Of a stretch of 41,794 bases of DNA, positions 1 through 41,794 are shown one piece after another (positions within the stretch are counted from its first letter, which is position 1; every line of letters begins with the position of its first letter). Below the pieces are notes generated by a model, which saw nothing but the letters and a program-made list of their open reading frames with translations, made no database searches and was not told where the DNA came from. The translations under genes and the position numbers were made by a program. Origin of the DNA: Candidatus Krumholzibacteriota bacterium (GTDB lineage Bacteria > Krumholzibacteriota > Krumholzibacteriia > JAJRXK01); assembly GCA_029262065.1 (NCBI GenBank), contig JAJDAC010000010.1:1-41794 (forward strand). The letters are read 5' to 3'.

Positions 1-970
1 TGGAGTCCAGGTGTTCGGAAGGAATGCCGACCCCGGTGTCGCGGACCTCGAAACGAATCACGCCCAGATCATCGCCTTCGGGCTGCGGTTCCCGCGCACC
101 GAACGTCGCCCGAACCGTGATTTCACCGATGTCGGTGAACCGAACCGCGTTGCTCAGTAGGTTCGTCAGAATTTGCCGCAGCCTTTGCTCGTCGGCCAGG
201 ACCGTCGACGGTACCTGCGGGTCGATCCAGTGGATGAGCTCGATGTTCTTTTCATGGGCCATCGCCGCAAATTCGCCACCAAGGTCATCGAGCAGACGAT
301 CCAGTTGAACCACGCCTGGTAACAACTTGAACTTGCCGGCTTCGATCTTGGAAAAGTCGAGTATGTCATTGATGATATTGAGCATCGATCGGCCCGAGCG
401 CGCCGCCGTTTCAAGGAAGTGCCTCTGCTTCGATCCCAGCTCGGTTCGCTGCAGAAGCTCCAACATGCTCAGTACTCCGTGCAACGGTGTGCGGATTTCG
501 TGGCTCATGGTGGCCAAGAACTCGCCCTTGCCCTCGCTGGCCGCCTCGGCCGTCTCGTTGGCAACCCTCAGGTCCTGTACACTCTGCGACAACGCAATCT
601 GATGGGCGATTACCCGGTCGAATACTTCAGACACCTGATCAAAATAGGGCGTCCACTGACCGGGCACTCGTTGCAAGCGTCCACGGTAGTTACGGGCCGC
701 AACCTCGTCACCCGAACAAGTCTGGATATGCTCGACCAGCTCTACGGCCGGCAAGATGAATCTTTTTTGAACGGTCCGATGCGCAAAGTAGAGGCAACCG
801 CCCAGCCACAAGGTAAGCGCCACGTATGCCACGGTTAGCGTGAAACGGCTTTCGGCGTCGGCGGCCGACGCTTGGTACGCATACAGAGCCAGCACGCCCA
901 CACCCACGAGCACGAACACCGTTCGCACCGTGCGAAGGTACTGCTGAGCCAATGACTGCGCACGGATCAC
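1..970 (-). CDS. Membrane sensor histidine kinase, possibly hybrid (C-terminus beyond window)
   Basis: The reading frame runs from a GTG at 970 to the window edge with no stop. It encodes two hydrophobic segments (about residues 15-30 and 45-65) with a very short loop, a linker, then a HisKA domain with the H-box ATMSHEIRTPLHG. The N-box ILTNLLSNAVRFT and the G1 box RDTGVGIP follow. This is a BarA/hybrid-type kinase that autophosphorylates on the H-box His; a receiver domain may follow outside the window. The start is one base after the TGA of the STAS gene (TGAaGTG), with a GGTGGGG stretch just upstream, so translation is probably coupled. The short extracellular loop suggests it senses through the membrane or through partners rather than a large ligand domain. 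Identity as a kinase is certain; the exact start is less so. Confidence 0.9.
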   Translation of the reverse strand, partial: MIRAQSLAQQYLRTVRTVFVLVGVGVLALYAYQASAADAESRFTLTVAYVALTLWLGGCLYFAHRTVQKRFILPAVELVEHIQTCSGDEVAARNYRGRLQRVPGQWTPYFDQVSEVFDRVIAHQIALSQSVQDLRVANETAEAASEGKGEFLATMSHEIRTPLHGVLSMLELLQRTELGSKQRHFLETAARSGRSMLNIINDILDFSKIEAGKFKLLPGVVQLDRLLDDLGGEFAAMAHEKNIELIHWIDPQVPSTVLADEQRLRQILTNLLSNAVRFTDIGEITVRATFGAREPQPEGDDLGVIRFEVRDTGVGIPSEHLDS

Positions 971-971
971 T

Positions 972-1331
972 TCAAGTCCCCACCATGAACCGGGAACGTG
1001 CCTCATCCAACGAGTCAACTACCTCGAGCAGCTGCCCAAGATTCAGCAACTTGATGACACATGCCACGGCCTCCGATGGGCTAGCCAGCAGAAGTCGACC
1101 GCCGGCTGCGCCCGTCTTCTCTGAAAGGACCAGAAGACATCCAATGCCGCTGGAAGCAACGAAGGAAACATCCGAAAGAACGATGATGACGTTGGAAACA
1201 CCCTCATCCATGACCTCGAAACATCGCTCGCGGAGCAGCGTTGCCTCCTGAGCCTCCAAGCGACCATTCAGGTGAAATGTGGCCACGCCGTCACAATGCT
1301 CTCCATCGCGGATCTCAAATGACTGGCTCAT
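972..1331 (-). CDS. STAS-domain anti-sigma-factor antagonist (RsbV/SpoIIAA-like)
   Basis: This 119-aa protein is a single STAS domain, the usual length for stand-alone anti-anti-sigma factors. The signature is FVASSGIGCLL. Ser60 aligns with the phosphorylated Ser of SpoIIAA, where the usual DSSG is ASSG here. In this family the dephosphorylated form binds a kinase/anti-sigma partner and phosphorylation releases it. The ATG overlaps the TGA of the upstream phosphatase gene (ATGA, 1331-1328), and a histidine kinase gene starts one base after its stop, so the three form one operon. The likely partner is the phosphatase/HATPase protein encoded just upstream. Its downstream target is not visible in the window. 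Confidence 0.9.
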   Translation of the reverse strand: MSQSFEIRDGEHCDGVATFHLNGRLEAQEATLLRERCFEVMDEGVSNVIIVLSDVSFVASSGIGCLLVLSEKTGAAGGRLLLASPSEAVACVIKLLNLGQLLEVVDSLDEARSRFMVGT

Positions 1332-3475
1332 AGGGGTACCCTTTGTTCATGATGGGTTGGCTCGAACTGAAACTGAAGAACGGTGAGGTTTCCGGCTGGC
1401 GTATCCGGAAAATAGCGCGGTTCACTGGCCGCATGAATCAATGCCAGCCCCAGGCCTCGGCCTCTAGTATGCTGAACCGGGCGGCGGTTGCTGCGGAGAA
1501 CCACTGGATTCTCGAATGGGCGACCTGAGTCACGGATTACGAAGTAGCTCTTGGAAGCCCGGGCACGGTGATCACCGGTGCTGTTTTCCGATGCATGCGA
1601 CAGCCACCAGATATCAATCTCGTCGTCCGCTTCGGCCGCATAACCGTGTTCGATGAGGTTGGCACAGAGCTCATAGAGCACCAACTCAACGCGAGCGCGA
1701 TCTTCCGACCCCAACTTGTCAAGCGGCACACAGCCCGCAACCCAGTCCCGTAGAGCTTGAAGCGCGTTCAGCTGCGCGGGCAATCGCAGATGCGCATCGG
1801 GGCGCATCATGTCAATGAGGGTCTCTCGCGACGGCAACTTGAAAAGCGCCGAGACCGTCGCCGCGACCTTTTCGCCCGCCGCGGCCACGTCTCGTTCATG
1901 GCTTATGCAAAGCAGCGTGCGATCGTCGCCAACCGCCCGTGACCCCGACCACTCACCTACAGCGTCAATGAGGCTTTCGACGGTAGCTCCGAGGCCTCGT
2001 TGTGCGTTGCGGCTCAGAATCGACGTGACTCTGTCGAATCCGAATTCCTCGTCCGAGCTTTCCGCGAAGGTCTCATTGATACCGTCGGTGTACTGAAGCA
2101 ACAGATCGCCCGCTTCCAGAAACATCTGGTTGTCCCGCAGTGTGCGCGCCAACATGCCACCGGGGGCCGCACAAAGGGGTATGCCGTCGGTACCGTAGCG
2201 GTCCACGGACCGCGTCCGCGCGCGGTACACGAGCGTTGGACTATGCGCGGCGGACGCAAATGTAAGAGTATTGGAATGGGTATCCAGAATGCCGTAGAAC
2301 ATGGTGATGAACACACCCGGCTCCAGTTTCTTCGCCAGCAACTCTTCGAGATTCATCAACAGTTCGGAAGGCGACGAGTACCTTGGCCGCAGCGCCCCCA
2401 GTAGAGCGGCCAGCATGGAAGTGACCATGCATCCCGCCAACCCCTTGCCAGCTACATCGGCGATGGCAACCGATACTTTCTCTTCGGGCAGTTCGAACAC
2501 GTCGAAGTAGTCGCCACCAACTTCGGCGGCCGCCTGATAGAATCCCCCTACCACGAACGCTCCCAAAGTGAGGTTTCCCGAAGGCAGCAAGTTGGTTTGG
2601 ATGCGACTGGCCAGGCCCATCTCGTAGTCGAGGCGCTTCTTCTCCACCATGTCCATCTGAGCCGTCTTGAGCTTAGCCGCCATGTCATTCACCGATTCGG
2701 CCAGCAAGCCCAATTCGGTGCGACCGGAGACCTCTACCGGCTGATCCAACTGCCCAGTTCCGATCCGATCCAGCCCCCGGCGAAGTTCTCGTACTGGACC
2801 CAGAAGGCCCCGCATGAGACCAGATGTGACCAGAACACTAGCCAGAAGAATTCCGGCAAGGACCACCATCTGAGCGCGCCGCGTGGAAGCGATCCGCCCT
2901 TCGATGTAGCTGCGATGGAGACCAATGTGAACCGCGCCAAGCGCTTGCCCGTTCGGATGGCGAATGGGAACACGAATCGCGGTCAGGTCGTTTCCATCGA
3001 GCCGCTGCTCGCCGGCACTCAACTCACCATCGCCGCTTTTGCGAATGGCCAGGCCGCGAGAGGTACGTTTCTGACCCAGGAGTCGCGCTTGTGAGTGTCC
3101 TTGGATCACACCTTCGACGTCTACTACCTCTACGTAGGCCAGTTCCGGCCGCTGGGCCTGCAATTCCTTGATCATGGGATGAAGAACCATCTCGGGGTAT
3201 TTATCGAGCAATGCGTCGGAGCTACGTACAGCTAAATTCCTTGCCTCCAACAACAATCTGAACTCGATCTCAGGCGTCAGGACACGACGCACGTTCCGCT
3301 CGTAGACAAGACCGGCCCCGACCGCGCCCGCACTCACCAGACCCACCGCGACTACAGTCACGATAAATCGAATACTCACGACCCGGCGTCTGGCCTCCAC
3401 TACCGTGACTCCAGCGTAATTTCTCCAGAAGTCTTTCGCATGGATACCGATTGATCGGGCGCTGGCATTGCGCAC
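1328..3475 (-). CDS. RsbU-like PP2C phosphatase with sensor, HAMP and C-terminal HATPase domain
   Basis: The 715-aa protein has a transmembrane segment near residues 36-58 and an extracytoplasmic sensor region up to about 200. A second membrane segment (about 204-222) and a HAMP domain follow. Next is a SpoIIE/RsbU-type PP2C domain (about 310-520) with GGDYFDVF and IADVAGKGLAG as metal-binding motifs. The C-terminal RsbW-like HATPase domain (about 560-715) shows ELCANLIEHGY, RDSGRPFE and GRGLGLAL. A phosphatase and a Ser kinase acting on the same STAS protein are thus fused in one sensor. The start is a GTG at 3475; no in-frame ATG precedes the first membrane segment. It overlaps the STAS gene by four bases. 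Domain calls are firm; which activity dominates is unknown. Confidence 0.92.
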   Translation of the reverse strand: MRNASARSIGIHAKDFWRNYAGVTVVEARRRVVSIRFIVTVVAVGLVSAGAVGAGLVYERNVRRVLTPEIEFRLLLEARNLAVRSSDALLDKYPEMVLHPMIKELQAQRPELAYVEVVDVEGVIQGHSQARLLGQKRTSRGLAIRKSGDGELSAGEQRLDGNDLTAIRVPIRHPNGQALGAVHIGLHRSYIEGRIASTRRAQMVVLAGILLASVLVTSGLMRGLLGPVRELRRGLDRIGTGQLDQPVEVSGRTELGLLAESVNDMAAKLKTAQMDMVEKKRLDYEMGLASRIQTNLLPSGNLTLGAFVVGGFYQAAAEVGGDYFDVFELPEEKVSVAIADVAGKGLAGCMVTSMLAALLGALRPRYSSPSELLMNLEELLAKKLEPGVFITMFYGILDTHSNTLTFASAAHSPTLVYRARTRSVDRYGTDGIPLCAAPGGMLARTLRDNQMFLEAGDLLLQYTDGINETFAESSDEEFGFDRVTSILSRNAQRGLGATVESLIDAVGEWSGSRAVGDDRTLLCISHERDVAAAGEKVAATVSALFKLPSRETLIDMMRPDAHLRLPAQLNALQALRDWVAGCVPLDKLGSEDRARVELVLYELCANLIEHGYAAEADDEIDIWWLSHASENSTGDHRARASKSYFVIRDSGRPFENPVVLRSNRRPVQHTRGRGLGLALIHAASEPRYFPDTPAGNLTVLQFQFEPTHHEQRVPL

Positions 3476-3612
3476 CTAGTCGCCCTTGAGTCCAGGTTAC
3501 GTGGACGCCTGGAAATCCCGCGTCACCTTTGGTGCATCGGCCGTTTGGCCGGGACGCTTTAGGGCCGAATGATCGCCGGCAAGAAGTTCCGGCTCAAGAC
3601 CTGGCTTGGAAC

Positions 3613-3644
3613 CTAGCCTGCACGGTCACTCGACCGTGCGCTAG
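3613..3644. promoter_or_regulatory. Long inverted repeat ahead of the LytTR regulator gene
   Basis: Arms CTAGC (3613-3617) plus GCACGGTC (3620-3627) pair perfectly with GACCGTGC (3632-3639) plus GCTAG (3640-3644) around the loop ACTC; the only irregularity is a 2-nt bulge. It lies 33 bases before the regulator start in the 200-bp divergent region between the phosphatase and regulator genes. It could be an operator for a dimeric regulator or an RNA hairpin in the leader. No U-tract follows, so a terminator is less likely. Confidence 0.5.
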
Positions 3645-3677
3645 AATAGCCGGGCATCAACCCGTCCCGAAAGTGAG

Positions 3678-4406
3678 ATGCGACCATTGCCAACATCACC
3701 ACCGCTTGACATCCTCATTGTCGAGGACTATCCCGTCGTAGCGCGGGCCTTGGAGCGGGAGGTTCGCGCGATCCTTACCGATCGCGTGTCATCTTTGACC
3801 GCCGTCACCAATGTGATTGAGGCACAGCGGTACCTGGAGTCGCACGCCATCGACCTCTTGCTGTTGGATCTGAACCTGGGCGGCGCGGACGGCTTTGACC
3901 TTCTTCGGTGGGCGGCCGCAGGAGGCTTCCATACAATCGCGGTTTCCGCCAATACACAGCGGGCCATCCAGGCCTACGAGTACGGGGTACTCGACTTCGT
4001 CCCCAAGCCTGTCGAACCGCACCGTCTTCGCCTTGCCATTGAGCGACTGAATGACTCCGGCCAAGCTCGAGCGCCCGAATCCAGATTTCTGTCTGTACGA
4101 CGACGCGACGGGTACGAGCGGGTGACCCTGTCTGACGTTCGATACCTGCAAGGAGCGGGAAAATACACCACGATCCACCTGCACGATGGCCGGGAATTGC
4201 TGCACGACAAGACGTTGGAACGCCTGACGACCACGCTTCCTGCCGATTTCATGCGCATTCACAAGTCCTACACCGCGAACCTACTCCGAGCCCAACGCCT
4301 CATTGTGCAAGGAGGAGGAAGCTACGAACTCCAACTTGAGGACGGAACCCGTTTGCCGGTAGGCCGAACGCGCTACAAAGATGTTCGCAAGCGGCTGGGA
4401 GAATAG
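3678..4406 (+). CDS. LytTR-family response regulator
   Basis: The 242-aa protein has a receiver domain (about 10-125) with the acidic pair E16/D17, phospho-acceptor D64 in LLLDLNLGG, S90 at the switch position and K110 in the FVPKP motif. A LytTR DNA-binding domain follows (about 138-240), with SDVRYLQGAGKYTTIHL and FMRIHKSYTANL typical of the fold. It should bind DNA as a dimer when phosphorylated. The gene converges on a LytS-like sensor kinase gene and overlaps it by 34 bases at the 3' end; that kinase is the obvious partner. A large palindrome sits just upstream and may be involved in autoregulation (inference). Confidence 0.95.
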   Translation: MRPLPTSPPLDILIVEDYPVVARALEREVRAILTDRVSSLTAVTNVIEAQRYLESHAIDLLLLDLNLGGADGFDLLRWAAAGGFHTIAVSANTQRAIQAYEYGVLDFVPKPVEPHRLRLAIERLNDSGQARAPESRFLSVRRRDGYERVTLSDVRYLQGAGKYTTIHLHDGRELLHDKTLERLTTTLPADFMRIHKSYTANLLRAQRLIVQGGGSYELQLEDGTRLPVGRTRYKDVRKRLGE

Positions 4407-6178
4407 TTCTCCCTTACCTCAATTCGCGCGAACCAACGATCGCCAACTCGCCGCTGGTCCATCGTCCAATGGCTCCCGTACGCGTTCTCGAGCTGCGCTC
4501 GGACGTAGCGCAATCCGGTTCCGTCATGACCCCGAGCCTTTTCGGCGTGCATGGGGTTGCTGACTTCATACATCAGTCGATCCCCATCGCGGCGAATTGC
4601 GAGACGAATCTGGTCGCGGTCAACGTGCCGGCCATGGGTCAAAGCGTTCTCGATCAAAGTAAGTAAGACACCCGGCGGCAACATCTGACCTTGGGGCGCA
4701 GGATCGGCCTCGAAACTCAGTCGCCGGTCGAGCAGATGGCTCATGGTTGCCACATGCCGCCGGCAGAGTTCGACCTCTTCCGATACTGGAATCAGCAGCC
4801 GCTCGCCCACCGCGAAGAACGCCTCCATCTCCTGGGCCAGGTCTCGCAGGACAGTGATGCCGCGCGCCGGGTCCTCCTCCACATGACCAATGGCCGTCGC
4901 CAGTGAATTCATGAGGAAATGGGGTTGGATGGTCTTTCGCAGAAGCTCGTACTTGAGTCGCTCCGCCTGACGAATCGCGTCCTGACGCTCACGATACTGG
5001 CGAGCCAACGTTTGTCCCATGCGTACGAGTAGCACCGCGACCATGGCCAAGAATCCTACGAAAAACCAATGATCCGCGAATCTGAAGCCAGTGAACAACA
5101 CCGGGAGGGCATTGACCGTGACCGCGCCGAGAATCCAAGCTGATCCAGCGCGACCCAACCGCCAACCCACGAAAGCCACCGCTAGGGAGACGACCAAGGA
5201 GGCACACAAGAAAACGAGGCTATGAACGTCGGGGTCGACAATCTTCAACGGCGCGATCAGGAAAGACAATAGCAAGCAAAGGGCAATCCACCGCTTTCGT
5301 TCAATCTGCAAGTGGGCCATCACAAATATCGGCAATAGAATTCCGACCGCGATGGTCGCGACGGAAATCGCCGCGAGCCTCCACAAGTGCCACGTGTAGG
5401 GATAGGCGTAGATGAACTTCACGTATTCCAGAATCAACAGCAACGCCACGACCACTGACAGTACCGCGAAGAGGCGAATATCGGCGCGCCGGCCCGTAGA
5501 ACCGTAGATGACGGCGAAGAAAAGCCCATTCAATAGGAGTGCGCCGGCACAGGCGAAAAAGAAACCAGAGCGCCGCGCTTCCCTGGCCTCGCGTGATGCG
5601 CGATCGGCCAGCGACACCCGGATCGGCCCGGTTACGCGTTTCATGTCGAACGATGAGACCCGAACCGCTACCACGTGGTACCCCGGCGTGACTAGATGGC
5701 CGGGCAGTGGTAGCCACACCCCATGGCGCCCCGGCGACTCGGAGGCAAGGTCCTGACCCACCACACCACTACCTCCTACGCGCAAGCCGTCCCAGAACAC
5801 CTCGACGGCACCGGGGGCGAAAACACGAAGCGCCAAGTCGTTCGCTTCCAATGGAACTTCGAACACGGTAAGTGGTACACGAAACCACCACTGGCCTCCC
5901 TCGCGCGGCCGCTCTGACGTCCATCCATCGGTCGCCACATCGAACGCTGCCCACGTAGGATCGTCCCCCGATCGATAGACTCGCGGGCCCGACTTGTAGG
6001 CGGGAGAATTCTCCGCCGCAACCGGCGAGGAAGAAATGATGATGGCCAGTACAATGTAAGCCACCCATGTGATGTTTTCACCAGGCAACCCCCGCTCGGA
6101 CTCCTTGTGGCGTTGGCTCCAGCAGGATGCCGTTGGCTCCTCGATAGCAGCCGGTGAAGTATCTTTTCTGCGGATCAT
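4373..6178 (-). CDS. LytS-like 7TM sensor histidine kinase (His_kinase/HATPase)
   Basis: The 601-aa protein has an N-terminal hydrophobic segment (about 37-55), an extracytoplasmic beta-rich domain (about 65-195) resembling 7TMR-DISM sensor domains, and seven membrane spans (about 206-388). The His_kinase domain carries phospho-acceptor H420 in TIQPHFLMNSLATAI, the diagnostic motif of LytS/YehU kinases. The N-box is LLTLIENALTHG near 510. The ATG at 6178 is preceded by AGGA at suitable spacing. The 3' end overlaps the convergent LytTR regulator gene by 34 bases, an unusual arrangement because such pairs are normally in one operon. The extracytoplasmic domain may bind a sugar or other small ligand. 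Confidence 0.93.
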   Translation of the reverse strand: MIRRKDTSPAAIEEPTASCWSQRHKESERGLPGENITWVAYIVLAIIISSSPVAAENSPAYKSGPRVYRSGDDPTWAAFDVATDGWTSERPREGGQWWFRVPLTVFEVPLEANDLALRVFAPGAVEVFWDGLRVGGSGVVGQDLASESPGRHGVWLPLPGHLVTPGYHVVAVRVSSFDMKRVTGPIRVSLADRASREAREARRSGFFFACAGALLLNGLFFAVIYGSTGRRADIRLFAVLSVVVALLLILEYVKFIYAYPYTWHLWRLAAISVATIAVGILLPIFVMAHLQIERKRWIALCLLLSFLIAPLKIVDPDVHSLVFLCASLVVSLAVAFVGWRLGRAGSAWILGAVTVNALPVLFTGFRFADHWFFVGFLAMVAVLLVRMGQTLARQYRERQDAIRQAERLKYELLRKTIQPHFLMNSLATAIGHVEEDPARGITVLRDLAQEMEAFFAVGERLLIPVSEEVELCRRHVATMSHLLDRRLSFEADPAPQGQMLPPGVLLTLIENALTHGRHVDRDQIRLAIRRDGDRLMYEVSNPMHAEKARGHDGTGLRYVRAQLENAYGSHWTMDQRRVGDRWFARIEVRENYSPSRLRTSL

Positions 6179-6250
6179 ACGTTCATCCTGATATAGACGC
6201 GTGACCAGGCTCGCGCGCTTTGTCCCGGCTCGAATCAGTGAGGACTCGAA

Positions 6251-7693
6251 ATGAGAAATCCAACTGCCCCAGCAGAATCGAAGACCGCGTTCATGTTGGC
6301 GACGATCGTTTTCCTGCTGACGATCTCAGGCCACGCAAATCCCAGTGTAAGCGACCCGGGAGGTTCCTGGCAGCAGTATGCGACCCCGGCCGAAGCTGGA
6401 TTCGACGCCGAGCAACTAACTACCGCCTATGCGATCGCTGATGAAATTGGATCGGGAGCAGTCTTCGTGGTGCGAGGCGATCACGTCGTGACTGCCTGGG
6501 GTGATGTCACGCGCCGTTTCAAGTGTCACTCGGTGCGCAAGAGTTTCCTTAGTGCGCTCTACGGAGCCGCCGTCCGGGACGGGGCAATTGACCTGAACAC
6601 CTCCGTCGGCTTGCTGGGCATTGATGGTTCGGAACGATTGAACGAGACCGAGCGAACGGCCACGGTCGAACAGCTTCTGCAGTCCCGTTCTGGCATCTAC
6701 CTTCCCGCGGCCAAAGAACCCCGGAGCATGAAGAAGTCTCGACCGGAGCGTGGGAGTCAGGCCCCCGGTGAGCGCTTTTGGTACAACAATTGGGACTTCA
6801 ACACCGCCGGTCACATCTATGAGCTGGGCACGGGACGGGGGATCTTCACCGCATTCCTGGAGGACATCGCGCAGCCCATTGGCATGGAAGACTTTCGAAT
6901 CGAGGACACGGTCTATCAGTTCGAAAGAAAATCATCGCCGGTTCCAGCCTACGCCTTTCGCATGAGCGCGCGAGACGCGGCCCGGTTCGGCCTGCTGTAC
7001 AAGAATCGAGGAACGTGGGACGGTCACTCGCTGATCCCGGCCGACTGGATTGATCGTAGCTGGCAGGTCCACTCGAGGCTGGACGAGCACGAGGGCTACG
7101 GATACATGTGGTGGATCTACGAACCAGGTTCCAACGCGGTCCGTCCAGACCTGAGCGCCTACGCAGCTCGCGGCACAGGCGGGCAACTCATTGCCATCAT
7201 CCCTGAAGCGGACCTGGTCATCGTGCACCGTGCCGATACCGACTTCGGGGGGGGAGCAAACGGCGGCGAGGTCTGGAGGCTGGTCCGCGCGATCGCTGAT
7301 GCAACCGTGGGTTCCGTTGCATCCAGCCCCAAACTGACGGCCGTGAAGGACCGACCATTCAGTACGTCCCTGCCCGAGCTTCGATTGCCGGAAACGGTTT
7401 CAATAGAGATCGAAGTCCTCGATCGGTACGTGGGCGACTACCAGATCAATCCCGAACTCACGGTAAGTCTCACGCGGGTCGATGACGTGTTGGTAGGTTT
7501 CATGCCCGGCCAGGGCGAAGCAGATTTCTTCGCGGTATCCTCCACGGAATTCTACGCCAAGGCCGTGGGAGCAACGTTGGAGTTCGTCTTGGACGACCAC
7601 GGAGACGTCAAGAAGGTCGTCCTGCAACTACGTGGGCAGGTCATGGAGGCAACGCGCGTTTCGAGCGGTTCGGACTCGCCGTCGGGCCTCTAG
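6251..7693 (+). CDS. Secreted serine hydrolase, beta-lactamase class C / penicillin-binding-like
   Basis: The 480-aa protein starts with a signal peptide (hydrophobic core about 13-28) and contains a class C beta-lactamase-type fold (Pfam Beta-lactamase, PF00144). The SxxK motif is S94-V-R-K97 and the YxN motif is Y178-N-N180. The third motif is not a clear HxG: a stretch ending VIVHRAD occupies its place, so substrate use may differ from true lactamases. A C-terminal beta-rich region (about 390-470) resembles the add-on domain of many serine hydrolases of this group. Family members include D-aminopeptidases and esterases; no substrate can be assigned. It is divergent from the LytS-like kinase gene across 72 bases. 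Confidence 0.88.
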   Translation: MRNPTAPAESKTAFMLATIVFLLTISGHANPSVSDPGGSWQQYATPAEAGFDAEQLTTAYAIADEIGSGAVFVVRGDHVVTAWGDVTRRFKCHSVRKSFLSALYGAAVRDGAIDLNTSVGLLGIDGSERLNETERTATVEQLLQSRSGIYLPAAKEPRSMKKSRPERGSQAPGERFWYNNWDFNTAGHIYELGTGRGIFTAFLEDIAQPIGMEDFRIEDTVYQFERKSSPVPAYAFRMSARDAARFGLLYKNRGTWDGHSLIPADWIDRSWQVHSRLDEHEGYGYMWWIYEPGSNAVRPDLSAYAARGTGGQLIAIIPEADLVIVHRADTDFGGGANGGEVWRLVRAIADATVGSVASSPKLTAVKDRPFSTSLPELRLPETVSIEIEVLDRYVGDYQINPELTVSLTRVDDVLVGFMPGQGEADFFAVSSTEFYAKAVGATLEFVLDDHGDVKKVVLQLRGQVMEATRVSSGSDSPSGL

Positions 7694-7703
7694 GGCGCGA
7701 GCT

Positions 7704-9302
7704 TTACTCCGGGCTCGTCGATTCTCCGCCAATCTCCTGGAAGAGGGCACGAGAGCTTCTGTCTTCCGGCGCGCGCTGAAGAACGCGCCGCAAGCGCTCC
7801 AATGCGCGGGTCGTATCTCCCTCGGCTACTTCGAGCCGCGCCATGTTGTACTGCACCCGGATGTTGTCATCATCTCTGGCCAGGCCTTCCTCCAGTACAG
7901 TGCGTGCCTCGCCCAGCCTATCGTTTTCGAGGTAGAGCACGCCTAGATTGCTATAGGACAGTACGCCGTCGGGGTCGGCCTTGATCGCCAGCCGATACTC
8001 GCGCTCGGCCCCAGACAGATCTTCCAACTGCCACAACACACCCCCACGATTGAAATACGCGGGTGCGTAGCTGGGATCCAATTGCTGGGCGCGCTGAAGC
8101 AGCGAGTCTGCCCGTGACCAACGAGCGCCCTGCATCGCCAACGCGGCCAGATTGTTGAACGGAACCGAATACGAATCGTCGGCGTCAATCGCGGCCTGGT
8201 ACTCAGAGGCCGCCTCAACCAGCTTTCCCTGCGCCTGATACGACTGGCCCAGTTCGTTGTGCTGCATGGCAACCTCGCGAACCGCAGCCGAGTCTGGCCC
8301 TGAACCCAATTGAATCAACAGGAACGACGCAACCGCAATGAGGGCTACCAAACCGGCCCACAGTGGCTTCCGCCAAGCGGATGAGGGCGTCACCGAGGCT
8401 TCAGCGGAAATCAGTGAATTGAGTTGATCACGAAACTCGGCGGCACTTGCGTAGCGCTTCTCCGGATCGCGCGCCATCGCCCGACGAACAACGGTACGAA
8501 GTTCGGCGGGGAGTTTCGCACCATCGCGTGCGAGCGGAGGCGCATCATTGTTCTGAATGGCGTACATCACCGACAACGGCTGATCTCCGGTGAACGGTAG
8601 TCGGCCGGCGAGCAGTTGGTACAGCATCGTACCCGCCGAGAAAATGTCCGAGCGGGCATCGACCCGTTGTCCCCCCGCTTGCTCGGGCGACATGTACGCC
8701 GCCGTTCCCATAGCCATGCCGGCCACGGTCATGGTGACGTTCGTGTCCATCTTGGCCAGCCCGAAGTCCATCAGCTTGACGACGCCGTCTTTGGTAAGCA
8801 TGACGTTGTGAGGCTTGAGGTCACGATGGATGATGCCCTCCGAATGCAGGCACTCCAATGCACCCAGCAGCGCGGCTGTCCATTGCACCGCCTCTTCCCA
8901 GTCGGGGGTCCTTTCCTCCAGAACTTCGCCCAGGGTTCGTCCCTCGACGAATTCCATGGCCAGGTAGGGCGTATCGTCGGCCTCTCCCGCAGCATAGACG
9001 GTAACAATATTCGGATGGTTCAAGCGTGAACAGGCGCGCGCCTCGGTGAGGAACCGCGCGCGACCATCCTTGTCCAATACTTCGGAGCGGATGGACTTGA
9101 GCGCCAGGGTGCGCTCAAGCGCTGGGTCCCATGCGCGGTAGACGATTCCCATGCCGCCGCGACCCAGGATGGACTTGATTTCGTATCCGGCAACCTCGCG
9201 ACCAACCCAGGCATCACCGGTCGGCACGGCCCGCGTGTCGCCCGCGCCGTGAATGACCGTCTTGTCTGGATCTGGCTGTTGGTCCGGAGGGTCAGGCACC
9301 AT
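7704..9302 (-). CDS. Transmembrane Ser/Thr protein kinase with C-terminal TPR repeats (PknB-type)
   Basis: The 532-aa protein has a complete Hanks-type kinase domain (about 40-300). It shows the glycine loop GRGGMG (47-52), ATP lysine K69, catalytic HRDLKPHN (149-156) and DFG (169-171). A membrane span lies near 320-337, followed by about five TPR-like units (about 350-525) predicted outside the membrane. It sits 23 bases downstream of a FecR-domain protein gene on the same strand, so both probably form one operon. The TPR domain may receive a signal through protein contacts and change kinase activity (inference). The kinase is expected to be active because all key residues are present. Confidence 0.93.
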   Translation of the reverse strand: MVPDPPDQQPDPDKTVIHGAGDTRAVPTGDAWVGREVAGYEIKSILGRGGMGIVYRAWDPALERTLALKSIRSEVLDKDGRARFLTEARACSRLNHPNIVTVYAAGEADDTPYLAMEFVEGRTLGEVLEERTPDWEEAVQWTAALLGALECLHSEGIIHRDLKPHNVMLTKDGVVKLMDFGLAKMDTNVTMTVAGMAMGTAAYMSPEQAGGQRVDARSDIFSAGTMLYQLLAGRLPFTGDQPLSVMYAIQNNDAPPLARDGAKLPAELRTVVRRAMARDPEKRYASAAEFRDQLNSLISAEASVTPSSAWRKPLWAGLVALIAVASFLLIQLGSGPDSAAVREVAMQHNELGQSYQAQGKLVEAASEYQAAIDADDSYSVPFNNLAALAMQGARWSRADSLLQRAQQLDPSYAPAYFNRGGVLWQLEDLSGAEREYRLAIKADPDGVLSYSNLGVLYLENDRLGEARTVLEEGLARDDDNIRVQYNMARLEVAEGDTTRALERLRRVLQRAPEDRSSRALFQEIGGESTSPE

Positions 9303-9325
9303 GCATGTTGCCGTCAGTCATGGGT

Positions 9326-10267
9326 TCAGTTGGATTTCAGTAGTCGGTCGTACTCGACCAACGCCTCTTGGTTGCGCCCCGTCTCACCGAGAAGGCGGGC
9401 CAAAATCGAACGAAGTTGCTGACTCTGGGGCTGCGCCTGCAACGCGACGCGGGTCGCGGCAATGGCTTCGTCCATCAGCCCGTACTGGTAGTAGATGCTC
9501 GCACGTACCAATTGCAAGCCCTGGTCCGAAGCGGCGGACATGGAGGTCGAGGCTTCCATAGCGCGAGTCATGGCCACGGCCTGCTCGGCCGGCAAGACCT
9601 CGAAAAGGCCGGTACGACTGCGCTGCGGTGGCAAGAGTAGTGGGTCGGAAGTCTCAACTGACCATGAATAGGCAACGCCTGGCTCCAACGGCGGAGCATC
9701 CGCGGGGTAGGCAAGTTCGGTCGCCCCCACCACTTCAGTCTGCCAGTGAACGCTGGCGTCGCCGTAGATCGTAAGCTTCACGTCGGGCGGAGAATCAGTC
9801 GCCTGCCAACGAAACACCGGGAAGCCGTCCGGGACCTTGGTCTGGCAAGGAACCATCAAATGGAGTTCATCGCGATCGGTGCCCGACCGAACCATGGCCA
9901 GCGAACTGGTCCCACGCTCGTCCTTCAGCTTCACGAACTCTTGAACGCTGTCAAACGACGGCGAGGCGGCGCCCCCGCCCTCGGGCAGAGACGATTGGCG
10001 GGAACCCTGAATGCCCATGCGGCTTCCAGCGTCGACCTTGATCCAGTTGCCGGACGAAAACATGATCTCGGCGGATCCGTCCCCGCCGGTAATCACCACG
10101 TCCCCTGCCTCGAGGTGGAGCCCGAAGATCCCGTCCAGCGGATCGTTTCCCCGCTCGACCGATACCTCGCCCACCGTGCCCATGAGAACGGCCAAAGGCT
10201 GCGCATCGCCAGCCTGGCAAACGCCCGCAGCCAGCAAGAAGACCAAGATTATCCAAGCCTGCTTCAC
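9326..10267 (-). CDS. Secreted FecR-domain protein with TPR-like C-terminus
   Basis: The likely start is the GTG at 10267, four bases after GGAGG (10276-10272), giving 313 aa; a TTG at 10288 is possible but lies upstream of that ribosome site. The N-terminus is a signal peptide (VKQAWIILVFLLAAGVCQAG). A FecR-type beta domain follows (about 25-120) with GDVVITGGDGSAEIMF. Then comes an Ig-like segment (about 130-215) and a tetratricopeptide-like helical region to the end. FecR-domain proteins of this kind act in the envelope as scaffolds or signal transmitters. It is the first gene of a pair with the Ser/Thr kinase, so it may be the extracytoplasmic partner of the kinase TPR domain. Confidence 0.8.
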   Translation of the reverse strand: MKQAWIILVFLLAAGVCQAGDAQPLAVLMGTVGEVSVERGNDPLDGIFGLHLEAGDVVITGGDGSAEIMFSSGNWIKVDAGSRMGIQGSRQSSLPEGGGAASPSFDSVQEFVKLKDERGTSSLAMVRSGTDRDELHLMVPCQTKVPDGFPVFRWQATDSPPDVKLTIYGDASVHWQTEVVGATELAYPADAPPLEPGVAYSWSVETSDPLLLPPQRSRTGLFEVLPAEQAVAMTRAMEASTSMSAASDQGLQLVRASIYYQYGLMDEAIAATRVALQAQPQSQQLRSILARLLGETGRNQEALVEYDRLLKSN

Positions 10268-10299
10268 GATTCCTCCATCGTCATTCAAGACATATCAAG

Positions 10300-10326
10300 C
10301 TTATACATATAGTTACGGCTACTCAA
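10300..10326 (-). promoter_or_regulatory. Possible promoter of the FecR-kinase operon
   Basis: On the minus strand TTGAGT (10326-10321) and TATAAG (10305-10300) are separated by 15 bases and sit about 33 bases upstream of the chosen FecR-protein start. The stretch is AT-rich against a GC-rich background. The spacing is short for a standard sigma-70 promoter, so this is tentative. Confidence 0.35.
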
Positions 10327-10384
10327 GCACTCTCGCGCGGGCAGACTTCTCCACCCTGGCCGGCGGCGGCTGGGCACGCCATTC

Positions 10385-10400
10385 TGGTGCCAACGCACCA
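10385..10400 (-). terminator. Small hairpin after the monooxygenase-like gene
   Basis: TGGTGC (10385-10390) and GCACCA (10395-10400) form a 6-bp stem with a 4-nt loop, starting 7 bases past the stop of the ABM-like gene. No U-tract follows, so it is at best a weak terminator. Confidence 0.3.
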
Positions 10401-10406
10401 AGGGCG

Positions 10407-10697
10407 CTATAGCACCACCTCGAACCCCTCGAAATTCGGGTGTCCCAGCAGGGTGCCCTCGGGAGAGCGCGCCTGCGAATGAGCTTTCCTAAACGCATCG
10501 GAATTCGTCCACGCCTCGAAGGCTTCACACGAGTCCCAGGTGGAATGGGACGTGAAGAGCGTGGCCTCGTCGTCACTGGGCCCCCGCAGCAGATGAAACT
10601 CCCGAAACCCATCTACTTCGTCGAGGTAGGAGTCACGAGAGCGCCACATGGCCTCGAAATCGGTCTCGCGACCAAGGGCAACCCGAAACCGGTTCAT
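10407..10697 (-). CDS. Antibiotic biosynthesis monooxygenase (ABM) domain protein
   Basis: The ATG at 10697 gives a 96-aa protein beginning MNRFRVALGRETDFEAMW, the normal start of this family; the frame extends upstream to a TTG at 10742 but that extension has no family support. The pattern of RDSYLDEVDGFREFHLLRG, ALFTSHSTWDSCEAFEAW and FRKAH matches the dimeric ferredoxin-like fold of ABM/IsdG-like proteins. Relatives degrade haem or oxidise quinol-type small molecules without a cofactor. No clear ribosome site precedes the ATG, and an AT-rich TATATA lies only a few bases upstream, so the message may be nearly leaderless. The exact substrate is unknown. Confidence 0.8.
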   Translation of the reverse strand: MNRFRVALGRETDFEAMWRSRDSYLDEVDGFREFHLLRGPSDDEATLFTSHSTWDSCEAFEAWTNSDAFRKAHSQARSPEGTLLGHPNFEGFEVVL

Positions 10698-10861
10698 TGC
10701 TATATACAAGATGATCCTTCCAAAAGTTGGTGTTTCGCTCAAACTTTCTTGAAGTTACCCCAGAATGCTCTTCCGGGAGGAGGGTTTGTCGAACCCGGGG
10801 CCGCCCCGTGGTATTCTGGGACTCCCCGGCCCCTCCCCCACGGAATCGAACAGGAGATCCC

Positions 10862-11959
10862 ATGCGTGCCTATCTCATGGTCGCCCTCATGGCGACATGG
10901 CTTGGGGCTTCGGCCGCCACGGCCGCCACCCGTGACGGTCAACGCTTCGATCAGGGCGCCACCATGACAGAGCCCGCCGACCGCGCATCGGAAGCGTTTC
11001 ACGCGGTACGCACCCTGGTGGGTGACTGGGACGTCGTGCACGACACCATGGTCGACGGCGAAGTCGCGCACACCGGCCAGGGGGTGGCCGAAATCACGTT
11101 CATGAACCGCGGCCATGGCCTTATCGAGAGATTCCACACCGATGACGTCGACGGCCAGGGACAATCGCTCGATACGATAACGTTCGTTACGCACGTTCCC
11201 TCGAACGACGTATGGTGCTGGGGGGTGGCCAACAGCGTGACCGAGAGCGTGACCCTGCACACAGGTGGCCTCGAAGGTAAAGACCTCGTGGTGCAAACCG
11301 TCGGGCGGCGCGGCGGCCGACAGACTCTCACCCATACCTTGGTTTCGCTTCACAGTATCGAAGACGATTCGTTTTCCATCCGGATTCAGGAAGGGTCCTG
11401 GCCAGGTGAACTGGCCACCATTCGCCGCATGGTGTACACGCGACGATCCGCCGCGGCTGATTTCTTCGCATCCAACTCGCCCTACGGTGAAGCAGCCGAA
11501 CTGCCAGACGAAGCCCATCAGTTCGATTTCCTCCTGGGAGAATGGAACCTGGCGCATGAACTGACTCTGGGCAGCGGCCAGGTAGTGAACTTTCCCGTGA
11601 ACGGAACGGCCGTTCGGGCGTTGAATGGACACGCAATAATGGAGCACGCCTGGTACGACGTGGATCCGACCGTCCCCGACGCAGCCACCACCATCGTGCG
11701 ACTGTACAACCGGGCCATGCGCCGCTGGGAGTCCATGTACACCACCAATAGGTTCAACGGAATTCTGCACTTCGGCGGCGTGAAGGAAGGCGACGACATC
11801 GTGCTCCACTCATTTGAATCAAACACCTCCGTGAGCCCGTTCTCCTATTGGATCTTTCACGACATGCAAGAGGACAGTTACGGCTGGTACGCCAACACAA
11901 GTAAGGACCGCGGAGCCACGTTCGCGAAGACCTGGATCATACAGGCGCAAAGAAAATAG
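10862..11959 (+). CDS. Secreted protein with two DUF1579-like domains
   Basis: The start at 10862 is chosen because CAGGAGA lies just upstream and the product begins with a signal peptide (MRAYLMVALMATWLGASAATA); the frame is open further upstream but that part has no coding support. The 365-aa product has two related lipocalin-like halves (about 37-195 and 210-365). Each starts with a FLLGEWN / TLVGDWDV motif and contains long beta segments, as in DUF1579 proteins. The function of that family is not established; it is often called a putative heat- or ligand-binding beta-barrel. Neighbours (ABM-like protein and sugar dehydrogenase) do not settle its role. Confidence 0.78.
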   Translation: MRAYLMVALMATWLGASAATAATRDGQRFDQGATMTEPADRASEAFHAVRTLVGDWDVVHDTMVDGEVAHTGQGVAEITFMNRGHGLIERFHTDDVDGQGQSLDTITFVTHVPSNDVWCWGVANSVTESVTLHTGGLEGKDLVVQTVGRRGGRQTLTHTLVSLHSIEDDSFSIRIQEGSWPGELATIRRMVYTRRSAAADFFASNSPYGEAAELPDEAHQFDFLLGEWNLAHELTLGSGQVVNFPVNGTAVRALNGHAIMEHAWYDVDPTVPDAATTIVRLYNRAMRRWESMYTTNRFNGILHFGGVKEGDDIVLHSFESNTSVSPFSYWIFHDMQEDSYGWYANTSKDRGATFAKTWIIQAQRK

Positions 11960-12016
11960 GTTCGGGGTGAGCATCGACTAGCTGCGGAGCATCGCGAGAA
12001 CCGGATCTTGCTATCT

Positions 12017-12046
12017 GAGTCGGGAGCCTCTGGGGGCGCCCGACTC
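12017..12046 (+). terminator. Hairpin between the DUF1579-like and sugar dehydrogenase genes
   Basis: GAGTCGGG (12017-12024) pairs with CCCGACTC (12039-12046), an 8-bp GC-rich stem with a 14-nt loop, in the 107-bp gap between two plus-strand genes. There is no U-tract. It may terminate the first transcript or be a leader structure of the second. Confidence 0.4.
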
Positions 12047-12066
12047 CAAGATGTGCAGGACCAAGA

Positions 12067-13590
12067 ATGTCGATCAAATACCGCGATACGTGCTTCTCCG
12101 TTGCACCCGAAATGAGCGTCAACCATCTGATCACCGCCGTGGCGGTACTTGGATGCCTGTCTCTGACCTTCCATCCCTCCCAGGCCGTCGACCTGCCGGG
12201 CGACTTCGAAGACGCCGAAGTCATGACCGGCCTGGCCTCCCCATCAAACCTGGTGTTCTCGCCCGACGGCCGGATGTTCGTGTGCGAACGAATTACCGGA
12301 GCACTGCGGGTTGCAACGTTCGATGCAACCAGCCAAACGTGGGACATTTCTCCTACGCCCTTCTACACGTTCGACGTTCCCAAGGACGGCACAGGCCAAC
12401 CCAGCGCACTTCGTTCCTCCGGCTTGCGTGATATTGCGTTCGATCCCGACTTCCAGAACAACGGATTCGTGTACGCGTTCTACATGAAGCACGGAGTCCT
12501 GCAAAACCGAGTGGTCAGGGTGCAGGCGTCGTCAACCGACCCCAACGTCGCCAATCCCGCCAGCGAAACGCTGCTCATGGAGTTTCCATCGAACGATACC
12601 GCTGCGAGTGGGAGTCACAACGGAGGCTCGCTCGCTTTCGGCCCCTACGATCTATTGTACGTCGCCACCGGTGACGGCTGGAACGGCGGCGATGCCGTGC
12701 AAAGCCTCGCGACGTTCACCGGTAAGGTCGTTCGCATTACCCGCAACGGTGAAATCATCACCCAGAACCCATTCTACGAGACAGCCACCGGAAACTACCG
12801 AGCGATCTACGCACTGGGACTGCGCAATCCGTTTTCCCTTACCCGCGATCCCACCACGGGGTCGCTCTACATCAATGACGTGGTTGGAAGCGACAAAGGG
12901 AGCATCCATCTGATATCCGCCGCCGCCAACTACGGACACCAGGGCTTCGGTGGCATCGGCGAAGAAGCGATCGCCTGGGCCAACGGGGGTGACCCGACAG
13001 GTCGAGTCATCACCGGGGGAGTCTGGTATCCCACCGCGGGTAATTGGCCGATCGAATACCGCGGTCGGTACTTCGTAACCATGTGGGGCCCCAACAACTC
13101 CAGCCTGGGCCACATCAACTACGTGGACGCAAGCGACGCGTCTGTACATGTATTCGCATCGCAGGTTGGCCGCGTCGACAGTCAGTCCGGCAATTCATTG
13201 AAGCCCATCACACCCGAAATAGGTCCTGACGGCGACCTGTACTACCTGGCCACGACGTACACCACGGGCGAGGGCGCCGTACATCGCATTGCCTACATAG
13301 GGCCAGCGGTCGACGTGGATGCCCCGCCCCGGCCATTGAAACTGACCAGCTATCCCAACCCGTTCAACCCTACGACGACCATTGCCTACACGATTCCCCG
13401 CGGTGGGATGGTACGGGTGACAGTCCATGACACCGCCGGCCACTTGCTTGGAACACTGCTGGAGGAACGGCGACCAGCCGGCAGTTTCGAGCTTTCCTAC
13501 CACCCCATCGACGCCGCCAGCGGTGTACGGATCGTGCGACTGTGGTTTGAAGGGATCGAGACCACGAGAAAACTCGTGGTTCTGAAGTAA
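12067..13590 (+). CDS. Secreted PQQ-type glucose/sorbosone dehydrogenase-like propeller with C-terminal sorting domain
   Basis: The 507-aa product begins with a signal peptide. The ATG at 12067 has AGGA at good spacing; an ATG at 12112 would give a shorter n-region but has no ribosome site. Residues about 45-415 form a GSDH-type six-bladed propeller (LASPSNLVFSPDGRMFVCER, LRDIAFDPDF, SGSHNGGSLAFGP, YALGLRNPFSL), with the family's substrate- and PQQ-side motifs visible. Residues about 428-507 are a PNPFNPTTTI-type domain ending in KLVVLK, used for export or surface attachment in FCB-group bacteria. It probably oxidises a sugar or sugar-like ligand at the cell surface, but catalytic residues were not checked individually. 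It converges on the LamG-like gene with a 17-base gap. Confidence 0.88.
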   Translation: MSIKYRDTCFSVAPEMSVNHLITAVAVLGCLSLTFHPSQAVDLPGDFEDAEVMTGLASPSNLVFSPDGRMFVCERITGALRVATFDATSQTWDISPTPFYTFDVPKDGTGQPSALRSSGLRDIAFDPDFQNNGFVYAFYMKHGVLQNRVVRVQASSTDPNVANPASETLLMEFPSNDTAASGSHNGGSLAFGPYDLLYVATGDGWNGGDAVQSLATFTGKVVRITRNGEIITQNPFYETATGNYRAIYALGLRNPFSLTRDPTTGSLYINDVVGSDKGSIHLISAAANYGHQGFGGIGEEAIAWANGGDPTGRVITGGVWYPTAGNWPIEYRGRYFVTMWGPNNSSLGHINYVDASDASVHVFASQVGRVDSQSGNSLKPITPEIGPDGDLYYLATTYTTGEGAVHRIAYIGPAVDVDAPPRPLKLTSYPNPFNPTTTIAYTIPRGGMVRVTVHDTAGHLLGTLLEERRPAGSFELSYHPIDAASGVRIVRLWFEGIETTRKLVVLK

Positions 13591-13607
13591 TACGGAAGTT
13601 CGAGGAG

Positions 13608-14408
13608 TCAGCGCTGCCCGAACGTGCCCTTCAAAGCCGACCAGGACGTCGCCTCGGTCTGAACGGCACCCAGGTTCAACCTCGCGTCGCCCTCCGCGTC
13701 GGCATGATTGCCGTTGAGCGACAGATCTCTCAGGTCGTCCTCGCCGTCACCGTTCACACCCAAATCTTCGAATTGTTCGAAGGGGTAGTAGGCCTGAAGT
13801 CCGCTGGACGGATTCTGGTACACCGCGGCAGTCAAGGGAGCGTCCATATTGGCCTGTATCTGGGCCCCGGTACGAGCGTGGTCCCACACGCGCAGTTCGT
13901 CCATGGCGCCAGGGAAAACACTGCCCCAGCTTGAGGTTCCGAATAGCTCGACCGCATAGCTGGCGGCTCCTCCGTTGTAGGAGTGCTCCCCCACCAGCAC
14001 GCCATTTACGTAGGTCTTGATCCCATCCGGGCCCCAGGTCCCGGCCACGTGCTTCCAATACCCCAGGCCGATGGTTCCGCCGCTCCCCCAACGCCAGACG
14101 CCCGCAAATAGACCCATACTGAGTCCACCCGAGGTAGAGTGACTTCCCAAGCGCAACCAATCGCCGTTGGTGCCAGGAACGCCGTTTCCGCCACCCCATA
14201 TCTGAAAATTGTTCGAAGCACTGGGTGCGACCACCCAGCACTCGATCGTGCCCTCGCTCAGACCCGCTGCGTTCGGCGCCGCCCAGGCGTAACCGCTAGT
14301 GCCACTGACCACGAGAGCGTTTCCAAATGCGCCATCGGCCGGTCCCTGAGCCAACGCAGGCACAGCCGCAAACACTGCCAAGACCGCCAACACCCGTACG
14401 ATACTCAT
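13608..14408 (-). CDS. Secreted LamG/concanavalin-like lectin-fold protein with SWxxLK tail
   Basis: The start is the ATG at 14408, six bases after a perfect AGGAGG (14420-14415); the TTG at 14414 directly abuts that site and is unlikely. The 266-aa product has a signal peptide (to about residue 21) and one LamG-type jelly-roll domain (about 30-215) with EGTIECWVVAP, WKHVAGTWGPDGIKTYVNG and GAMDELRVWDHART. Such domains bind carbohydrates or act as structural parts of surface proteins. The C-terminus ends SWSALKGTFGQR and lacks the PNPFNP sorting domain. A similar SW..VK tail ends the small malectin protein at 23213-23893. An AbgT transporter gene lies 77 bases upstream on the same strand. Confidence 0.85.
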   Translation of the reverse strand: MSIVRVLAVLAVFAAVPALAQGPADGAFGNALVVSGTSGYAWAAPNAAGLSEGTIECWVVAPSASNNFQIWGGGNGVPGTNGDWLRLGSHSTSGGLSMGLFAGVWRWGSGGTIGLGYWKHVAGTWGPDGIKTYVNGVLVGEHSYNGGAASYAVELFGTSSWGSVFPGAMDELRVWDHARTGAQIQANMDAPLTAAVYQNPSSGLQAYYPFEQFEDLGVNGDGEDDLRDLSLNGNHADAEGDARLNLGAVQTEATSWSALKGTFGQR

Positions 14409-14485
14409 CGACAACCTCCTGAAAGAGTGGTTGTCCAGAGTGTTTGATCAGCGCCGAAGGTCTCCCGTTCTCTACCGGGCCTCCA

Positions 14486-16030
14486 TCAGGGGTAGACGTA
14501 GGGAGCCTGCAAGCCGAGCGGGGCTCCCGCCAGCCAATAGATGACGAGAAACGTCGTCCATAGAATGAGCAACGCAACGGAATACGGCAGCATGAGTGAA
14601 ACTACCGTTCCTATCCCCGTGCTCTTCACATACCTCTGACAGAACACGACGATCAGCGGGAAGTACGGCATGAGTGGCGTGACGATGTTGGTGGTCGAAT
14701 CGCCCACGCGGTAGGCCGCCTGGGTCAGTTCTGGCGACAACCCCAGCTGCATGAGAATGGGCACGAAAATGGGCGCCAACAACGCCCACTTAGCCGAAGC
14801 CGAGCCCACCAGAAGATTCACGAATGCGCTGAGGAAGATGATACCCACCACCGTGACCGAGCCCGGCAACCCCAGCCCCTTCAAGAAGGCGGCGCCCTTC
14901 AGCGCAATGAGGGCGCCGATGTTGGATTGGCCGAAGGCGTAGGTAAAGAGCGCGGCGCAGAACGCCATGACCATGTAGTAACCCATGGTCTCCATCGACT
15001 TGCTGGCGCCCTTGATGATGTCCTTGTGACTGGTGAACGTGCCCGACATGTAGCCGTACACGATGCCCGGCAACAAGAAGAAGAAGAAAATCAAAGGAAC
15101 GATGGACTGCATGATGGGAGCTGAGAATGCCGTGATTTGACCATCTGGCGATCGCAGCGGTGAATTGCCCGGCCAAAGCGACAGAACCAACAACACCACC
15201 AACACGCCCATGAGAATGTTTGCGACCAGCAACGCACGTCGTTCGCGATCGTTGAGGGTCTCCATCTTGGGCATCTCGTCGGGATCGCCATCGATCTTGG
15301 TGTTGGCCAACCGCGGTTCGATGATTCGATCGGTGATGAACCACACAACCGCTATTACCAACACCGAAGAAGCCGAGGTAAAGAACCAGTTGCACAACGG
15401 ATTCACGTTGCGCGTGGGGTCCAGGATCTGCGCAGCCGACTGTGTGAAACCCTGCAGTAGTGGATCGATGCCCGAAGGAATGAAATTGGCGCTGAACCCG
15501 CCGGATACCCCCGCGAAGGCGGCGGCAATGCCCGCCAGCGGATGCCTCCCCGCGGCGTAGAAGATCACGCCCCCCAGCGGTATGACCAACACGTAGCCAG
15601 CATCGGCCGCGGTGTGACTGACGATGGCTACCAACACCAGCATCGGCGTCAGGAGTTTCTGGGGCGTGATGTTCAACAGCCCCTTCAGGCCGGCGTTGAT
15701 ATACCCAGCATGCTCGGCGACGCCCACCCCAAGCAGCGCGACCAGAACCACGCCCAGCGGCGGAAAGCGAACGAATGTGTTGACCATGCCCGAGAGGAAT
15801 GTGGCCAGGGCAGAACCGGTTAGCTGATTGTTCACGCGCAGAGCTTCACCGGTGCGCGGATCGATTTCGGCAAACTCCACACCCGACAACAACCACGAGG
15901 CGATCCAGGTTACGCCCAGCGCCAAAACGAACAGGGCGGCCGGGTCAGGTAGCCGGTTGCCTACCACTTCAATCCAATTCAGGGAACGTTCTACCCAGGA
16001 ACCCCGGGAAACGGAAGCCTGTTCGCTCAT
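14486..16030 (-). CDS. AbgT-family transporter (p-aminobenzoyl-glutamate type)
   Basis: The ATG at 16030 follows AAAGGG by six bases and gives 514 aa, the standard family length. The open frame continues to 16252 only because the hairpin repeats happen to be open; that extension is not family sequence. The protein starts with the conserved leader WVERSLNWIEVVGNRLPDP and has about 11-12 membrane spans. It contains HTAADAGYVLVIPLGG and SGGFSANFIPSGIDPLLQGFT, both typical of AbgT. Characterised members import p-aminobenzoyl-glutamate or export sulfonamides. Two inverted repeats in the 5' leader may regulate expression. No folate genes are in the window. Confidence 0.93.
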   Translation of the reverse strand: MSEQASVSRGSWVERSLNWIEVVGNRLPDPAALFVLALGVTWIASWLLSGVEFAEIDPRTGEALRVNNQLTGSALATFLSGMVNTFVRFPPLGVVLVALLGVGVAEHAGYINAGLKGLLNITPQKLLTPMLVLVAIVSHTAADAGYVLVIPLGGVIFYAAGRHPLAGIAAAFAGVSGGFSANFIPSGIDPLLQGFTQSAAQILDPTRNVNPLCNWFFTSASSVLVIAVVWFITDRIIEPRLANTKIDGDPDEMPKMETLNDRERRALLVANILMGVLVVLLVLSLWPGNSPLRSPDGQITAFSAPIMQSIVPLIFFFFLLPGIVYGYMSGTFTSHKDIIKGASKSMETMGYYMVMAFCAALFTYAFGQSNIGALIALKGAAFLKGLGLPGSVTVVGIIFLSAFVNLLVGSASAKWALLAPIFVPILMQLGLSPELTQAAYRVGDSTTNIVTPLMPYFPLIVVFCQRYVKSTGIGTVVSLMLPYSVALLILWTTFLVIYWLAGAPLGLQAPYVYP

Positions 16031-16045
16031 GAAGACCCTTTCGCT

Positions 16046-16108
16046 GGACCCGTGTAGGTGGACGGGTTCTTGCCGCCGGAAAGCTTGGAGGGAGTAGTCT
16101 AGCTTTCC
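16046..16108 (-). promoter_or_regulatory. Leader inverted repeats ahead of the AbgT gene
   Basis: GGAAAGCT (16078-16085) and AGCTTTCC (16101-16108) form an 8-bp stem with a 15-nt loop. A second imperfect pair, GGACCCG (16046-16052) and CGGGTTC (16063-16069), lies next to the AbgT ribosome site. Both are in the 5' region of the transporter message. They could be a terminator/attenuator or a ligand-responsive leader; the sequence alone does not decide. Confidence 0.35.
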
Positions 16109-16155
16109 GCCTCGGATGGGTCCAGATCGGGGTTGGACTTGCTGGTTACCGGCAC

Positions 16156-16269
16156 GAAGAAGCCCCCCGGTTGTTCTTCCGGGGGGCTTGTTCTCACGAG
16201 CTAGGGGAGCGAAGAAGCCCCCCGGTTGTTCTTCCGGGGGGCTTGTTCTCACGAGCTACCGGGGGGCTA
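16156..16269. repeat. Tandem hairpin-repeat array 1 (terminator-like), downstream of the 2275-aa gene
   Basis: Two 49-bp copies with a 55-bp period (16156 and 16211) each contain AAGCCCCCCGG, an 8-nt loop and CCGGGGGGCTT. Stems are 16160-16170 with 16179-16189, and 16215-16225 with 16234-16244. A third half-unit, CCGGGGGGCTA (16259-16269), includes the stop codon of the giant gene. On the minus strand each stem is followed by CTTCG/CTTCT, so these can act as intrinsic terminators for the giant gene. The same repeat recurs at 24066-24277. Confidence 0.85.
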
Positions 16270-19200
16270 TTTCACCAGCGTCATTCGCTTCGACTGTTCG
16301 AACGAATCGCTGACCACGCGGTAGTAGTACACCCCGGTCGAGACCTGGCGTCCCCCACGGTCCGTACCGTCCCACACGTAGCTGTGGCGGCCGGCCGGGA
16401 GCTTCCCGTCAACCAACGTTCTCACCAGGCGTCCGGCCACGTCGTAGATACGTAGGCTGGTCGGCGCACCCTGCTTCAGGCTGAACGAGATGGTCGTTCT
16501 TGGGTTGAACGGGTTCGGCCGATTCTGCTCGAGAGTGTATTGCTCGCGCACCGGGATTTCGGGAGCCGAAGTTGGTGCCAACTCCAGGATCTCGATGCCT
16601 TTGATGGCCGGATTCTCGACGTTGTGGCCAAAATCGATCACGAGGTCACCGTCGGTGACACTCACCATGAACGACTCCATGACGCCGGCGGCACCGCCGA
16701 CGGCAGCGAACACGTCGTAGTCATCGAGCACGAGGTTGCCCTCGATCGAAACGTCAAACAGACGCGCTCCAACCGCCTGGGTGCCGGTGAAGATGTCGGC
16801 GAAGTACAGGCGTACCTCGAACGTTCCCGACGTAGTCGGGGCGATCGGGAACGTGTACTGCATCTCTGGCACAGCCGTGTCGTCGTAGCGTTCCGTCTTG
16901 AACAACTCGACCGGTGTCGTAGCCGGAATCGACGGGTCGCTCATGTCGATGGTGTCGCCAGTCGAACTTCCCGCCGCCGTCGAGTAGACGGTATTGCTGC
17001 CGGCCGTGAAGTAAGGCGAGGGAGCGGCCAACGTGTCCGCACTCCAGTTGGGCCCCGCATCGATGGCCGTGAGTTCGGCGCCACCCGCGTTTACGCGATA
17101 CAACCACGAGGGATCGGTCCCACCGGTGCCCTCGCCGGTCAGTGCGACCAGCAGCGGTGGTGTAAGGCCGTTGTGGGATACGCTCAGACTGGCACTCTTG
17201 GGCCCATTGAATACCGGATCAAAAGTCACGTTGAAGACCGTCTGGGTCCCCGGCGTGAGTACGATAGGCCCGGCGAAGTCGGTACTGAATTCGGCGGCGT
17301 TGGCGCCCACGACATCCACTGCATCGACTGTGATATCGGGGCTACCCACCAGACCCAGGTGGGTCAACGTAACCGCCTGGGCCGGCGTGGACCCCACGCC
17401 CACCGAACCGAAAGCCACTGGATCGGGGGCGGCTCCAAGCGCAGGAAGAGCGACGGGGTCGAACTCGTGGACCCACGTATCCGAGTTGGAGCCCGTAGCG
17501 CCGTCCGCGTCGGTGAACGCGGCGGTGATGTAGTTGAAGCCACCCTCGAGCTGGCTGTCGGTCAGCACCACCGGAATGTCCACGGTACCGCCGGCGCCCA
17601 CGGTCGCGGTGTATTCGGTGATGACCACGGCCTCGTTGGCTTCGAACGGATCGAGGTCAAAGCCGCCACCCGGTGCTCCCGCCGTCAGGAGGGCTGCCTC
17701 CACCACCGTCAGGCGCACGTCGGCACCGATCGGCCCGGTGATCTGAACGGTCTGGTTCGCATCGGCGAGAACGCTGGGATTCGTGGCCCCCAGGACCGCG
17801 ATACCCGGAGCTGCCGGAAGACCCGCACGCACGATAGCCTGCGAGCCACTCTCTGAGCCGGCGATGGCGAACGTCTCGGCCACCAGCGCTCCGGCCAGGT
17901 CGAAGGTCACAGTTACCGTGGCCCCTGCCAATTCAAACCCGGAAACCGAGCCGGAACTTCCCGTTCCGGGCGCTCCCTGGATACTCGTGGGGTCGATGTC
18001 GACCGAGAACGTGAACGTCTCGCCGGCTGCGAAGTCGGTGAAGGCCAGGTCGACGGCGTCGTAACCCAGGTCGTGCGGTAGATCAAATGGATCAACACAC
18101 GGATCGACGGGAGTCACAAAGCCCGTCGCGATCGAACCGCTGTCAGGCGTCAGGCACTTGCCCAACACATCACCAGCGTCGCCAACCGGATCGAACACCA
18201 TGTCCGGCAGACTGGCCGTGGACAGATCCAGACGAACACCGACGATATTGCTACCGTCCGTGGACTGATTGGTGATCTGTAGCGATCCCGCGGTGAAGGT
18301 ACTCGTAGTGATGTTGCCCGTGGGCGTGATCTGGATGAGGGCCTGGGCGTCGGTTGCCGCGGTCAAGTCGACGATCTCGATTCCCTTGATCGCCGGATTC
18401 TCGGCGACATGAACGAAATCGATATCGAGGTTGTTGTCGGCCGGGGTCACGGAGAATGCTTTCATGACCCCGGTGTCCGCGCCTACGTCCGAAAAGACGT
18501 CGTAGTCCTGAAGAACGATCCCACCTTCAACGAAAACGCTGAATAGCCGGAAAGCAGGCGACTGCGCGCCGGGGAAGATCTCCGCGAAGAAGAGGCGCAC
18601 CTCGTAGTCGTTGCCGGCGGTGACCGGGAAGTCCCACTGCAACTCTTCGGCGGTAGCCAATTGGTCGTAGCGCTCGGTCGTGAACAGAGCGCTCGGCACG
18701 CTGGCCGGCACCGACGGGTCAAGCGTGATGGGAACCACGTTGGTGTAGATCTGGTTTCCAGTGTCGGTCGCATTGACGTAGGTCGACGGCGAAGCCGCGC
18801 TATCCACGCTCCAGTCAGGAGCACTGGCATCGGCCGCAACGAGCTGGGGACCGCCCGCGTTCACGCGATAGATCGAAACTCCGGGAATGGTCTCTTCGTA
18901 TTCAACCACCACCGTCGGTGAAACGAAACCGTCACCGCTGGGACCTTCGAATGTCGCGGCAAGGTAGTTCAACCCACCATCGGCGTTGGTGTTGGTCAAC
19001 ACGATGGGTACGTCGGCCGTGCCGGTCCCGTCGAGTACGATCCCGCCGAGCGGCTCCACGACGAGGGCTGCGTTCGCTTCGAAGGGATCGATGTTGACCC
19101 CACCCCCGGCTTGCTCGAAAAGCGCAGCTTCCACGCGCACCAACTTGGCCGTGGATCCCGGGGGACCGGTGATGCGAGCTACCTGATTGGCGGTGCCCAC

Positions 19201-22200
19201 CAGGGTTGGCGTGCTCACGTTGAGCAGCTCAAGGCCCGGCGCCGGCGGCCCATCACTGGAGATGGTCGCGAACGATCCGCCGTCGCTGCCATCGGCAAAC
19301 AACTGACCAATCAACGTGGAGCCGTCACTGAAATCGAGCGTAACCGTGGAACCAGACAGTTCCAGACCCGAGATGGCCGCCGTATCGTTCGGGCCGGGAG
19401 AAGGCGTTCCTTCGATGCTCGTAGGATCCACGTCGATCGAGAATTCAATGGATTCGCCCGGCGCGAAACCGTCGGCGTTCACTTGCAGACCCTGGAACCC
19501 GCCGGTCCCCATTGGCAAGCTGTGACTGGACGTGACGTTGGAAACCCCCGCCGTACTGACGTCGAGCGTAAATGGTTTGGCCGAAGTGTCCCCCGCGGTT
19601 CCGTTGGGATCGAATACCAGATCGGGAAGCAATGCGGTGCTCAAGTCGAGTGTCATCGACGTCAAGGTCACGGCCGAAGGCAGCGAGGTGTTGACGAGAA
19701 TGAATGAACTCGTACCCGCGGTCGAAGCGTCCAGGATCTCGCCTGGCGTGACGGCGAAGGTCGCGCTGTTGTCGCTGGGCACGAAGCTGGTCTCCAGGAA
19801 ATCCCACGTGGCCCCGAACGGGGTACCAGAGCCGAACGACGTGGAAATCAGGCCCAGAGCCAGTCCTTGGTTGTCGAGCGGGTCCAGCCAGGTCGACGGA
19901 ATGGTCACCGGAGCACCCAGGTCGGTGATGTTGGCCCCACCATCGATCGATACCTGCGGCTGCACGGTACTTGCCGCCGGGTCCACGACGAAGTAGAGCT
20001 CCACCCCGCTTGAACTCAGGAGGTCACCCGTGGTGCCGGTGCCGTAGGTCGTATTGCTGGTCACCGCACCGGCATCTTCCAGCAGGACCTGGATCCCACT
20101 GAGCCCGCCGTTCGCGCTCATGACGATCTTCAGGTAGCTGTCCTGATCTCCAGTTCCCAGGTACAGCCCGTACGACTGGAAGTTGATTGGGGTACTGGGA
20201 CTGCCGCCCACCTCGAAGAATGGTGGCTCGAGCTGGGTGTGCACAACGAAAGCTGGCGTACTGGTATCGGCATCGATACCCATCTGGAAAGCATACTCCT
20301 GCGTGTTGTTTGCGTTGATTGCATCACCCGCCGGAACCTGCTCGACCGTGAACAGCCCCGAGGCACCTCCGGCGGCCATATTGGTTTCGTCGAACAACGT
20401 CAGGTAGTCCGTGCCGTTGTTCATCAATCCGGTAAAGCCCATGCCAAAGAAGCCGGTGCCCGGGTCCTGATTGAAGAAGCTATAGCTGAAGGGAATCGAG
20501 GTAGTCGTGCCGTTATTCGGATCCCACGCGAACATGTCGTTCACGTCCAGGATGCCATCGTTGTCATCGTCGTCGTCGAGCAGGTCGGACACGAAGTCGC
20601 CGTCGTTGTCGTCGGGTTGGCTACCACCGCTACACGGGTCAGTGCCGTTGGCGATCTCATCGGCGTTCGTGTAGCCGTCGTTGTCCTCGTCGAGTAAAGG
20701 ATCGTTGGTTCCCGTACAGGGCGCGCCTCCACCCACGGGCTCAAAGATGGTGATATTGTCCGCGCCGTAGGTAGCGGCCCAGATCGATCCCGGGAAGATG
20801 TCACCATCGCCCTGGGCAATCACGTCGAGCGGTTGCGAACCGAAACCGCTGAACAGCGCCTCCTGCTCCACCACCGTGTCGCCCGCCCCGTTCAGGGCAA
20901 AACGATAGATGTTGCCGTTGAACGATGCGGCCAGGATGTTGCCCTGCAACTGTCCAGAAAAGTTCGAGGCGGTATACTCGTCGATGCCGTTGGTCGAGGC
21001 ACTGATCACGGCGAGCGAGCCGTCTTCCACACCGGGAATCTGGTAGTCGCCCTCGATCGCATTGGCCGCTGCGAACGGCACCGGGGGCACCGGGAAATCA
21101 ACGGCCCAATCGTACGTATTGATGAGGGTCCAATTACCGCCGACCTTCTCGTACTCGTAGAGATCGGAAAATTCTGGGTTGGCACGCGTCGGATTCGGAT
21201 GACCGCCGTAGTAGCCGGGACCGCTCACGAAGTGCAACCCGTCACCGTAGCCCGTGCTGCCGTTCTCGTTGGTCTGGTTGGTAACGTTGGCTGTGCCCTC
21301 GTTGATGGGGATACCGCCCCAGCCGCTGTTCGGGCCATTGTCGAACGTGTAGATACGACCATTCTGGGTACGCACCGCGTCGTAGGCGTTGCGAAAGCCC
21401 GGAGAATAGACCTGCACGGGCCCCGTCAGGTCCCAGATGGCCTGGTTCAGACCGTTGTTGCCGCCGAACGGATCGCCGGGATCGGCAAGACCGGGCGTGC
21501 CGCGCGAAGGGTCGTCCAGGGTCGGTAGGTCGTATAGGTAGTCGTTGCCGTTGCCATCGACCAGGATGGGCAAGGCTTCGAGCGTCGTCAGGTCAACCGA
21601 CAACAACGCCGCCGACAGAGCGTACTCCGGCGTCTGGGAAAAGTTGTTTCCGGGCGCACCCTTGTTGGTGTGACCGCCCTGGATGAGGTACAGCGTATTG
21701 GAGGTAGTGTCGATCTCGATGCCGTTGCTGGAATGGTTTTCTTCTGAGCGGGGCAAACCACGAACCATCTGAACGTGGTCCCAGGCCGAACCGTTCCAGG
21801 TGAGGCGCGAAAGAATACCACTGTTGGTATCCAGGCCGGTGTCATTGTCCACGGAAATGCGCGGGTCCGACGATGTTACGTAGACCACGGGATTGGACGC
21901 GGTGCCCGCGGTGGCAAGCCCGGTTACCTGGCGGTTGCCCTGACCGCTGGCCGTACCATCGTCGTTGTGATTGGGGATGTTCTGGATCGTGTTGATCGTC
22001 TCGGTAGCCGTGGCGACATAGGACACCGAGCCGGTATCCTGACGCTCGATGGTGTAGGCAACGATGAGCCCGTTCTGCTGCGAAACATATAGCCGGTCGT
22101 CAGGACCGAATTCGAGCGACGTGGGGTTGTTCAGACTCTCACCGCTGAGCCCGTACTGATCGAACGCCACCGGCGCCGCCCCCGGATCGAAGCCCTCTCC

Positions 22201-23094
22201 GTTCAGATTGACGGTCAGCGGAGAGTTGCTGCCGTCGTGGGTAATGGTCAGCGTCTCGGATACCTGTCCGGCCGTCAGCGGGCTGAAGGTCACGTCGAAA
22301 TTGACCGAGCCGCCGGGCGCGATCGACGGCGTGCCCAGCGTGTGACTGAAGTCGCCGCTGGTCACCGCACTCAAGATGTTGATTGTTTGATCACCAGGAT
22401 CACCAAGGTTGTTCAGCGTGACATTCTGTGGTGCCGAACTGGTGGCCGTTTCAAGAAGGCCGAACGAGAGTCCCGTGGGCGACGGACTCAGGAATCCGTT
22501 GGTGTCGGCCGCGAGAATCTCTATGGCGTTGATCAGCGTGTTCTCGACGCCGTGGATGAACGTGATGTCCAGGTTCGCATCGCTCGCCACCACGAAAGGA
22601 AGCATGATCGCGTTCAGGTGACCGTATTGGCCCGAGAGGTCCAACCCGCTCACCACGGTGTTGCCTTCGATCTGAATATCAAATACGCGTTGTCCGGCCG
22701 CGCTGGTTCCACCGAATCCGTTCTTCATGTACAGACGGACTTCGTAGCTTCCCGTCGCTCCCACGGGGAACGTCCAGGTCATTTCAGGCGCTCCAGCGGG
22801 GTCCCAGCGCTCGGTATCGTATAGCGTGGGCGGCGCGCCCGCGGGTACCGAGGGGTCGATCGTTCCACCAGGGAAACCGTTCAGGTTGCTACCCGAATTG
22901 TGATACGTCGATGGCACGGCGGCCGAGTCTTCGTCCCAATCAGGTCCTGCATCGATCGAAGTGAGCTGGCCACCGCCGGCATTCACCCGAAACAGAACTG
23001 TTTGCGCCAACGCTTGCGGGGCCAGCGCGGCCAAGCAGGTAGCAACAAGAAATACGACCATCAACAGTCGGGGCAAGGTGTTCACTAAGCGCAT
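16267..23094 (-). CDS. Giant secreted malectin / sugar-dehydrogenase propeller surface protein (2275 aa)
   Basis: It starts at an ATG with AGGAAGAA eight bases upstream and a signal peptide (about 1-30). Domains in order: malectin 1 (31-195, VLFRVNAGGGQLTSIDAGPDW), Ig-like choice-of-anchor-D domain (about 196-303), and a GSDH-like propeller (about 310-790). Asp-rich thrombospondin-3-type calcium repeats follow (about 795-860), then a beta-rich lectin-like domain (about 860-1130). After a long repeat module come malectin 2 (about 1405-1568), a second copy of the module (about 1578-1881), an Ig-like domain (about 1885-1988) and malectin 3 (about 1995-2168). A PNPFNPRTTI-type sorting domain ends in MTLVK (about 2185-2275). 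Malectin domains bind di- or oligosaccharides, so a glycan-binding, calcium-stabilised cell-surface role is likely. A close paralogue lies upstream at 25719-31646. Confidence 0.88.
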   Translation of the reverse strand: MRLVNTLPRLLMVVFLVATCLAALAPQALAQTVLFRVNAGGGQLTSIDAGPDWDEDSAAVPSTYHNSGSNLNGFPGGTIDPSVPAGAPPTLYDTERWDPAGAPEMTWTFPVGATGSYEVRLYMKNGFGGTSAAGQRVFDIQIEGNTVVSGLDLSGQYGHLNAIMLPFVVASDANLDITFIHGVENTLINAIEILAADTNGFLSPSPTGLSFGLLETATSSAPQNVTLNNLGDPGDQTINILSAVTSGDFSHTLGTPSIAPGGSVNFDVTFSPLTAGQVSETLTITHDGSNSPLTVNLNGEGFDPGAAPVAFDQYGLSGESLNNPTSLEFGPDDRLYVSQQNGLIVAYTIERQDTGSVSYVATATETINTIQNIPNHNDDGTASGQGNRQVTGLATAGTASNPVVYVTSSDPRISVDNDTGLDTNSGILSRLTWNGSAWDHVQMVRGLPRSEENHSSNGIEIDTTSNTLYLIQGGHTNKGAPGNNFSQTPEYALSAALLSVDLTTLEALPILVDGNGNDYLYDLPTLDDPSRGTPGLADPGDPFGGNNGLNQAIWDLTGPVQVYSPGFRNAYDAVRTQNGRIYTFDNGPNSGWGGIPINEGTANVTNQTNENGSTGYGDGLHFVSGPGYYGGHPNPTRANPEFSDLYEYEKVGGNWTLINTYDWAVDFPVPPVPFAAANAIEGDYQIPGVEDGSLAVISASTNGIDEYTASNFSGQLQGNILAASFNGNIYRFALNGAGDTVVEQEALFSGFGSQPLDVIAQGDGDIFPGSIWAATYGADNITIFEPVGGGAPCTGTNDPLLDEDNDGYTNADEIANGTDPCSGGSQPDDNDGDFVSDLLDDDDDNDGILDVNDMFAWDPNNGTTTSIPFSYSFFNQDPGTGFFGMGFTGLMNNGTDYLTLFDETNMAAGGASGLFTVEQVPAGDAINANNTQEYAFQMGIDADTSTPAFVVHTQLEPPFFEVGGSPSTPINFQSYGLYLGTGDQDSYLKIVMSANGGLSGIQVLLEDAGAVTSNTTYGTGTTGDLLSSSGVELYFVVDPAASTVQPQVSIDGGANITDLGAPVTIPSTWLDPLDNQGLALGLISTSFGSGTPFGATWDFLETSFVPSDNSATFAVTPGEILDASTAGTSSFILVNTSLPSAVTLTSMTLDLSTALLPDLVFDPNGTAGDTSAKPFTLDVSTAGVSNVTSSHSLPMGTGGFQGLQVNADGFAPGESIEFSIDVDPTSIEGTPSPGPNDTAAISGLELSGSTVTLDFSDGSTLIGQLFADGSDGGSFATISSDGPPAPGLELLNVSTPTLVGTANQVARITGPPGSTAKLVRVEAALFEQAGGGVNIDPFEANAALVVEPLGGIVLDGTGTADVPIVLTNTNADGGLNYLAATFEGPSGDGFVSPTVVVEYEETIPGVSIYRVNAGGPQLVAADASAPDWSVDSAASPSTYVNATDTGNQIYTNVVPITLDPSVPASVPSALFTTERYDQLATAEELQWDFPVTAGNDYEVRLFFAEIFPGAQSPAFRLFSVFVEGGIVLQDYDVFSDVGADTGVMKAFSVTPADNNLDIDFVHVAENPAIKGIEIVDLTAATDAQALIQITPTGNITTSTFTAGSLQITNQSTDGSNIVGVRLDLSTASLPDMVFDPVGDAGDVLGKCLTPDSGSIATGFVTPVDPCVDPFDLPHDLGYDAVDLAFTDFAAGETFTFSVDIDPTSIQGAPGTGSSGSVSGFELAGATVTVTFDLAGALVAETFAIAGSESGSQAIVRAGLPAAPGIAVLGATNPSVLADANQTVQITGPIGADVRLTVVEAALLTAGAPGGGFDLDPFEANEAVVITEYTATVGAGGTVDIPVVLTDSQLEGGFNYITAAFTDADGATGSNSDTWVHEFDPVALPALGAAPDPVAFGSVGVGSTPAQAVTLTHLGLVGSPDITVDAVDVVGANAAEFSTDFAGPIVLTPGTQTVFNVTFDPVFNGPKSASLSVSHNGLTPPLLVALTGEGTGGTDPSWLYRVNAGGAELTAIDAGPNWSADTLAAPSPYFTAGSNTVYSTAAGSSTGDTIDMSDPSIPATTPVELFKTERYDDTAVPEMQYTFPIAPTTSGTFEVRLYFADIFTGTQAVGARLFDVSIEGNLVLDDYDVFAAVGGAAGVMESFMVSVTDGDLVIDFGHNVENPAIKGIEILELAPTSAPEIPVREQYTLEQNRPNPFNPRTTISFSLKQGAPTSLRIYDVAGRLVRTLVDGKLPAGRHSYVWDGTDRGGRQVSTGVYYYRVVSDSFEQSKRMTLVK

Positions 23095-23166
23095 GACGAC
23101 GTTCTTCCTGAATAGCTTGAACTGACGGGCAAGCAGACGCTTCCCGGTTCGGACACAAGAGAATCG

Positions 23167-23189
23167 CCCCGGGGTGGTACACCCCGGGG
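23167..23189 (-). terminator. Strong GC-rich hairpin terminator after the small malectin gene
   Basis: CCCCGGGGTG (23167-23176) and CACCCCGGGG (23180-23189) are perfect inverted repeats around GTA, 24 bases past the stop of the small malectin gene. The minus-strand exit reads CGATTCTCTTG, moderately U-rich. It separates that gene from the giant gene starting at 23094. Confidence 0.7.
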
Positions 23190-23212
23190 ACTTCAGAACA
23201 AATTGTGTTGCT

Positions 23213-23893
23213 TTAGAAGCGGCTCTTCACGGTGCCCCAGCTCTGGCTTTCCACAGGCACGGGCGGCAGATCGGAGGTGATAATCTCGATGGCCTTGACC
23301 GCCGGATTCTCGATCTGGTGAATGAACTCGATGTCCAGGTCAACCTGGCCTGCGTCGTCGTCGCCTGCGCTATCGGCCTGCACGACGATCGTGCGCCCGA
23401 AAGCCGTATTGCAACCGAACTCACCAGCCGGGTCGATGTCGTCCATACTGCTGTGCACGGCGCCTTCGATCGACACGTCGAACTGACGGAAACCGGCCCC
23501 ACCGGTGCAAGCGTTGTTGAAGATCTCGGCGAAGTACAACCGTACCTCGTAGGTGCCGGGGCTCACGGGGAACACGTACTTCATCTCGGTGCCAGGAGCC
23601 AGGTCGTAGCGCTCAATCTGAATCACCGACATAGGAACGTTGGTGGGAACGAACGACATGTCGATGGCCGCGCCGGTGCTGAAGGAATTGTTGTTTCCGC
23701 CCGAAACCCAGTATGGCGACGGAGCGGCCGTCGTGTCTGCACTCCAGTCGGGTCCAGCATCGAGGGAAGTGGTGTTCCCGCCACCGCAATTGACGCGGTA
23801 GACGACGGTCTGGGCGCTGGCGGTGCCTGCCGCAGCGAACACAAATACGCAAAACAGCGCAATAAGCATGCGCTGGCCGTTTGCAAGGGTCAT
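23213..23893 (-). CDS. Small secreted single-malectin-domain protein with SWxxVK tail
   Basis: The 226-aa product has a signal peptide (about 1-27) and one malectin domain (about 29-205). The domain shows VVYRVNCGGGNTTSLDAGPDW, EVRLYFAEIF and NPAVKAIEIIT, close to the malectin domains of the two flanking giant proteins. It has no sorting domain of the PNPFNP type; instead it ends SQSWGTVKSRF, resembling the end of the LamG-like protein (SWSALKGTFGQR). AGGAGCT precedes the ATG at good spacing. A strong terminator follows. It may be a secreted glycan-binding subunit working with the giant proteins (inference). Confidence 0.87.
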   Translation of the reverse strand: MTLANGQRMLIALFCVFVFAAAGTASAQTVVYRVNCGGGNTTSLDAGPDWSADTTAAPSPYWVSGGNNNSFSTGAAIDMSFVPTNVPMSVIQIERYDLAPGTEMKYVFPVSPGTYEVRLYFAEIFNNACTGGAGFRQFDVSIEGAVHSSMDDIDPAGEFGCNTAFGRTIVVQADSAGDDDAGQVDLDIEFIHQIENPAVKAIEIITSDLPPVPVESQSWGTVKSRF

Positions 23894-24065
23894 GGGATAG
23901 GAGCTCCTGAAAGTGGATAAGCAGATCTTGACTCGCGCCTAGTGTAGCACAGTTCGCCATGGGCAAGCGTAGGCGTCGCCCTCCAGAATCTTGAGGGATT
24001 GCCGCCGGCAAGGCGATCGACGATTCGGAGGGGAAACTTGGGCGTAGAAACCTTGAAGAGACCTG

Positions 24066-24277
24066 GATTGTTGCTCCCAAGGGGGATTGTTCTCACGAGC
24101 TTGGGAGTGAAGAAGCCCCCCGGTTGCTCTTTCCGGGGGGGTTGTTCTCGACGAGCTTGGGAGTGAAGAAGCCCCCCGGTTGCTCTTTTCCGGGGAGCTT
24201 GCTTTCACGAGCTTGGGAGTGAAGAAGCCCCCCGGTTGCTCTTCCGGGGGGCTTGTTCTCACGAGTTCCGGGGGGCT
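24066..24277. repeat. Tandem hairpin-repeat array 2, between the small malectin gene and the IS
   Basis: Three units with a 56-bp period start at 24109, 24165 and 24221. Each contains GAAGCCCCCCGG, a short TTGCTCTT-type loop and a CCGGGG arm. A degenerate unit precedes them (about 24066-24100), and a terminal half-unit CCGGGGGGCT (24268-24277) is cut by the insertion sequence. The second and first full units have imperfect right arms, so the copies are diverging. The array originally followed the stop codon of the giant gene now ending at 25719, exactly as array 1 follows its paralogue. The rest of the gap 23894-24065 shows no gene. Confidence 0.85.
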
Positions 24278-24283
24278 AGACCC

Positions 24284-24297
24284 TATGGAACGGCTGG
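24284..24297 (+). repeat. IS subterminal inverted repeat, left
   Basis: TATGGAACGGCTGG, exact inverse of 25705-25718. The same sequence occurs in the second IS copy at the right end of the window. Confidence 0.9.
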
Positions 24298-24300
24298 ACC

Positions 24301-24367
24301 CCCGTGATGATCGCGGGTTGGATAGGTGTTAACCGAAAATCCAGAGCCGCAAGCGACACGTAGTCGC
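24301..24367 (+). promoter_or_regulatory. Two conserved hairpins in the IS left leader
   Basis: CCCGTG (24301-24306) pairs with CGCGGG (24312-24317) using one G-U pair, and GCGAC (24353-24357) pairs with GTCGC (24363-24367). The second IS copy keeps both, and in it the first stem is fully Watson-Crick (T to C change). This supports a structured leader RNA or DNA hairpins at the left end, just upstream of the transposase ribosome site GGAGG (24378-24382). Confidence 0.6.
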
Positions 24368-24389
24368 TGCATTCTACGGAGGTCCAACC

Positions 24390-25490
24390 ATGCAAGATTC
24401 TACCATCTGGGTCGGTCTCGACGTGCACAAGGATTCCATCACTGCCGCGATTCTCAAGGACGGCGATTCCCACGCCGAGGTCATTCGAATGTCGAGTGAT
24501 CTCAACAAAGTCCGACGACTGTTCCGGCGACTCTCGGTCGACGGTCCAATCCGTTCGTGCTACGAGGCTTCGGGATCTGGATTCGTTCTCCACCGGGCGC
24601 TCACCGACCACGGGTACTCGTGCGAGGTGGTTGCCCCGTCGTTGATTCCGCGCAAGCCCGGCGACCGTCGAAAGACCGACAAGATCGACGCGATCCAACT
24701 TGCGAAACTCCTGCGCAGCGGTCACCTCACCCCGGTCGAGATCCCCAGCGAAGAGCAGGAGGCCGTGCGCGGGATCGTTCGCTATCGCGCCGTTCTCAAG
24801 CAGGAAGCCAAGCGCGCGAAGCATCGAATCTGTGGCTTTCTGCTACGGCAAGGGCTCACGTTTGATGGCAGCAAATCCAACTGGACCAAGAAACACCGCA
24901 TCTGGATTGCGCAAATGCGGCGTGAGCTCGAAGGTCCCGCGCAGCTGTGTCTGTCGATGGAGCTCGAGCACCTGGAATATCTGGAGAGTCAGCTCAATTC
25001 ACTCGACACGGAGATCGAACGGGAGTCCAGGTGCGAGCCGTACCGAAAAACCGTCGAGGCCCTGCAATGTTTGCGTGGAGTGAAAACCCTAACCGCGATG
25101 ACACTCGCCACGGAGATCGGCGACATCGCCCGTTTTCGATCTCCGCGTGCGCTGATGGCTTGGGTAGGCCTGGTGCCCAGCGAGCGATCTTCGGGTGATC
25201 GCGAACGAAGAGGGCCAATTACCAAGGCCGGAAACAGCGAGGTGCGTCGCGTCCTCATTGAGGCGGGTTGGAACAATCGACATCAGGGAGGTGCTGATCT
25301 GGTCCTCAAACGAAGGCGCCAGGGCCAGGATCCAGCGGCCGTGGCCATCGCCGTGAAAGCACAGCATCGGCTCTCGAAAAAGTTTCGACGACTATGGGAA
25401 CGTAAACATCCCAACGTCGCCGTGGTCGCAGTGGCCCGTGAACTCACCGGTTTCGTCTGGGCCATCATGAACACCGCGCCCCAGCAGTAG
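24390..25490 (+). CDS. IS110/IS1111-family transposase (DEDD, RuvC-like plus Tnp_20)
   Basis: The 366-aa protein has the N-terminal RuvC-like DEDD domain (DEDD_Tnp_IS110): GLDVHKDS carries the first Asp, SCYEASGSG the Glu, and KTDKIDA the two Asp residues. A helical linker (about 125-220) and the C-terminal Tnp_20 domain follow, with LRGVKTLTAMTLATEIGDI and the SSGDRERRGPITKAGN motif holding the catalytic Ser. The ATG has GGAGG seven bases upstream. All key residues are present, so it is probably active. Members of this family work with a guide RNA encoded in a non-coding end of the element. Confidence 0.96.
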   Translation: MQDSTIWVGLDVHKDSITAAILKDGDSHAEVIRMSSDLNKVRRLFRRLSVDGPIRSCYEASGSGFVLHRALTDHGYSCEVVAPSLIPRKPGDRRKTDKIDAIQLAKLLRSGHLTPVEIPSEEQEAVRGIVRYRAVLKQEAKRAKHRICGFLLRQGLTFDGSKSNWTKKHRIWIAQMRRELEGPAQLCLSMELEHLEYLESQLNSLDTEIERESRCEPYRKTVEALQCLRGVKTLTAMTLATEIGDIARFRSPRALMAWVGLVPSERSSGDRERRGPITKAGNSEVRRVLIEAGWNNRHQGGADLVLKRRRQGQDPAAVAIAVKAQHRLSKKFRRLWERKHPNVAVVAVARELTGFVWAIMNTAPQQ

Positions 25491-25704
25491 CTGAGGCGCG
25501 GCCAAGAAAAGTCCGAGAGGAAAGGTTTCGGCAGGGGAATCCTCGTTTGAAGTATGCGGCACGAGCTGTGCTCCAACCCGCGTCATCCTAGTGTGAGGCA
25601 GCCCCAGACGGACCTTTCGGGAATGCGGTTTCGACCCGCGGATATCAGTCTGAAGATCGTCGAGAAATCCCTTTCCTCTCGGACATCTATCGAAGCGGTT
25701 GACA
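25491..25704 (+). ncRNA. Candidate IS guide RNA (bridge/seek RNA) region
   Basis: The 214 bases between the transposase stop and the right inverted repeat contain no gene, far more than the left leader (111 bp). In IS1111-type elements the guide RNA is encoded in this position, downstream of the transposase. AGCCCC (25600-25605) is complementary to the left target flank GGGGCT and GAAAT (25664-25668) to the right flank ATTTC. These matches are too short to be proof. RNA boundaries and loops are not resolved here. Confidence 0.6.
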
Positions 25705-25718
25705 CCAGCCGTTCCATA
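25705..25718 (-). repeat. IS subterminal inverted repeat, right
   Basis: CCAGCCGTTCCATA, inverse of the left copy at 24284-24297. It ends one base before the stop codon of the adjacent giant gene. Confidence 0.9.
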
Positions 25719-28700
25719 TCATTTCACCAGGGCCATCCTTCTTGTCTGCTCAAATGACTCACTCTTGAGTCGGTAGTAGTACACACCGGTGGAAACCCGG
25801 TGGCCTCCCTGATCCGTACCGTTCCAAACGAAACTGTGACGCCCGGCCGGCAAGCGGCCATCGACCAGCGAAGTGACCAGGCGGCCCGCCACGTCATAGA
25901 TACGCAGGCTCGCGGGCGCGTCATGTTCCAACGTGAACGAGATCGTCGTCCTCGGATTGAACGGATTGGGCCGGTTCTGCTCCAACGCGTAGCTCGTTCG
26001 CGAGGGCGTCGGCGCGCCGGTCGCAATGAGTTCCAGGATCTCGATACCCTTGATCGCGGGATTCTGCGTGTTGTGCCCGAAGTCGATCACCAGGTCAGCA
26101 TCGGCCACGTTCACGACGAACGAGCGCATCATGCCCGCGGCGCCGCCCACTTCGGCAAACACATCGAAGTCATCAAGCACCAAGGCACCTTCGATCGTTA
26201 CATCGAAAAGACGCAGGCCCGCACCTTGGGTGCCCGTGAAGATGTCGGCAAAGTACAACCGCACCTCGAACGTACCCGAGGTGGTGGGCGCGATCGGGAA
26301 AGTGTATTGCATGTCCGGAACCGGCGCGGTGTCGTATCGCTCGGTGCGGAACAGATCCACGGGTGCCGTCAACGGAAGCGACGAGTCGCTCATGTCGATG
26401 GTATTTCCCGTCGACTGCGCGTCTGCTGTCGTAAAGACCGTATTGCTCCCCGCCGTGAGATATGTCGACGGGGCCGCAACGGAGTCTTCACTCCAATTGG
26501 GGCCAGCGTCGATGGCGAGTACCTCAGGACCACCGGTATTCACACGATACAGCCAGAGCGGGTCGGCTCCTCCAATCGCTTCGCCCGCCAACGCGATTGA
26601 CGTGGGCGAACCCAGTCCGTTGTGCGAAACGTTCACGGTGGCTTGCTTTACGCCGTTGAACAGAGCATTGAACGAGACGTTCAGGACAAGCTGCTCGCCC
26701 GCGCCCAGCACCACCGGACCGGAAAAATCGGCAGCGAACTCGGTGGCGTTGGGACCGACCATCGTCACCGCGTCCACCGTGATTTCGTCGCTGCCCGGCA
26801 ACCCCTGATGAGTCAGAACGACTACCTGGGACGGTGAACCGCCGACCGGGACCTGCCCAAACATCAGCGAATCAGGCACTGCGCCCAATTGGGGTTGCGG
26901 ATGCGCAACCGGTGAAACGTCGATGATTTCGATTCCCTTGATTGCCGGGTTCGATGCCACGTGCACGAAATCGATATCCAGATTGTTGTCGGTGGGCGTC
27001 ACCAGGAATGACGTCATGATTCCCGTATCCGCACCGGCATTGGAAAACACGTCGTAGTCCTGCAACACAATGCCCTGCTCTATGAACACGCTGAACAACC
27101 GACCCGAAGGCGTTTGTGCCAAAGGAAGAATCTCGGCGAAGTACAGGCGCACTTCGTATTCTTCATTGGCCACCACGGGAAAGTCCCAGCGCAACTCTTC
27201 GGCCGTCAACAATTCGTCGAAGCGCTCGGTGATGAAGAGATCGGCGGGCACGCTGGCCGGGACCGATGGATCGAGCGTGATGGGGACGTTCTTGGTAAAG
27301 ACCGTGTTGTTGGTCTCGACCCAGTTCACATAGGAAGACGGATTGGCTCGACTGTCTTCGCCCCAGTCGGGCGCGCTCGCGTCGGCCGCAACCAGCTGCG
27401 GACCACCCGCGTTGATGCGATACAGGGACACCGGAGGCAGCGGGGGCACGTACTGGGCCACTACGGTTGGCGAAACGAATCCGTCACCGCCGGGCCCAAC
27501 CAATGTGGCACGAAGATGATTGATGCCGCCGACCGGGTCGGAGTTGGTCAAGACCACCGGAACGTCAGCCGTCCCCGTACCATCGAGCACGATTCCGGTG
27601 ATGGTCTCCACTCCAATGGCCGCGTTCGCTTCGAACGGGTCAATTCCGACGCCCCCACCCAACGGCTCGAAAAGGCCGGCTTCCACCCGCAACAACTTCG
27701 CGGTTGCTCCGGGAGGTCCCGTAATCCGAGCGGTCTGATTTTCCACGCCAACCTGGACCGGCGCGATCACGTTCAAGAGTTCCAGCCCAGGCGCCGTGAG
27801 CGCGGCGTTGTCCAAGGTAGCGAAACTTCCGCCGTCCGTCCCATCTCCGAAGAGTTGGCCAGTTACGATGGAGCTGTCGTCGAAGTTCAAGGTGATGGTG
27901 GCTCCCACCAACTCGAGACCAGAAACCCCACCAGCTCCATTCGGCCCGGGCGACACTTCGCCCTCGATACTCGTAGGGTCAACGTCGATCGAAAAGTCGG
28001 CAAACTCGCCGGCTCCGAAGTCACCGAAGTTGATCTGCAGCTGCTGAAAACCACCGTTCCCAAACGGCTGGCTCAACGAATGCGTAACCGCGCCAATTCC
28101 CGGCGAGCTCGCATCGAGCGTGAAGTCCTTGGCCAGGTCATCACCGGCGGTACCGCTGGGATCGAACACCATGTCGGGTAGCAAAGCCGTACTGAGGTCT
28201 ATGACCATGGACGTAAGGTTCACCGCCGGAACCGCGGGCGAGGTGTTGATCACCTGAATCGCGCTGGTTCCCGACACAGACGCGCCAACTGCTCCGGCGG
28301 CGGTTACCGCCACCGTCGCACTGTTGTTCGACGGCACGAAGCCTGTCTCCAGGAAGTCCCAGGTTGCGCCGAACGGCGTTCCCGAGCCAAAAGACGTGGA
28401 AATGAGCCCCAAGGCCAGGCCCTGGTTGTCGGCCGGATTCAGCCAGGCGCTCGGTATGGAAATGGGGCTTCCGAGGTCAATGATGGTCGCACCCGAATTC
28501 GTCGAAACCTGCGGTTGCACCGTGCTGCTGGCCGGGTCCACGACGAAGTACAACTCCACCGCACTCGAGCCCAACAGATCGCCGGTGACTCCGGTACCGT
28601 AGGTGGTCCCCGAAGACGCTCCTCCGTCTTCCAGCAAGACCTGGATACCGCTGGCCCCGCCATTGGCATTCAGGACGATCTTCAGATAGTTGTCCTGGTC

Positions 28701-31646
28701 ACCAGTACCAAGGTACAAGCCGTACGACTGGAAATCGATTGGCGTGGTCGGACTACCGCCAACCTGGAAAAATGGCGGCTCCAGCTGCGTATGCACGAAG
28801 AACGCCGGCGTCGACGTGTCGACATCGATGCCCAATTGGAACGCGTATTCCTGGGTGTTCGTGGCGTTGATGGCATCACCCGAGGGTACCAGTTCAACCG
28901 TGAAAAGACCGGACGCGCCACCGGCCGCCAGGTTCGTCTCGTCGTACTGGGTAAGATAGTCGGCGCCATTGTTCATGAGCCCCGTGAAGCCCATGCCGAA
29001 GAATCCTGTCCCCGGGTCCTGATTGAAGAAGCTGTAGTTGAAAGGCACCGCGGTGGTGGTTCCGTTGTCGGGGTCCCATGCGAACATATCGTTCACATCG
29101 AGAATCCCGTCGTTGTCGTCATCGTCGTCGATGAGATCGGAAGTGAAATCCAGATCGTTGTCGCTAGGCTGACTGCCACCGCTACAGGGATCGGTGCCGT
29201 TGGCGATTTCATCGGCGTTGTCGTAGCCGTCGTTGTCTTCGTCGAGGAACGGATCGTCGGCACCCGTACAGGTCGTGCCCAGGTCGATGGGCTCGAACAC
29301 GGTGATGTTGTTTGACCCGTAGGTAGCCACCCAAACCGTGCCGGGAAACACGTCGCCGTCACCCTGCGCGGTCACATCTAGCGGCTGGGTTCCGAAACCA
29401 CTGAACTGGATCTCCTGCTCCAGTACGGTGTCACCGGCACCGTTCAGCGCGAAACGATAGACATTGTTGTTGAAGGCGGCCGCCAGAAGATGACCCTGGA
29501 TCTGGCCGCCAAAATTGGATGCCGTGTACTCGGTGATTCCGTTCGTCGAGGCGGAGATGACGGCCAGGGCCCCGTCCTCGGTGGGCGGCACCAGAAAGTC
29601 GCCCTCGATCGGATTGGCCGCGGCGAAAGGCACCGGCGGAACAGGAAAGTCCAGCGCCCAGTCGTAGGTGTTGATGAGCGTCCAGGTGCCGCCGATCTTC
29701 TCGTACTCGTAGAGGTCGGAGAATTCGGGGTTGGCGCGCGTGGGGTTGGGATGCCCGCCGTAGTAACCGGGACCGCTGATGAAGTGCAGCTGGTCGCCGT
29801 AGCCAGTGCTGCCGTTCTCGTTGGTCGCGTTGTTCACGTTGGCGGTTCCCTCGTTGATGGGAAGTCCGCCCCAACCCGAGTTGGGACCGTTGTCGAATGT
29901 GTAGAGCCGCCCGTTCTGCGTTCGCACCACGTCGTAGGCGTTGCGGAAACCCGGCGAATAGACCTGAACAGGACCGGTGAGATCCCAGATGGCCTGGTTC
30001 AACCCGTTGTTGCCACCGAACGGATCGCCCGGATCGGGTTGGCCAGGGGTGCCTCGCGTGGGGTCGTCCAACGTGGGTAGGTCGTAGACGTAGTCGTTTC
30101 CGTTGCCGTCGGTAAGAATTGGCATGGCTTCGAGCATCGTCAGATCCACCGACAACAACGCCGCCGACAGCGCAAACTCGGGAGTCTGCGAAAAGTTGTT
30201 ACCCGGCGCGCCCTTGTTGGTATGCCCGCCTTGAATCAGGAACAGCGTGTTCGTGTTGGGGTCGTGGTCCATGCCATTGCTGGCGTGGTTCTCTTCCGAC
30301 CGCGGCAAACCGCGAACCAATTGGACGTGGTCCCAGCTTGCACCGTTCCACGTGAGCCGGGAGATGATCCCACTATTGGTGTCCAGCCCCAGATCGTTGT
30401 CCACCGAGATGCGTGGGTCCGATGACGAGACATAGAGAACGGGATTCGCGGCCGTGCCCAATACCATGAGGCCCGTCACCTGCCGGTTGGCTTGAAAGCT
30501 ATCGGCTCCGTCATCGTCGTGATTGGGAATGTTCTGCACCAGATCAATGTACTCGGATCCGATGACCACGTAGGACACCGACCCCGAGTCCTGTCGATCC
30601 ACGGTATACACCAGGATCCCACCGTTCTGCTGCGAAACGTAGAGACGTCCGTCGGGCCCAAACTGCAACGACGTGGGATTGTTGAGGCTTTCGCCCTGCA
30701 GGTTGTACTGGTCGAAAGAAACGGGAGCCGCTCCGGGGTCGTACGCATCGCCAGACACACCAATGACCACGGGAGAATTGCTTCCGTCGTGGGTAATGGT
30801 GATGGTTTCGGCCACCAACCCCGCTGAGAGCGGGTTGAAGGTCACGTCGAAGTCCACCGAGCCGCCTGGCGCAATGGCGGGAGTACCAAGCGTGTGAGAA
30901 AAGTCGCCGGTGGCGACCACACCGGTGATGTTGACCGTCTGGTCGCCGGGCTCACCCAGGTTGCTCAGGGTGATGGTCTGGGGCGCGGAACTGGTAAACG
31001 CTTCGATCAAGCCAAACGACAAACCACCCGGCGAAGGCGACAGGAAGCCGTTCGTATCCACGGTCAGAATCTCGATTGCGTTGACCAGCGGATTTTCGAT
31101 GTTGTGCAAGAACGTGATGTCGAGGTTCGCATCGCTGGCCACGACGATCGACTGCATGAACCCAACCTGGTGACCAAATTGACCGGATAGGTCGAGGTCG
31201 GTCAGGACCGTGTTGCCCTCGATGGAAACGCTGAATACGCGGGCACCTCCCGAACTGGTTCCGCTGTACCCGTTCTTGAAATAGAGGCGCACTTCGTAGT
31301 TTGCCGACGCCGCCACGGGAAAGGTCCACTGCATCTCGGGCGATCCCGAAGGATCCCAGCGCTCGCTATCGAAGATCTCAGGCGGCGTGCTCGCCGGCAC
31401 GGTGGGATCGATGGACCCGCCCGTGAAGCCGGCGCCCGTACTGCCGCTGTTGCGATACGGTGACGGCGACGCGTCGGTGTCGACTTCCCAATCGATCCCG
31501 GCGTCGATAGCGGTGACTGCGGCGCCGCCAGCGTTCACACGAAACAATACGCTCTGGGCTGCGGCGGGAAGCGGAAGGATCAGAATCGAGAGAAGAACCA
31601 GGCCGACGGCAGTGAGGCCGCCAAGGTGACGGGATAGCGAGCGCAT
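25719..31646 (-). CDS. Giant secreted malectin / sugar-dehydrogenase propeller surface protein, paralogue (1975 aa)
   Basis: The ATG at 31646 is chosen; a TTG three bases upstream is closer to the AGGGGA site and cannot be excluded. The protein has a signal peptide, malectin 1, an Ig-like domain, a GSDH-like propeller, calcium-binding Asp-rich repeats (DEDNDGYDNADEIANGTDPC) and a lectin-like domain. Malectin 2 (about 1402-1582), an Ig-like domain (about 1589-1692), malectin 3 (about 1695-1872) and a PNPFNPRTTI-type sorting domain ending in MALVK follow. It matches the 2275-aa protein nearly throughout but lacks one module of about 300 residues after malectin 2. The stop TGA (25721-25719) is formed at the IS junction; the paralogue uses TAG at the same place. 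Coding capacity appears intact. Confidence 0.88.
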   Translation of the reverse strand: MRSLSRHLGGLTAVGLVLLSILILPLPAAAQSVLFRVNAGGAAVTAIDAGIDWEVDTDASPSPYRNSGSTGAGFTGGSIDPTVPASTPPEIFDSERWDPSGSPEMQWTFPVAASANYEVRLYFKNGYSGTSSGGARVFSVSIEGNTVLTDLDLSGQFGHQVGFMQSIVVASDANLDITFLHNIENPLVNAIEILTVDTNGFLSPSPGGLSFGLIEAFTSSAPQTITLSNLGEPGDQTVNITGVVATGDFSHTLGTPAIAPGGSVDFDVTFNPLSAGLVAETITITHDGSNSPVVIGVSGDAYDPGAAPVSFDQYNLQGESLNNPTSLQFGPDGRLYVSQQNGGILVYTVDRQDSGSVSYVVIGSEYIDLVQNIPNHDDDGADSFQANRQVTGLMVLGTAANPVLYVSSSDPRISVDNDLGLDTNSGIISRLTWNGASWDHVQLVRGLPRSEENHASNGMDHDPNTNTLFLIQGGHTNKGAPGNNFSQTPEFALSAALLSVDLTMLEAMPILTDGNGNDYVYDLPTLDDPTRGTPGQPDPGDPFGGNNGLNQAIWDLTGPVQVYSPGFRNAYDVVRTQNGRLYTFDNGPNSGWGGLPINEGTANVNNATNENGSTGYGDQLHFISGPGYYGGHPNPTRANPEFSDLYEYEKIGGTWTLINTYDWALDFPVPPVPFAAANPIEGDFLVPPTEDGALAVISASTNGITEYTASNFGGQIQGHLLAAAFNNNVYRFALNGAGDTVLEQEIQFSGFGTQPLDVTAQGDGDVFPGTVWVATYGSNNITVFEPIDLGTTCTGADDPFLDEDNDGYDNADEIANGTDPCSGGSQPSDNDLDFTSDLIDDDDDNDGILDVNDMFAWDPDNGTTTAVPFNYSFFNQDPGTGFFGMGFTGLMNNGADYLTQYDETNLAAGGASGLFTVELVPSGDAINATNTQEYAFQLGIDVDTSTPAFFVHTQLEPPFFQVGGSPTTPIDFQSYGLYLGTGDQDNYLKIVLNANGGASGIQVLLEDGGASSGTTYGTGVTGDLLGSSAVELYFVVDPASSTVQPQVSTNSGATIIDLGSPISIPSAWLNPADNQGLALGLISTSFGSGTPFGATWDFLETGFVPSNNSATVAVTAAGAVGASVSGTSAIQVINTSPAVPAVNLTSMVIDLSTALLPDMVFDPSGTAGDDLAKDFTLDASSPGIGAVTHSLSQPFGNGGFQQLQINFGDFGAGEFADFSIDVDPTSIEGEVSPGPNGAGGVSGLELVGATITLNFDDSSIVTGQLFGDGTDGGSFATLDNAALTAPGLELLNVIAPVQVGVENQTARITGPPGATAKLLRVEAGLFEPLGGGVGIDPFEANAAIGVETITGIVLDGTGTADVPVVLTNSDPVGGINHLRATLVGPGGDGFVSPTVVAQYVPPLPPVSLYRINAGGPQLVAADASAPDWGEDSRANPSSYVNWVETNNTVFTKNVPITLDPSVPASVPADLFITERFDELLTAEELRWDFPVVANEEYEVRLYFAEILPLAQTPSGRLFSVFIEQGIVLQDYDVFSNAGADTGIMTSFLVTPTDNNLDIDFVHVASNPAIKGIEIIDVSPVAHPQPQLGAVPDSLMFGQVPVGGSPSQVVVLTHQGLPGSDEITVDAVTMVGPNATEFAADFSGPVVLGAGEQLVLNVSFNALFNGVKQATVNVSHNGLGSPTSIALAGEAIGGADPLWLYRVNTGGPEVLAIDAGPNWSEDSVAAPSTYLTAGSNTVFTTADAQSTGNTIDMSDSSLPLTAPVDLFRTERYDTAPVPDMQYTFPIAPTTSGTFEVRLYFADIFTGTQGAGLRLFDVTIEGALVLDDFDVFAEVGGAAGMMRSFVVNVADADLVIDFGHNTQNPAIKGIEILELIATGAPTPSRTSYALEQNRPNPFNPRTTISFTLEHDAPASLRIYDVAGRLVTSLVDGRLPAGRHSFVWNGTDQGGHRVSTGVYYYRLKSESFEQTRRMALVK

Positions 31647-31713
31647 CAAGATGTGTTCCCCTGGATGGTGTCGGATAGGCAGTCAGGAGGGCCGACCAGG
31701 CGGCTTTCCGTGA

Positions 31714-31719
31714 ATTATA
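31714..31719 (-). promoter_or_regulatory. Consensus -10 box of the 1975-aa giant gene
   Basis: The minus strand reads TATAAT (31719-31714), a perfect -10 hexamer 67 bases before the ATG, embedded in GTGA(N6)TCAC, a short inverted repeat that may be an operator. No good -35 at 17 bases is seen; TTGAAC lies 25 bases upstream. The rest of 31650-31843 holds nothing else recognised. Confidence 0.5.
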
Positions 31720-31843
31720 TCACGTCGCCCGCGGCCCAGGATCGGTTCAATAGGCCCAACTGGCGTGGACCTTCTCCATTCTTTCTCGTTCTGACCCGTC
31801 GTACCCCGATCGCCGCGGTCGACCACACAAAATCACACCATGG

Positions 31844-33097
31844 TCAGGCCAAGGTGGCCTCGGATTCTGCCGGTCCACGGGTTGCGCCCAGGGCGCGGCC
31901 CAGGCTGACGGCCACTGCCAGCCCCACCGCGAAAATCACGGCGGCCAGCGCGAACACCATGGGACCCATGATCTCGAACAGCGCGCCGCCGGAAATCAGG
32001 CCCACGATGGACGCCAGCGCCCCCCCGCTCGAGGCGTACCCATGCACGGTTCCCTGATCGTCGGGGCCCGCTGCCTTGGACAGCAAGGCCAACAACGACG
32101 GCCACATGATGCCGTTGCCCAACGCCATTCCTGCCGCTGCGGTCAGCAGTCCCCCCAACGAATCGCTGCCGAACAACCAGAACGAGGCGGCCAGAATGAC
32201 CAACCCGGAGAGTACCAGCGTTCGTGCTTGGAAGCGGCGACTCACCCAGGTAAGTACCGGCCCCTGCACCAACACCATCATCAGGCTCAGTGCGGCGAAG
32301 AACAGTCCCACGTTTCGAGCCGACCAACCCAGGCCGCGCACCGCATGCATGGGAAAGGCCGCGTAGAAGAAGTGGAACGCCAACATGACCACGAAGTGCG
32401 TGACGAGAAGGCGGGCCACGCACGGTATGCACGCAACCTGGCGCAATCCCAACTTCCCCGCTTGCGACATTTCAGTTGGTTTCGGTCGCGATTCCGGCAG
32501 AGAGGAATAGATGACCACCAGCGATGTGGCCGATACGGCGATCGCAGCCAACACCGGCAGTCGATGGCCCAAGACCGTACTTCCCAACAAGCCAGCCAGC
32601 GCGGGTCCAACTACGAACCCCAGGTTGGCTGATAAGGCCATCCGACCAAAGTTGGCGTTGCGATTCTCTTCGGTACTGATATCGGCGAGATAGGCATTGG
32701 CTACCGCGACATTACCTCCGGTGAGGCCATCAAGGGATCGCGCCAAGAAGAGGACCAGGAGCGGCAATGTGAGCGTAAACGTGCCCAGAGCTCCGCCCGA
32801 AACGTCGAGGAGCCTATCGGTGGGTAGCAGGAACGCGATGAAGAAAACACACCAGGAAAGAAGGGTGCCCCCGTGTGACAACAACAGCACCCGACGGCGA
32901 CCGAACCGATCGGACCATCGGCCCAGAATCGGCGCACCGAGCAACTGGAAGGCCGAATAGCTGGCGCTGATCACGCCATAGATGAGCGCGTTTCCGCCCC
33001 AGTCATCGACGAGAAAAACCAGGAACGGCAAGACGATCGACAGGCCGAGGCTGCCGACGAAGTTTACGAGCAGGATTGGCATGAGCCGCACGTTCAT
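31844..33097 (-). CDS. MFS drug/metabolite exporter (DHA1, TetA-like)
   Basis: The 417-aa protein has about 12 membrane spans and the MFS motif A GRWSDRFGRRRVLL after the second span. A motif-C-like GFVVGPALAGLLG lies in span 5, and a second half (LTWVSRRFQARTLVL) follows the same pattern. Motif C marks antiporter-type exporters such as tetracycline/H+ transporters. The substrate cannot be named. The start at 33097 gives the normal family N-terminus (MNVRLMPILLVNFVGSLG). It is divergent from a small secreted protein gene across about 96 bases. Confidence 0.9.
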   Translation of the reverse strand: MNVRLMPILLVNFVGSLGLSIVLPFLVFLVDDWGGNALIYGVISASYSAFQLLGAPILGRWSDRFGRRRVLLLSHGGTLLSWCVFFIAFLLPTDRLLDVSGGALGTFTLTLPLLVLFLARSLDGLTGGNVAVANAYLADISTEENRNANFGRMALSANLGFVVGPALAGLLGSTVLGHRLPVLAAIAVSATSLVVIYSSLPESRPKPTEMSQAGKLGLRQVACIPCVARLLVTHFVVMLAFHFFYAAFPMHAVRGLGWSARNVGLFFAALSLMMVLVQGPVLTWVSRRFQARTLVLSGLVILAASFWLFGSDSLGGLLTAAAGMALGNGIMWPSLLALLSKAAGPDDQGTVHGYASSGGALASIVGLISGGALFEIMGPMVFALAAVIFAVGLAVAVSLGRALGATRGPAESEATLA

Positions 33098-33193
33098 GAC
33101 GCGGGAGTGTATAGCAATGGCACGCCACGCGATATCTTGGGGCGCGCTAGGAGCTGGTTGCCAGTGCGCCGCAACCGAGGGTACCCTGGGGCC

Positions 33194-33814
33194 ATGAACA
33201 TCAACAAGATTGCTCCACTCGTCATTCTGACCGTCGGCCTTGGCACCGCCCTGACACCAGCCTATTCCCAGGAGGACGCCATTGGCGTCACCATGCCCAT
33301 CCCCGAGGGTTGGCGTACCGAAACGATTCCGTTTCCGCTGTCGTTTGCTCCCGACCTTCCGTATGTGGGTGTCGAGGAACTACGATTCTCGCCGGGAATG
33401 TTCGATGCCGAGAGCGAGCAATTCTGGACCTACGCGTTCGTCTGGTGGGTAAACGCCAACGGTCCACACGACGTAGAGTCCCTTGCGAAGTACCTCGAGA
33501 ACTACTTCCAGGGACTCGCCGTCTCCGTCGCGGAATCCAAGGAGTTCGAGGTTGGCAAAGCCGACTTCACGTCCGCGCTTGAGGCCAACGACGACGGATC
33601 CTTTCAAGGACACGCCAACACATTCGACGCCTTCGTCACCGGGGAGTCAGTACGTCTGAACATTCACGGCCGTGCGTGGACGTGTCCGGACACCGAACGT
33701 ATGATCGTGTTCTTCGCCCTGTCGCCGCAGGCCCCAGACCACGCCGTTTGGAACGATCTGACGGCGATCCGCGAAGGAATCGAGTGCCCCGCGACGAAAA
33801 GCACGGCGGAATAG
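33194..33814 (+). CDS. Secreted protein of unknown function
   Basis: The ATG at 33194 is preferred because the product then begins with a signal peptide (MNINKIAPLVILTVGLGTALTPAYSQ); the frame is open upstream to 33107 without signal-peptide support. The 206-aa mature part has a PEGW-type start (IPEGWRTETIPFP) and alternating beta/helix composition, with no cysteine pair or catalytic motif recognised. It ends near a putative outer-membrane protein gene 94 bases downstream on the same strand. I do not recognise the family; a periplasmic role is all that can be inferred. Confidence 0.75.
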   Translation: MNINKIAPLVILTVGLGTALTPAYSQEDAIGVTMPIPEGWRTETIPFPLSFAPDLPYVGVEELRFSPGMFDAESEQFWTYAFVWWVNANGPHDVESLAKYLENYFQGLAVSVAESKEFEVGKADFTSALEANDDGSFQGHANTFDAFVTGESVRLNIHGRAWTCPDTERMIVFFALSPQAPDHAVWNDLTAIREGIECPATKSTAE

Positions 33815-33908
33815 TCGAAAAAACTGCGATCTGCGTGATCGAAGTCTGCGCCTTCCTGTCTCAGGACCAGAACCCTCGCGTTCGGTAACCGACGGAAGGA
33901 AACAAGCG

Positions 33909-34496
33909 ATGTACGCCAGAGCACTGATTTCACTGGTTTTGCTGTCCACATTGGCCGCGCATGCCAACGCCGCGCCCGGACCAGGCCTGCGCCTGGGGCT
34001 GGGCACCGATATTTCCGGAGGACTGGCCTACGGCGCAGCCCTGACCTATACGCGGCCGATGGGCGTCAACGCGTGGGAATTCGGATTCTCGCTGTTCGGC
34101 GGCTCCTTCGAGGAGGACACCACCGAGGGCGTGAACACCTACCACGAAACCACCGATGTGGGGTTGTTCGCGGTCATGGCCAACCACATGTTTCAGTACG
34201 GCGATGGTGCCGGCACCACCTACCTCATGCTGGGTGCGGGAGCCGGGGCATTCTCGGTGGATTGGACCGAAGAGAGTCCGACCGATCCCTCGCTGGGTAC
34301 ACCCTTCGGGAACGGAAGCAGCCAGTCCGAAGACGGGTCATCGGGCGGAACGATCCTGAACCTGGGAGTGGGCCGGCGTTTCTCGAACCAACTGGACGTG
34401 CGCCTGGAAGCGCCCATCTTCTTCATCTTCTCAGCCCCGGGCGAAGCCACGTCGGTAGTTCCCACCCTGTCACTCACGGGCGGTGTGCGCTTCTGA
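33909..34496 (+). CDS. Probable small outer-membrane beta-barrel protein
   Basis: The 195-aa product has GGAAGGAAACAAGCG before the ATG, a signal peptide (about 1-21) and a run of amphipathic beta segments rich in Gly and aromatic residues. It ends in SLTGGVRF, with the terminal Phe typical of barrel insertion by BAM. The size fits an 8-stranded barrel. A flexible acidic, Ser/Gly-rich loop lies near 125-150. No specific function is recognised. The gene converges on the radical SAM gene with a 14-base gap. Confidence 0.75.
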   Translation: MYARALISLVLLSTLAAHANAAPGPGLRLGLGTDISGGLAYGAALTYTRPMGVNAWEFGFSLFGGSFEEDTTEGVNTYHETTDVGLFAVMANHMFQYGDGAGTTYLMLGAGAGAFSVDWTEESPTDPSLGTPFGNGSSQSEDGSSGGTILNLGVGRRFSNQLDVRLEAPIFFIFSAPGEATSVVPTLSLTGGVRF

Positions 34497-34510
34497 GCTC
34501 AAGGCGCAGC

Positions 34511-35794
34511 CTAGACCGCCGCGGCGGCAACTCGATTGCTGGACGAGCGGTACCGCTGTTCGGCCTGTTCGAGTTGTCGCCGGAACGACCAGCCGAACGC
34601 ACGTCGAGCCAGCTGCAACCGGGCCCGATGACGCCAGTAGCGACCACGGTTGCGGGACAACCATGCGCATTCCTCGGGTAGCAGCACGAGACTCACGTGG
34701 ATGTTCGGCGCCACTCCAATAGGCAGCTCATTCTCCATACACTGGTCGTAGAGCGTGCCGAACACGTCGATCAGATCCTCGGTGCGCGGCGGGGGTACAT
34801 CCGAGTAGTCGGTTCCCTGCAGCGGGCGAAACACACAGACCGTGGGAATCGCGCCCACTGAAGTGATCCACTCGATCGCCTTCTTACTACTTTCGGCTGG
34901 CTCCAACCCGGCGATGATTTCACCGTTGGAGACCCAGGGGTCGAATGAGAGCCCACGATCCTGTCCCAGCGTGGCGCAATGCCGTATTGCATCCAGGTAT
35001 CGTGGCAAGCCGTACTCGCGGTGCTTTCCTGGGCACACGTCAACGAAACGCTCGGGGTCGAAAATCTCGAAGCAAAACGAAACCCGATTCACCCCCATCT
35101 TGCGCAGGCGCTCGTAGCGGCCCAGATCAGAATGCGGTGGCGTCTGCACACCAATGAGCAAGCCGGTTTCCTCCTTGACCCGGCGGATGTACGGCTCGAG
35201 CACATCCAGGTACGTCTCGCCTTCATAGTGACCCGTGTTGAAATCCACGTAGGTGATGCCACTTTCTTCGCGAGCGGCATGTACCACTTCCAATACCTCG
35301 TCCACGGACTTGCCGTCGGCGTCGTCGGCTCCGAGGTTCAACCCAACGCTACAGAATTTGCAGTTCGTCTTGTCTGGCTTCTCCAGCCAATACTCGCAAA
35401 CGCGAGAAGGATACACACCCAGGTAGGTTCCCTGCAGGGACCCTACGCGCGTCATGGATTTCCCAGTGGTGGTTTCGCGGTCGTACCAGGAAGGCTTGGG
35501 ACTTGCCTCGACGATGGCTACTTCCTCACGGCCAGGTTCGTCGCGCCGGATCACCAACTTGTCGTTCTCACGGAACAGTATGTATGGAGACTCCTGCGCA
35601 AACCCCTCGGTTACCGGGACATTCGTCCACAGCCCGTGGGGCAACACCAACTCCAATCCGCTGCCCAGGCCAGCTCGCGTTCTCAGGATCTTTCGACCGG
35701 ACTCCGCGACAAAGTACGAGTCATCGATCCGGATTCCCTTGCAGTAGAGATCGAGTTTCAGCAGAGCGGGATTGTTGCGTACGTCGAGAACCAT
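34511..35794 (-). CDS. Radical SAM protein with unusual CX11CX2C cluster motif
   Basis: The 427-aa protein has a beta-rich N-terminal domain (about 1-115) and a radical SAM-type TIM barrel (about 120-370). The cluster ligands appear to be C133, C145 and C148 (VCEYWLEKPDKTNCKFCSVG), i.e. CX11CX2C rather than CX3CX2C. Downstream YVDFNTGHYEG sits where the SAM-binding GGE-like motif is expected, and GLLIGVQTPP and GVNRVSFCFEIFD resemble biotin-synthase-like barrels. The C-terminus (about 385-427) is Arg-rich and helical. The substrate is unknown and no obvious partner gene is adjacent. The family is certain only at superfamily level. Confidence 0.8.
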   Translation of the reverse strand: MVLDVRNNPALLKLDLYCKGIRIDDSYFVAESGRKILRTRAGLGSGLELVLPHGLWTNVPVTEGFAQESPYILFRENDKLVIRRDEPGREEVAIVEASPKPSWYDRETTTGKSMTRVGSLQGTYLGVYPSRVCEYWLEKPDKTNCKFCSVGLNLGADDADGKSVDEVLEVVHAAREESGITYVDFNTGHYEGETYLDVLEPYIRRVKEETGLLIGVQTPPHSDLGRYERLRKMGVNRVSFCFEIFDPERFVDVCPGKHREYGLPRYLDAIRHCATLGQDRGLSFDPWVSNGEIIAGLEPAESSKKAIEWITSVGAIPTVCVFRPLQGTDYSDVPPPRTEDLIDVFGTLYDQCMENELPIGVAPNIHVSLVLLPEECAWLSRNRGRYWRHRARLQLARRAFGWSFRRQLEQAEQRYRSSSNRVAAAAV

Positions 35795-35954
35795 GCGAAA
35801 ACCGCTTTCCGGGTGGAGGCGAGCCGGCGAAGAGAATGCTGTCGTATGAGTTTGATGCCCGAGGAAAGCCGGGACAACCAGGGGTCACAAAATCGATGCG
35901 AAGTCTGTGCGAGAAGATCGCCCGAACATGACCAAATTGGATGTGACGAGGCTT

Positions 35955-36587
35955 TCAGGGCAAACGCACGGTCGCCATGGATGATCGATCCAGCACGCTG
36001 GTTCCTTCCACGGCCAACACCCGCACGTATACCTCCTGGCCGCTGAAACCCGCGGGAAGATTCGCGATGGATACGCGAAGCGCCCCACCCTCCACCGGCC
36101 CGGACCGATGGATCTCGTTCAGCTCAAGGTCATAGAACACGATCGAGAACTGTTCGTGGACTTCGGGCGCCGTCCAATCGAATACAAGGACGTCGCCCGC
36201 CACGACCGGCTGACTGAGCACAATCGAGTCTGCGGCTGGCCCTCTGAGCGCGGGAGGAAACTCAGTTTCCGGCGACCAAACCGAAAGGCCCACGGCAACC
36301 GCCGCCACGGCCGCGGCGACCGCCAAGGCTGGCTGCCACCGTAGGAAACGGCCCGCGCGAATCGGTGCCTGCCGCGGCTGAGCAATGTTTTCGTGGAGAA
36401 ATGCACCCAGCCTTTCGCTCGCCTCGCCGGCCCGCGAACCCACGGCGGGCTCGCTCGCTACGAAGGCCAGGTACTCCCGCAAAAGCGCACGCCGATGGGG
36501 ATCTTCGTCCCACGCACGTCGCTCGGACGCATCGACGGGTAGTGCCGCTACGGCGTCGAGCCCGGTCAGATCGAGTTCGTCAGCCAT
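35955..36587 (-). CDS. Probable single-pass membrane anti-sigma factor
   Basis: The start is the ATG at 36587, six bases after GGAGG and overlapping the end of the sigma gene by eight bases, giving 210 aa. Upstream ATGs at 36617 and 36611 are possible but lack a better site. Residues 1-83 are a cytoplasmic region with no HXXXCXXC zinc motif, 85-104 a membrane span, and 110-210 a beta-rich Ig/FN3-like ectodomain. Gene order and topology match ECF anti-sigma factors, but the sigma-binding fold is not recognised from sequence, so the role rests on context. Confidence 0.65.
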   Translation of the reverse strand: MADELDLTGLDAVAALPVDASERRAWDEDPHRRALLREYLAFVASEPAVGSRAGEASERLGAFLHENIAQPRQAPIRAGRFLRWQPALAVAAAVAAVAVGLSVWSPETEFPPALRGPAADSIVLSQPVVAGDVLVFDWTAPEVHEQFSIVFYDLELNEIHRSGPVEGGALRVSIANLPAGFSGQEVYVRVLAVEGTSVLDRSSMATVRLP

Positions 36588-37200
36588 CGGTGGCCTCCGG
36601 TCGTTGGTCATTGGCAATCGCGTCCGTCAGTTTCCGTCGCGCGCGCTGCAGCAGTCCGCGCGCGCCAGTGCGGTTGGTGAGCGCCAACAACCGTGTTATC
36701 TCGTCGGGAGGAAGACATTCGAAGTACCGCATCACCATTGCCTCCTGTTCCTGCGGGTCCAGCACCTGGGCCATGACCCTCAGCATCGCCTCCTGGTCGT
36801 CCGCCATTTCCAGAACCTTGTCGGGCCCGGGGGCGTGATCGACCAGAGACTCCAATTCGTACTCCGAGTCCACGTTCCAGCGTCGCGACTGGACCGCGTT
36901 CAGACACGTGGAGCGGGTCACGGCAAAGAGCCACGTTGAGAATCGAGAGCGACCCTCGAACGTGTCGAGCTTCCGGTATGCGCGCAGCAAAACGTCCTGC
37001 GCCAGATCCATGGCGCCGTCGTGATCTCGCACGTAACGAAAACACCACTGGTAGACCGCATCTTTGTAGCGACCGAGCAACTGTGAAGCCGCCTGGCGTG
37101 AGCGTTCGGAGCCAGGATCGGCCAGCGCCTCCCTCAGGAGGGCCTCGTCCGCATCTTCGGTCTTCAATTGGTAGGACAAGGGTGGAACCCTCTCGATCAC
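36580..37200 (-). CDS. ECF-type RNA polymerase sigma factor
   Basis: The protein has sigma region 2 (YQWCFRYVRDHDGAMDLAQDVLLRAYRKLDTFEGRSRFSTWLF in pieces near residues 50-90) and region 4 (about 145-195, LDPQEQEAMVMRYFECLPPDEITRLLAL). The GTG at 37200 is chosen because it forms GTGA with the stop of the CHAT gene; a TTG at 37179 following GAGAGGG is an alternative, and the frame is open to 37260. It directly follows the CHAT-protease gene and overlaps the anti-sigma gene. It should direct a stress-type regulon; its target promoters are not visible. Confidence 0.93.
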   Translation of the reverse strand: MIERVPPLSYQLKTEDADEALLREALADPGSERSRQAASQLLGRYKDAVYQWCFRYVRDHDGAMDLAQDVLLRAYRKLDTFEGRSRFSTWLFAVTRSTCLNAVQSRRWNVDSEYELESLVDHAPGPDKVLEMADDQEAMLRVMAQVLDPQEQEAMVMRYFECLPPDEITRLLALTNRTGARGLLQRARRKLTDAIANDQRPEATDG

Positions 37201-39896
37201 ACGCGTCGTCGAATCTGTTCTCCCAGGACCAGTATGCCCCCCAGGGCCAGGATCCACCACCCCGCCCTGGGCAGGCCGGCCGGCGCAATCAACGGCACCG
37301 CAACGAGATCCGGGTCCCCCACCACGATGAAGCCCGCCCAGTAGTGGGGATGCGAGGTCTGGGGCTGGCTGCGAATGGCCATCTGGGCGGACTGCAGGGC
37401 CGGACCAACCGCCTTCCCGGCCGCCAACTCCTTGTAGAATCGATCCACCAGGTCCCGCGTGGCCGCATCATCGATGTCCCATAGCGTGGCCACCACACTC
37501 GAAGCTCCGGCGACGAGAAACGCGGAGGATAGGCCGGCCACCCCGGAGCTGCCGACGGTGCGCCCCAGGCCGGTCTTGCAGCCCGCCAAGACCGCAAGGT
37601 CGCAACCCAGATCGGACTCCAGGATGTCACTGGCGTACAAATGGGTTCGTTTTCCATCGTGGCCCATGTCACCGTTTGCGAGTCGGAACCCCGAATGCCA
37701 GAGACGTTCTTCATCGACGCTGGCGTGGGCAGCAACATGGAGAATGGCGGCCGTTCGCAGCGAGTCAACCAGGCCTTCGAAACCCCTGACTACGAAAACG
37801 TCGCGGTATTGTTTCTGCAGCGACGCGATCTCCGCCTCGGCTCCGACGAGGTCGTTCTTGGGCCCAACGAGCGCCAGAATTGACCTTCCGCGCGATGCTG
37901 GCCTCTGGGCAGGTTGAGCCAACAGCGCCAGCGACGGAAGTCGTACGATCCCGCGCTCGAGCGCAAGCGGCTCGCCGTCGGAATCGGGCAACAAACCCAG
38001 CGGAAAGGCAGCGAATCCCCCGTCAGGAGAAAAGACAATGCGCTTGGCACCATGCAATAGACCGAACATCTGGCCGAAAAGCGCTTCACGGACACGCTCA
38101 CCCACCGCGTTCACGCTAATCTCATTCACGGCGCGATCGCTGGCCACTTCGCAAAACAAGTTGAGGTCTGCCATCATTTGCCTGGGGTCGGAGACCACGC
38201 GCACCTGGACCTGGTTCCGATCAATCACCACCACGATGACCTCACGATCCCCGACAAACACATCGACCGCGACCTGAAAAGGACCGAGAACTTGCTGCAC
38301 CCGGGCAAACGGAACCGGGTTCACTTGTCTGGAGGGCGCCCGAACTGGGGATGAGAGACGATCCAGAACGGTTCGGGCCTTTGCGCCCTGCATTCGCTCC
38401 ACGATATCTTCAACGCTCGCACCCACGTTTTCGCGTCGACGCGCCCGAACCAGTTCAGCCGCCGCGTCCGTCAACGCCAACACACGTTGCGAGCCCTCAA
38501 CCTCCCGCCAATTCAACGACTCTGCTTGCACACGTACGCGCTCGACGGCATCGAATCCCATGGTCAGCGCTTCCCAACTACCTTCGACGTCACCGGTCAG
38601 AGCCAAGCACCGCGCGCGATAGCTTTGCGCGAGCGCCAGCTTGTCGGGTGCCAGGTCCAGATCCAGTAGCTCCTGAGCTTGTTCGCAAGCGTCGTGCGTA
38701 CGCCCCATCAACAAAAGGAATCGGCAGAGATTCAGCAGGACATTGTTCCTGAGAAGCGGATCTGTCTTCTCAATCGTGGCCATGTTCTTCTGCACGATTT
38801 CGAGCGCCGTCGCAACACTATCCATGCTCGCGAGGGCATCCACCAACCCCAACGTGGCGGACGTATGTGCTTCAGCTGCGTTGGGATCGGAGAGAATTCC
38901 TCGATGCAACTGAGCCGCCGTACGCCGGTGTCCCTGAAGCATGCGCAGATTTGCGAGTTGCACCGTCGCAACGTAGTACGCTGACATAGCACCCAGAGAG
39001 AAGGCAGTTTTCCGTGCTTCTTCCAGGAGTTCGACGGCCGACTGCCAGTGACCCAGAGAAGAGCGAATGAGAACCAGGTTTGTAACGATTTCGAAATCGA
39101 GGAAATTCTCGGTTCCCTCCGAGCGCACTCGATATGCTTCCTCAAAGAAGTAGGCCGAGCGTTCGAGCGAACCGAATTCCGTTTGTTCGAGCACCCCCAG
39201 ATTGGTAAGCGCGGCTGCCTCGTTGGGTCCGTCGCCGAGCTCTTTGGCCACATTCCGTACCTGCAGGAATGTTGCCCGCGCGGAATCCGCCTGCGCCAGA
39301 TTATGTTGCGCTCGCCCCAATCCATTCAGCGCCGACAGCCGCCAGCCTGATTGCCCGAACTCGCCAAACAGGCTCTCGGCCCGCGAATAGTTCGTCACTG
39401 CTTCGCGGTAGCGACCAAGGTTTACGTTGGCGAAACCCTGGCTGAGATTTGCGAACGCTTCACCCAGCGAATCGTCGGCGGCGCGAGCAATGTCGGCCTG
39501 ACGAGCCGCCAACTCGATAGCCGCTTCGTGACGCCCCTGACCACCAAGGGCCAACGCCCCCACCCCGAGGGCCGTCAGCAAGGTAAGCGTATCGGAATTT
39601 GCCTCGGCGAGGCCTTGCGCGCGGGCGAGACTGCGAAGACTATCGCCAACACGACCGCTGCCCAGCTCGGCCTGGCCGCGAGCGCAAATCAGTCGCCCCA
39701 GCTGCAGGGAGTCTCCGCGGGCGCGCGCCGCTTCCACCAGCGGGGGAACCGTGTCGAGAATGGCGACATAGGCTTGCTGATCGGCCAGCACGCGAATGCG
39801 CTGTGCGAGCGGATCCTGCAGATCCCATTCGCGAGCCAACACGTCAGTCCAGTGGAAAACAACCAACCACGTAGCGATGATCAACACGTACCGCAA
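37197..39896 (-). CDS. TPR-CHAT cysteine protease, predicted periplasmic and membrane-anchored
   Basis: The 899-aa protein starts at TTG 39896, five bases after GGAGG (39906-39902). It has a signal peptide (about 1-21), then TPR-type helical repeats (about 30-450). A C-terminal CHAT domain (about 590-865) has the caspase-like dyad H724 (HVAAHAS) and C773 (LAGCKTG), followed by LWDIDDAATRDLV. A C-terminal membrane span (about 879-892) ends in QIRRRV. CHAT domains are caspase-related proteases; the TPRs are usually the sensor. The topology puts the protease outside the cytoplasm. It is the first gene of an overlapping operon with an ECF sigma factor and probable anti-sigma factor. Proteolysis of the anti-sigma ectodomain is a reasonable inference but not shown. 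Confidence 0.9.
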   Translation of the reverse strand: MRYVLIIATWLVVFHWTDVLAREWDLQDPLAQRIRVLADQQAYVAILDTVPPLVEAARARGDSLQLGRLICARGQAELGSGRVGDSLRSLARAQGLAEANSDTLTLLTALGVGALALGGQGRHEAAIELAARQADIARAADDSLGEAFANLSQGFANVNLGRYREAVTNYSRAESLFGEFGQSGWRLSALNGLGRAQHNLAQADSARATFLQVRNVAKELGDGPNEAAALTNLGVLEQTEFGSLERSAYFFEEAYRVRSEGTENFLDFEIVTNLVLIRSSLGHWQSAVELLEEARKTAFSLGAMSAYYVATVQLANLRMLQGHRRTAAQLHRGILSDPNAAEAHTSATLGLVDALASMDSVATALEIVQKNMATIEKTDPLLRNNVLLNLCRFLLLMGRTHDACEQAQELLDLDLAPDKLALAQSYRARCLALTGDVEGSWEALTMGFDAVERVRVQAESLNWREVEGSQRVLALTDAAAELVRARRRENVGASVEDIVERMQGAKARTVLDRLSSPVRAPSRQVNPVPFARVQQVLGPFQVAVDVFVGDREVIVVVIDRNQVQVRVVSDPRQMMADLNLFCEVASDRAVNEISVNAVGERVREALFGQMFGLLHGAKRIVFSPDGGFAAFPLGLLPDSDGEPLALERGIVRLPSLALLAQPAQRPASRGRSILALVGPKNDLVGAEAEIASLQKQYRDVFVVRGFEGLVDSLRTAAILHVAAHASVDEERLWHSGFRLANGDMGHDGKRTHLYASDILESDLGCDLAVLAGCKTGLGRTVGSSGVAGLSSAFLVAGASSVVATLWDIDDAATRDLVDRFYKELAAGKAVGPALQSAQMAIRSQPQTSHPHYWAGFIVVGDPDLVAVPLIAPAGLPRAGWWILALGGILVLGEQIRRRV

Positions 39897-40027
39897 ATTT
39901 TCCTCCGAACGTGAGCGTATCGGCGCCCATGTCCCTCGTCAACTCAACCGATCTTCCCTCCTACTGTACCTGACGGCCAATGTCGTGTAGAACGAAGGGA
40001 ACTTGGTTCGCCATAGAAAGGATAACC

Positions 40028-40528
40028 ATGGGCCGGCTTCCGAAAGGCACCAGCGTCAGCCGCAATGAATGGGATCTCATTGCGGAGACCATCGGCGCGA
40101 TCGGCGCAGTCATTCCCGCCCTAATCGTGGCCTGGCATTGGAACTCTCTGCCCGAATCCATAGCCATCCATTTCGATGGAGGCGGTCAAGTGGACGGCTG
40201 GGGCAGTCGGAAGGAACTGCTTGTCTTGCCCATTGTCACGGGCCTGTTGTACTTCATGTTCGTAGTACTCGCGCGCTTCCCCAGTAGTTTCAATCTACCT
40301 TGGACCATCACGCCGGAAAACGCCGGAAAACAGTATCGCTTGGGGCGCACATTCGTGTTGTTCATGATGCTCTGGATGGAAGCAATGATGATCTGGTTGT
40401 GCTGGACCGTGGTGCAGGTTTCCATGCAGCGGCAAGAGCACATGAACGCGCCCGTGATGTATCTGTTCCTGCTGGGTCTATTCGCAGGCATCGGTGTGTT
40501 TTTCGTGGCCAGCTACCAGCGCCGCTGA
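40028..40528 (+). CDS. DUF1648-domain membrane protein
   Basis: The ATG at 40028 follows AAAGGAT by six bases and gives 166 aa; the frame is open from 39980 without support. About four membrane spans are visible. The segment LPESIAIHFDGGGQVDGWGSRKELL is the DUF1648 signature shared with SdpI-like and related proteins. The family includes immunity or signalling proteins such as SdpI, but no toxin gene is adjacent, so function is unassigned. It is divergent from the CHAT operon. Confidence 0.8.
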   Translation: MGRLPKGTSVSRNEWDLIAETIGAIGAVIPALIVAWHWNSLPESIAIHFDGGGQVDGWGSRKELLVLPIVTGLLYFMFVVLARFPSSFNLPWTITPENAGKQYRLGRTFVLFMMLWMEAMMIWLCWTVVQVSMQRQEHMNAPVMYLFLLGLFAGIGVFFVASYQRR

Positions 40529-40545
40529 CCACCCCGAGCGACTGG

Positions 40546-41550
40546 CTAGACTTCCAGTACGGAACGGAACCGAACGGAACCATCCATCATTTTCTGGAAT
40601 GCCGCGTTGGCATCGCTCAGAGAGAAAACCTCGGTCATGGCCTTGATGCCATGCTGCTGCGCGAACCGCAGGGTCTCGCTCGAATCGGCCGCGGTGCCCG
40701 ATGGCCAACCCTGAACGCGGGCTCGACGCGCGATCAGGTCGAGCGGCTGTATCGAGAGTGGTTCGAACGGCGCGGCGACCACCAACAGGGTTCCGTCGAT
40801 CGACAAACCGGGCACGAGACCCGAGATGGCGTTGGCGTTGGGTGCCGTGGCCAGTATGACCTTGGCACCGCCCCATCGGCCGAAGCTGGTGGCGATATCC
40901 TCGCTGTCCGCGTCCACGTAGTGATGCGCTCCCAATTGCCGGGCAAACTCTTCCTTGTCACGTCCGCGGGAAACAGCCACAACCTCGAAACCCATGGCGC
41001 GGGCGAACTGCACTCCCAAATGCCCCAATCCGCCAAGCCCCTGCACGGCCACAACGTCACCTGGTCGGGCATTCATGTTTCGAAGCGAGTTGTACGTGGT
41101 GACTCCCGCGCACAACAAGGGCGCAGCATCTCTGAACTCCATGCCATCGGGAAGCTCGGCCACCGCGGCGGCGTCGGCAATCATGTACTCCTGGTATCCA
41201 CCGTCGGAACTGATGCCCGTGACCTTGCCGTTGTGACACGTCATGAAGTCCCCACGTTGACAGGAAGGGCAGGTCCCGTCGTGACCGCCATACCACCCCA
41301 CGCCCACTCTCGCACCGGGTTTGAGGTGATCGACGCCCGCACCGAGCGCGTCCAGGGTTCCGGAAACCTCATGGCCGGGCACCCTGGGGAGCGCAAGGCC
41401 GGGCCACAACGCCCCTTGCACGAGATGGTCGCTATGACAAACGCCGCAGGCGCGCACCTTGACGCGTACTTGTCCTGGTCCGGGGTCGGGAATGTCGCGT
41501 TGCTCTTCGAAAAACGGTTCGTTCGCGGACTTGGCCACCATTGCTTTCAT
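40546..41550 (-). CDS. Zinc-dependent alcohol dehydrogenase (MDR family, AdhP-like)
   Basis: The 334-aa protein has the catalytic zinc region C38-H39 (ACGVCHSD) and G59-H60-E61. The Rossmann motif GLGGLGHLG follows (about 175-183). The structural-zinc loop reads D91, C94, C97, C105 in the usual CX2CX2CX7C spacing, with Asp replacing the first Cys. It oxidises primary alcohols or reduces aldehydes with NAD(P), as in AdhP. AAGGAAGCG precedes the ATG. It converges on the DUF1648 gene with a 17-base gap. The 103 bases upstream to the second IS copy show no gene. Confidence 0.93.
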   Translation of the reverse strand: MKAMVAKSANEPFFEEQRDIPDPGPGQVRVKVRACGVCHSDHLVQGALWPGLALPRVPGHEVSGTLDALGAGVDHLKPGARVGVGWYGGHDGTCPSCQRGDFMTCHNGKVTGISSDGGYQEYMIADAAAVAELPDGMEFRDAAPLLCAGVTTYNSLRNMNARPGDVVAVQGLGGLGHLGVQFARAMGFEVVAVSRGRDKEEFARQLGAHHYVDADSEDIATSFGRWGGAKVILATAPNANAISGLVPGLSIDGTLLVVAAPFEPLSIQPLDLIARRARVQGWPSGTAADSSETLRFAQQHGIKAMTEVFSLSDANAAFQKMMDGSVRFRSVLEV

Positions 41551-41655
41551 GGACAGACGCTTCCTTTGCGGTCACAGAATTCTGAAGTACTGATGTTTCG
41601 GCGGGAGACCCCTGGAAGATAGCGAGGCCCATGACCATCGCCACAGTACGACCCT

Positions 41656-41794
41656 AGACCCTATGGAACGGCTGGACCCCCGCGATGATCGCGGGTTGGA
41701 TAGAGGTGTTAACCGAACATCCAGAGCCGCAGGCGACACGTAGTCGCTTGAACTTACGGAGGTCCAACCATGCAGAATTCTACCATTTGGGTCG
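41656..41794 (+). mobile_element. IS1111-like insertion sequence, second diverged copy (left end only)
   Basis: The left end matches the first IS: CTAGACCCTATGGAACGG, the same inverted repeat (TATGGAACGGCTGG) and both leader hairpins (41679-41695 and 41733-41747). About ten differences, including a 2-nt insertion (GGATAGA), show it is a diverged copy rather than a recent duplicate. It runs off the right edge; orientation is the same as the first copy. The flank before it is CGACCCTA, with no hairpin repeat. Confidence 0.9.
41770..41794 (+). CDS. IS110/IS1111 transposase, N-terminal fragment cut by window edge
   Basis: The ATG follows GGAGG at the same spacing as in the first copy and encodes MQNSTIWV, matching MQDSTIWV of the complete transposase. 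Only eight codons are in the window. Confidence 0.85.

What the first reader, a model, noticed from the sequence alone, without database searches (positions are those of the whole stretch)
24268..25730. IS1111-type element inserted exactly at a stop codon, with the paralogous locus as empty site
The left flank ccggggggct(a) and the right flank (a)tttcaccag join to give the uninterrupted sequence found at 16259-16275 after the paralogous gene. The insertion replaced TAG with an IS-derived TGA, leaving the giant protein full length but separating it from its hairpin terminator array. This gives the target sequence and element ends without outside data.
Basis: seen in the sequence. Interest (0 to 1): 0.68.

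Follow-up and report, generated by a model that had tools for sequence, protein, structure and literature searches.

The report
RNA-guided transposon at secretion-gene stop codons
This mobile element and its relatives repeatedly insert exactly at the stop codons of genes for exported proteins that share a common tail, apparently guided by an RNA copy of that gene ending, and each brings its own stop codon so the host protein stays whole.

Summary
A 1.44-kb IS1111-type element (24279-25721) sits at the stop codon of a giant FlgD/T9SS-tailed protein gene. Joining its flanks gives the paralog's sequence (20-nt exact match across the junction). The IS supplies an in-frame TGA; the original TAG lies on its far side.

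All five other right ends in this genome also follow a tail-gene Lys codon (one is a 28-bp relic). All five left ends begin after the reverse complement of TAG or TAA. Across its class, 20 of 24 right junctions of this IS subgroup lie at the stop of a FlgD-like tail gene (13 genomes, 11 genera), always with an IS-supplied stop. Eleven junctions of two other subgroups show none.

The downstream non-coding region folds as a two-loop seekRNA. Its target guide spells the gene ending (UUGAAGUA = Leu-Lys-stop) and matches each element's own target better than swapped targets (70 of 80 pairs versus 56.5). Seven of the 14 foreign tail insertions also carry a terminator-like hairpin facing the host gene.

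Known family, apparently undescribed target strategy. Transposition and RNA guidance are inferred, not shown.

The parts
24279..25721 (+). IS1111-type insertion sequence (last two bases CA = donor core)
   Evidence: ends from paralog and from 5 left + 6 right junctions in the genome
24284..24297 (+). left sub-terminal inverted repeat TATGGAACGGCTGG
   Evidence: 14/14 complementary
25705..25718 (+). right sub-terminal inverted repeat CCAGCCGTTCCATA
24390..25490 (+). DEDD transposase, 366 aa
   Evidence: PF01548, PF02371; NF033542 IS110 family RNA-guided transposase, 259 bits
25533..25662 (+). predicted seekRNA / bridge RNA (two stem-loops) in the downstream non-coding region
   Evidence: alignment of 11 elements, 6 of 24 pairs with double-sided changes; model hit E 2.2e-27, the element being in the model
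25546..25554 (+). right target guide UUUGAAGUA (Leu-Lys-stop in gene sense; pairs with the top strand)
   Evidence: own target 7 of 8 pairs; permutation test
25585..25590 (+). left target guide AUCCUA, includes CUA = reverse complement of TAG
25641..25648 (+). donor guide GAUAUCAG, matches right IS end ATATCA plus first IS base G
   Evidence: sequence; changes with the IS end in L017 and L024 (ATACTAG / CATACTA)
25719..25721 (-). IS-supplied in-frame stop codon TGA
24276..24278 (-). displaced original stop codon TAG
25719..31649 (-). host gene: 1976-aa protein with malectin, ASH/choice-of-anchor D and C-terminal FlgD-like / T9SS-type tail
16267..23094 (-). paralog with uninterrupted target (empty site)
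24081..24265 (.). tandem hairpin array (56-bp unit) that followed the stop codon before insertion
41657..41794 (+). left end of a further copy of the same IS, cut by the contig end; left flank again CTA

Best explanation
An IS1111-type element whose own seekRNA is programmed with the conserved 3' end (Leu/Val-Lys-stop) of the many genes that encode FlgD-like/T9SS-type C-terminal tails. The transposase-seekRNA complex inserts the circular element between the last Lys codon and the stop. The right IS end ends in TCA (in two tail insertions CTA or TTA), which reads as a stop on the gene strand, so the exported protein keeps its exact C-terminus; the old stop is displaced to the left side. The host thus offers many near-harmless sites in a multi-copy protein-domain family. 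Shown from sequence: ends, target, recurrence, stop replacement, guide-target covariation, RNA fold. Inferred: that the RNA is made and guides transposition, that insertion is near-neutral, and that the tails are T9SS signals.
For: Own genome: 6 of 6 right junctions at tail-gene stops (one relic) and 5 of 5 left flanks end in the complement of TAG/TAA. Class: 20 of 24 right junctions of the subgroup hit a tail HMM ending exactly at the IS, none in the other five frames; 0 of 6 and 0 of 5 in two related subgroups. IS-supplied stop in all 20: TGA 18, TAG 1, TAA 1. Left flanks of four other tail insertions are also stop complements (L017 TCA, L021 TCA, L025 TTA, L026 CTA). Guide-target pairing 70/80 versus 56.5 shuffled, 20 of 100000 shuffles as high. 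RNA covariation in 6 pairs, 0/500 shuffles as high. Target pool: at least 150 FlgD_ig matches; 25 of 30 inspected of 32 CTNSTSAARTAG sites are tail ends. SprA of T9SS present, 507.7 bits.
Against: Four of 24 junctions are not tail stops (L015, L016, L024, L129). L015's right flank does not fit its guide (3 of 8 pairs). The guide covers only about 7-8 nt plus the stop triplet, so purifying selection against other insertions could add to the pattern. Guides of L021, L026 and L025 each have one mismatch. TCA also ends subgroups B and C, which do not target these tails, so the stop may be an exploited accident. Many relatives are relics without a full transposase in the stretch fetched. Members share ancestry, so the 20 junctions are not fully independent. 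The genomes are mostly fragmented assemblies with contigs broken at IS copies.
Confidence: 0.87

Rival explanations
1. Survivorship: the element inserts wherever a short 8-10-nt match occurs, and only copies at gene ends survive because others break genes; tail stops are not a dedicated target.
For: The recognised sequence is short. L016 and L024 show guide-matched insertions away from tails.
Against: Guides of the other tail-inserted elements whose guide can be read still spell a codon, Lys and stop (one, L025, with a changed base in the Lys codon) although they differ from each other, mostly at the position before the Lys codon. Intergenic space would also be neutral, yet no own copy with a right end lies there. 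25 of 30 inspected extended target sites are tails, so target and tail nearly coincide.
Confidence: 0.15
2. The element targets the hairpin/terminator repeats next to the gene, as other IS1111/IS110 elements target REP or attC structures.
For: At this locus the target abuts a GC-rich hairpin array.
Against: The left flanks of the other four own copies have different sequences beyond the stop triplet; the conserved part is the coding end on the right. The guide matches the coding end.
Confidence: 0.04
3. The stop codon replacement is a coincidence of where the IS ends, with no adaptive role (compatible with the guided targeting of tail stops).
For: Subgroups B and C also end in TCA without these tail targets.
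Against: Variant ends in the tail-targeting subgroup are CTA and TTA, again stops (L017, L108; L024 has CTA but is not at a tail). Half of the foreign tail insertions add a terminator-like hairpin in the gene's direction.
Confidence: 0.4

Closest known systems
IS1111 family IS with seekRNA (ISEc11, ISKpn4, ISPst6, ISPa11; Siddiquee et al. 2024, PMC11187229, abstract and four sections read)
   Same: DEDD transposase, perfect sub-terminal inverted repeats, 7/3-bp extensions, long downstream non-coding region with a two-part guide, top-strand complement first; no target duplication.
   Different: Targets named in the parts read are attC sites, REP sequences and a short linear site (Tn21-type inverted repeats for IS4321 are known to me from the title of a cited paper); here it is the stop-codon end of a multi-copy protein-tail family, with an IS-supplied stop. 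The transposase is 366 aa (330-350 aa is given there as the spread of IS1111 transposases).
IS110/IS621 bridge RNA recombinases (Durrant et al. 2024, PMC11208160, passages and one section read)
   Same: Two-loop RNA pairing with target and donor, core dinucleotide in each guide.
   Different: Guide in the downstream end; donor core CA and target core TA differ in the first base, whereas pairing with a CT core in both target and donor is strongly preferred in IS621.
Integrative elements that restore the 3' end of a tRNA or protein gene (recalled, no call)
   Same: Insertion at a gene end with restoration of the end by the element.
   Different: Those use a site-specific integrase and usually one locus; here many paralogous genes, apparently RNA-guided, restoring only the stop codon.

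Membership tests
IS1111 family | DEDD transposase with PF01548 and PF02371 and GL-P----S(T)G motif | tested here: met
   GLVPSERSSG in P0001
IS1111 family | sub-terminal inverted repeats of about 11-13 bp, near perfect | tested here: met
   14/14
IS1111 family | asymmetric extensions of 7 bp left and 3 bp right, no target duplication | tested here: met
   GACCCTA and TAT around the inner 12 bp of the repeats; joined flanks equal the paralog
IS1111 family | longer non-coding region downstream of tnp | tested here: met
   229 nt downstream (25491-25719) versus 111 nt upstream (24279-24389),
IS1111 family | seekRNA with top-strand complement before bottom-strand match | tested here: met
   order of guides in the sequence; pairing test
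IS1111 family | circular intermediate and RNA co-purifying with transposase | not testable with these tools
   needs experiment
T9SS-type sorting tail (host genes) | C-terminal Por_Secre_tail/FlgD-like domain and a T9SS translocon in the genome | tested here: met
   TIGR04183 28.1 and 26.3 bits against a cut-off of 23; PF13860; SprA 507.7 bits. Secretion itself not tested

The most novel reading that the evidence does not exclude
IS1111 lineages of this phylum have specialised on the 3' ends of multi-copy C-terminal signals: one on FlgD/T9SS tails, a second (L117, L119) perhaps on a W-G-x-[ILV]-K-x-x-[YF]-R-stop ending. They carry a compensating stop codon and, in some lineages, a terminator for the host gene, so relic IS ends become permanent gene endings.
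Probability: 0.4. Interest if true: 0.8.

Novelty: new variant of a known kind. Interest (0 to 1): 0.68.

Why it matters
It would show how a programmable RNA-guided transposon can persist by aiming at a conserved protein motif present in scores to hundreds of genes, and by neutralising its own damage by bringing the stop codon. It supplies natural guide-target pairs for IS1111 systems, including cores that differ between donor and target, which would be directly useful for testing the rules of programmable recombination.

Tried and rejected
Hairpin array as the target: rejected, left flanks differ between copies. Rfam: no match at E up to 1 for 24200-25800. Own-genome search for other IS110-type transposases: only this element and a fragment on C55. 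Genome-contig scan: six loci, one close relative, L026 in Candidatus Krumholzibacteriota. Phylum search gave the same 80 genomes as the class search. Second tail motif: the pattern is strongly enriched (69 of 78 genomes; reversed-pattern control 0 in every genome) and L117 and L119 sit at such ends, but a subgroup C model found no further clear elements, L119's left flank is not a stop triplet, and L131, whose seekRNA hit lies about 350 bp from such an ending, has no recognisable IS end; kept as a lead. (hand-set guides, 12 elements) had one wrongly typed left flank for L024 and is replaced (anchored guides, 10 elements). Dropped: L022 and L033 (no TGCG anchor), L019 and L023 (no left flank found), L018 and L020 (no right end); loci found later were not in it. 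A first blastn of the joined flanks printed no alignment; redone. Of 37 RNA-model hits, 4 (L104, L112, L126, L131) had no readable right end. The terminator scan used thresholds of my own and has no shuffled control. The tail HMM was built from 27 own-genome tails; two IS-bearing genes and one locus whose frame ran on (L035) were left out.

Full report
The observation. Window 24279-25721 is an insertion sequence: a 366-aa transposase with PF01548 and PF02371 (NF033542 259 bits), perfect 14-bp sub-terminal inverted repeats, a 229-nt downstream and a 111-nt upstream non-coding end. Joining the flanks gives CCGGGGGGCTATTTCACCAG, which is also present uninterrupted behind the paralogous gene; 20 nt are exact across the junction and 266 of 355 columns are identical overall. 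On the gene strand (-) the 1976-aa protein reads ...RRMALVK and then TGA, made by the IS; the old TAG is on the far side of the IS. The hairpin array (56-bp unit, 24081-24265; 55-bp unit at the paralog, 16155-16258) is now 1.44 kb away.

It is a rule in this genome. Searching the window's own assembly (5.77 Mb, 59 contigs) with the IS found further copies, nearly all broken at contig ends. All six right junctions (C10, C55, C43, C11, C30, and a 28-bp relic on C15) read ...[L/V]K-TGA-TATGGAACGG or a one-base variant; all five left junctions (C10 twice, C47, C24, C36) read CTA or TTA just before GACCC, i.e. the complement of TAG or TAA. The window itself ends inside one of these copies (41657-41794). 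The five full right ends all lie behind genes in the list of FlgD_ig matches.

It is a rule in the class. Transposase searches and a covariance model of the non-coding region (37 matches in 24 of 80 genomes) gave 35 readable right junctions in all, own copies included. A tail HMM built from 27 own-genome tails hit 20 of 24 junctions of the subgroup with this type of repeat, each time ending exactly at the IS, and hit none of the other five frames. The 20 come from 13 genomes, 11 genera and 4 families by the handles. The four exceptions are L015 and L129 (which share a similar unexplained right flank), L016 and L024. Junctions of subgroup B (ends AGTCATATCA) were 0 of 6 and subgroup C (CACTCCATATCA or similar) 0 of 5. 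In all 20 the triplet after Lys, supplied by the IS, is a stop: TGA 18, TAG 1 (L017), TAA 1 (L108). A named member is L026, Candidatus Krumholzibacteriota bacterium Dive96_bin2.115, whose sequence equals that of L032 from G070, a genome of the same class as the window.

The guide. Eleven non-coding regions align into two stem-loops; 98.9% of cells pair versus 93.2% in shuffles, and 6 of 24 pairs show double-sided changes. In the first internal loop the 5' side spells the gene end in gene sense (UUGAAGUA here; UUCAAGUG, CUAAAGUG, CUUAAGUA in relatives), and the 3' side carries the complement of the stop (CUA; UCA in L017 and L021, UUA in L025, each equal to that element's left flank). With guides anchored on the conserved UGCG for 10 elements, own pairing is 70 of 80 against 56.5 for shuffled pairings, 20 of 100000 as high. 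Distant members L034 and L065 target TAGCCCGG and TAGCCCGC and carry CCGGGCUA and GCGGGCUA. The second loop carries AUAUCAG, the right end plus the first base of the IS, and becomes AUACUAG in L017 and L024, whose right ends are CATACTA. L015 is the clear misfit (3 of 8).

Core. By the published 7/3-bp rule (PMC11187229, introduction read) the donor core is CA and the target core TA. All five own left junctions keep TA and all six right junctions keep CA, so the cores need not be identical, unlike the strong preference for CT in IS621 (PMC11208160, passages). This is what makes the new stop TGA.

Target pool. At least 150 FlgD_ig matches over cut-off exist (only 150 of 300 candidates were scored). 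Of 30 read, 14 end in Lys; stops are TAG 15, TGA 14, TAA 1 (two of the 30, L052 and L064, are IS-bearing and one, L035, ran past the tail). CTNSTSAARTAG occurs 32 times, no more than the reversed pattern (40), yet 25 of the 30 loci inspected are tail ends (one of the 25, L085, shows only a partial tail). SprA, the T9SS translocon, is present, so the tails are plausibly T9SS signals.

Terminators and relics. A hairpin followed by a T-rich stretch on the gene strand lies just inside the right end of 7 of the 14 foreign tail insertions (L021, L023, L026, L108, L111, L127, L130) and of L117 and L119; L120 has a hairpin scored on the other strand only; L024 gave a weak one. Several tail insertions show no full transposase in the fetched stretch, and own-genome L013 keeps only 28 bp, so IS ends can remain as host stop codons. 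Whether this is adaptation or drift is open.

Novelty. Nine searches of the held library gave no listing whose title or shown abstract describes an IS110/IS1111 element at stop codons of such tails; only four papers were opened (PMC11187229, PMC11208160, PMC10888264, PMC5658596), in part, and no preprints are held. The family is known; the target strategy appears new.

Noticed in passing
window 41657-41794: The window (a whole contig) ends inside the left end of another copy of the same IS; several contig ends of this assembly fall inside IS copies.
   Followed up: yes
window 16155-16258 and 24081-24265: Tandem 55/56-bp units, each with a long GC hairpin (AAGCCCCCCGG...CCGGGGGGCTT), behind two paralogous giant genes; six matches in the window counting both strands, none expected by chance.
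   Followed up: partly
L117, L119 (subgroup C elements): Right ends lie at protein ends FGTVKSLFR and WGSLKSLYR; the pattern W-G-x-x-K-x-x-[YF]-R-stop is found in 69 of 78 genomes with zero in the reversed control: a conserved C-terminal motif, and neither protein has an NCBIfam match.
   Followed up: partly
L119, L129: Very short elements (about 330 and 230 bp between the repeats) with a seekRNA but no transposase: MITE-like, possibly mobilised in trans.
   Followed up: no
L132: A subgroup B right end abuts a relic right end of the tail-targeting subgroup at a tail gene: one IS beside the remains of another.
   Followed up: no
L015 and L129: Right flanks share a similar sequence (GGTGTCCTAAGTGTCTTTT / GGTATCTTAAGTCTCTTTT) not explained by the guide; perhaps another mobile element joined there.
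   Followed up: no

Follow-up and report, generated by a model that had tools for sequence, protein, structure and literature searches.

Three adjacent genes in a 41,794-nucleotide stretch of Candidatus Krumholzibacteriota DNA (the window, meaning the whole stretch that was analyzed) encode a TPR-CHAT protease, an ECF sigma factor, and an anti-sigma factor; all coordinates given below are on the minus strand. We hold it moderately probable that this trio is a membrane signaling switch in which the CHAT protein is the dedicated site-1 protease of the anti-sigma factor, with a candidate cut after Arg115. In such a switch, the N-terminal domain of the anti-sigma factor would tether the ECF sigma factor to the membrane's inner face, and its FnIII-like domain would be displayed outside. 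A signal would be perceived via the TPR array of the CHAT protein and/or the FnIII-like domain, and the exported, membrane-anchored CHAT would cut the anti-sigma factor in its short external linker, for which the invariant Arg115 in L-R-G is the most likely P1 residue. Later site-2 or general proteolysis would free the sigma factor, which may then use a TGTGATT-N14-CGTC-type promoter to transcribe its own operon, plus other genes. A search of the genome for M50 proteases returned one short frame only.

The protease gene (37197..39896) has a TTG start with an upstream GGAGG-type ribosome-binding site and encodes 899 amino acids. A signal peptide predicted from hydropathy and sequence (approximately residues 1-21, 39834..39896; core 3-21, with VLA before R22) is followed by a helical TPR region (approximately residues 29-514, 38355..39812) that is recognized by Pfam TPR_12 (E 1e-13) and appears as helices in the AF2 model, in which residues 441-527 have low confidence. 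The caspase-like domain (residues 604-861, 37314..38087) matches Pfam PF12770 with an E value of 9.8e-49 and 166.8 bits (cut-off 24), and a C-terminal transmembrane anchor (residues 878-898, 37203..37265) is followed by an RRRV-type positive tail. The catalytic dyad consists of His724 in HVAAH (37725..37727) and Cys773 in LAGC (37578..37580); H724 is 100% conserved among 39 aligned relatives, and C773 is present in all 37 that cover that position. Genes were called with our own heuristic and transmembrane segments and signal peptides by hydropathy, which predicts a signal peptide in 31 of 34 long CHAT relatives, a signal peptide together with a C-terminal transmembrane segment in 29, and a positive tail in 32. 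The window CHAT is predicted to be exported and anchored at its C terminus rather than cytoplasmic. The sequence-only reading of this DNA had described the same three open reading frames, the H724/C773 dyad, a signal peptide and C-terminal anchor on the CHAT protein, and a single-pass anti-sigma factor with a beta-rich ectodomain that faces the same side as the protease. These assignments agree with the Pfam and NCBIfam matches for CHAT and sigma, the N-terminal hydrophobic helix and the C-terminal segment ending in RRR, and the predicted topologies of both membrane proteins.

Two further acidic residues are invariant in the CHAT family, D625 just after beta1 and D810 at a helix start, and by analogy they appear similar to positions modelled to bind the P1 Arg in gingipain and separase. 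Asp818, at the aligned position of the separase S1 acid, was rejected as a counterpart because the residue is not conserved. The Glu of the GEG motif, found in 34 of 37 relatives, is replaced by S784 in the window protein. Foldseek matches of the AF2 model include Csx29, separase, and DdvA, and a search of genome contigs with the CHAT protein returned distant CHATs only, which served as named examples and structure-alignment rows. In Csx30 the cut by Csx29 falls between residues 427 and 429 and thus not behind an Arg (PMC10028731), so that Arg specificity should not be assumed for the window CHAT.

The sigma factor (36580..37167, 195 amino acids from its probable TTG start) contains Sigma70_r2 (E 4e-17) and r4_2 (E 4e-6) domains in Pfam and matches the NCBIfam sigma70-ECF model with an E value of 3e-26 and 92 bits (cut-off 42.9); regions 2 and 4 are its only sigma regions, as in ECF members. 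In most relatives, a conserved element, TGTGATT-N14-(G/C)GTC, lies 26-34 nt 5' of the sigma start codon. The corresponding candidate sigma-type (ECF) promoter of the window, TGTGATC-N17-GTC (37175..37201), overlaps the CHAT stop codon. An earlier GTG at 37200 would extend the sigma factor to 206 amino acids; however, the in-frame TTG at 37167 lies at offset 34 from the window element, which matches the spacing in relatives, and is therefore probably the true start. The four-base GTGA overlap between CHAT and sigma on which the sequence-only reading relied exists in the sequence but probably does not mark the sigma start. The eight-base overlap of the sigma and anti-sigma genes (ATGGCTGA) is confirmed. 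Given the conserved element over the CHAT stop codon and the matching TTG, these two genes can probably be expressed from a sigma-type promoter of their own as well. A scan of the genome for this promoter gave a few plausible targets and was too noisy to define a regulon.

The anti-sigma gene (35955..36587, ATG start, 210 amino acids) directly follows the sigma gene. Its product has an N-terminal cytoplasmic domain of four predicted helices (residues 1-70, 36378..36587), a single transmembrane segment predicted by hydropathy (residues 87-105, 36273..36329), the juxtamembrane L114-R115-G116 (36240..36248) as candidate cleavage site, and a predicted ectodomain (residues ~118-210, 35958..36236) that was modelled, from structure prediction without an alignment, as an FnIII-like beta sandwich with its first strand at residue 128. 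The charge flanking the transmembrane segment (+2.9 before and +0.3 after) follows the positive-inside pattern of a single-pass protein with a cytoplasmic N terminus, as in RseA. A PDB sequence search with the anti-sigma factor gave nothing useful. Most anti-sigma relatives carry the ZAS motif H-x3-C-x2-C (H in 87%, and each C in 94%), and four of 40 match Pfam zf-HC2. The zinc ligands are replaced in the window protein (A25, D29, and R32), which is, judging from these residues, a zinc-less member of a ZAS-bearing anti-sigma family. Gene position and homology suggest that it may bind its ECF sigma factor. The loss of both the zinc ligands and the CHAT GEG Glu suggests that the window trio may be a divergent copy.

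The linker Arg115 is invariant in all 47 anti-sigma factors aligned ([L/M/V]-R-[G]), with L, M, or V at P2 in 42 and Gly at P1' in 39. It is doubtful, though well within reason, that L-R-G has no part in proteolysis and instead opens the FnIII ectodomain as a structural element, with CHAT cutting the anti-sigma factor elsewhere. The motif occurs in all subfamilies with or without an adjacent CHAT gene, where it precedes the same FnIII-like fold, and CHAT-less loci of the sigma/anti-sigma family retain it in eight of eight cases, so that it may be structural or cut by another protease; of the six genomes that are clearly CHAT-less, at least five carry a complete triad elsewhere. A structural role fits less well with the spacing of the Arg, which varies by indels from 10 to 23 residues to the transmembrane segment and from 20 to 29 to the core Trp, and with its position outside the confidently modelled strands. 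Furthermore, a similar motif, D-[VI]-R-[GAS], is present in the linker of eight out of eight soluble anti-sigma-like partners that this genome encodes beside cytoplasmic CHATs in one operon; the C-terminal domains of these partners belong to an unrelated family. A loose Arg motif is found in about three of the 14 transmembrane anti-sigma factors of this genome that are unlinked to CHAT, versus four of the six that are linked. In both anti-sigma-bearing types, an aliphatic-Arg-small motif lies in the linker between the sigma-binding and sensor domains.

A genome-wide search with the sigma factor yielded 54 usable loci in this phylum, and CHAT genes are present within 8 kb at 42 of these. The gene order is CHAT-sigma-anti-sigma at 25 of the 42 loci, sigma-anti-sigma-CHAT at 12, divergent at four, and convergent at one. 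The CHAT density of this genome (32 CHAT proteins in 5.77 Mb, many of them not near a sigma gene) predicts such a neighbor at only about five of 54 sigma loci. Despite the abundance of both gene families, with 50 sigma70 region-2 genes beside the 32 CHAT genes, a chance neighborhood is refuted by these counts and by the retention of the linkage while the order was shuffled, and we regard it as extremely improbable. CHAT-sigma-anti-sigma occurs beyond this phylum as well (L054 in Acidobacteria, L064 in Planctomycetota, and L181, L182, and L185), a recurrence that the sequence-only reading had proposed to look for. At the level of sequence, the gene trio is conserved across this little-studied phylum. 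Distance matrices correlate as well (r 0.73-0.79 versus a permutation maximum of 0.34), which could stem from co-inheritance alone. Approximately 16 CHAT genes lie near ECF genes in a single genome and represent several architectures, including an exported CHAT with a transmembrane anti-sigma factor, a cytoplasmic CHAT with a soluble anti-sigma factor, and an exported CHAT beside a transmembrane kinase.

The gene orders also bear on whether CHAT is an output rather than a regulator, with the sigma factor controlling the CHAT gene, the protease acting as an exported effector (for example, in stress or cell death) or on other substrates, and the linkage reflecting autoregulation alone. ECF sigma factors in general often regulate adjacent genes, CHAT lies downstream of the conserved promoter 5' of sigma in 12 loci, and many of the CHATs in the genome are encoded away from sigma genes. 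In the window and 24 other loci, however, CHAT lies upstream of that promoter, and both the invariant juxtamembrane Arg and a natural fusion of CHAT to an anti-sigma ectodomain point to direct contact; we consider CHAT as output rather unlikely.

This fusion, L192, comes from another genome and is a single protein of 1093 amino acids with the arrangement CHAT, two transmembrane segments, ILRG, and FnIII. Its FnIII part matches the anti-sigma ectodomain (hhalign E 4e-15), and its predicted topology leaves CHAT and the ectodomain facing the same side. Together with the invariant Arg (47/47), it strengthens the reading of CHAT as protease and anti-sigma factor as substrate. The sequence-only reading had put this forward and is partly supported; of the findings that it named as counting against it, neither a lack of conserved co-occurrence nor a cytoplasmic CHAT topology was borne out. 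L192 lacks the sigma-binding domain, yet keeps LRG, and this, like the motif in the CHAT-less loci, would also fit a CHAT protein that binds and regulates the anti-sigma factor uncut, or an LRG/FnIII segment that is a pseudosubstrate inhibitor of CHAT, with an HtrA-like site-1 protease making the cut. DdvA, a TPR-CHAT anti-sigma factor, is said to have an incomplete His-Cys active site. A pure scaffold would not need the dyad, which is strictly conserved in the family, and a non-cutting CHAT is in our view unlikely.

If CHAT is the site-1 protease, the trio would provide an extracytoplasmic, caspase/separase-like enzyme for the site-1 cut of anti-sigma factors, one whose cleavage site and promoter are both predicted. 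It would join DdvA (one chain) and Craspase (cytoplasmic) in one TPR-CHAT lineage of ECF sigma control, and would suggest sigma control as a widespread job of bacterial CHATs, which are mostly without a known substrate. More tentatively, CHATs in general might activate ECF sigma factors as Arg-specific proteases, with DdvA and Craspase as two specialized branches of a single, widely used signaling principle.

HetF reportedly cuts PatU3 after an Arg. As in the proposed switch, a bacterial CHAT protease, HetF of Anabaena, removes an inhibitor by cleaving it, here PatU3 (PMC12288457); unlike the window trio, this pair involves no sigma or anti-sigma factor, and HetF is a divisome protein. The RseA/DegS/RseP system shares with the window a single-pass anti-sigma factor with an outside domain and the expected site-1 and then site-2 cleavage, whereas its protease is an HtrA serine protease and the one linked here is a clan CD cysteine protease. 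The ECF54 group is genomically linked to CHAT as well, with subtilase and carboxypeptidase neighbors and a proposed proteolytic control (PMC8999054), but is described as lacking an anti-sigma factor, while the window unit includes a canonical membrane anti-sigma factor.

In type III-E Craspase, as in the window, a TPR-CHAT protease, a sigma inhibitor, and an ECF sigma factor are encoded together, and the parallel drawn by the sequence-only reading was correct: Csx29 cleaves Csx30, the inhibitor of the ECF CASP-sigma (PMC10028731). Csx29 is the best Foldseek match of the window CHAT model (E 4.8e-17). However, Craspase is cytoplasmic and RNA-guided by Cas7-11, with a soluble Csx30, whereas the window CHAT is predicted to be exported; the Csx29 family model NF041237 scores 14.4 bits on it, far under the cut-off of 300, and neither PADLOC nor NCBIfam assigned a defense or Craspase function, with a general TPR model as the one defense-system model that matched in the trio and its rSAM neighbor. 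The sequence-only reading did not mention DdvA, a nearer precedent. Bernal-Bernal et al. reportedly proposed, in 2024, caspase-like autoproteolysis of DdvA before RseP. In DdvA and the window alike, an ECF sigma factor is under a single-pass anti-sigma factor with TPR-CHAT outside the cytoplasmic membrane (by prediction for the window), and the window CHAT model aligns with DdvA over 860 columns of TPR and CHAT (Foldseek E 1.8e-12). The DdvA/DdvS system of Myxococcus xanthus comprises a transmembrane anti-sigma factor with a periplasmic TPR-CHAT (PDB 8rw5 and 8rot; Bernal-Bernal et al. 2024, listed as reference 287 of PMC12288465), with anti-sigma domain, transmembrane segment, and TPR-CHAT in one chain. 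The window has two separate genes instead. One encodes a CHAT protein that carries an anchor of its own and the complete dyad, the other an anti-sigma factor with its own FnIII domain and conserved linker Arg. L192 is the only partial CHAT/anti-sigma fusion and, unlike DdvA, is without the anti-sigma domain. DdvA and Craspase/Csx30 are the closest known systems, of which the window trio is a variant with a separate, predicted exported CHAT.

On the minus strand of the window, open reading frames for a TPR-CHAT protease (39896-37197, 899 aa), an ECF sigma factor (probable start TTG 37167) and a 210-aa membrane protein with a single transmembrane segment (TM) at residues 87-105 (36587-35955) make up the three-gene set claimed in a sequence-only reading. 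Pfam and NCBIfam searches confirmed the CHAT (E 1e-48), TPR and ECF sigma regions and gave no family match for the third protein alone. Other features claimed in that reading were also recovered, namely the catalytic dyad H724/C773, a signal-peptide-like helix at the start of CHAT and a TM at its end, and an 8-base overlap between the sigma and anti-sigma genes (ATGGCTGA); the C-terminal TM of CHAT is followed by RRR. Gene calls, TMs and signal peptides throughout are based on simple heuristics. The anti-sigma gene is followed immediately downstream by one for a radical SAM protein (NCBIfam variant_rSAM, 34511-35794). An IS110-like transposase (24390-25490) is flanked by two exported proteins of very large size (16267-23094, 2275 aa; 25719-31646, 1975 aa), which share similar N-terminal VLFRVNAGG repeats that are malectin-like by eye.

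Among relatives, the third protein had 16 matches in 12 genomes, with the sigma gene adjoining and CHAT nearby in most neighborhoods. The sigma factor, chosen as query to avoid selecting on the third protein, was found at 55 places in 36 of all 80 genomes of the phylum (E<=1e-28), and 54 of these loci were usable. Co-occurrence is conserved, with CHAT within 8 kb in 42 of the 54 (about 5 expected by chance) in the orders CHAT-sigma-anti-sigma (25), sigma-anti-sigma-CHAT (12), divergent (4) and convergent (1). At least 5 of the 12 loci without CHAT within 8 kb are truncated by contig ends. Six loci clearly lack CHAT (L099, L108, L110, L120, L131, L132), and for five of them the genome also has a complete triad (G067, G075, G018, G044 and the window's own, G000). 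The own genome has two further sigma/anti-sigma pairs of the family with no CHAT adjacent, L108 (C31) and L198 (C28), with VLRG / FRG motifs. Pairwise distances of the three triad proteins are correlated (r 0.79, 0.73 and 0.76; permutation maximum 0.34), which could also be explained by co-inheritance alone. Triads occur in other phyla as well (L054 in Acidobacteria, L061 and L064 in Planctomycetota, plus L181, L182 and L185), with looser ones outside the phylum at L180 and L183.

The 4-base CHAT/sigma overlap had been taken as the sigma start, but it probably does not hold the start codon, as a conserved upstream element lies there. Relatives have TGTGATT-N14-(G/C)GTC, typically 26-34 nt ahead of the sigma start codon; TGTGAT is present in 20 of 32 loci without CHAT directly before sigma (1.07 expected), and this type of element also occurs just before sigma within CHAT-first operons (e.g., L129, L130, L134). 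In the window, TGTGATC-N17-GTC (37201-37175, minus strand) covers the CHAT stop codon and is a candidate ECF-type promoter. The in-frame TTG 37167, at offset 34 as in L130 and L134, is the likely start. Similar TGTGATT-N14-GTC sites 64-102 nt upstream of own-genome genes for Omp85/POTRA, 1-Cys peroxiredoxin, MBL-rhodanese and Calx-beta proteins (L235, L239, L242, L229) weakly suggest a possible envelope/redox regulon.

An alignment of 47 full-length relatives of the third protein, with which an independent 40-row alignment agrees, shows the zinc anti-sigma (ZAS) motif H-x3-C-x2-C in most (His 87%, both Cys 94%). Together with zf-HC2 matches in 4 of 40, this identifies the family as anti-sigma factors; the window protein has A, D and R in place of the ligands. 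Charge flanking the TM (+2.9 before, +0.3 after) suggests that the N-terminus is inside. The ectodomain, claimed to be beta-rich, is predicted to be FnIII-like (alignment-free model, pLDDT about 80 there).

Only F42, R115 and W138 are invariant among the 47. R115 falls in the segment that links the TM to FnIII and varies in length on both sides of this residue (TM-R 10-23, R-W 20-29). It is flanked by L/M/V at P2 in 42 and G at P1' in 39, a pattern that looks like a short recognition or cleavage motif. All eight CHAT-less loci retain R115, which speaks against close coupling to CHAT. Such coupling is favored by a second own-genome family of soluble ZAS-like proteins, whose genes sit between those of an ECF sigma and a cytoplasmic CHAT; the linker motif D-[VI]-R-[GAS] recurs in 8/8 members found, one without CHAT nearby. 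The single-contig genome G008 encodes a 1093-aa fusion (L192:6028-9309) of signal peptide, TPR, CHAT, two TMs, GILRGDS and an FnIII-like ectodomain related to that of the anti-sigma (hhalign E 4e-15). With two TMs between them, the CHAT and FnIII parts both lie on one side of the membrane. Since this fusion lacks a sigma-binding domain, LRG may also have a role in the contact between CHAT and the ectodomain. Another locus, L196, shows a sigma-anti-sigma fusion that may be a frame error.

H724 is invariant in 39 aligned triad CHATs and C773 in all 37 that cover the position. In the set of 34 CHATs that reach 850 aa or more, a signal peptide is present in 31, a C-terminal TM in 32 and the two together in 29, and 32 carry a positive tail; the catalytic domain is therefore predicted to be outside the membrane rather than cytoplasmic. 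The AF2 model (pLDDT 69) has a signal helix, TPR helices, CHAT (541-862) and a TM (878-898). Its best Foldseek match was Csx29 (E 5e-17), ahead of separase and the anti-sigma DdvA (E 1.8e-12, 860 columns). Two invariant acids, D625 (right after the first CHAT strand of the model) and D810 (at a helix start), resemble, by topology only, those proposed to hold the P1 Arg in gingipain and separase. On balance we lean toward CHAT as a putative dedicated site-1 protease of the anti-sigma. It would cut outside the membrane after R115, a candidate site proposed tentatively, at slightly under even odds. For the steps that would follow, one short M50 protease was found in the genome.

The own genome (5.77 Mb) encodes 32 CHAT proteins (L021-L051). 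For 16 of them a sigma70 region-2 gene lies no more than 6 kb away, against an expectation of about 0.1 for each, and at least four architectures are represented. Repeated operons of ECF sigma, small soluble ZAS-like protein (the D[VI]R[GAS] linker) and cytoplasmic TPR-CHAT (L024, L025, L027, L028, L029, L030, L031) have a Craspase-like layout, but no CRISPR genes were seen nearby. Elsewhere in this genome, ECF sigma is followed by a Ser/Thr kinase-like TM protein and exported CHAT (L036, L039, L042, L048) or, in Isosphaeraceae, by a 601/630-aa TM protein and exported CHAT (L058, L070). At the own-genome loci L021, L047 and L049, the gene for an exported CHAT is oriented divergently to those for an ECF sigma and a TM anti-sigma, and the outer portion of this anti-sigma resembles TPR instead of FnIII.

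The outside part of DdvA is reportedly a TPR-CHAT with an incomplete active site, for which autoproteolysis was proposed, and HetF is said to cleave its inhibitor after an Arg. DdvA is a transmembrane anti-sigma, with a cryo-EM structure referenced in PMC12288465; HetF, another CHAT protease, takes away an inhibitor (PMC12288457). In Craspase, Csx29 cuts Csx30, an inhibitor of an ECF sigma (PMC10028731), and ECF54 has CHAT neighbors but was described without an anti-sigma (PMC8999054). The window unit is a member of none of these; in its mode of action it would most resemble a DdvA divided over two chains and equipped with an intact protease.
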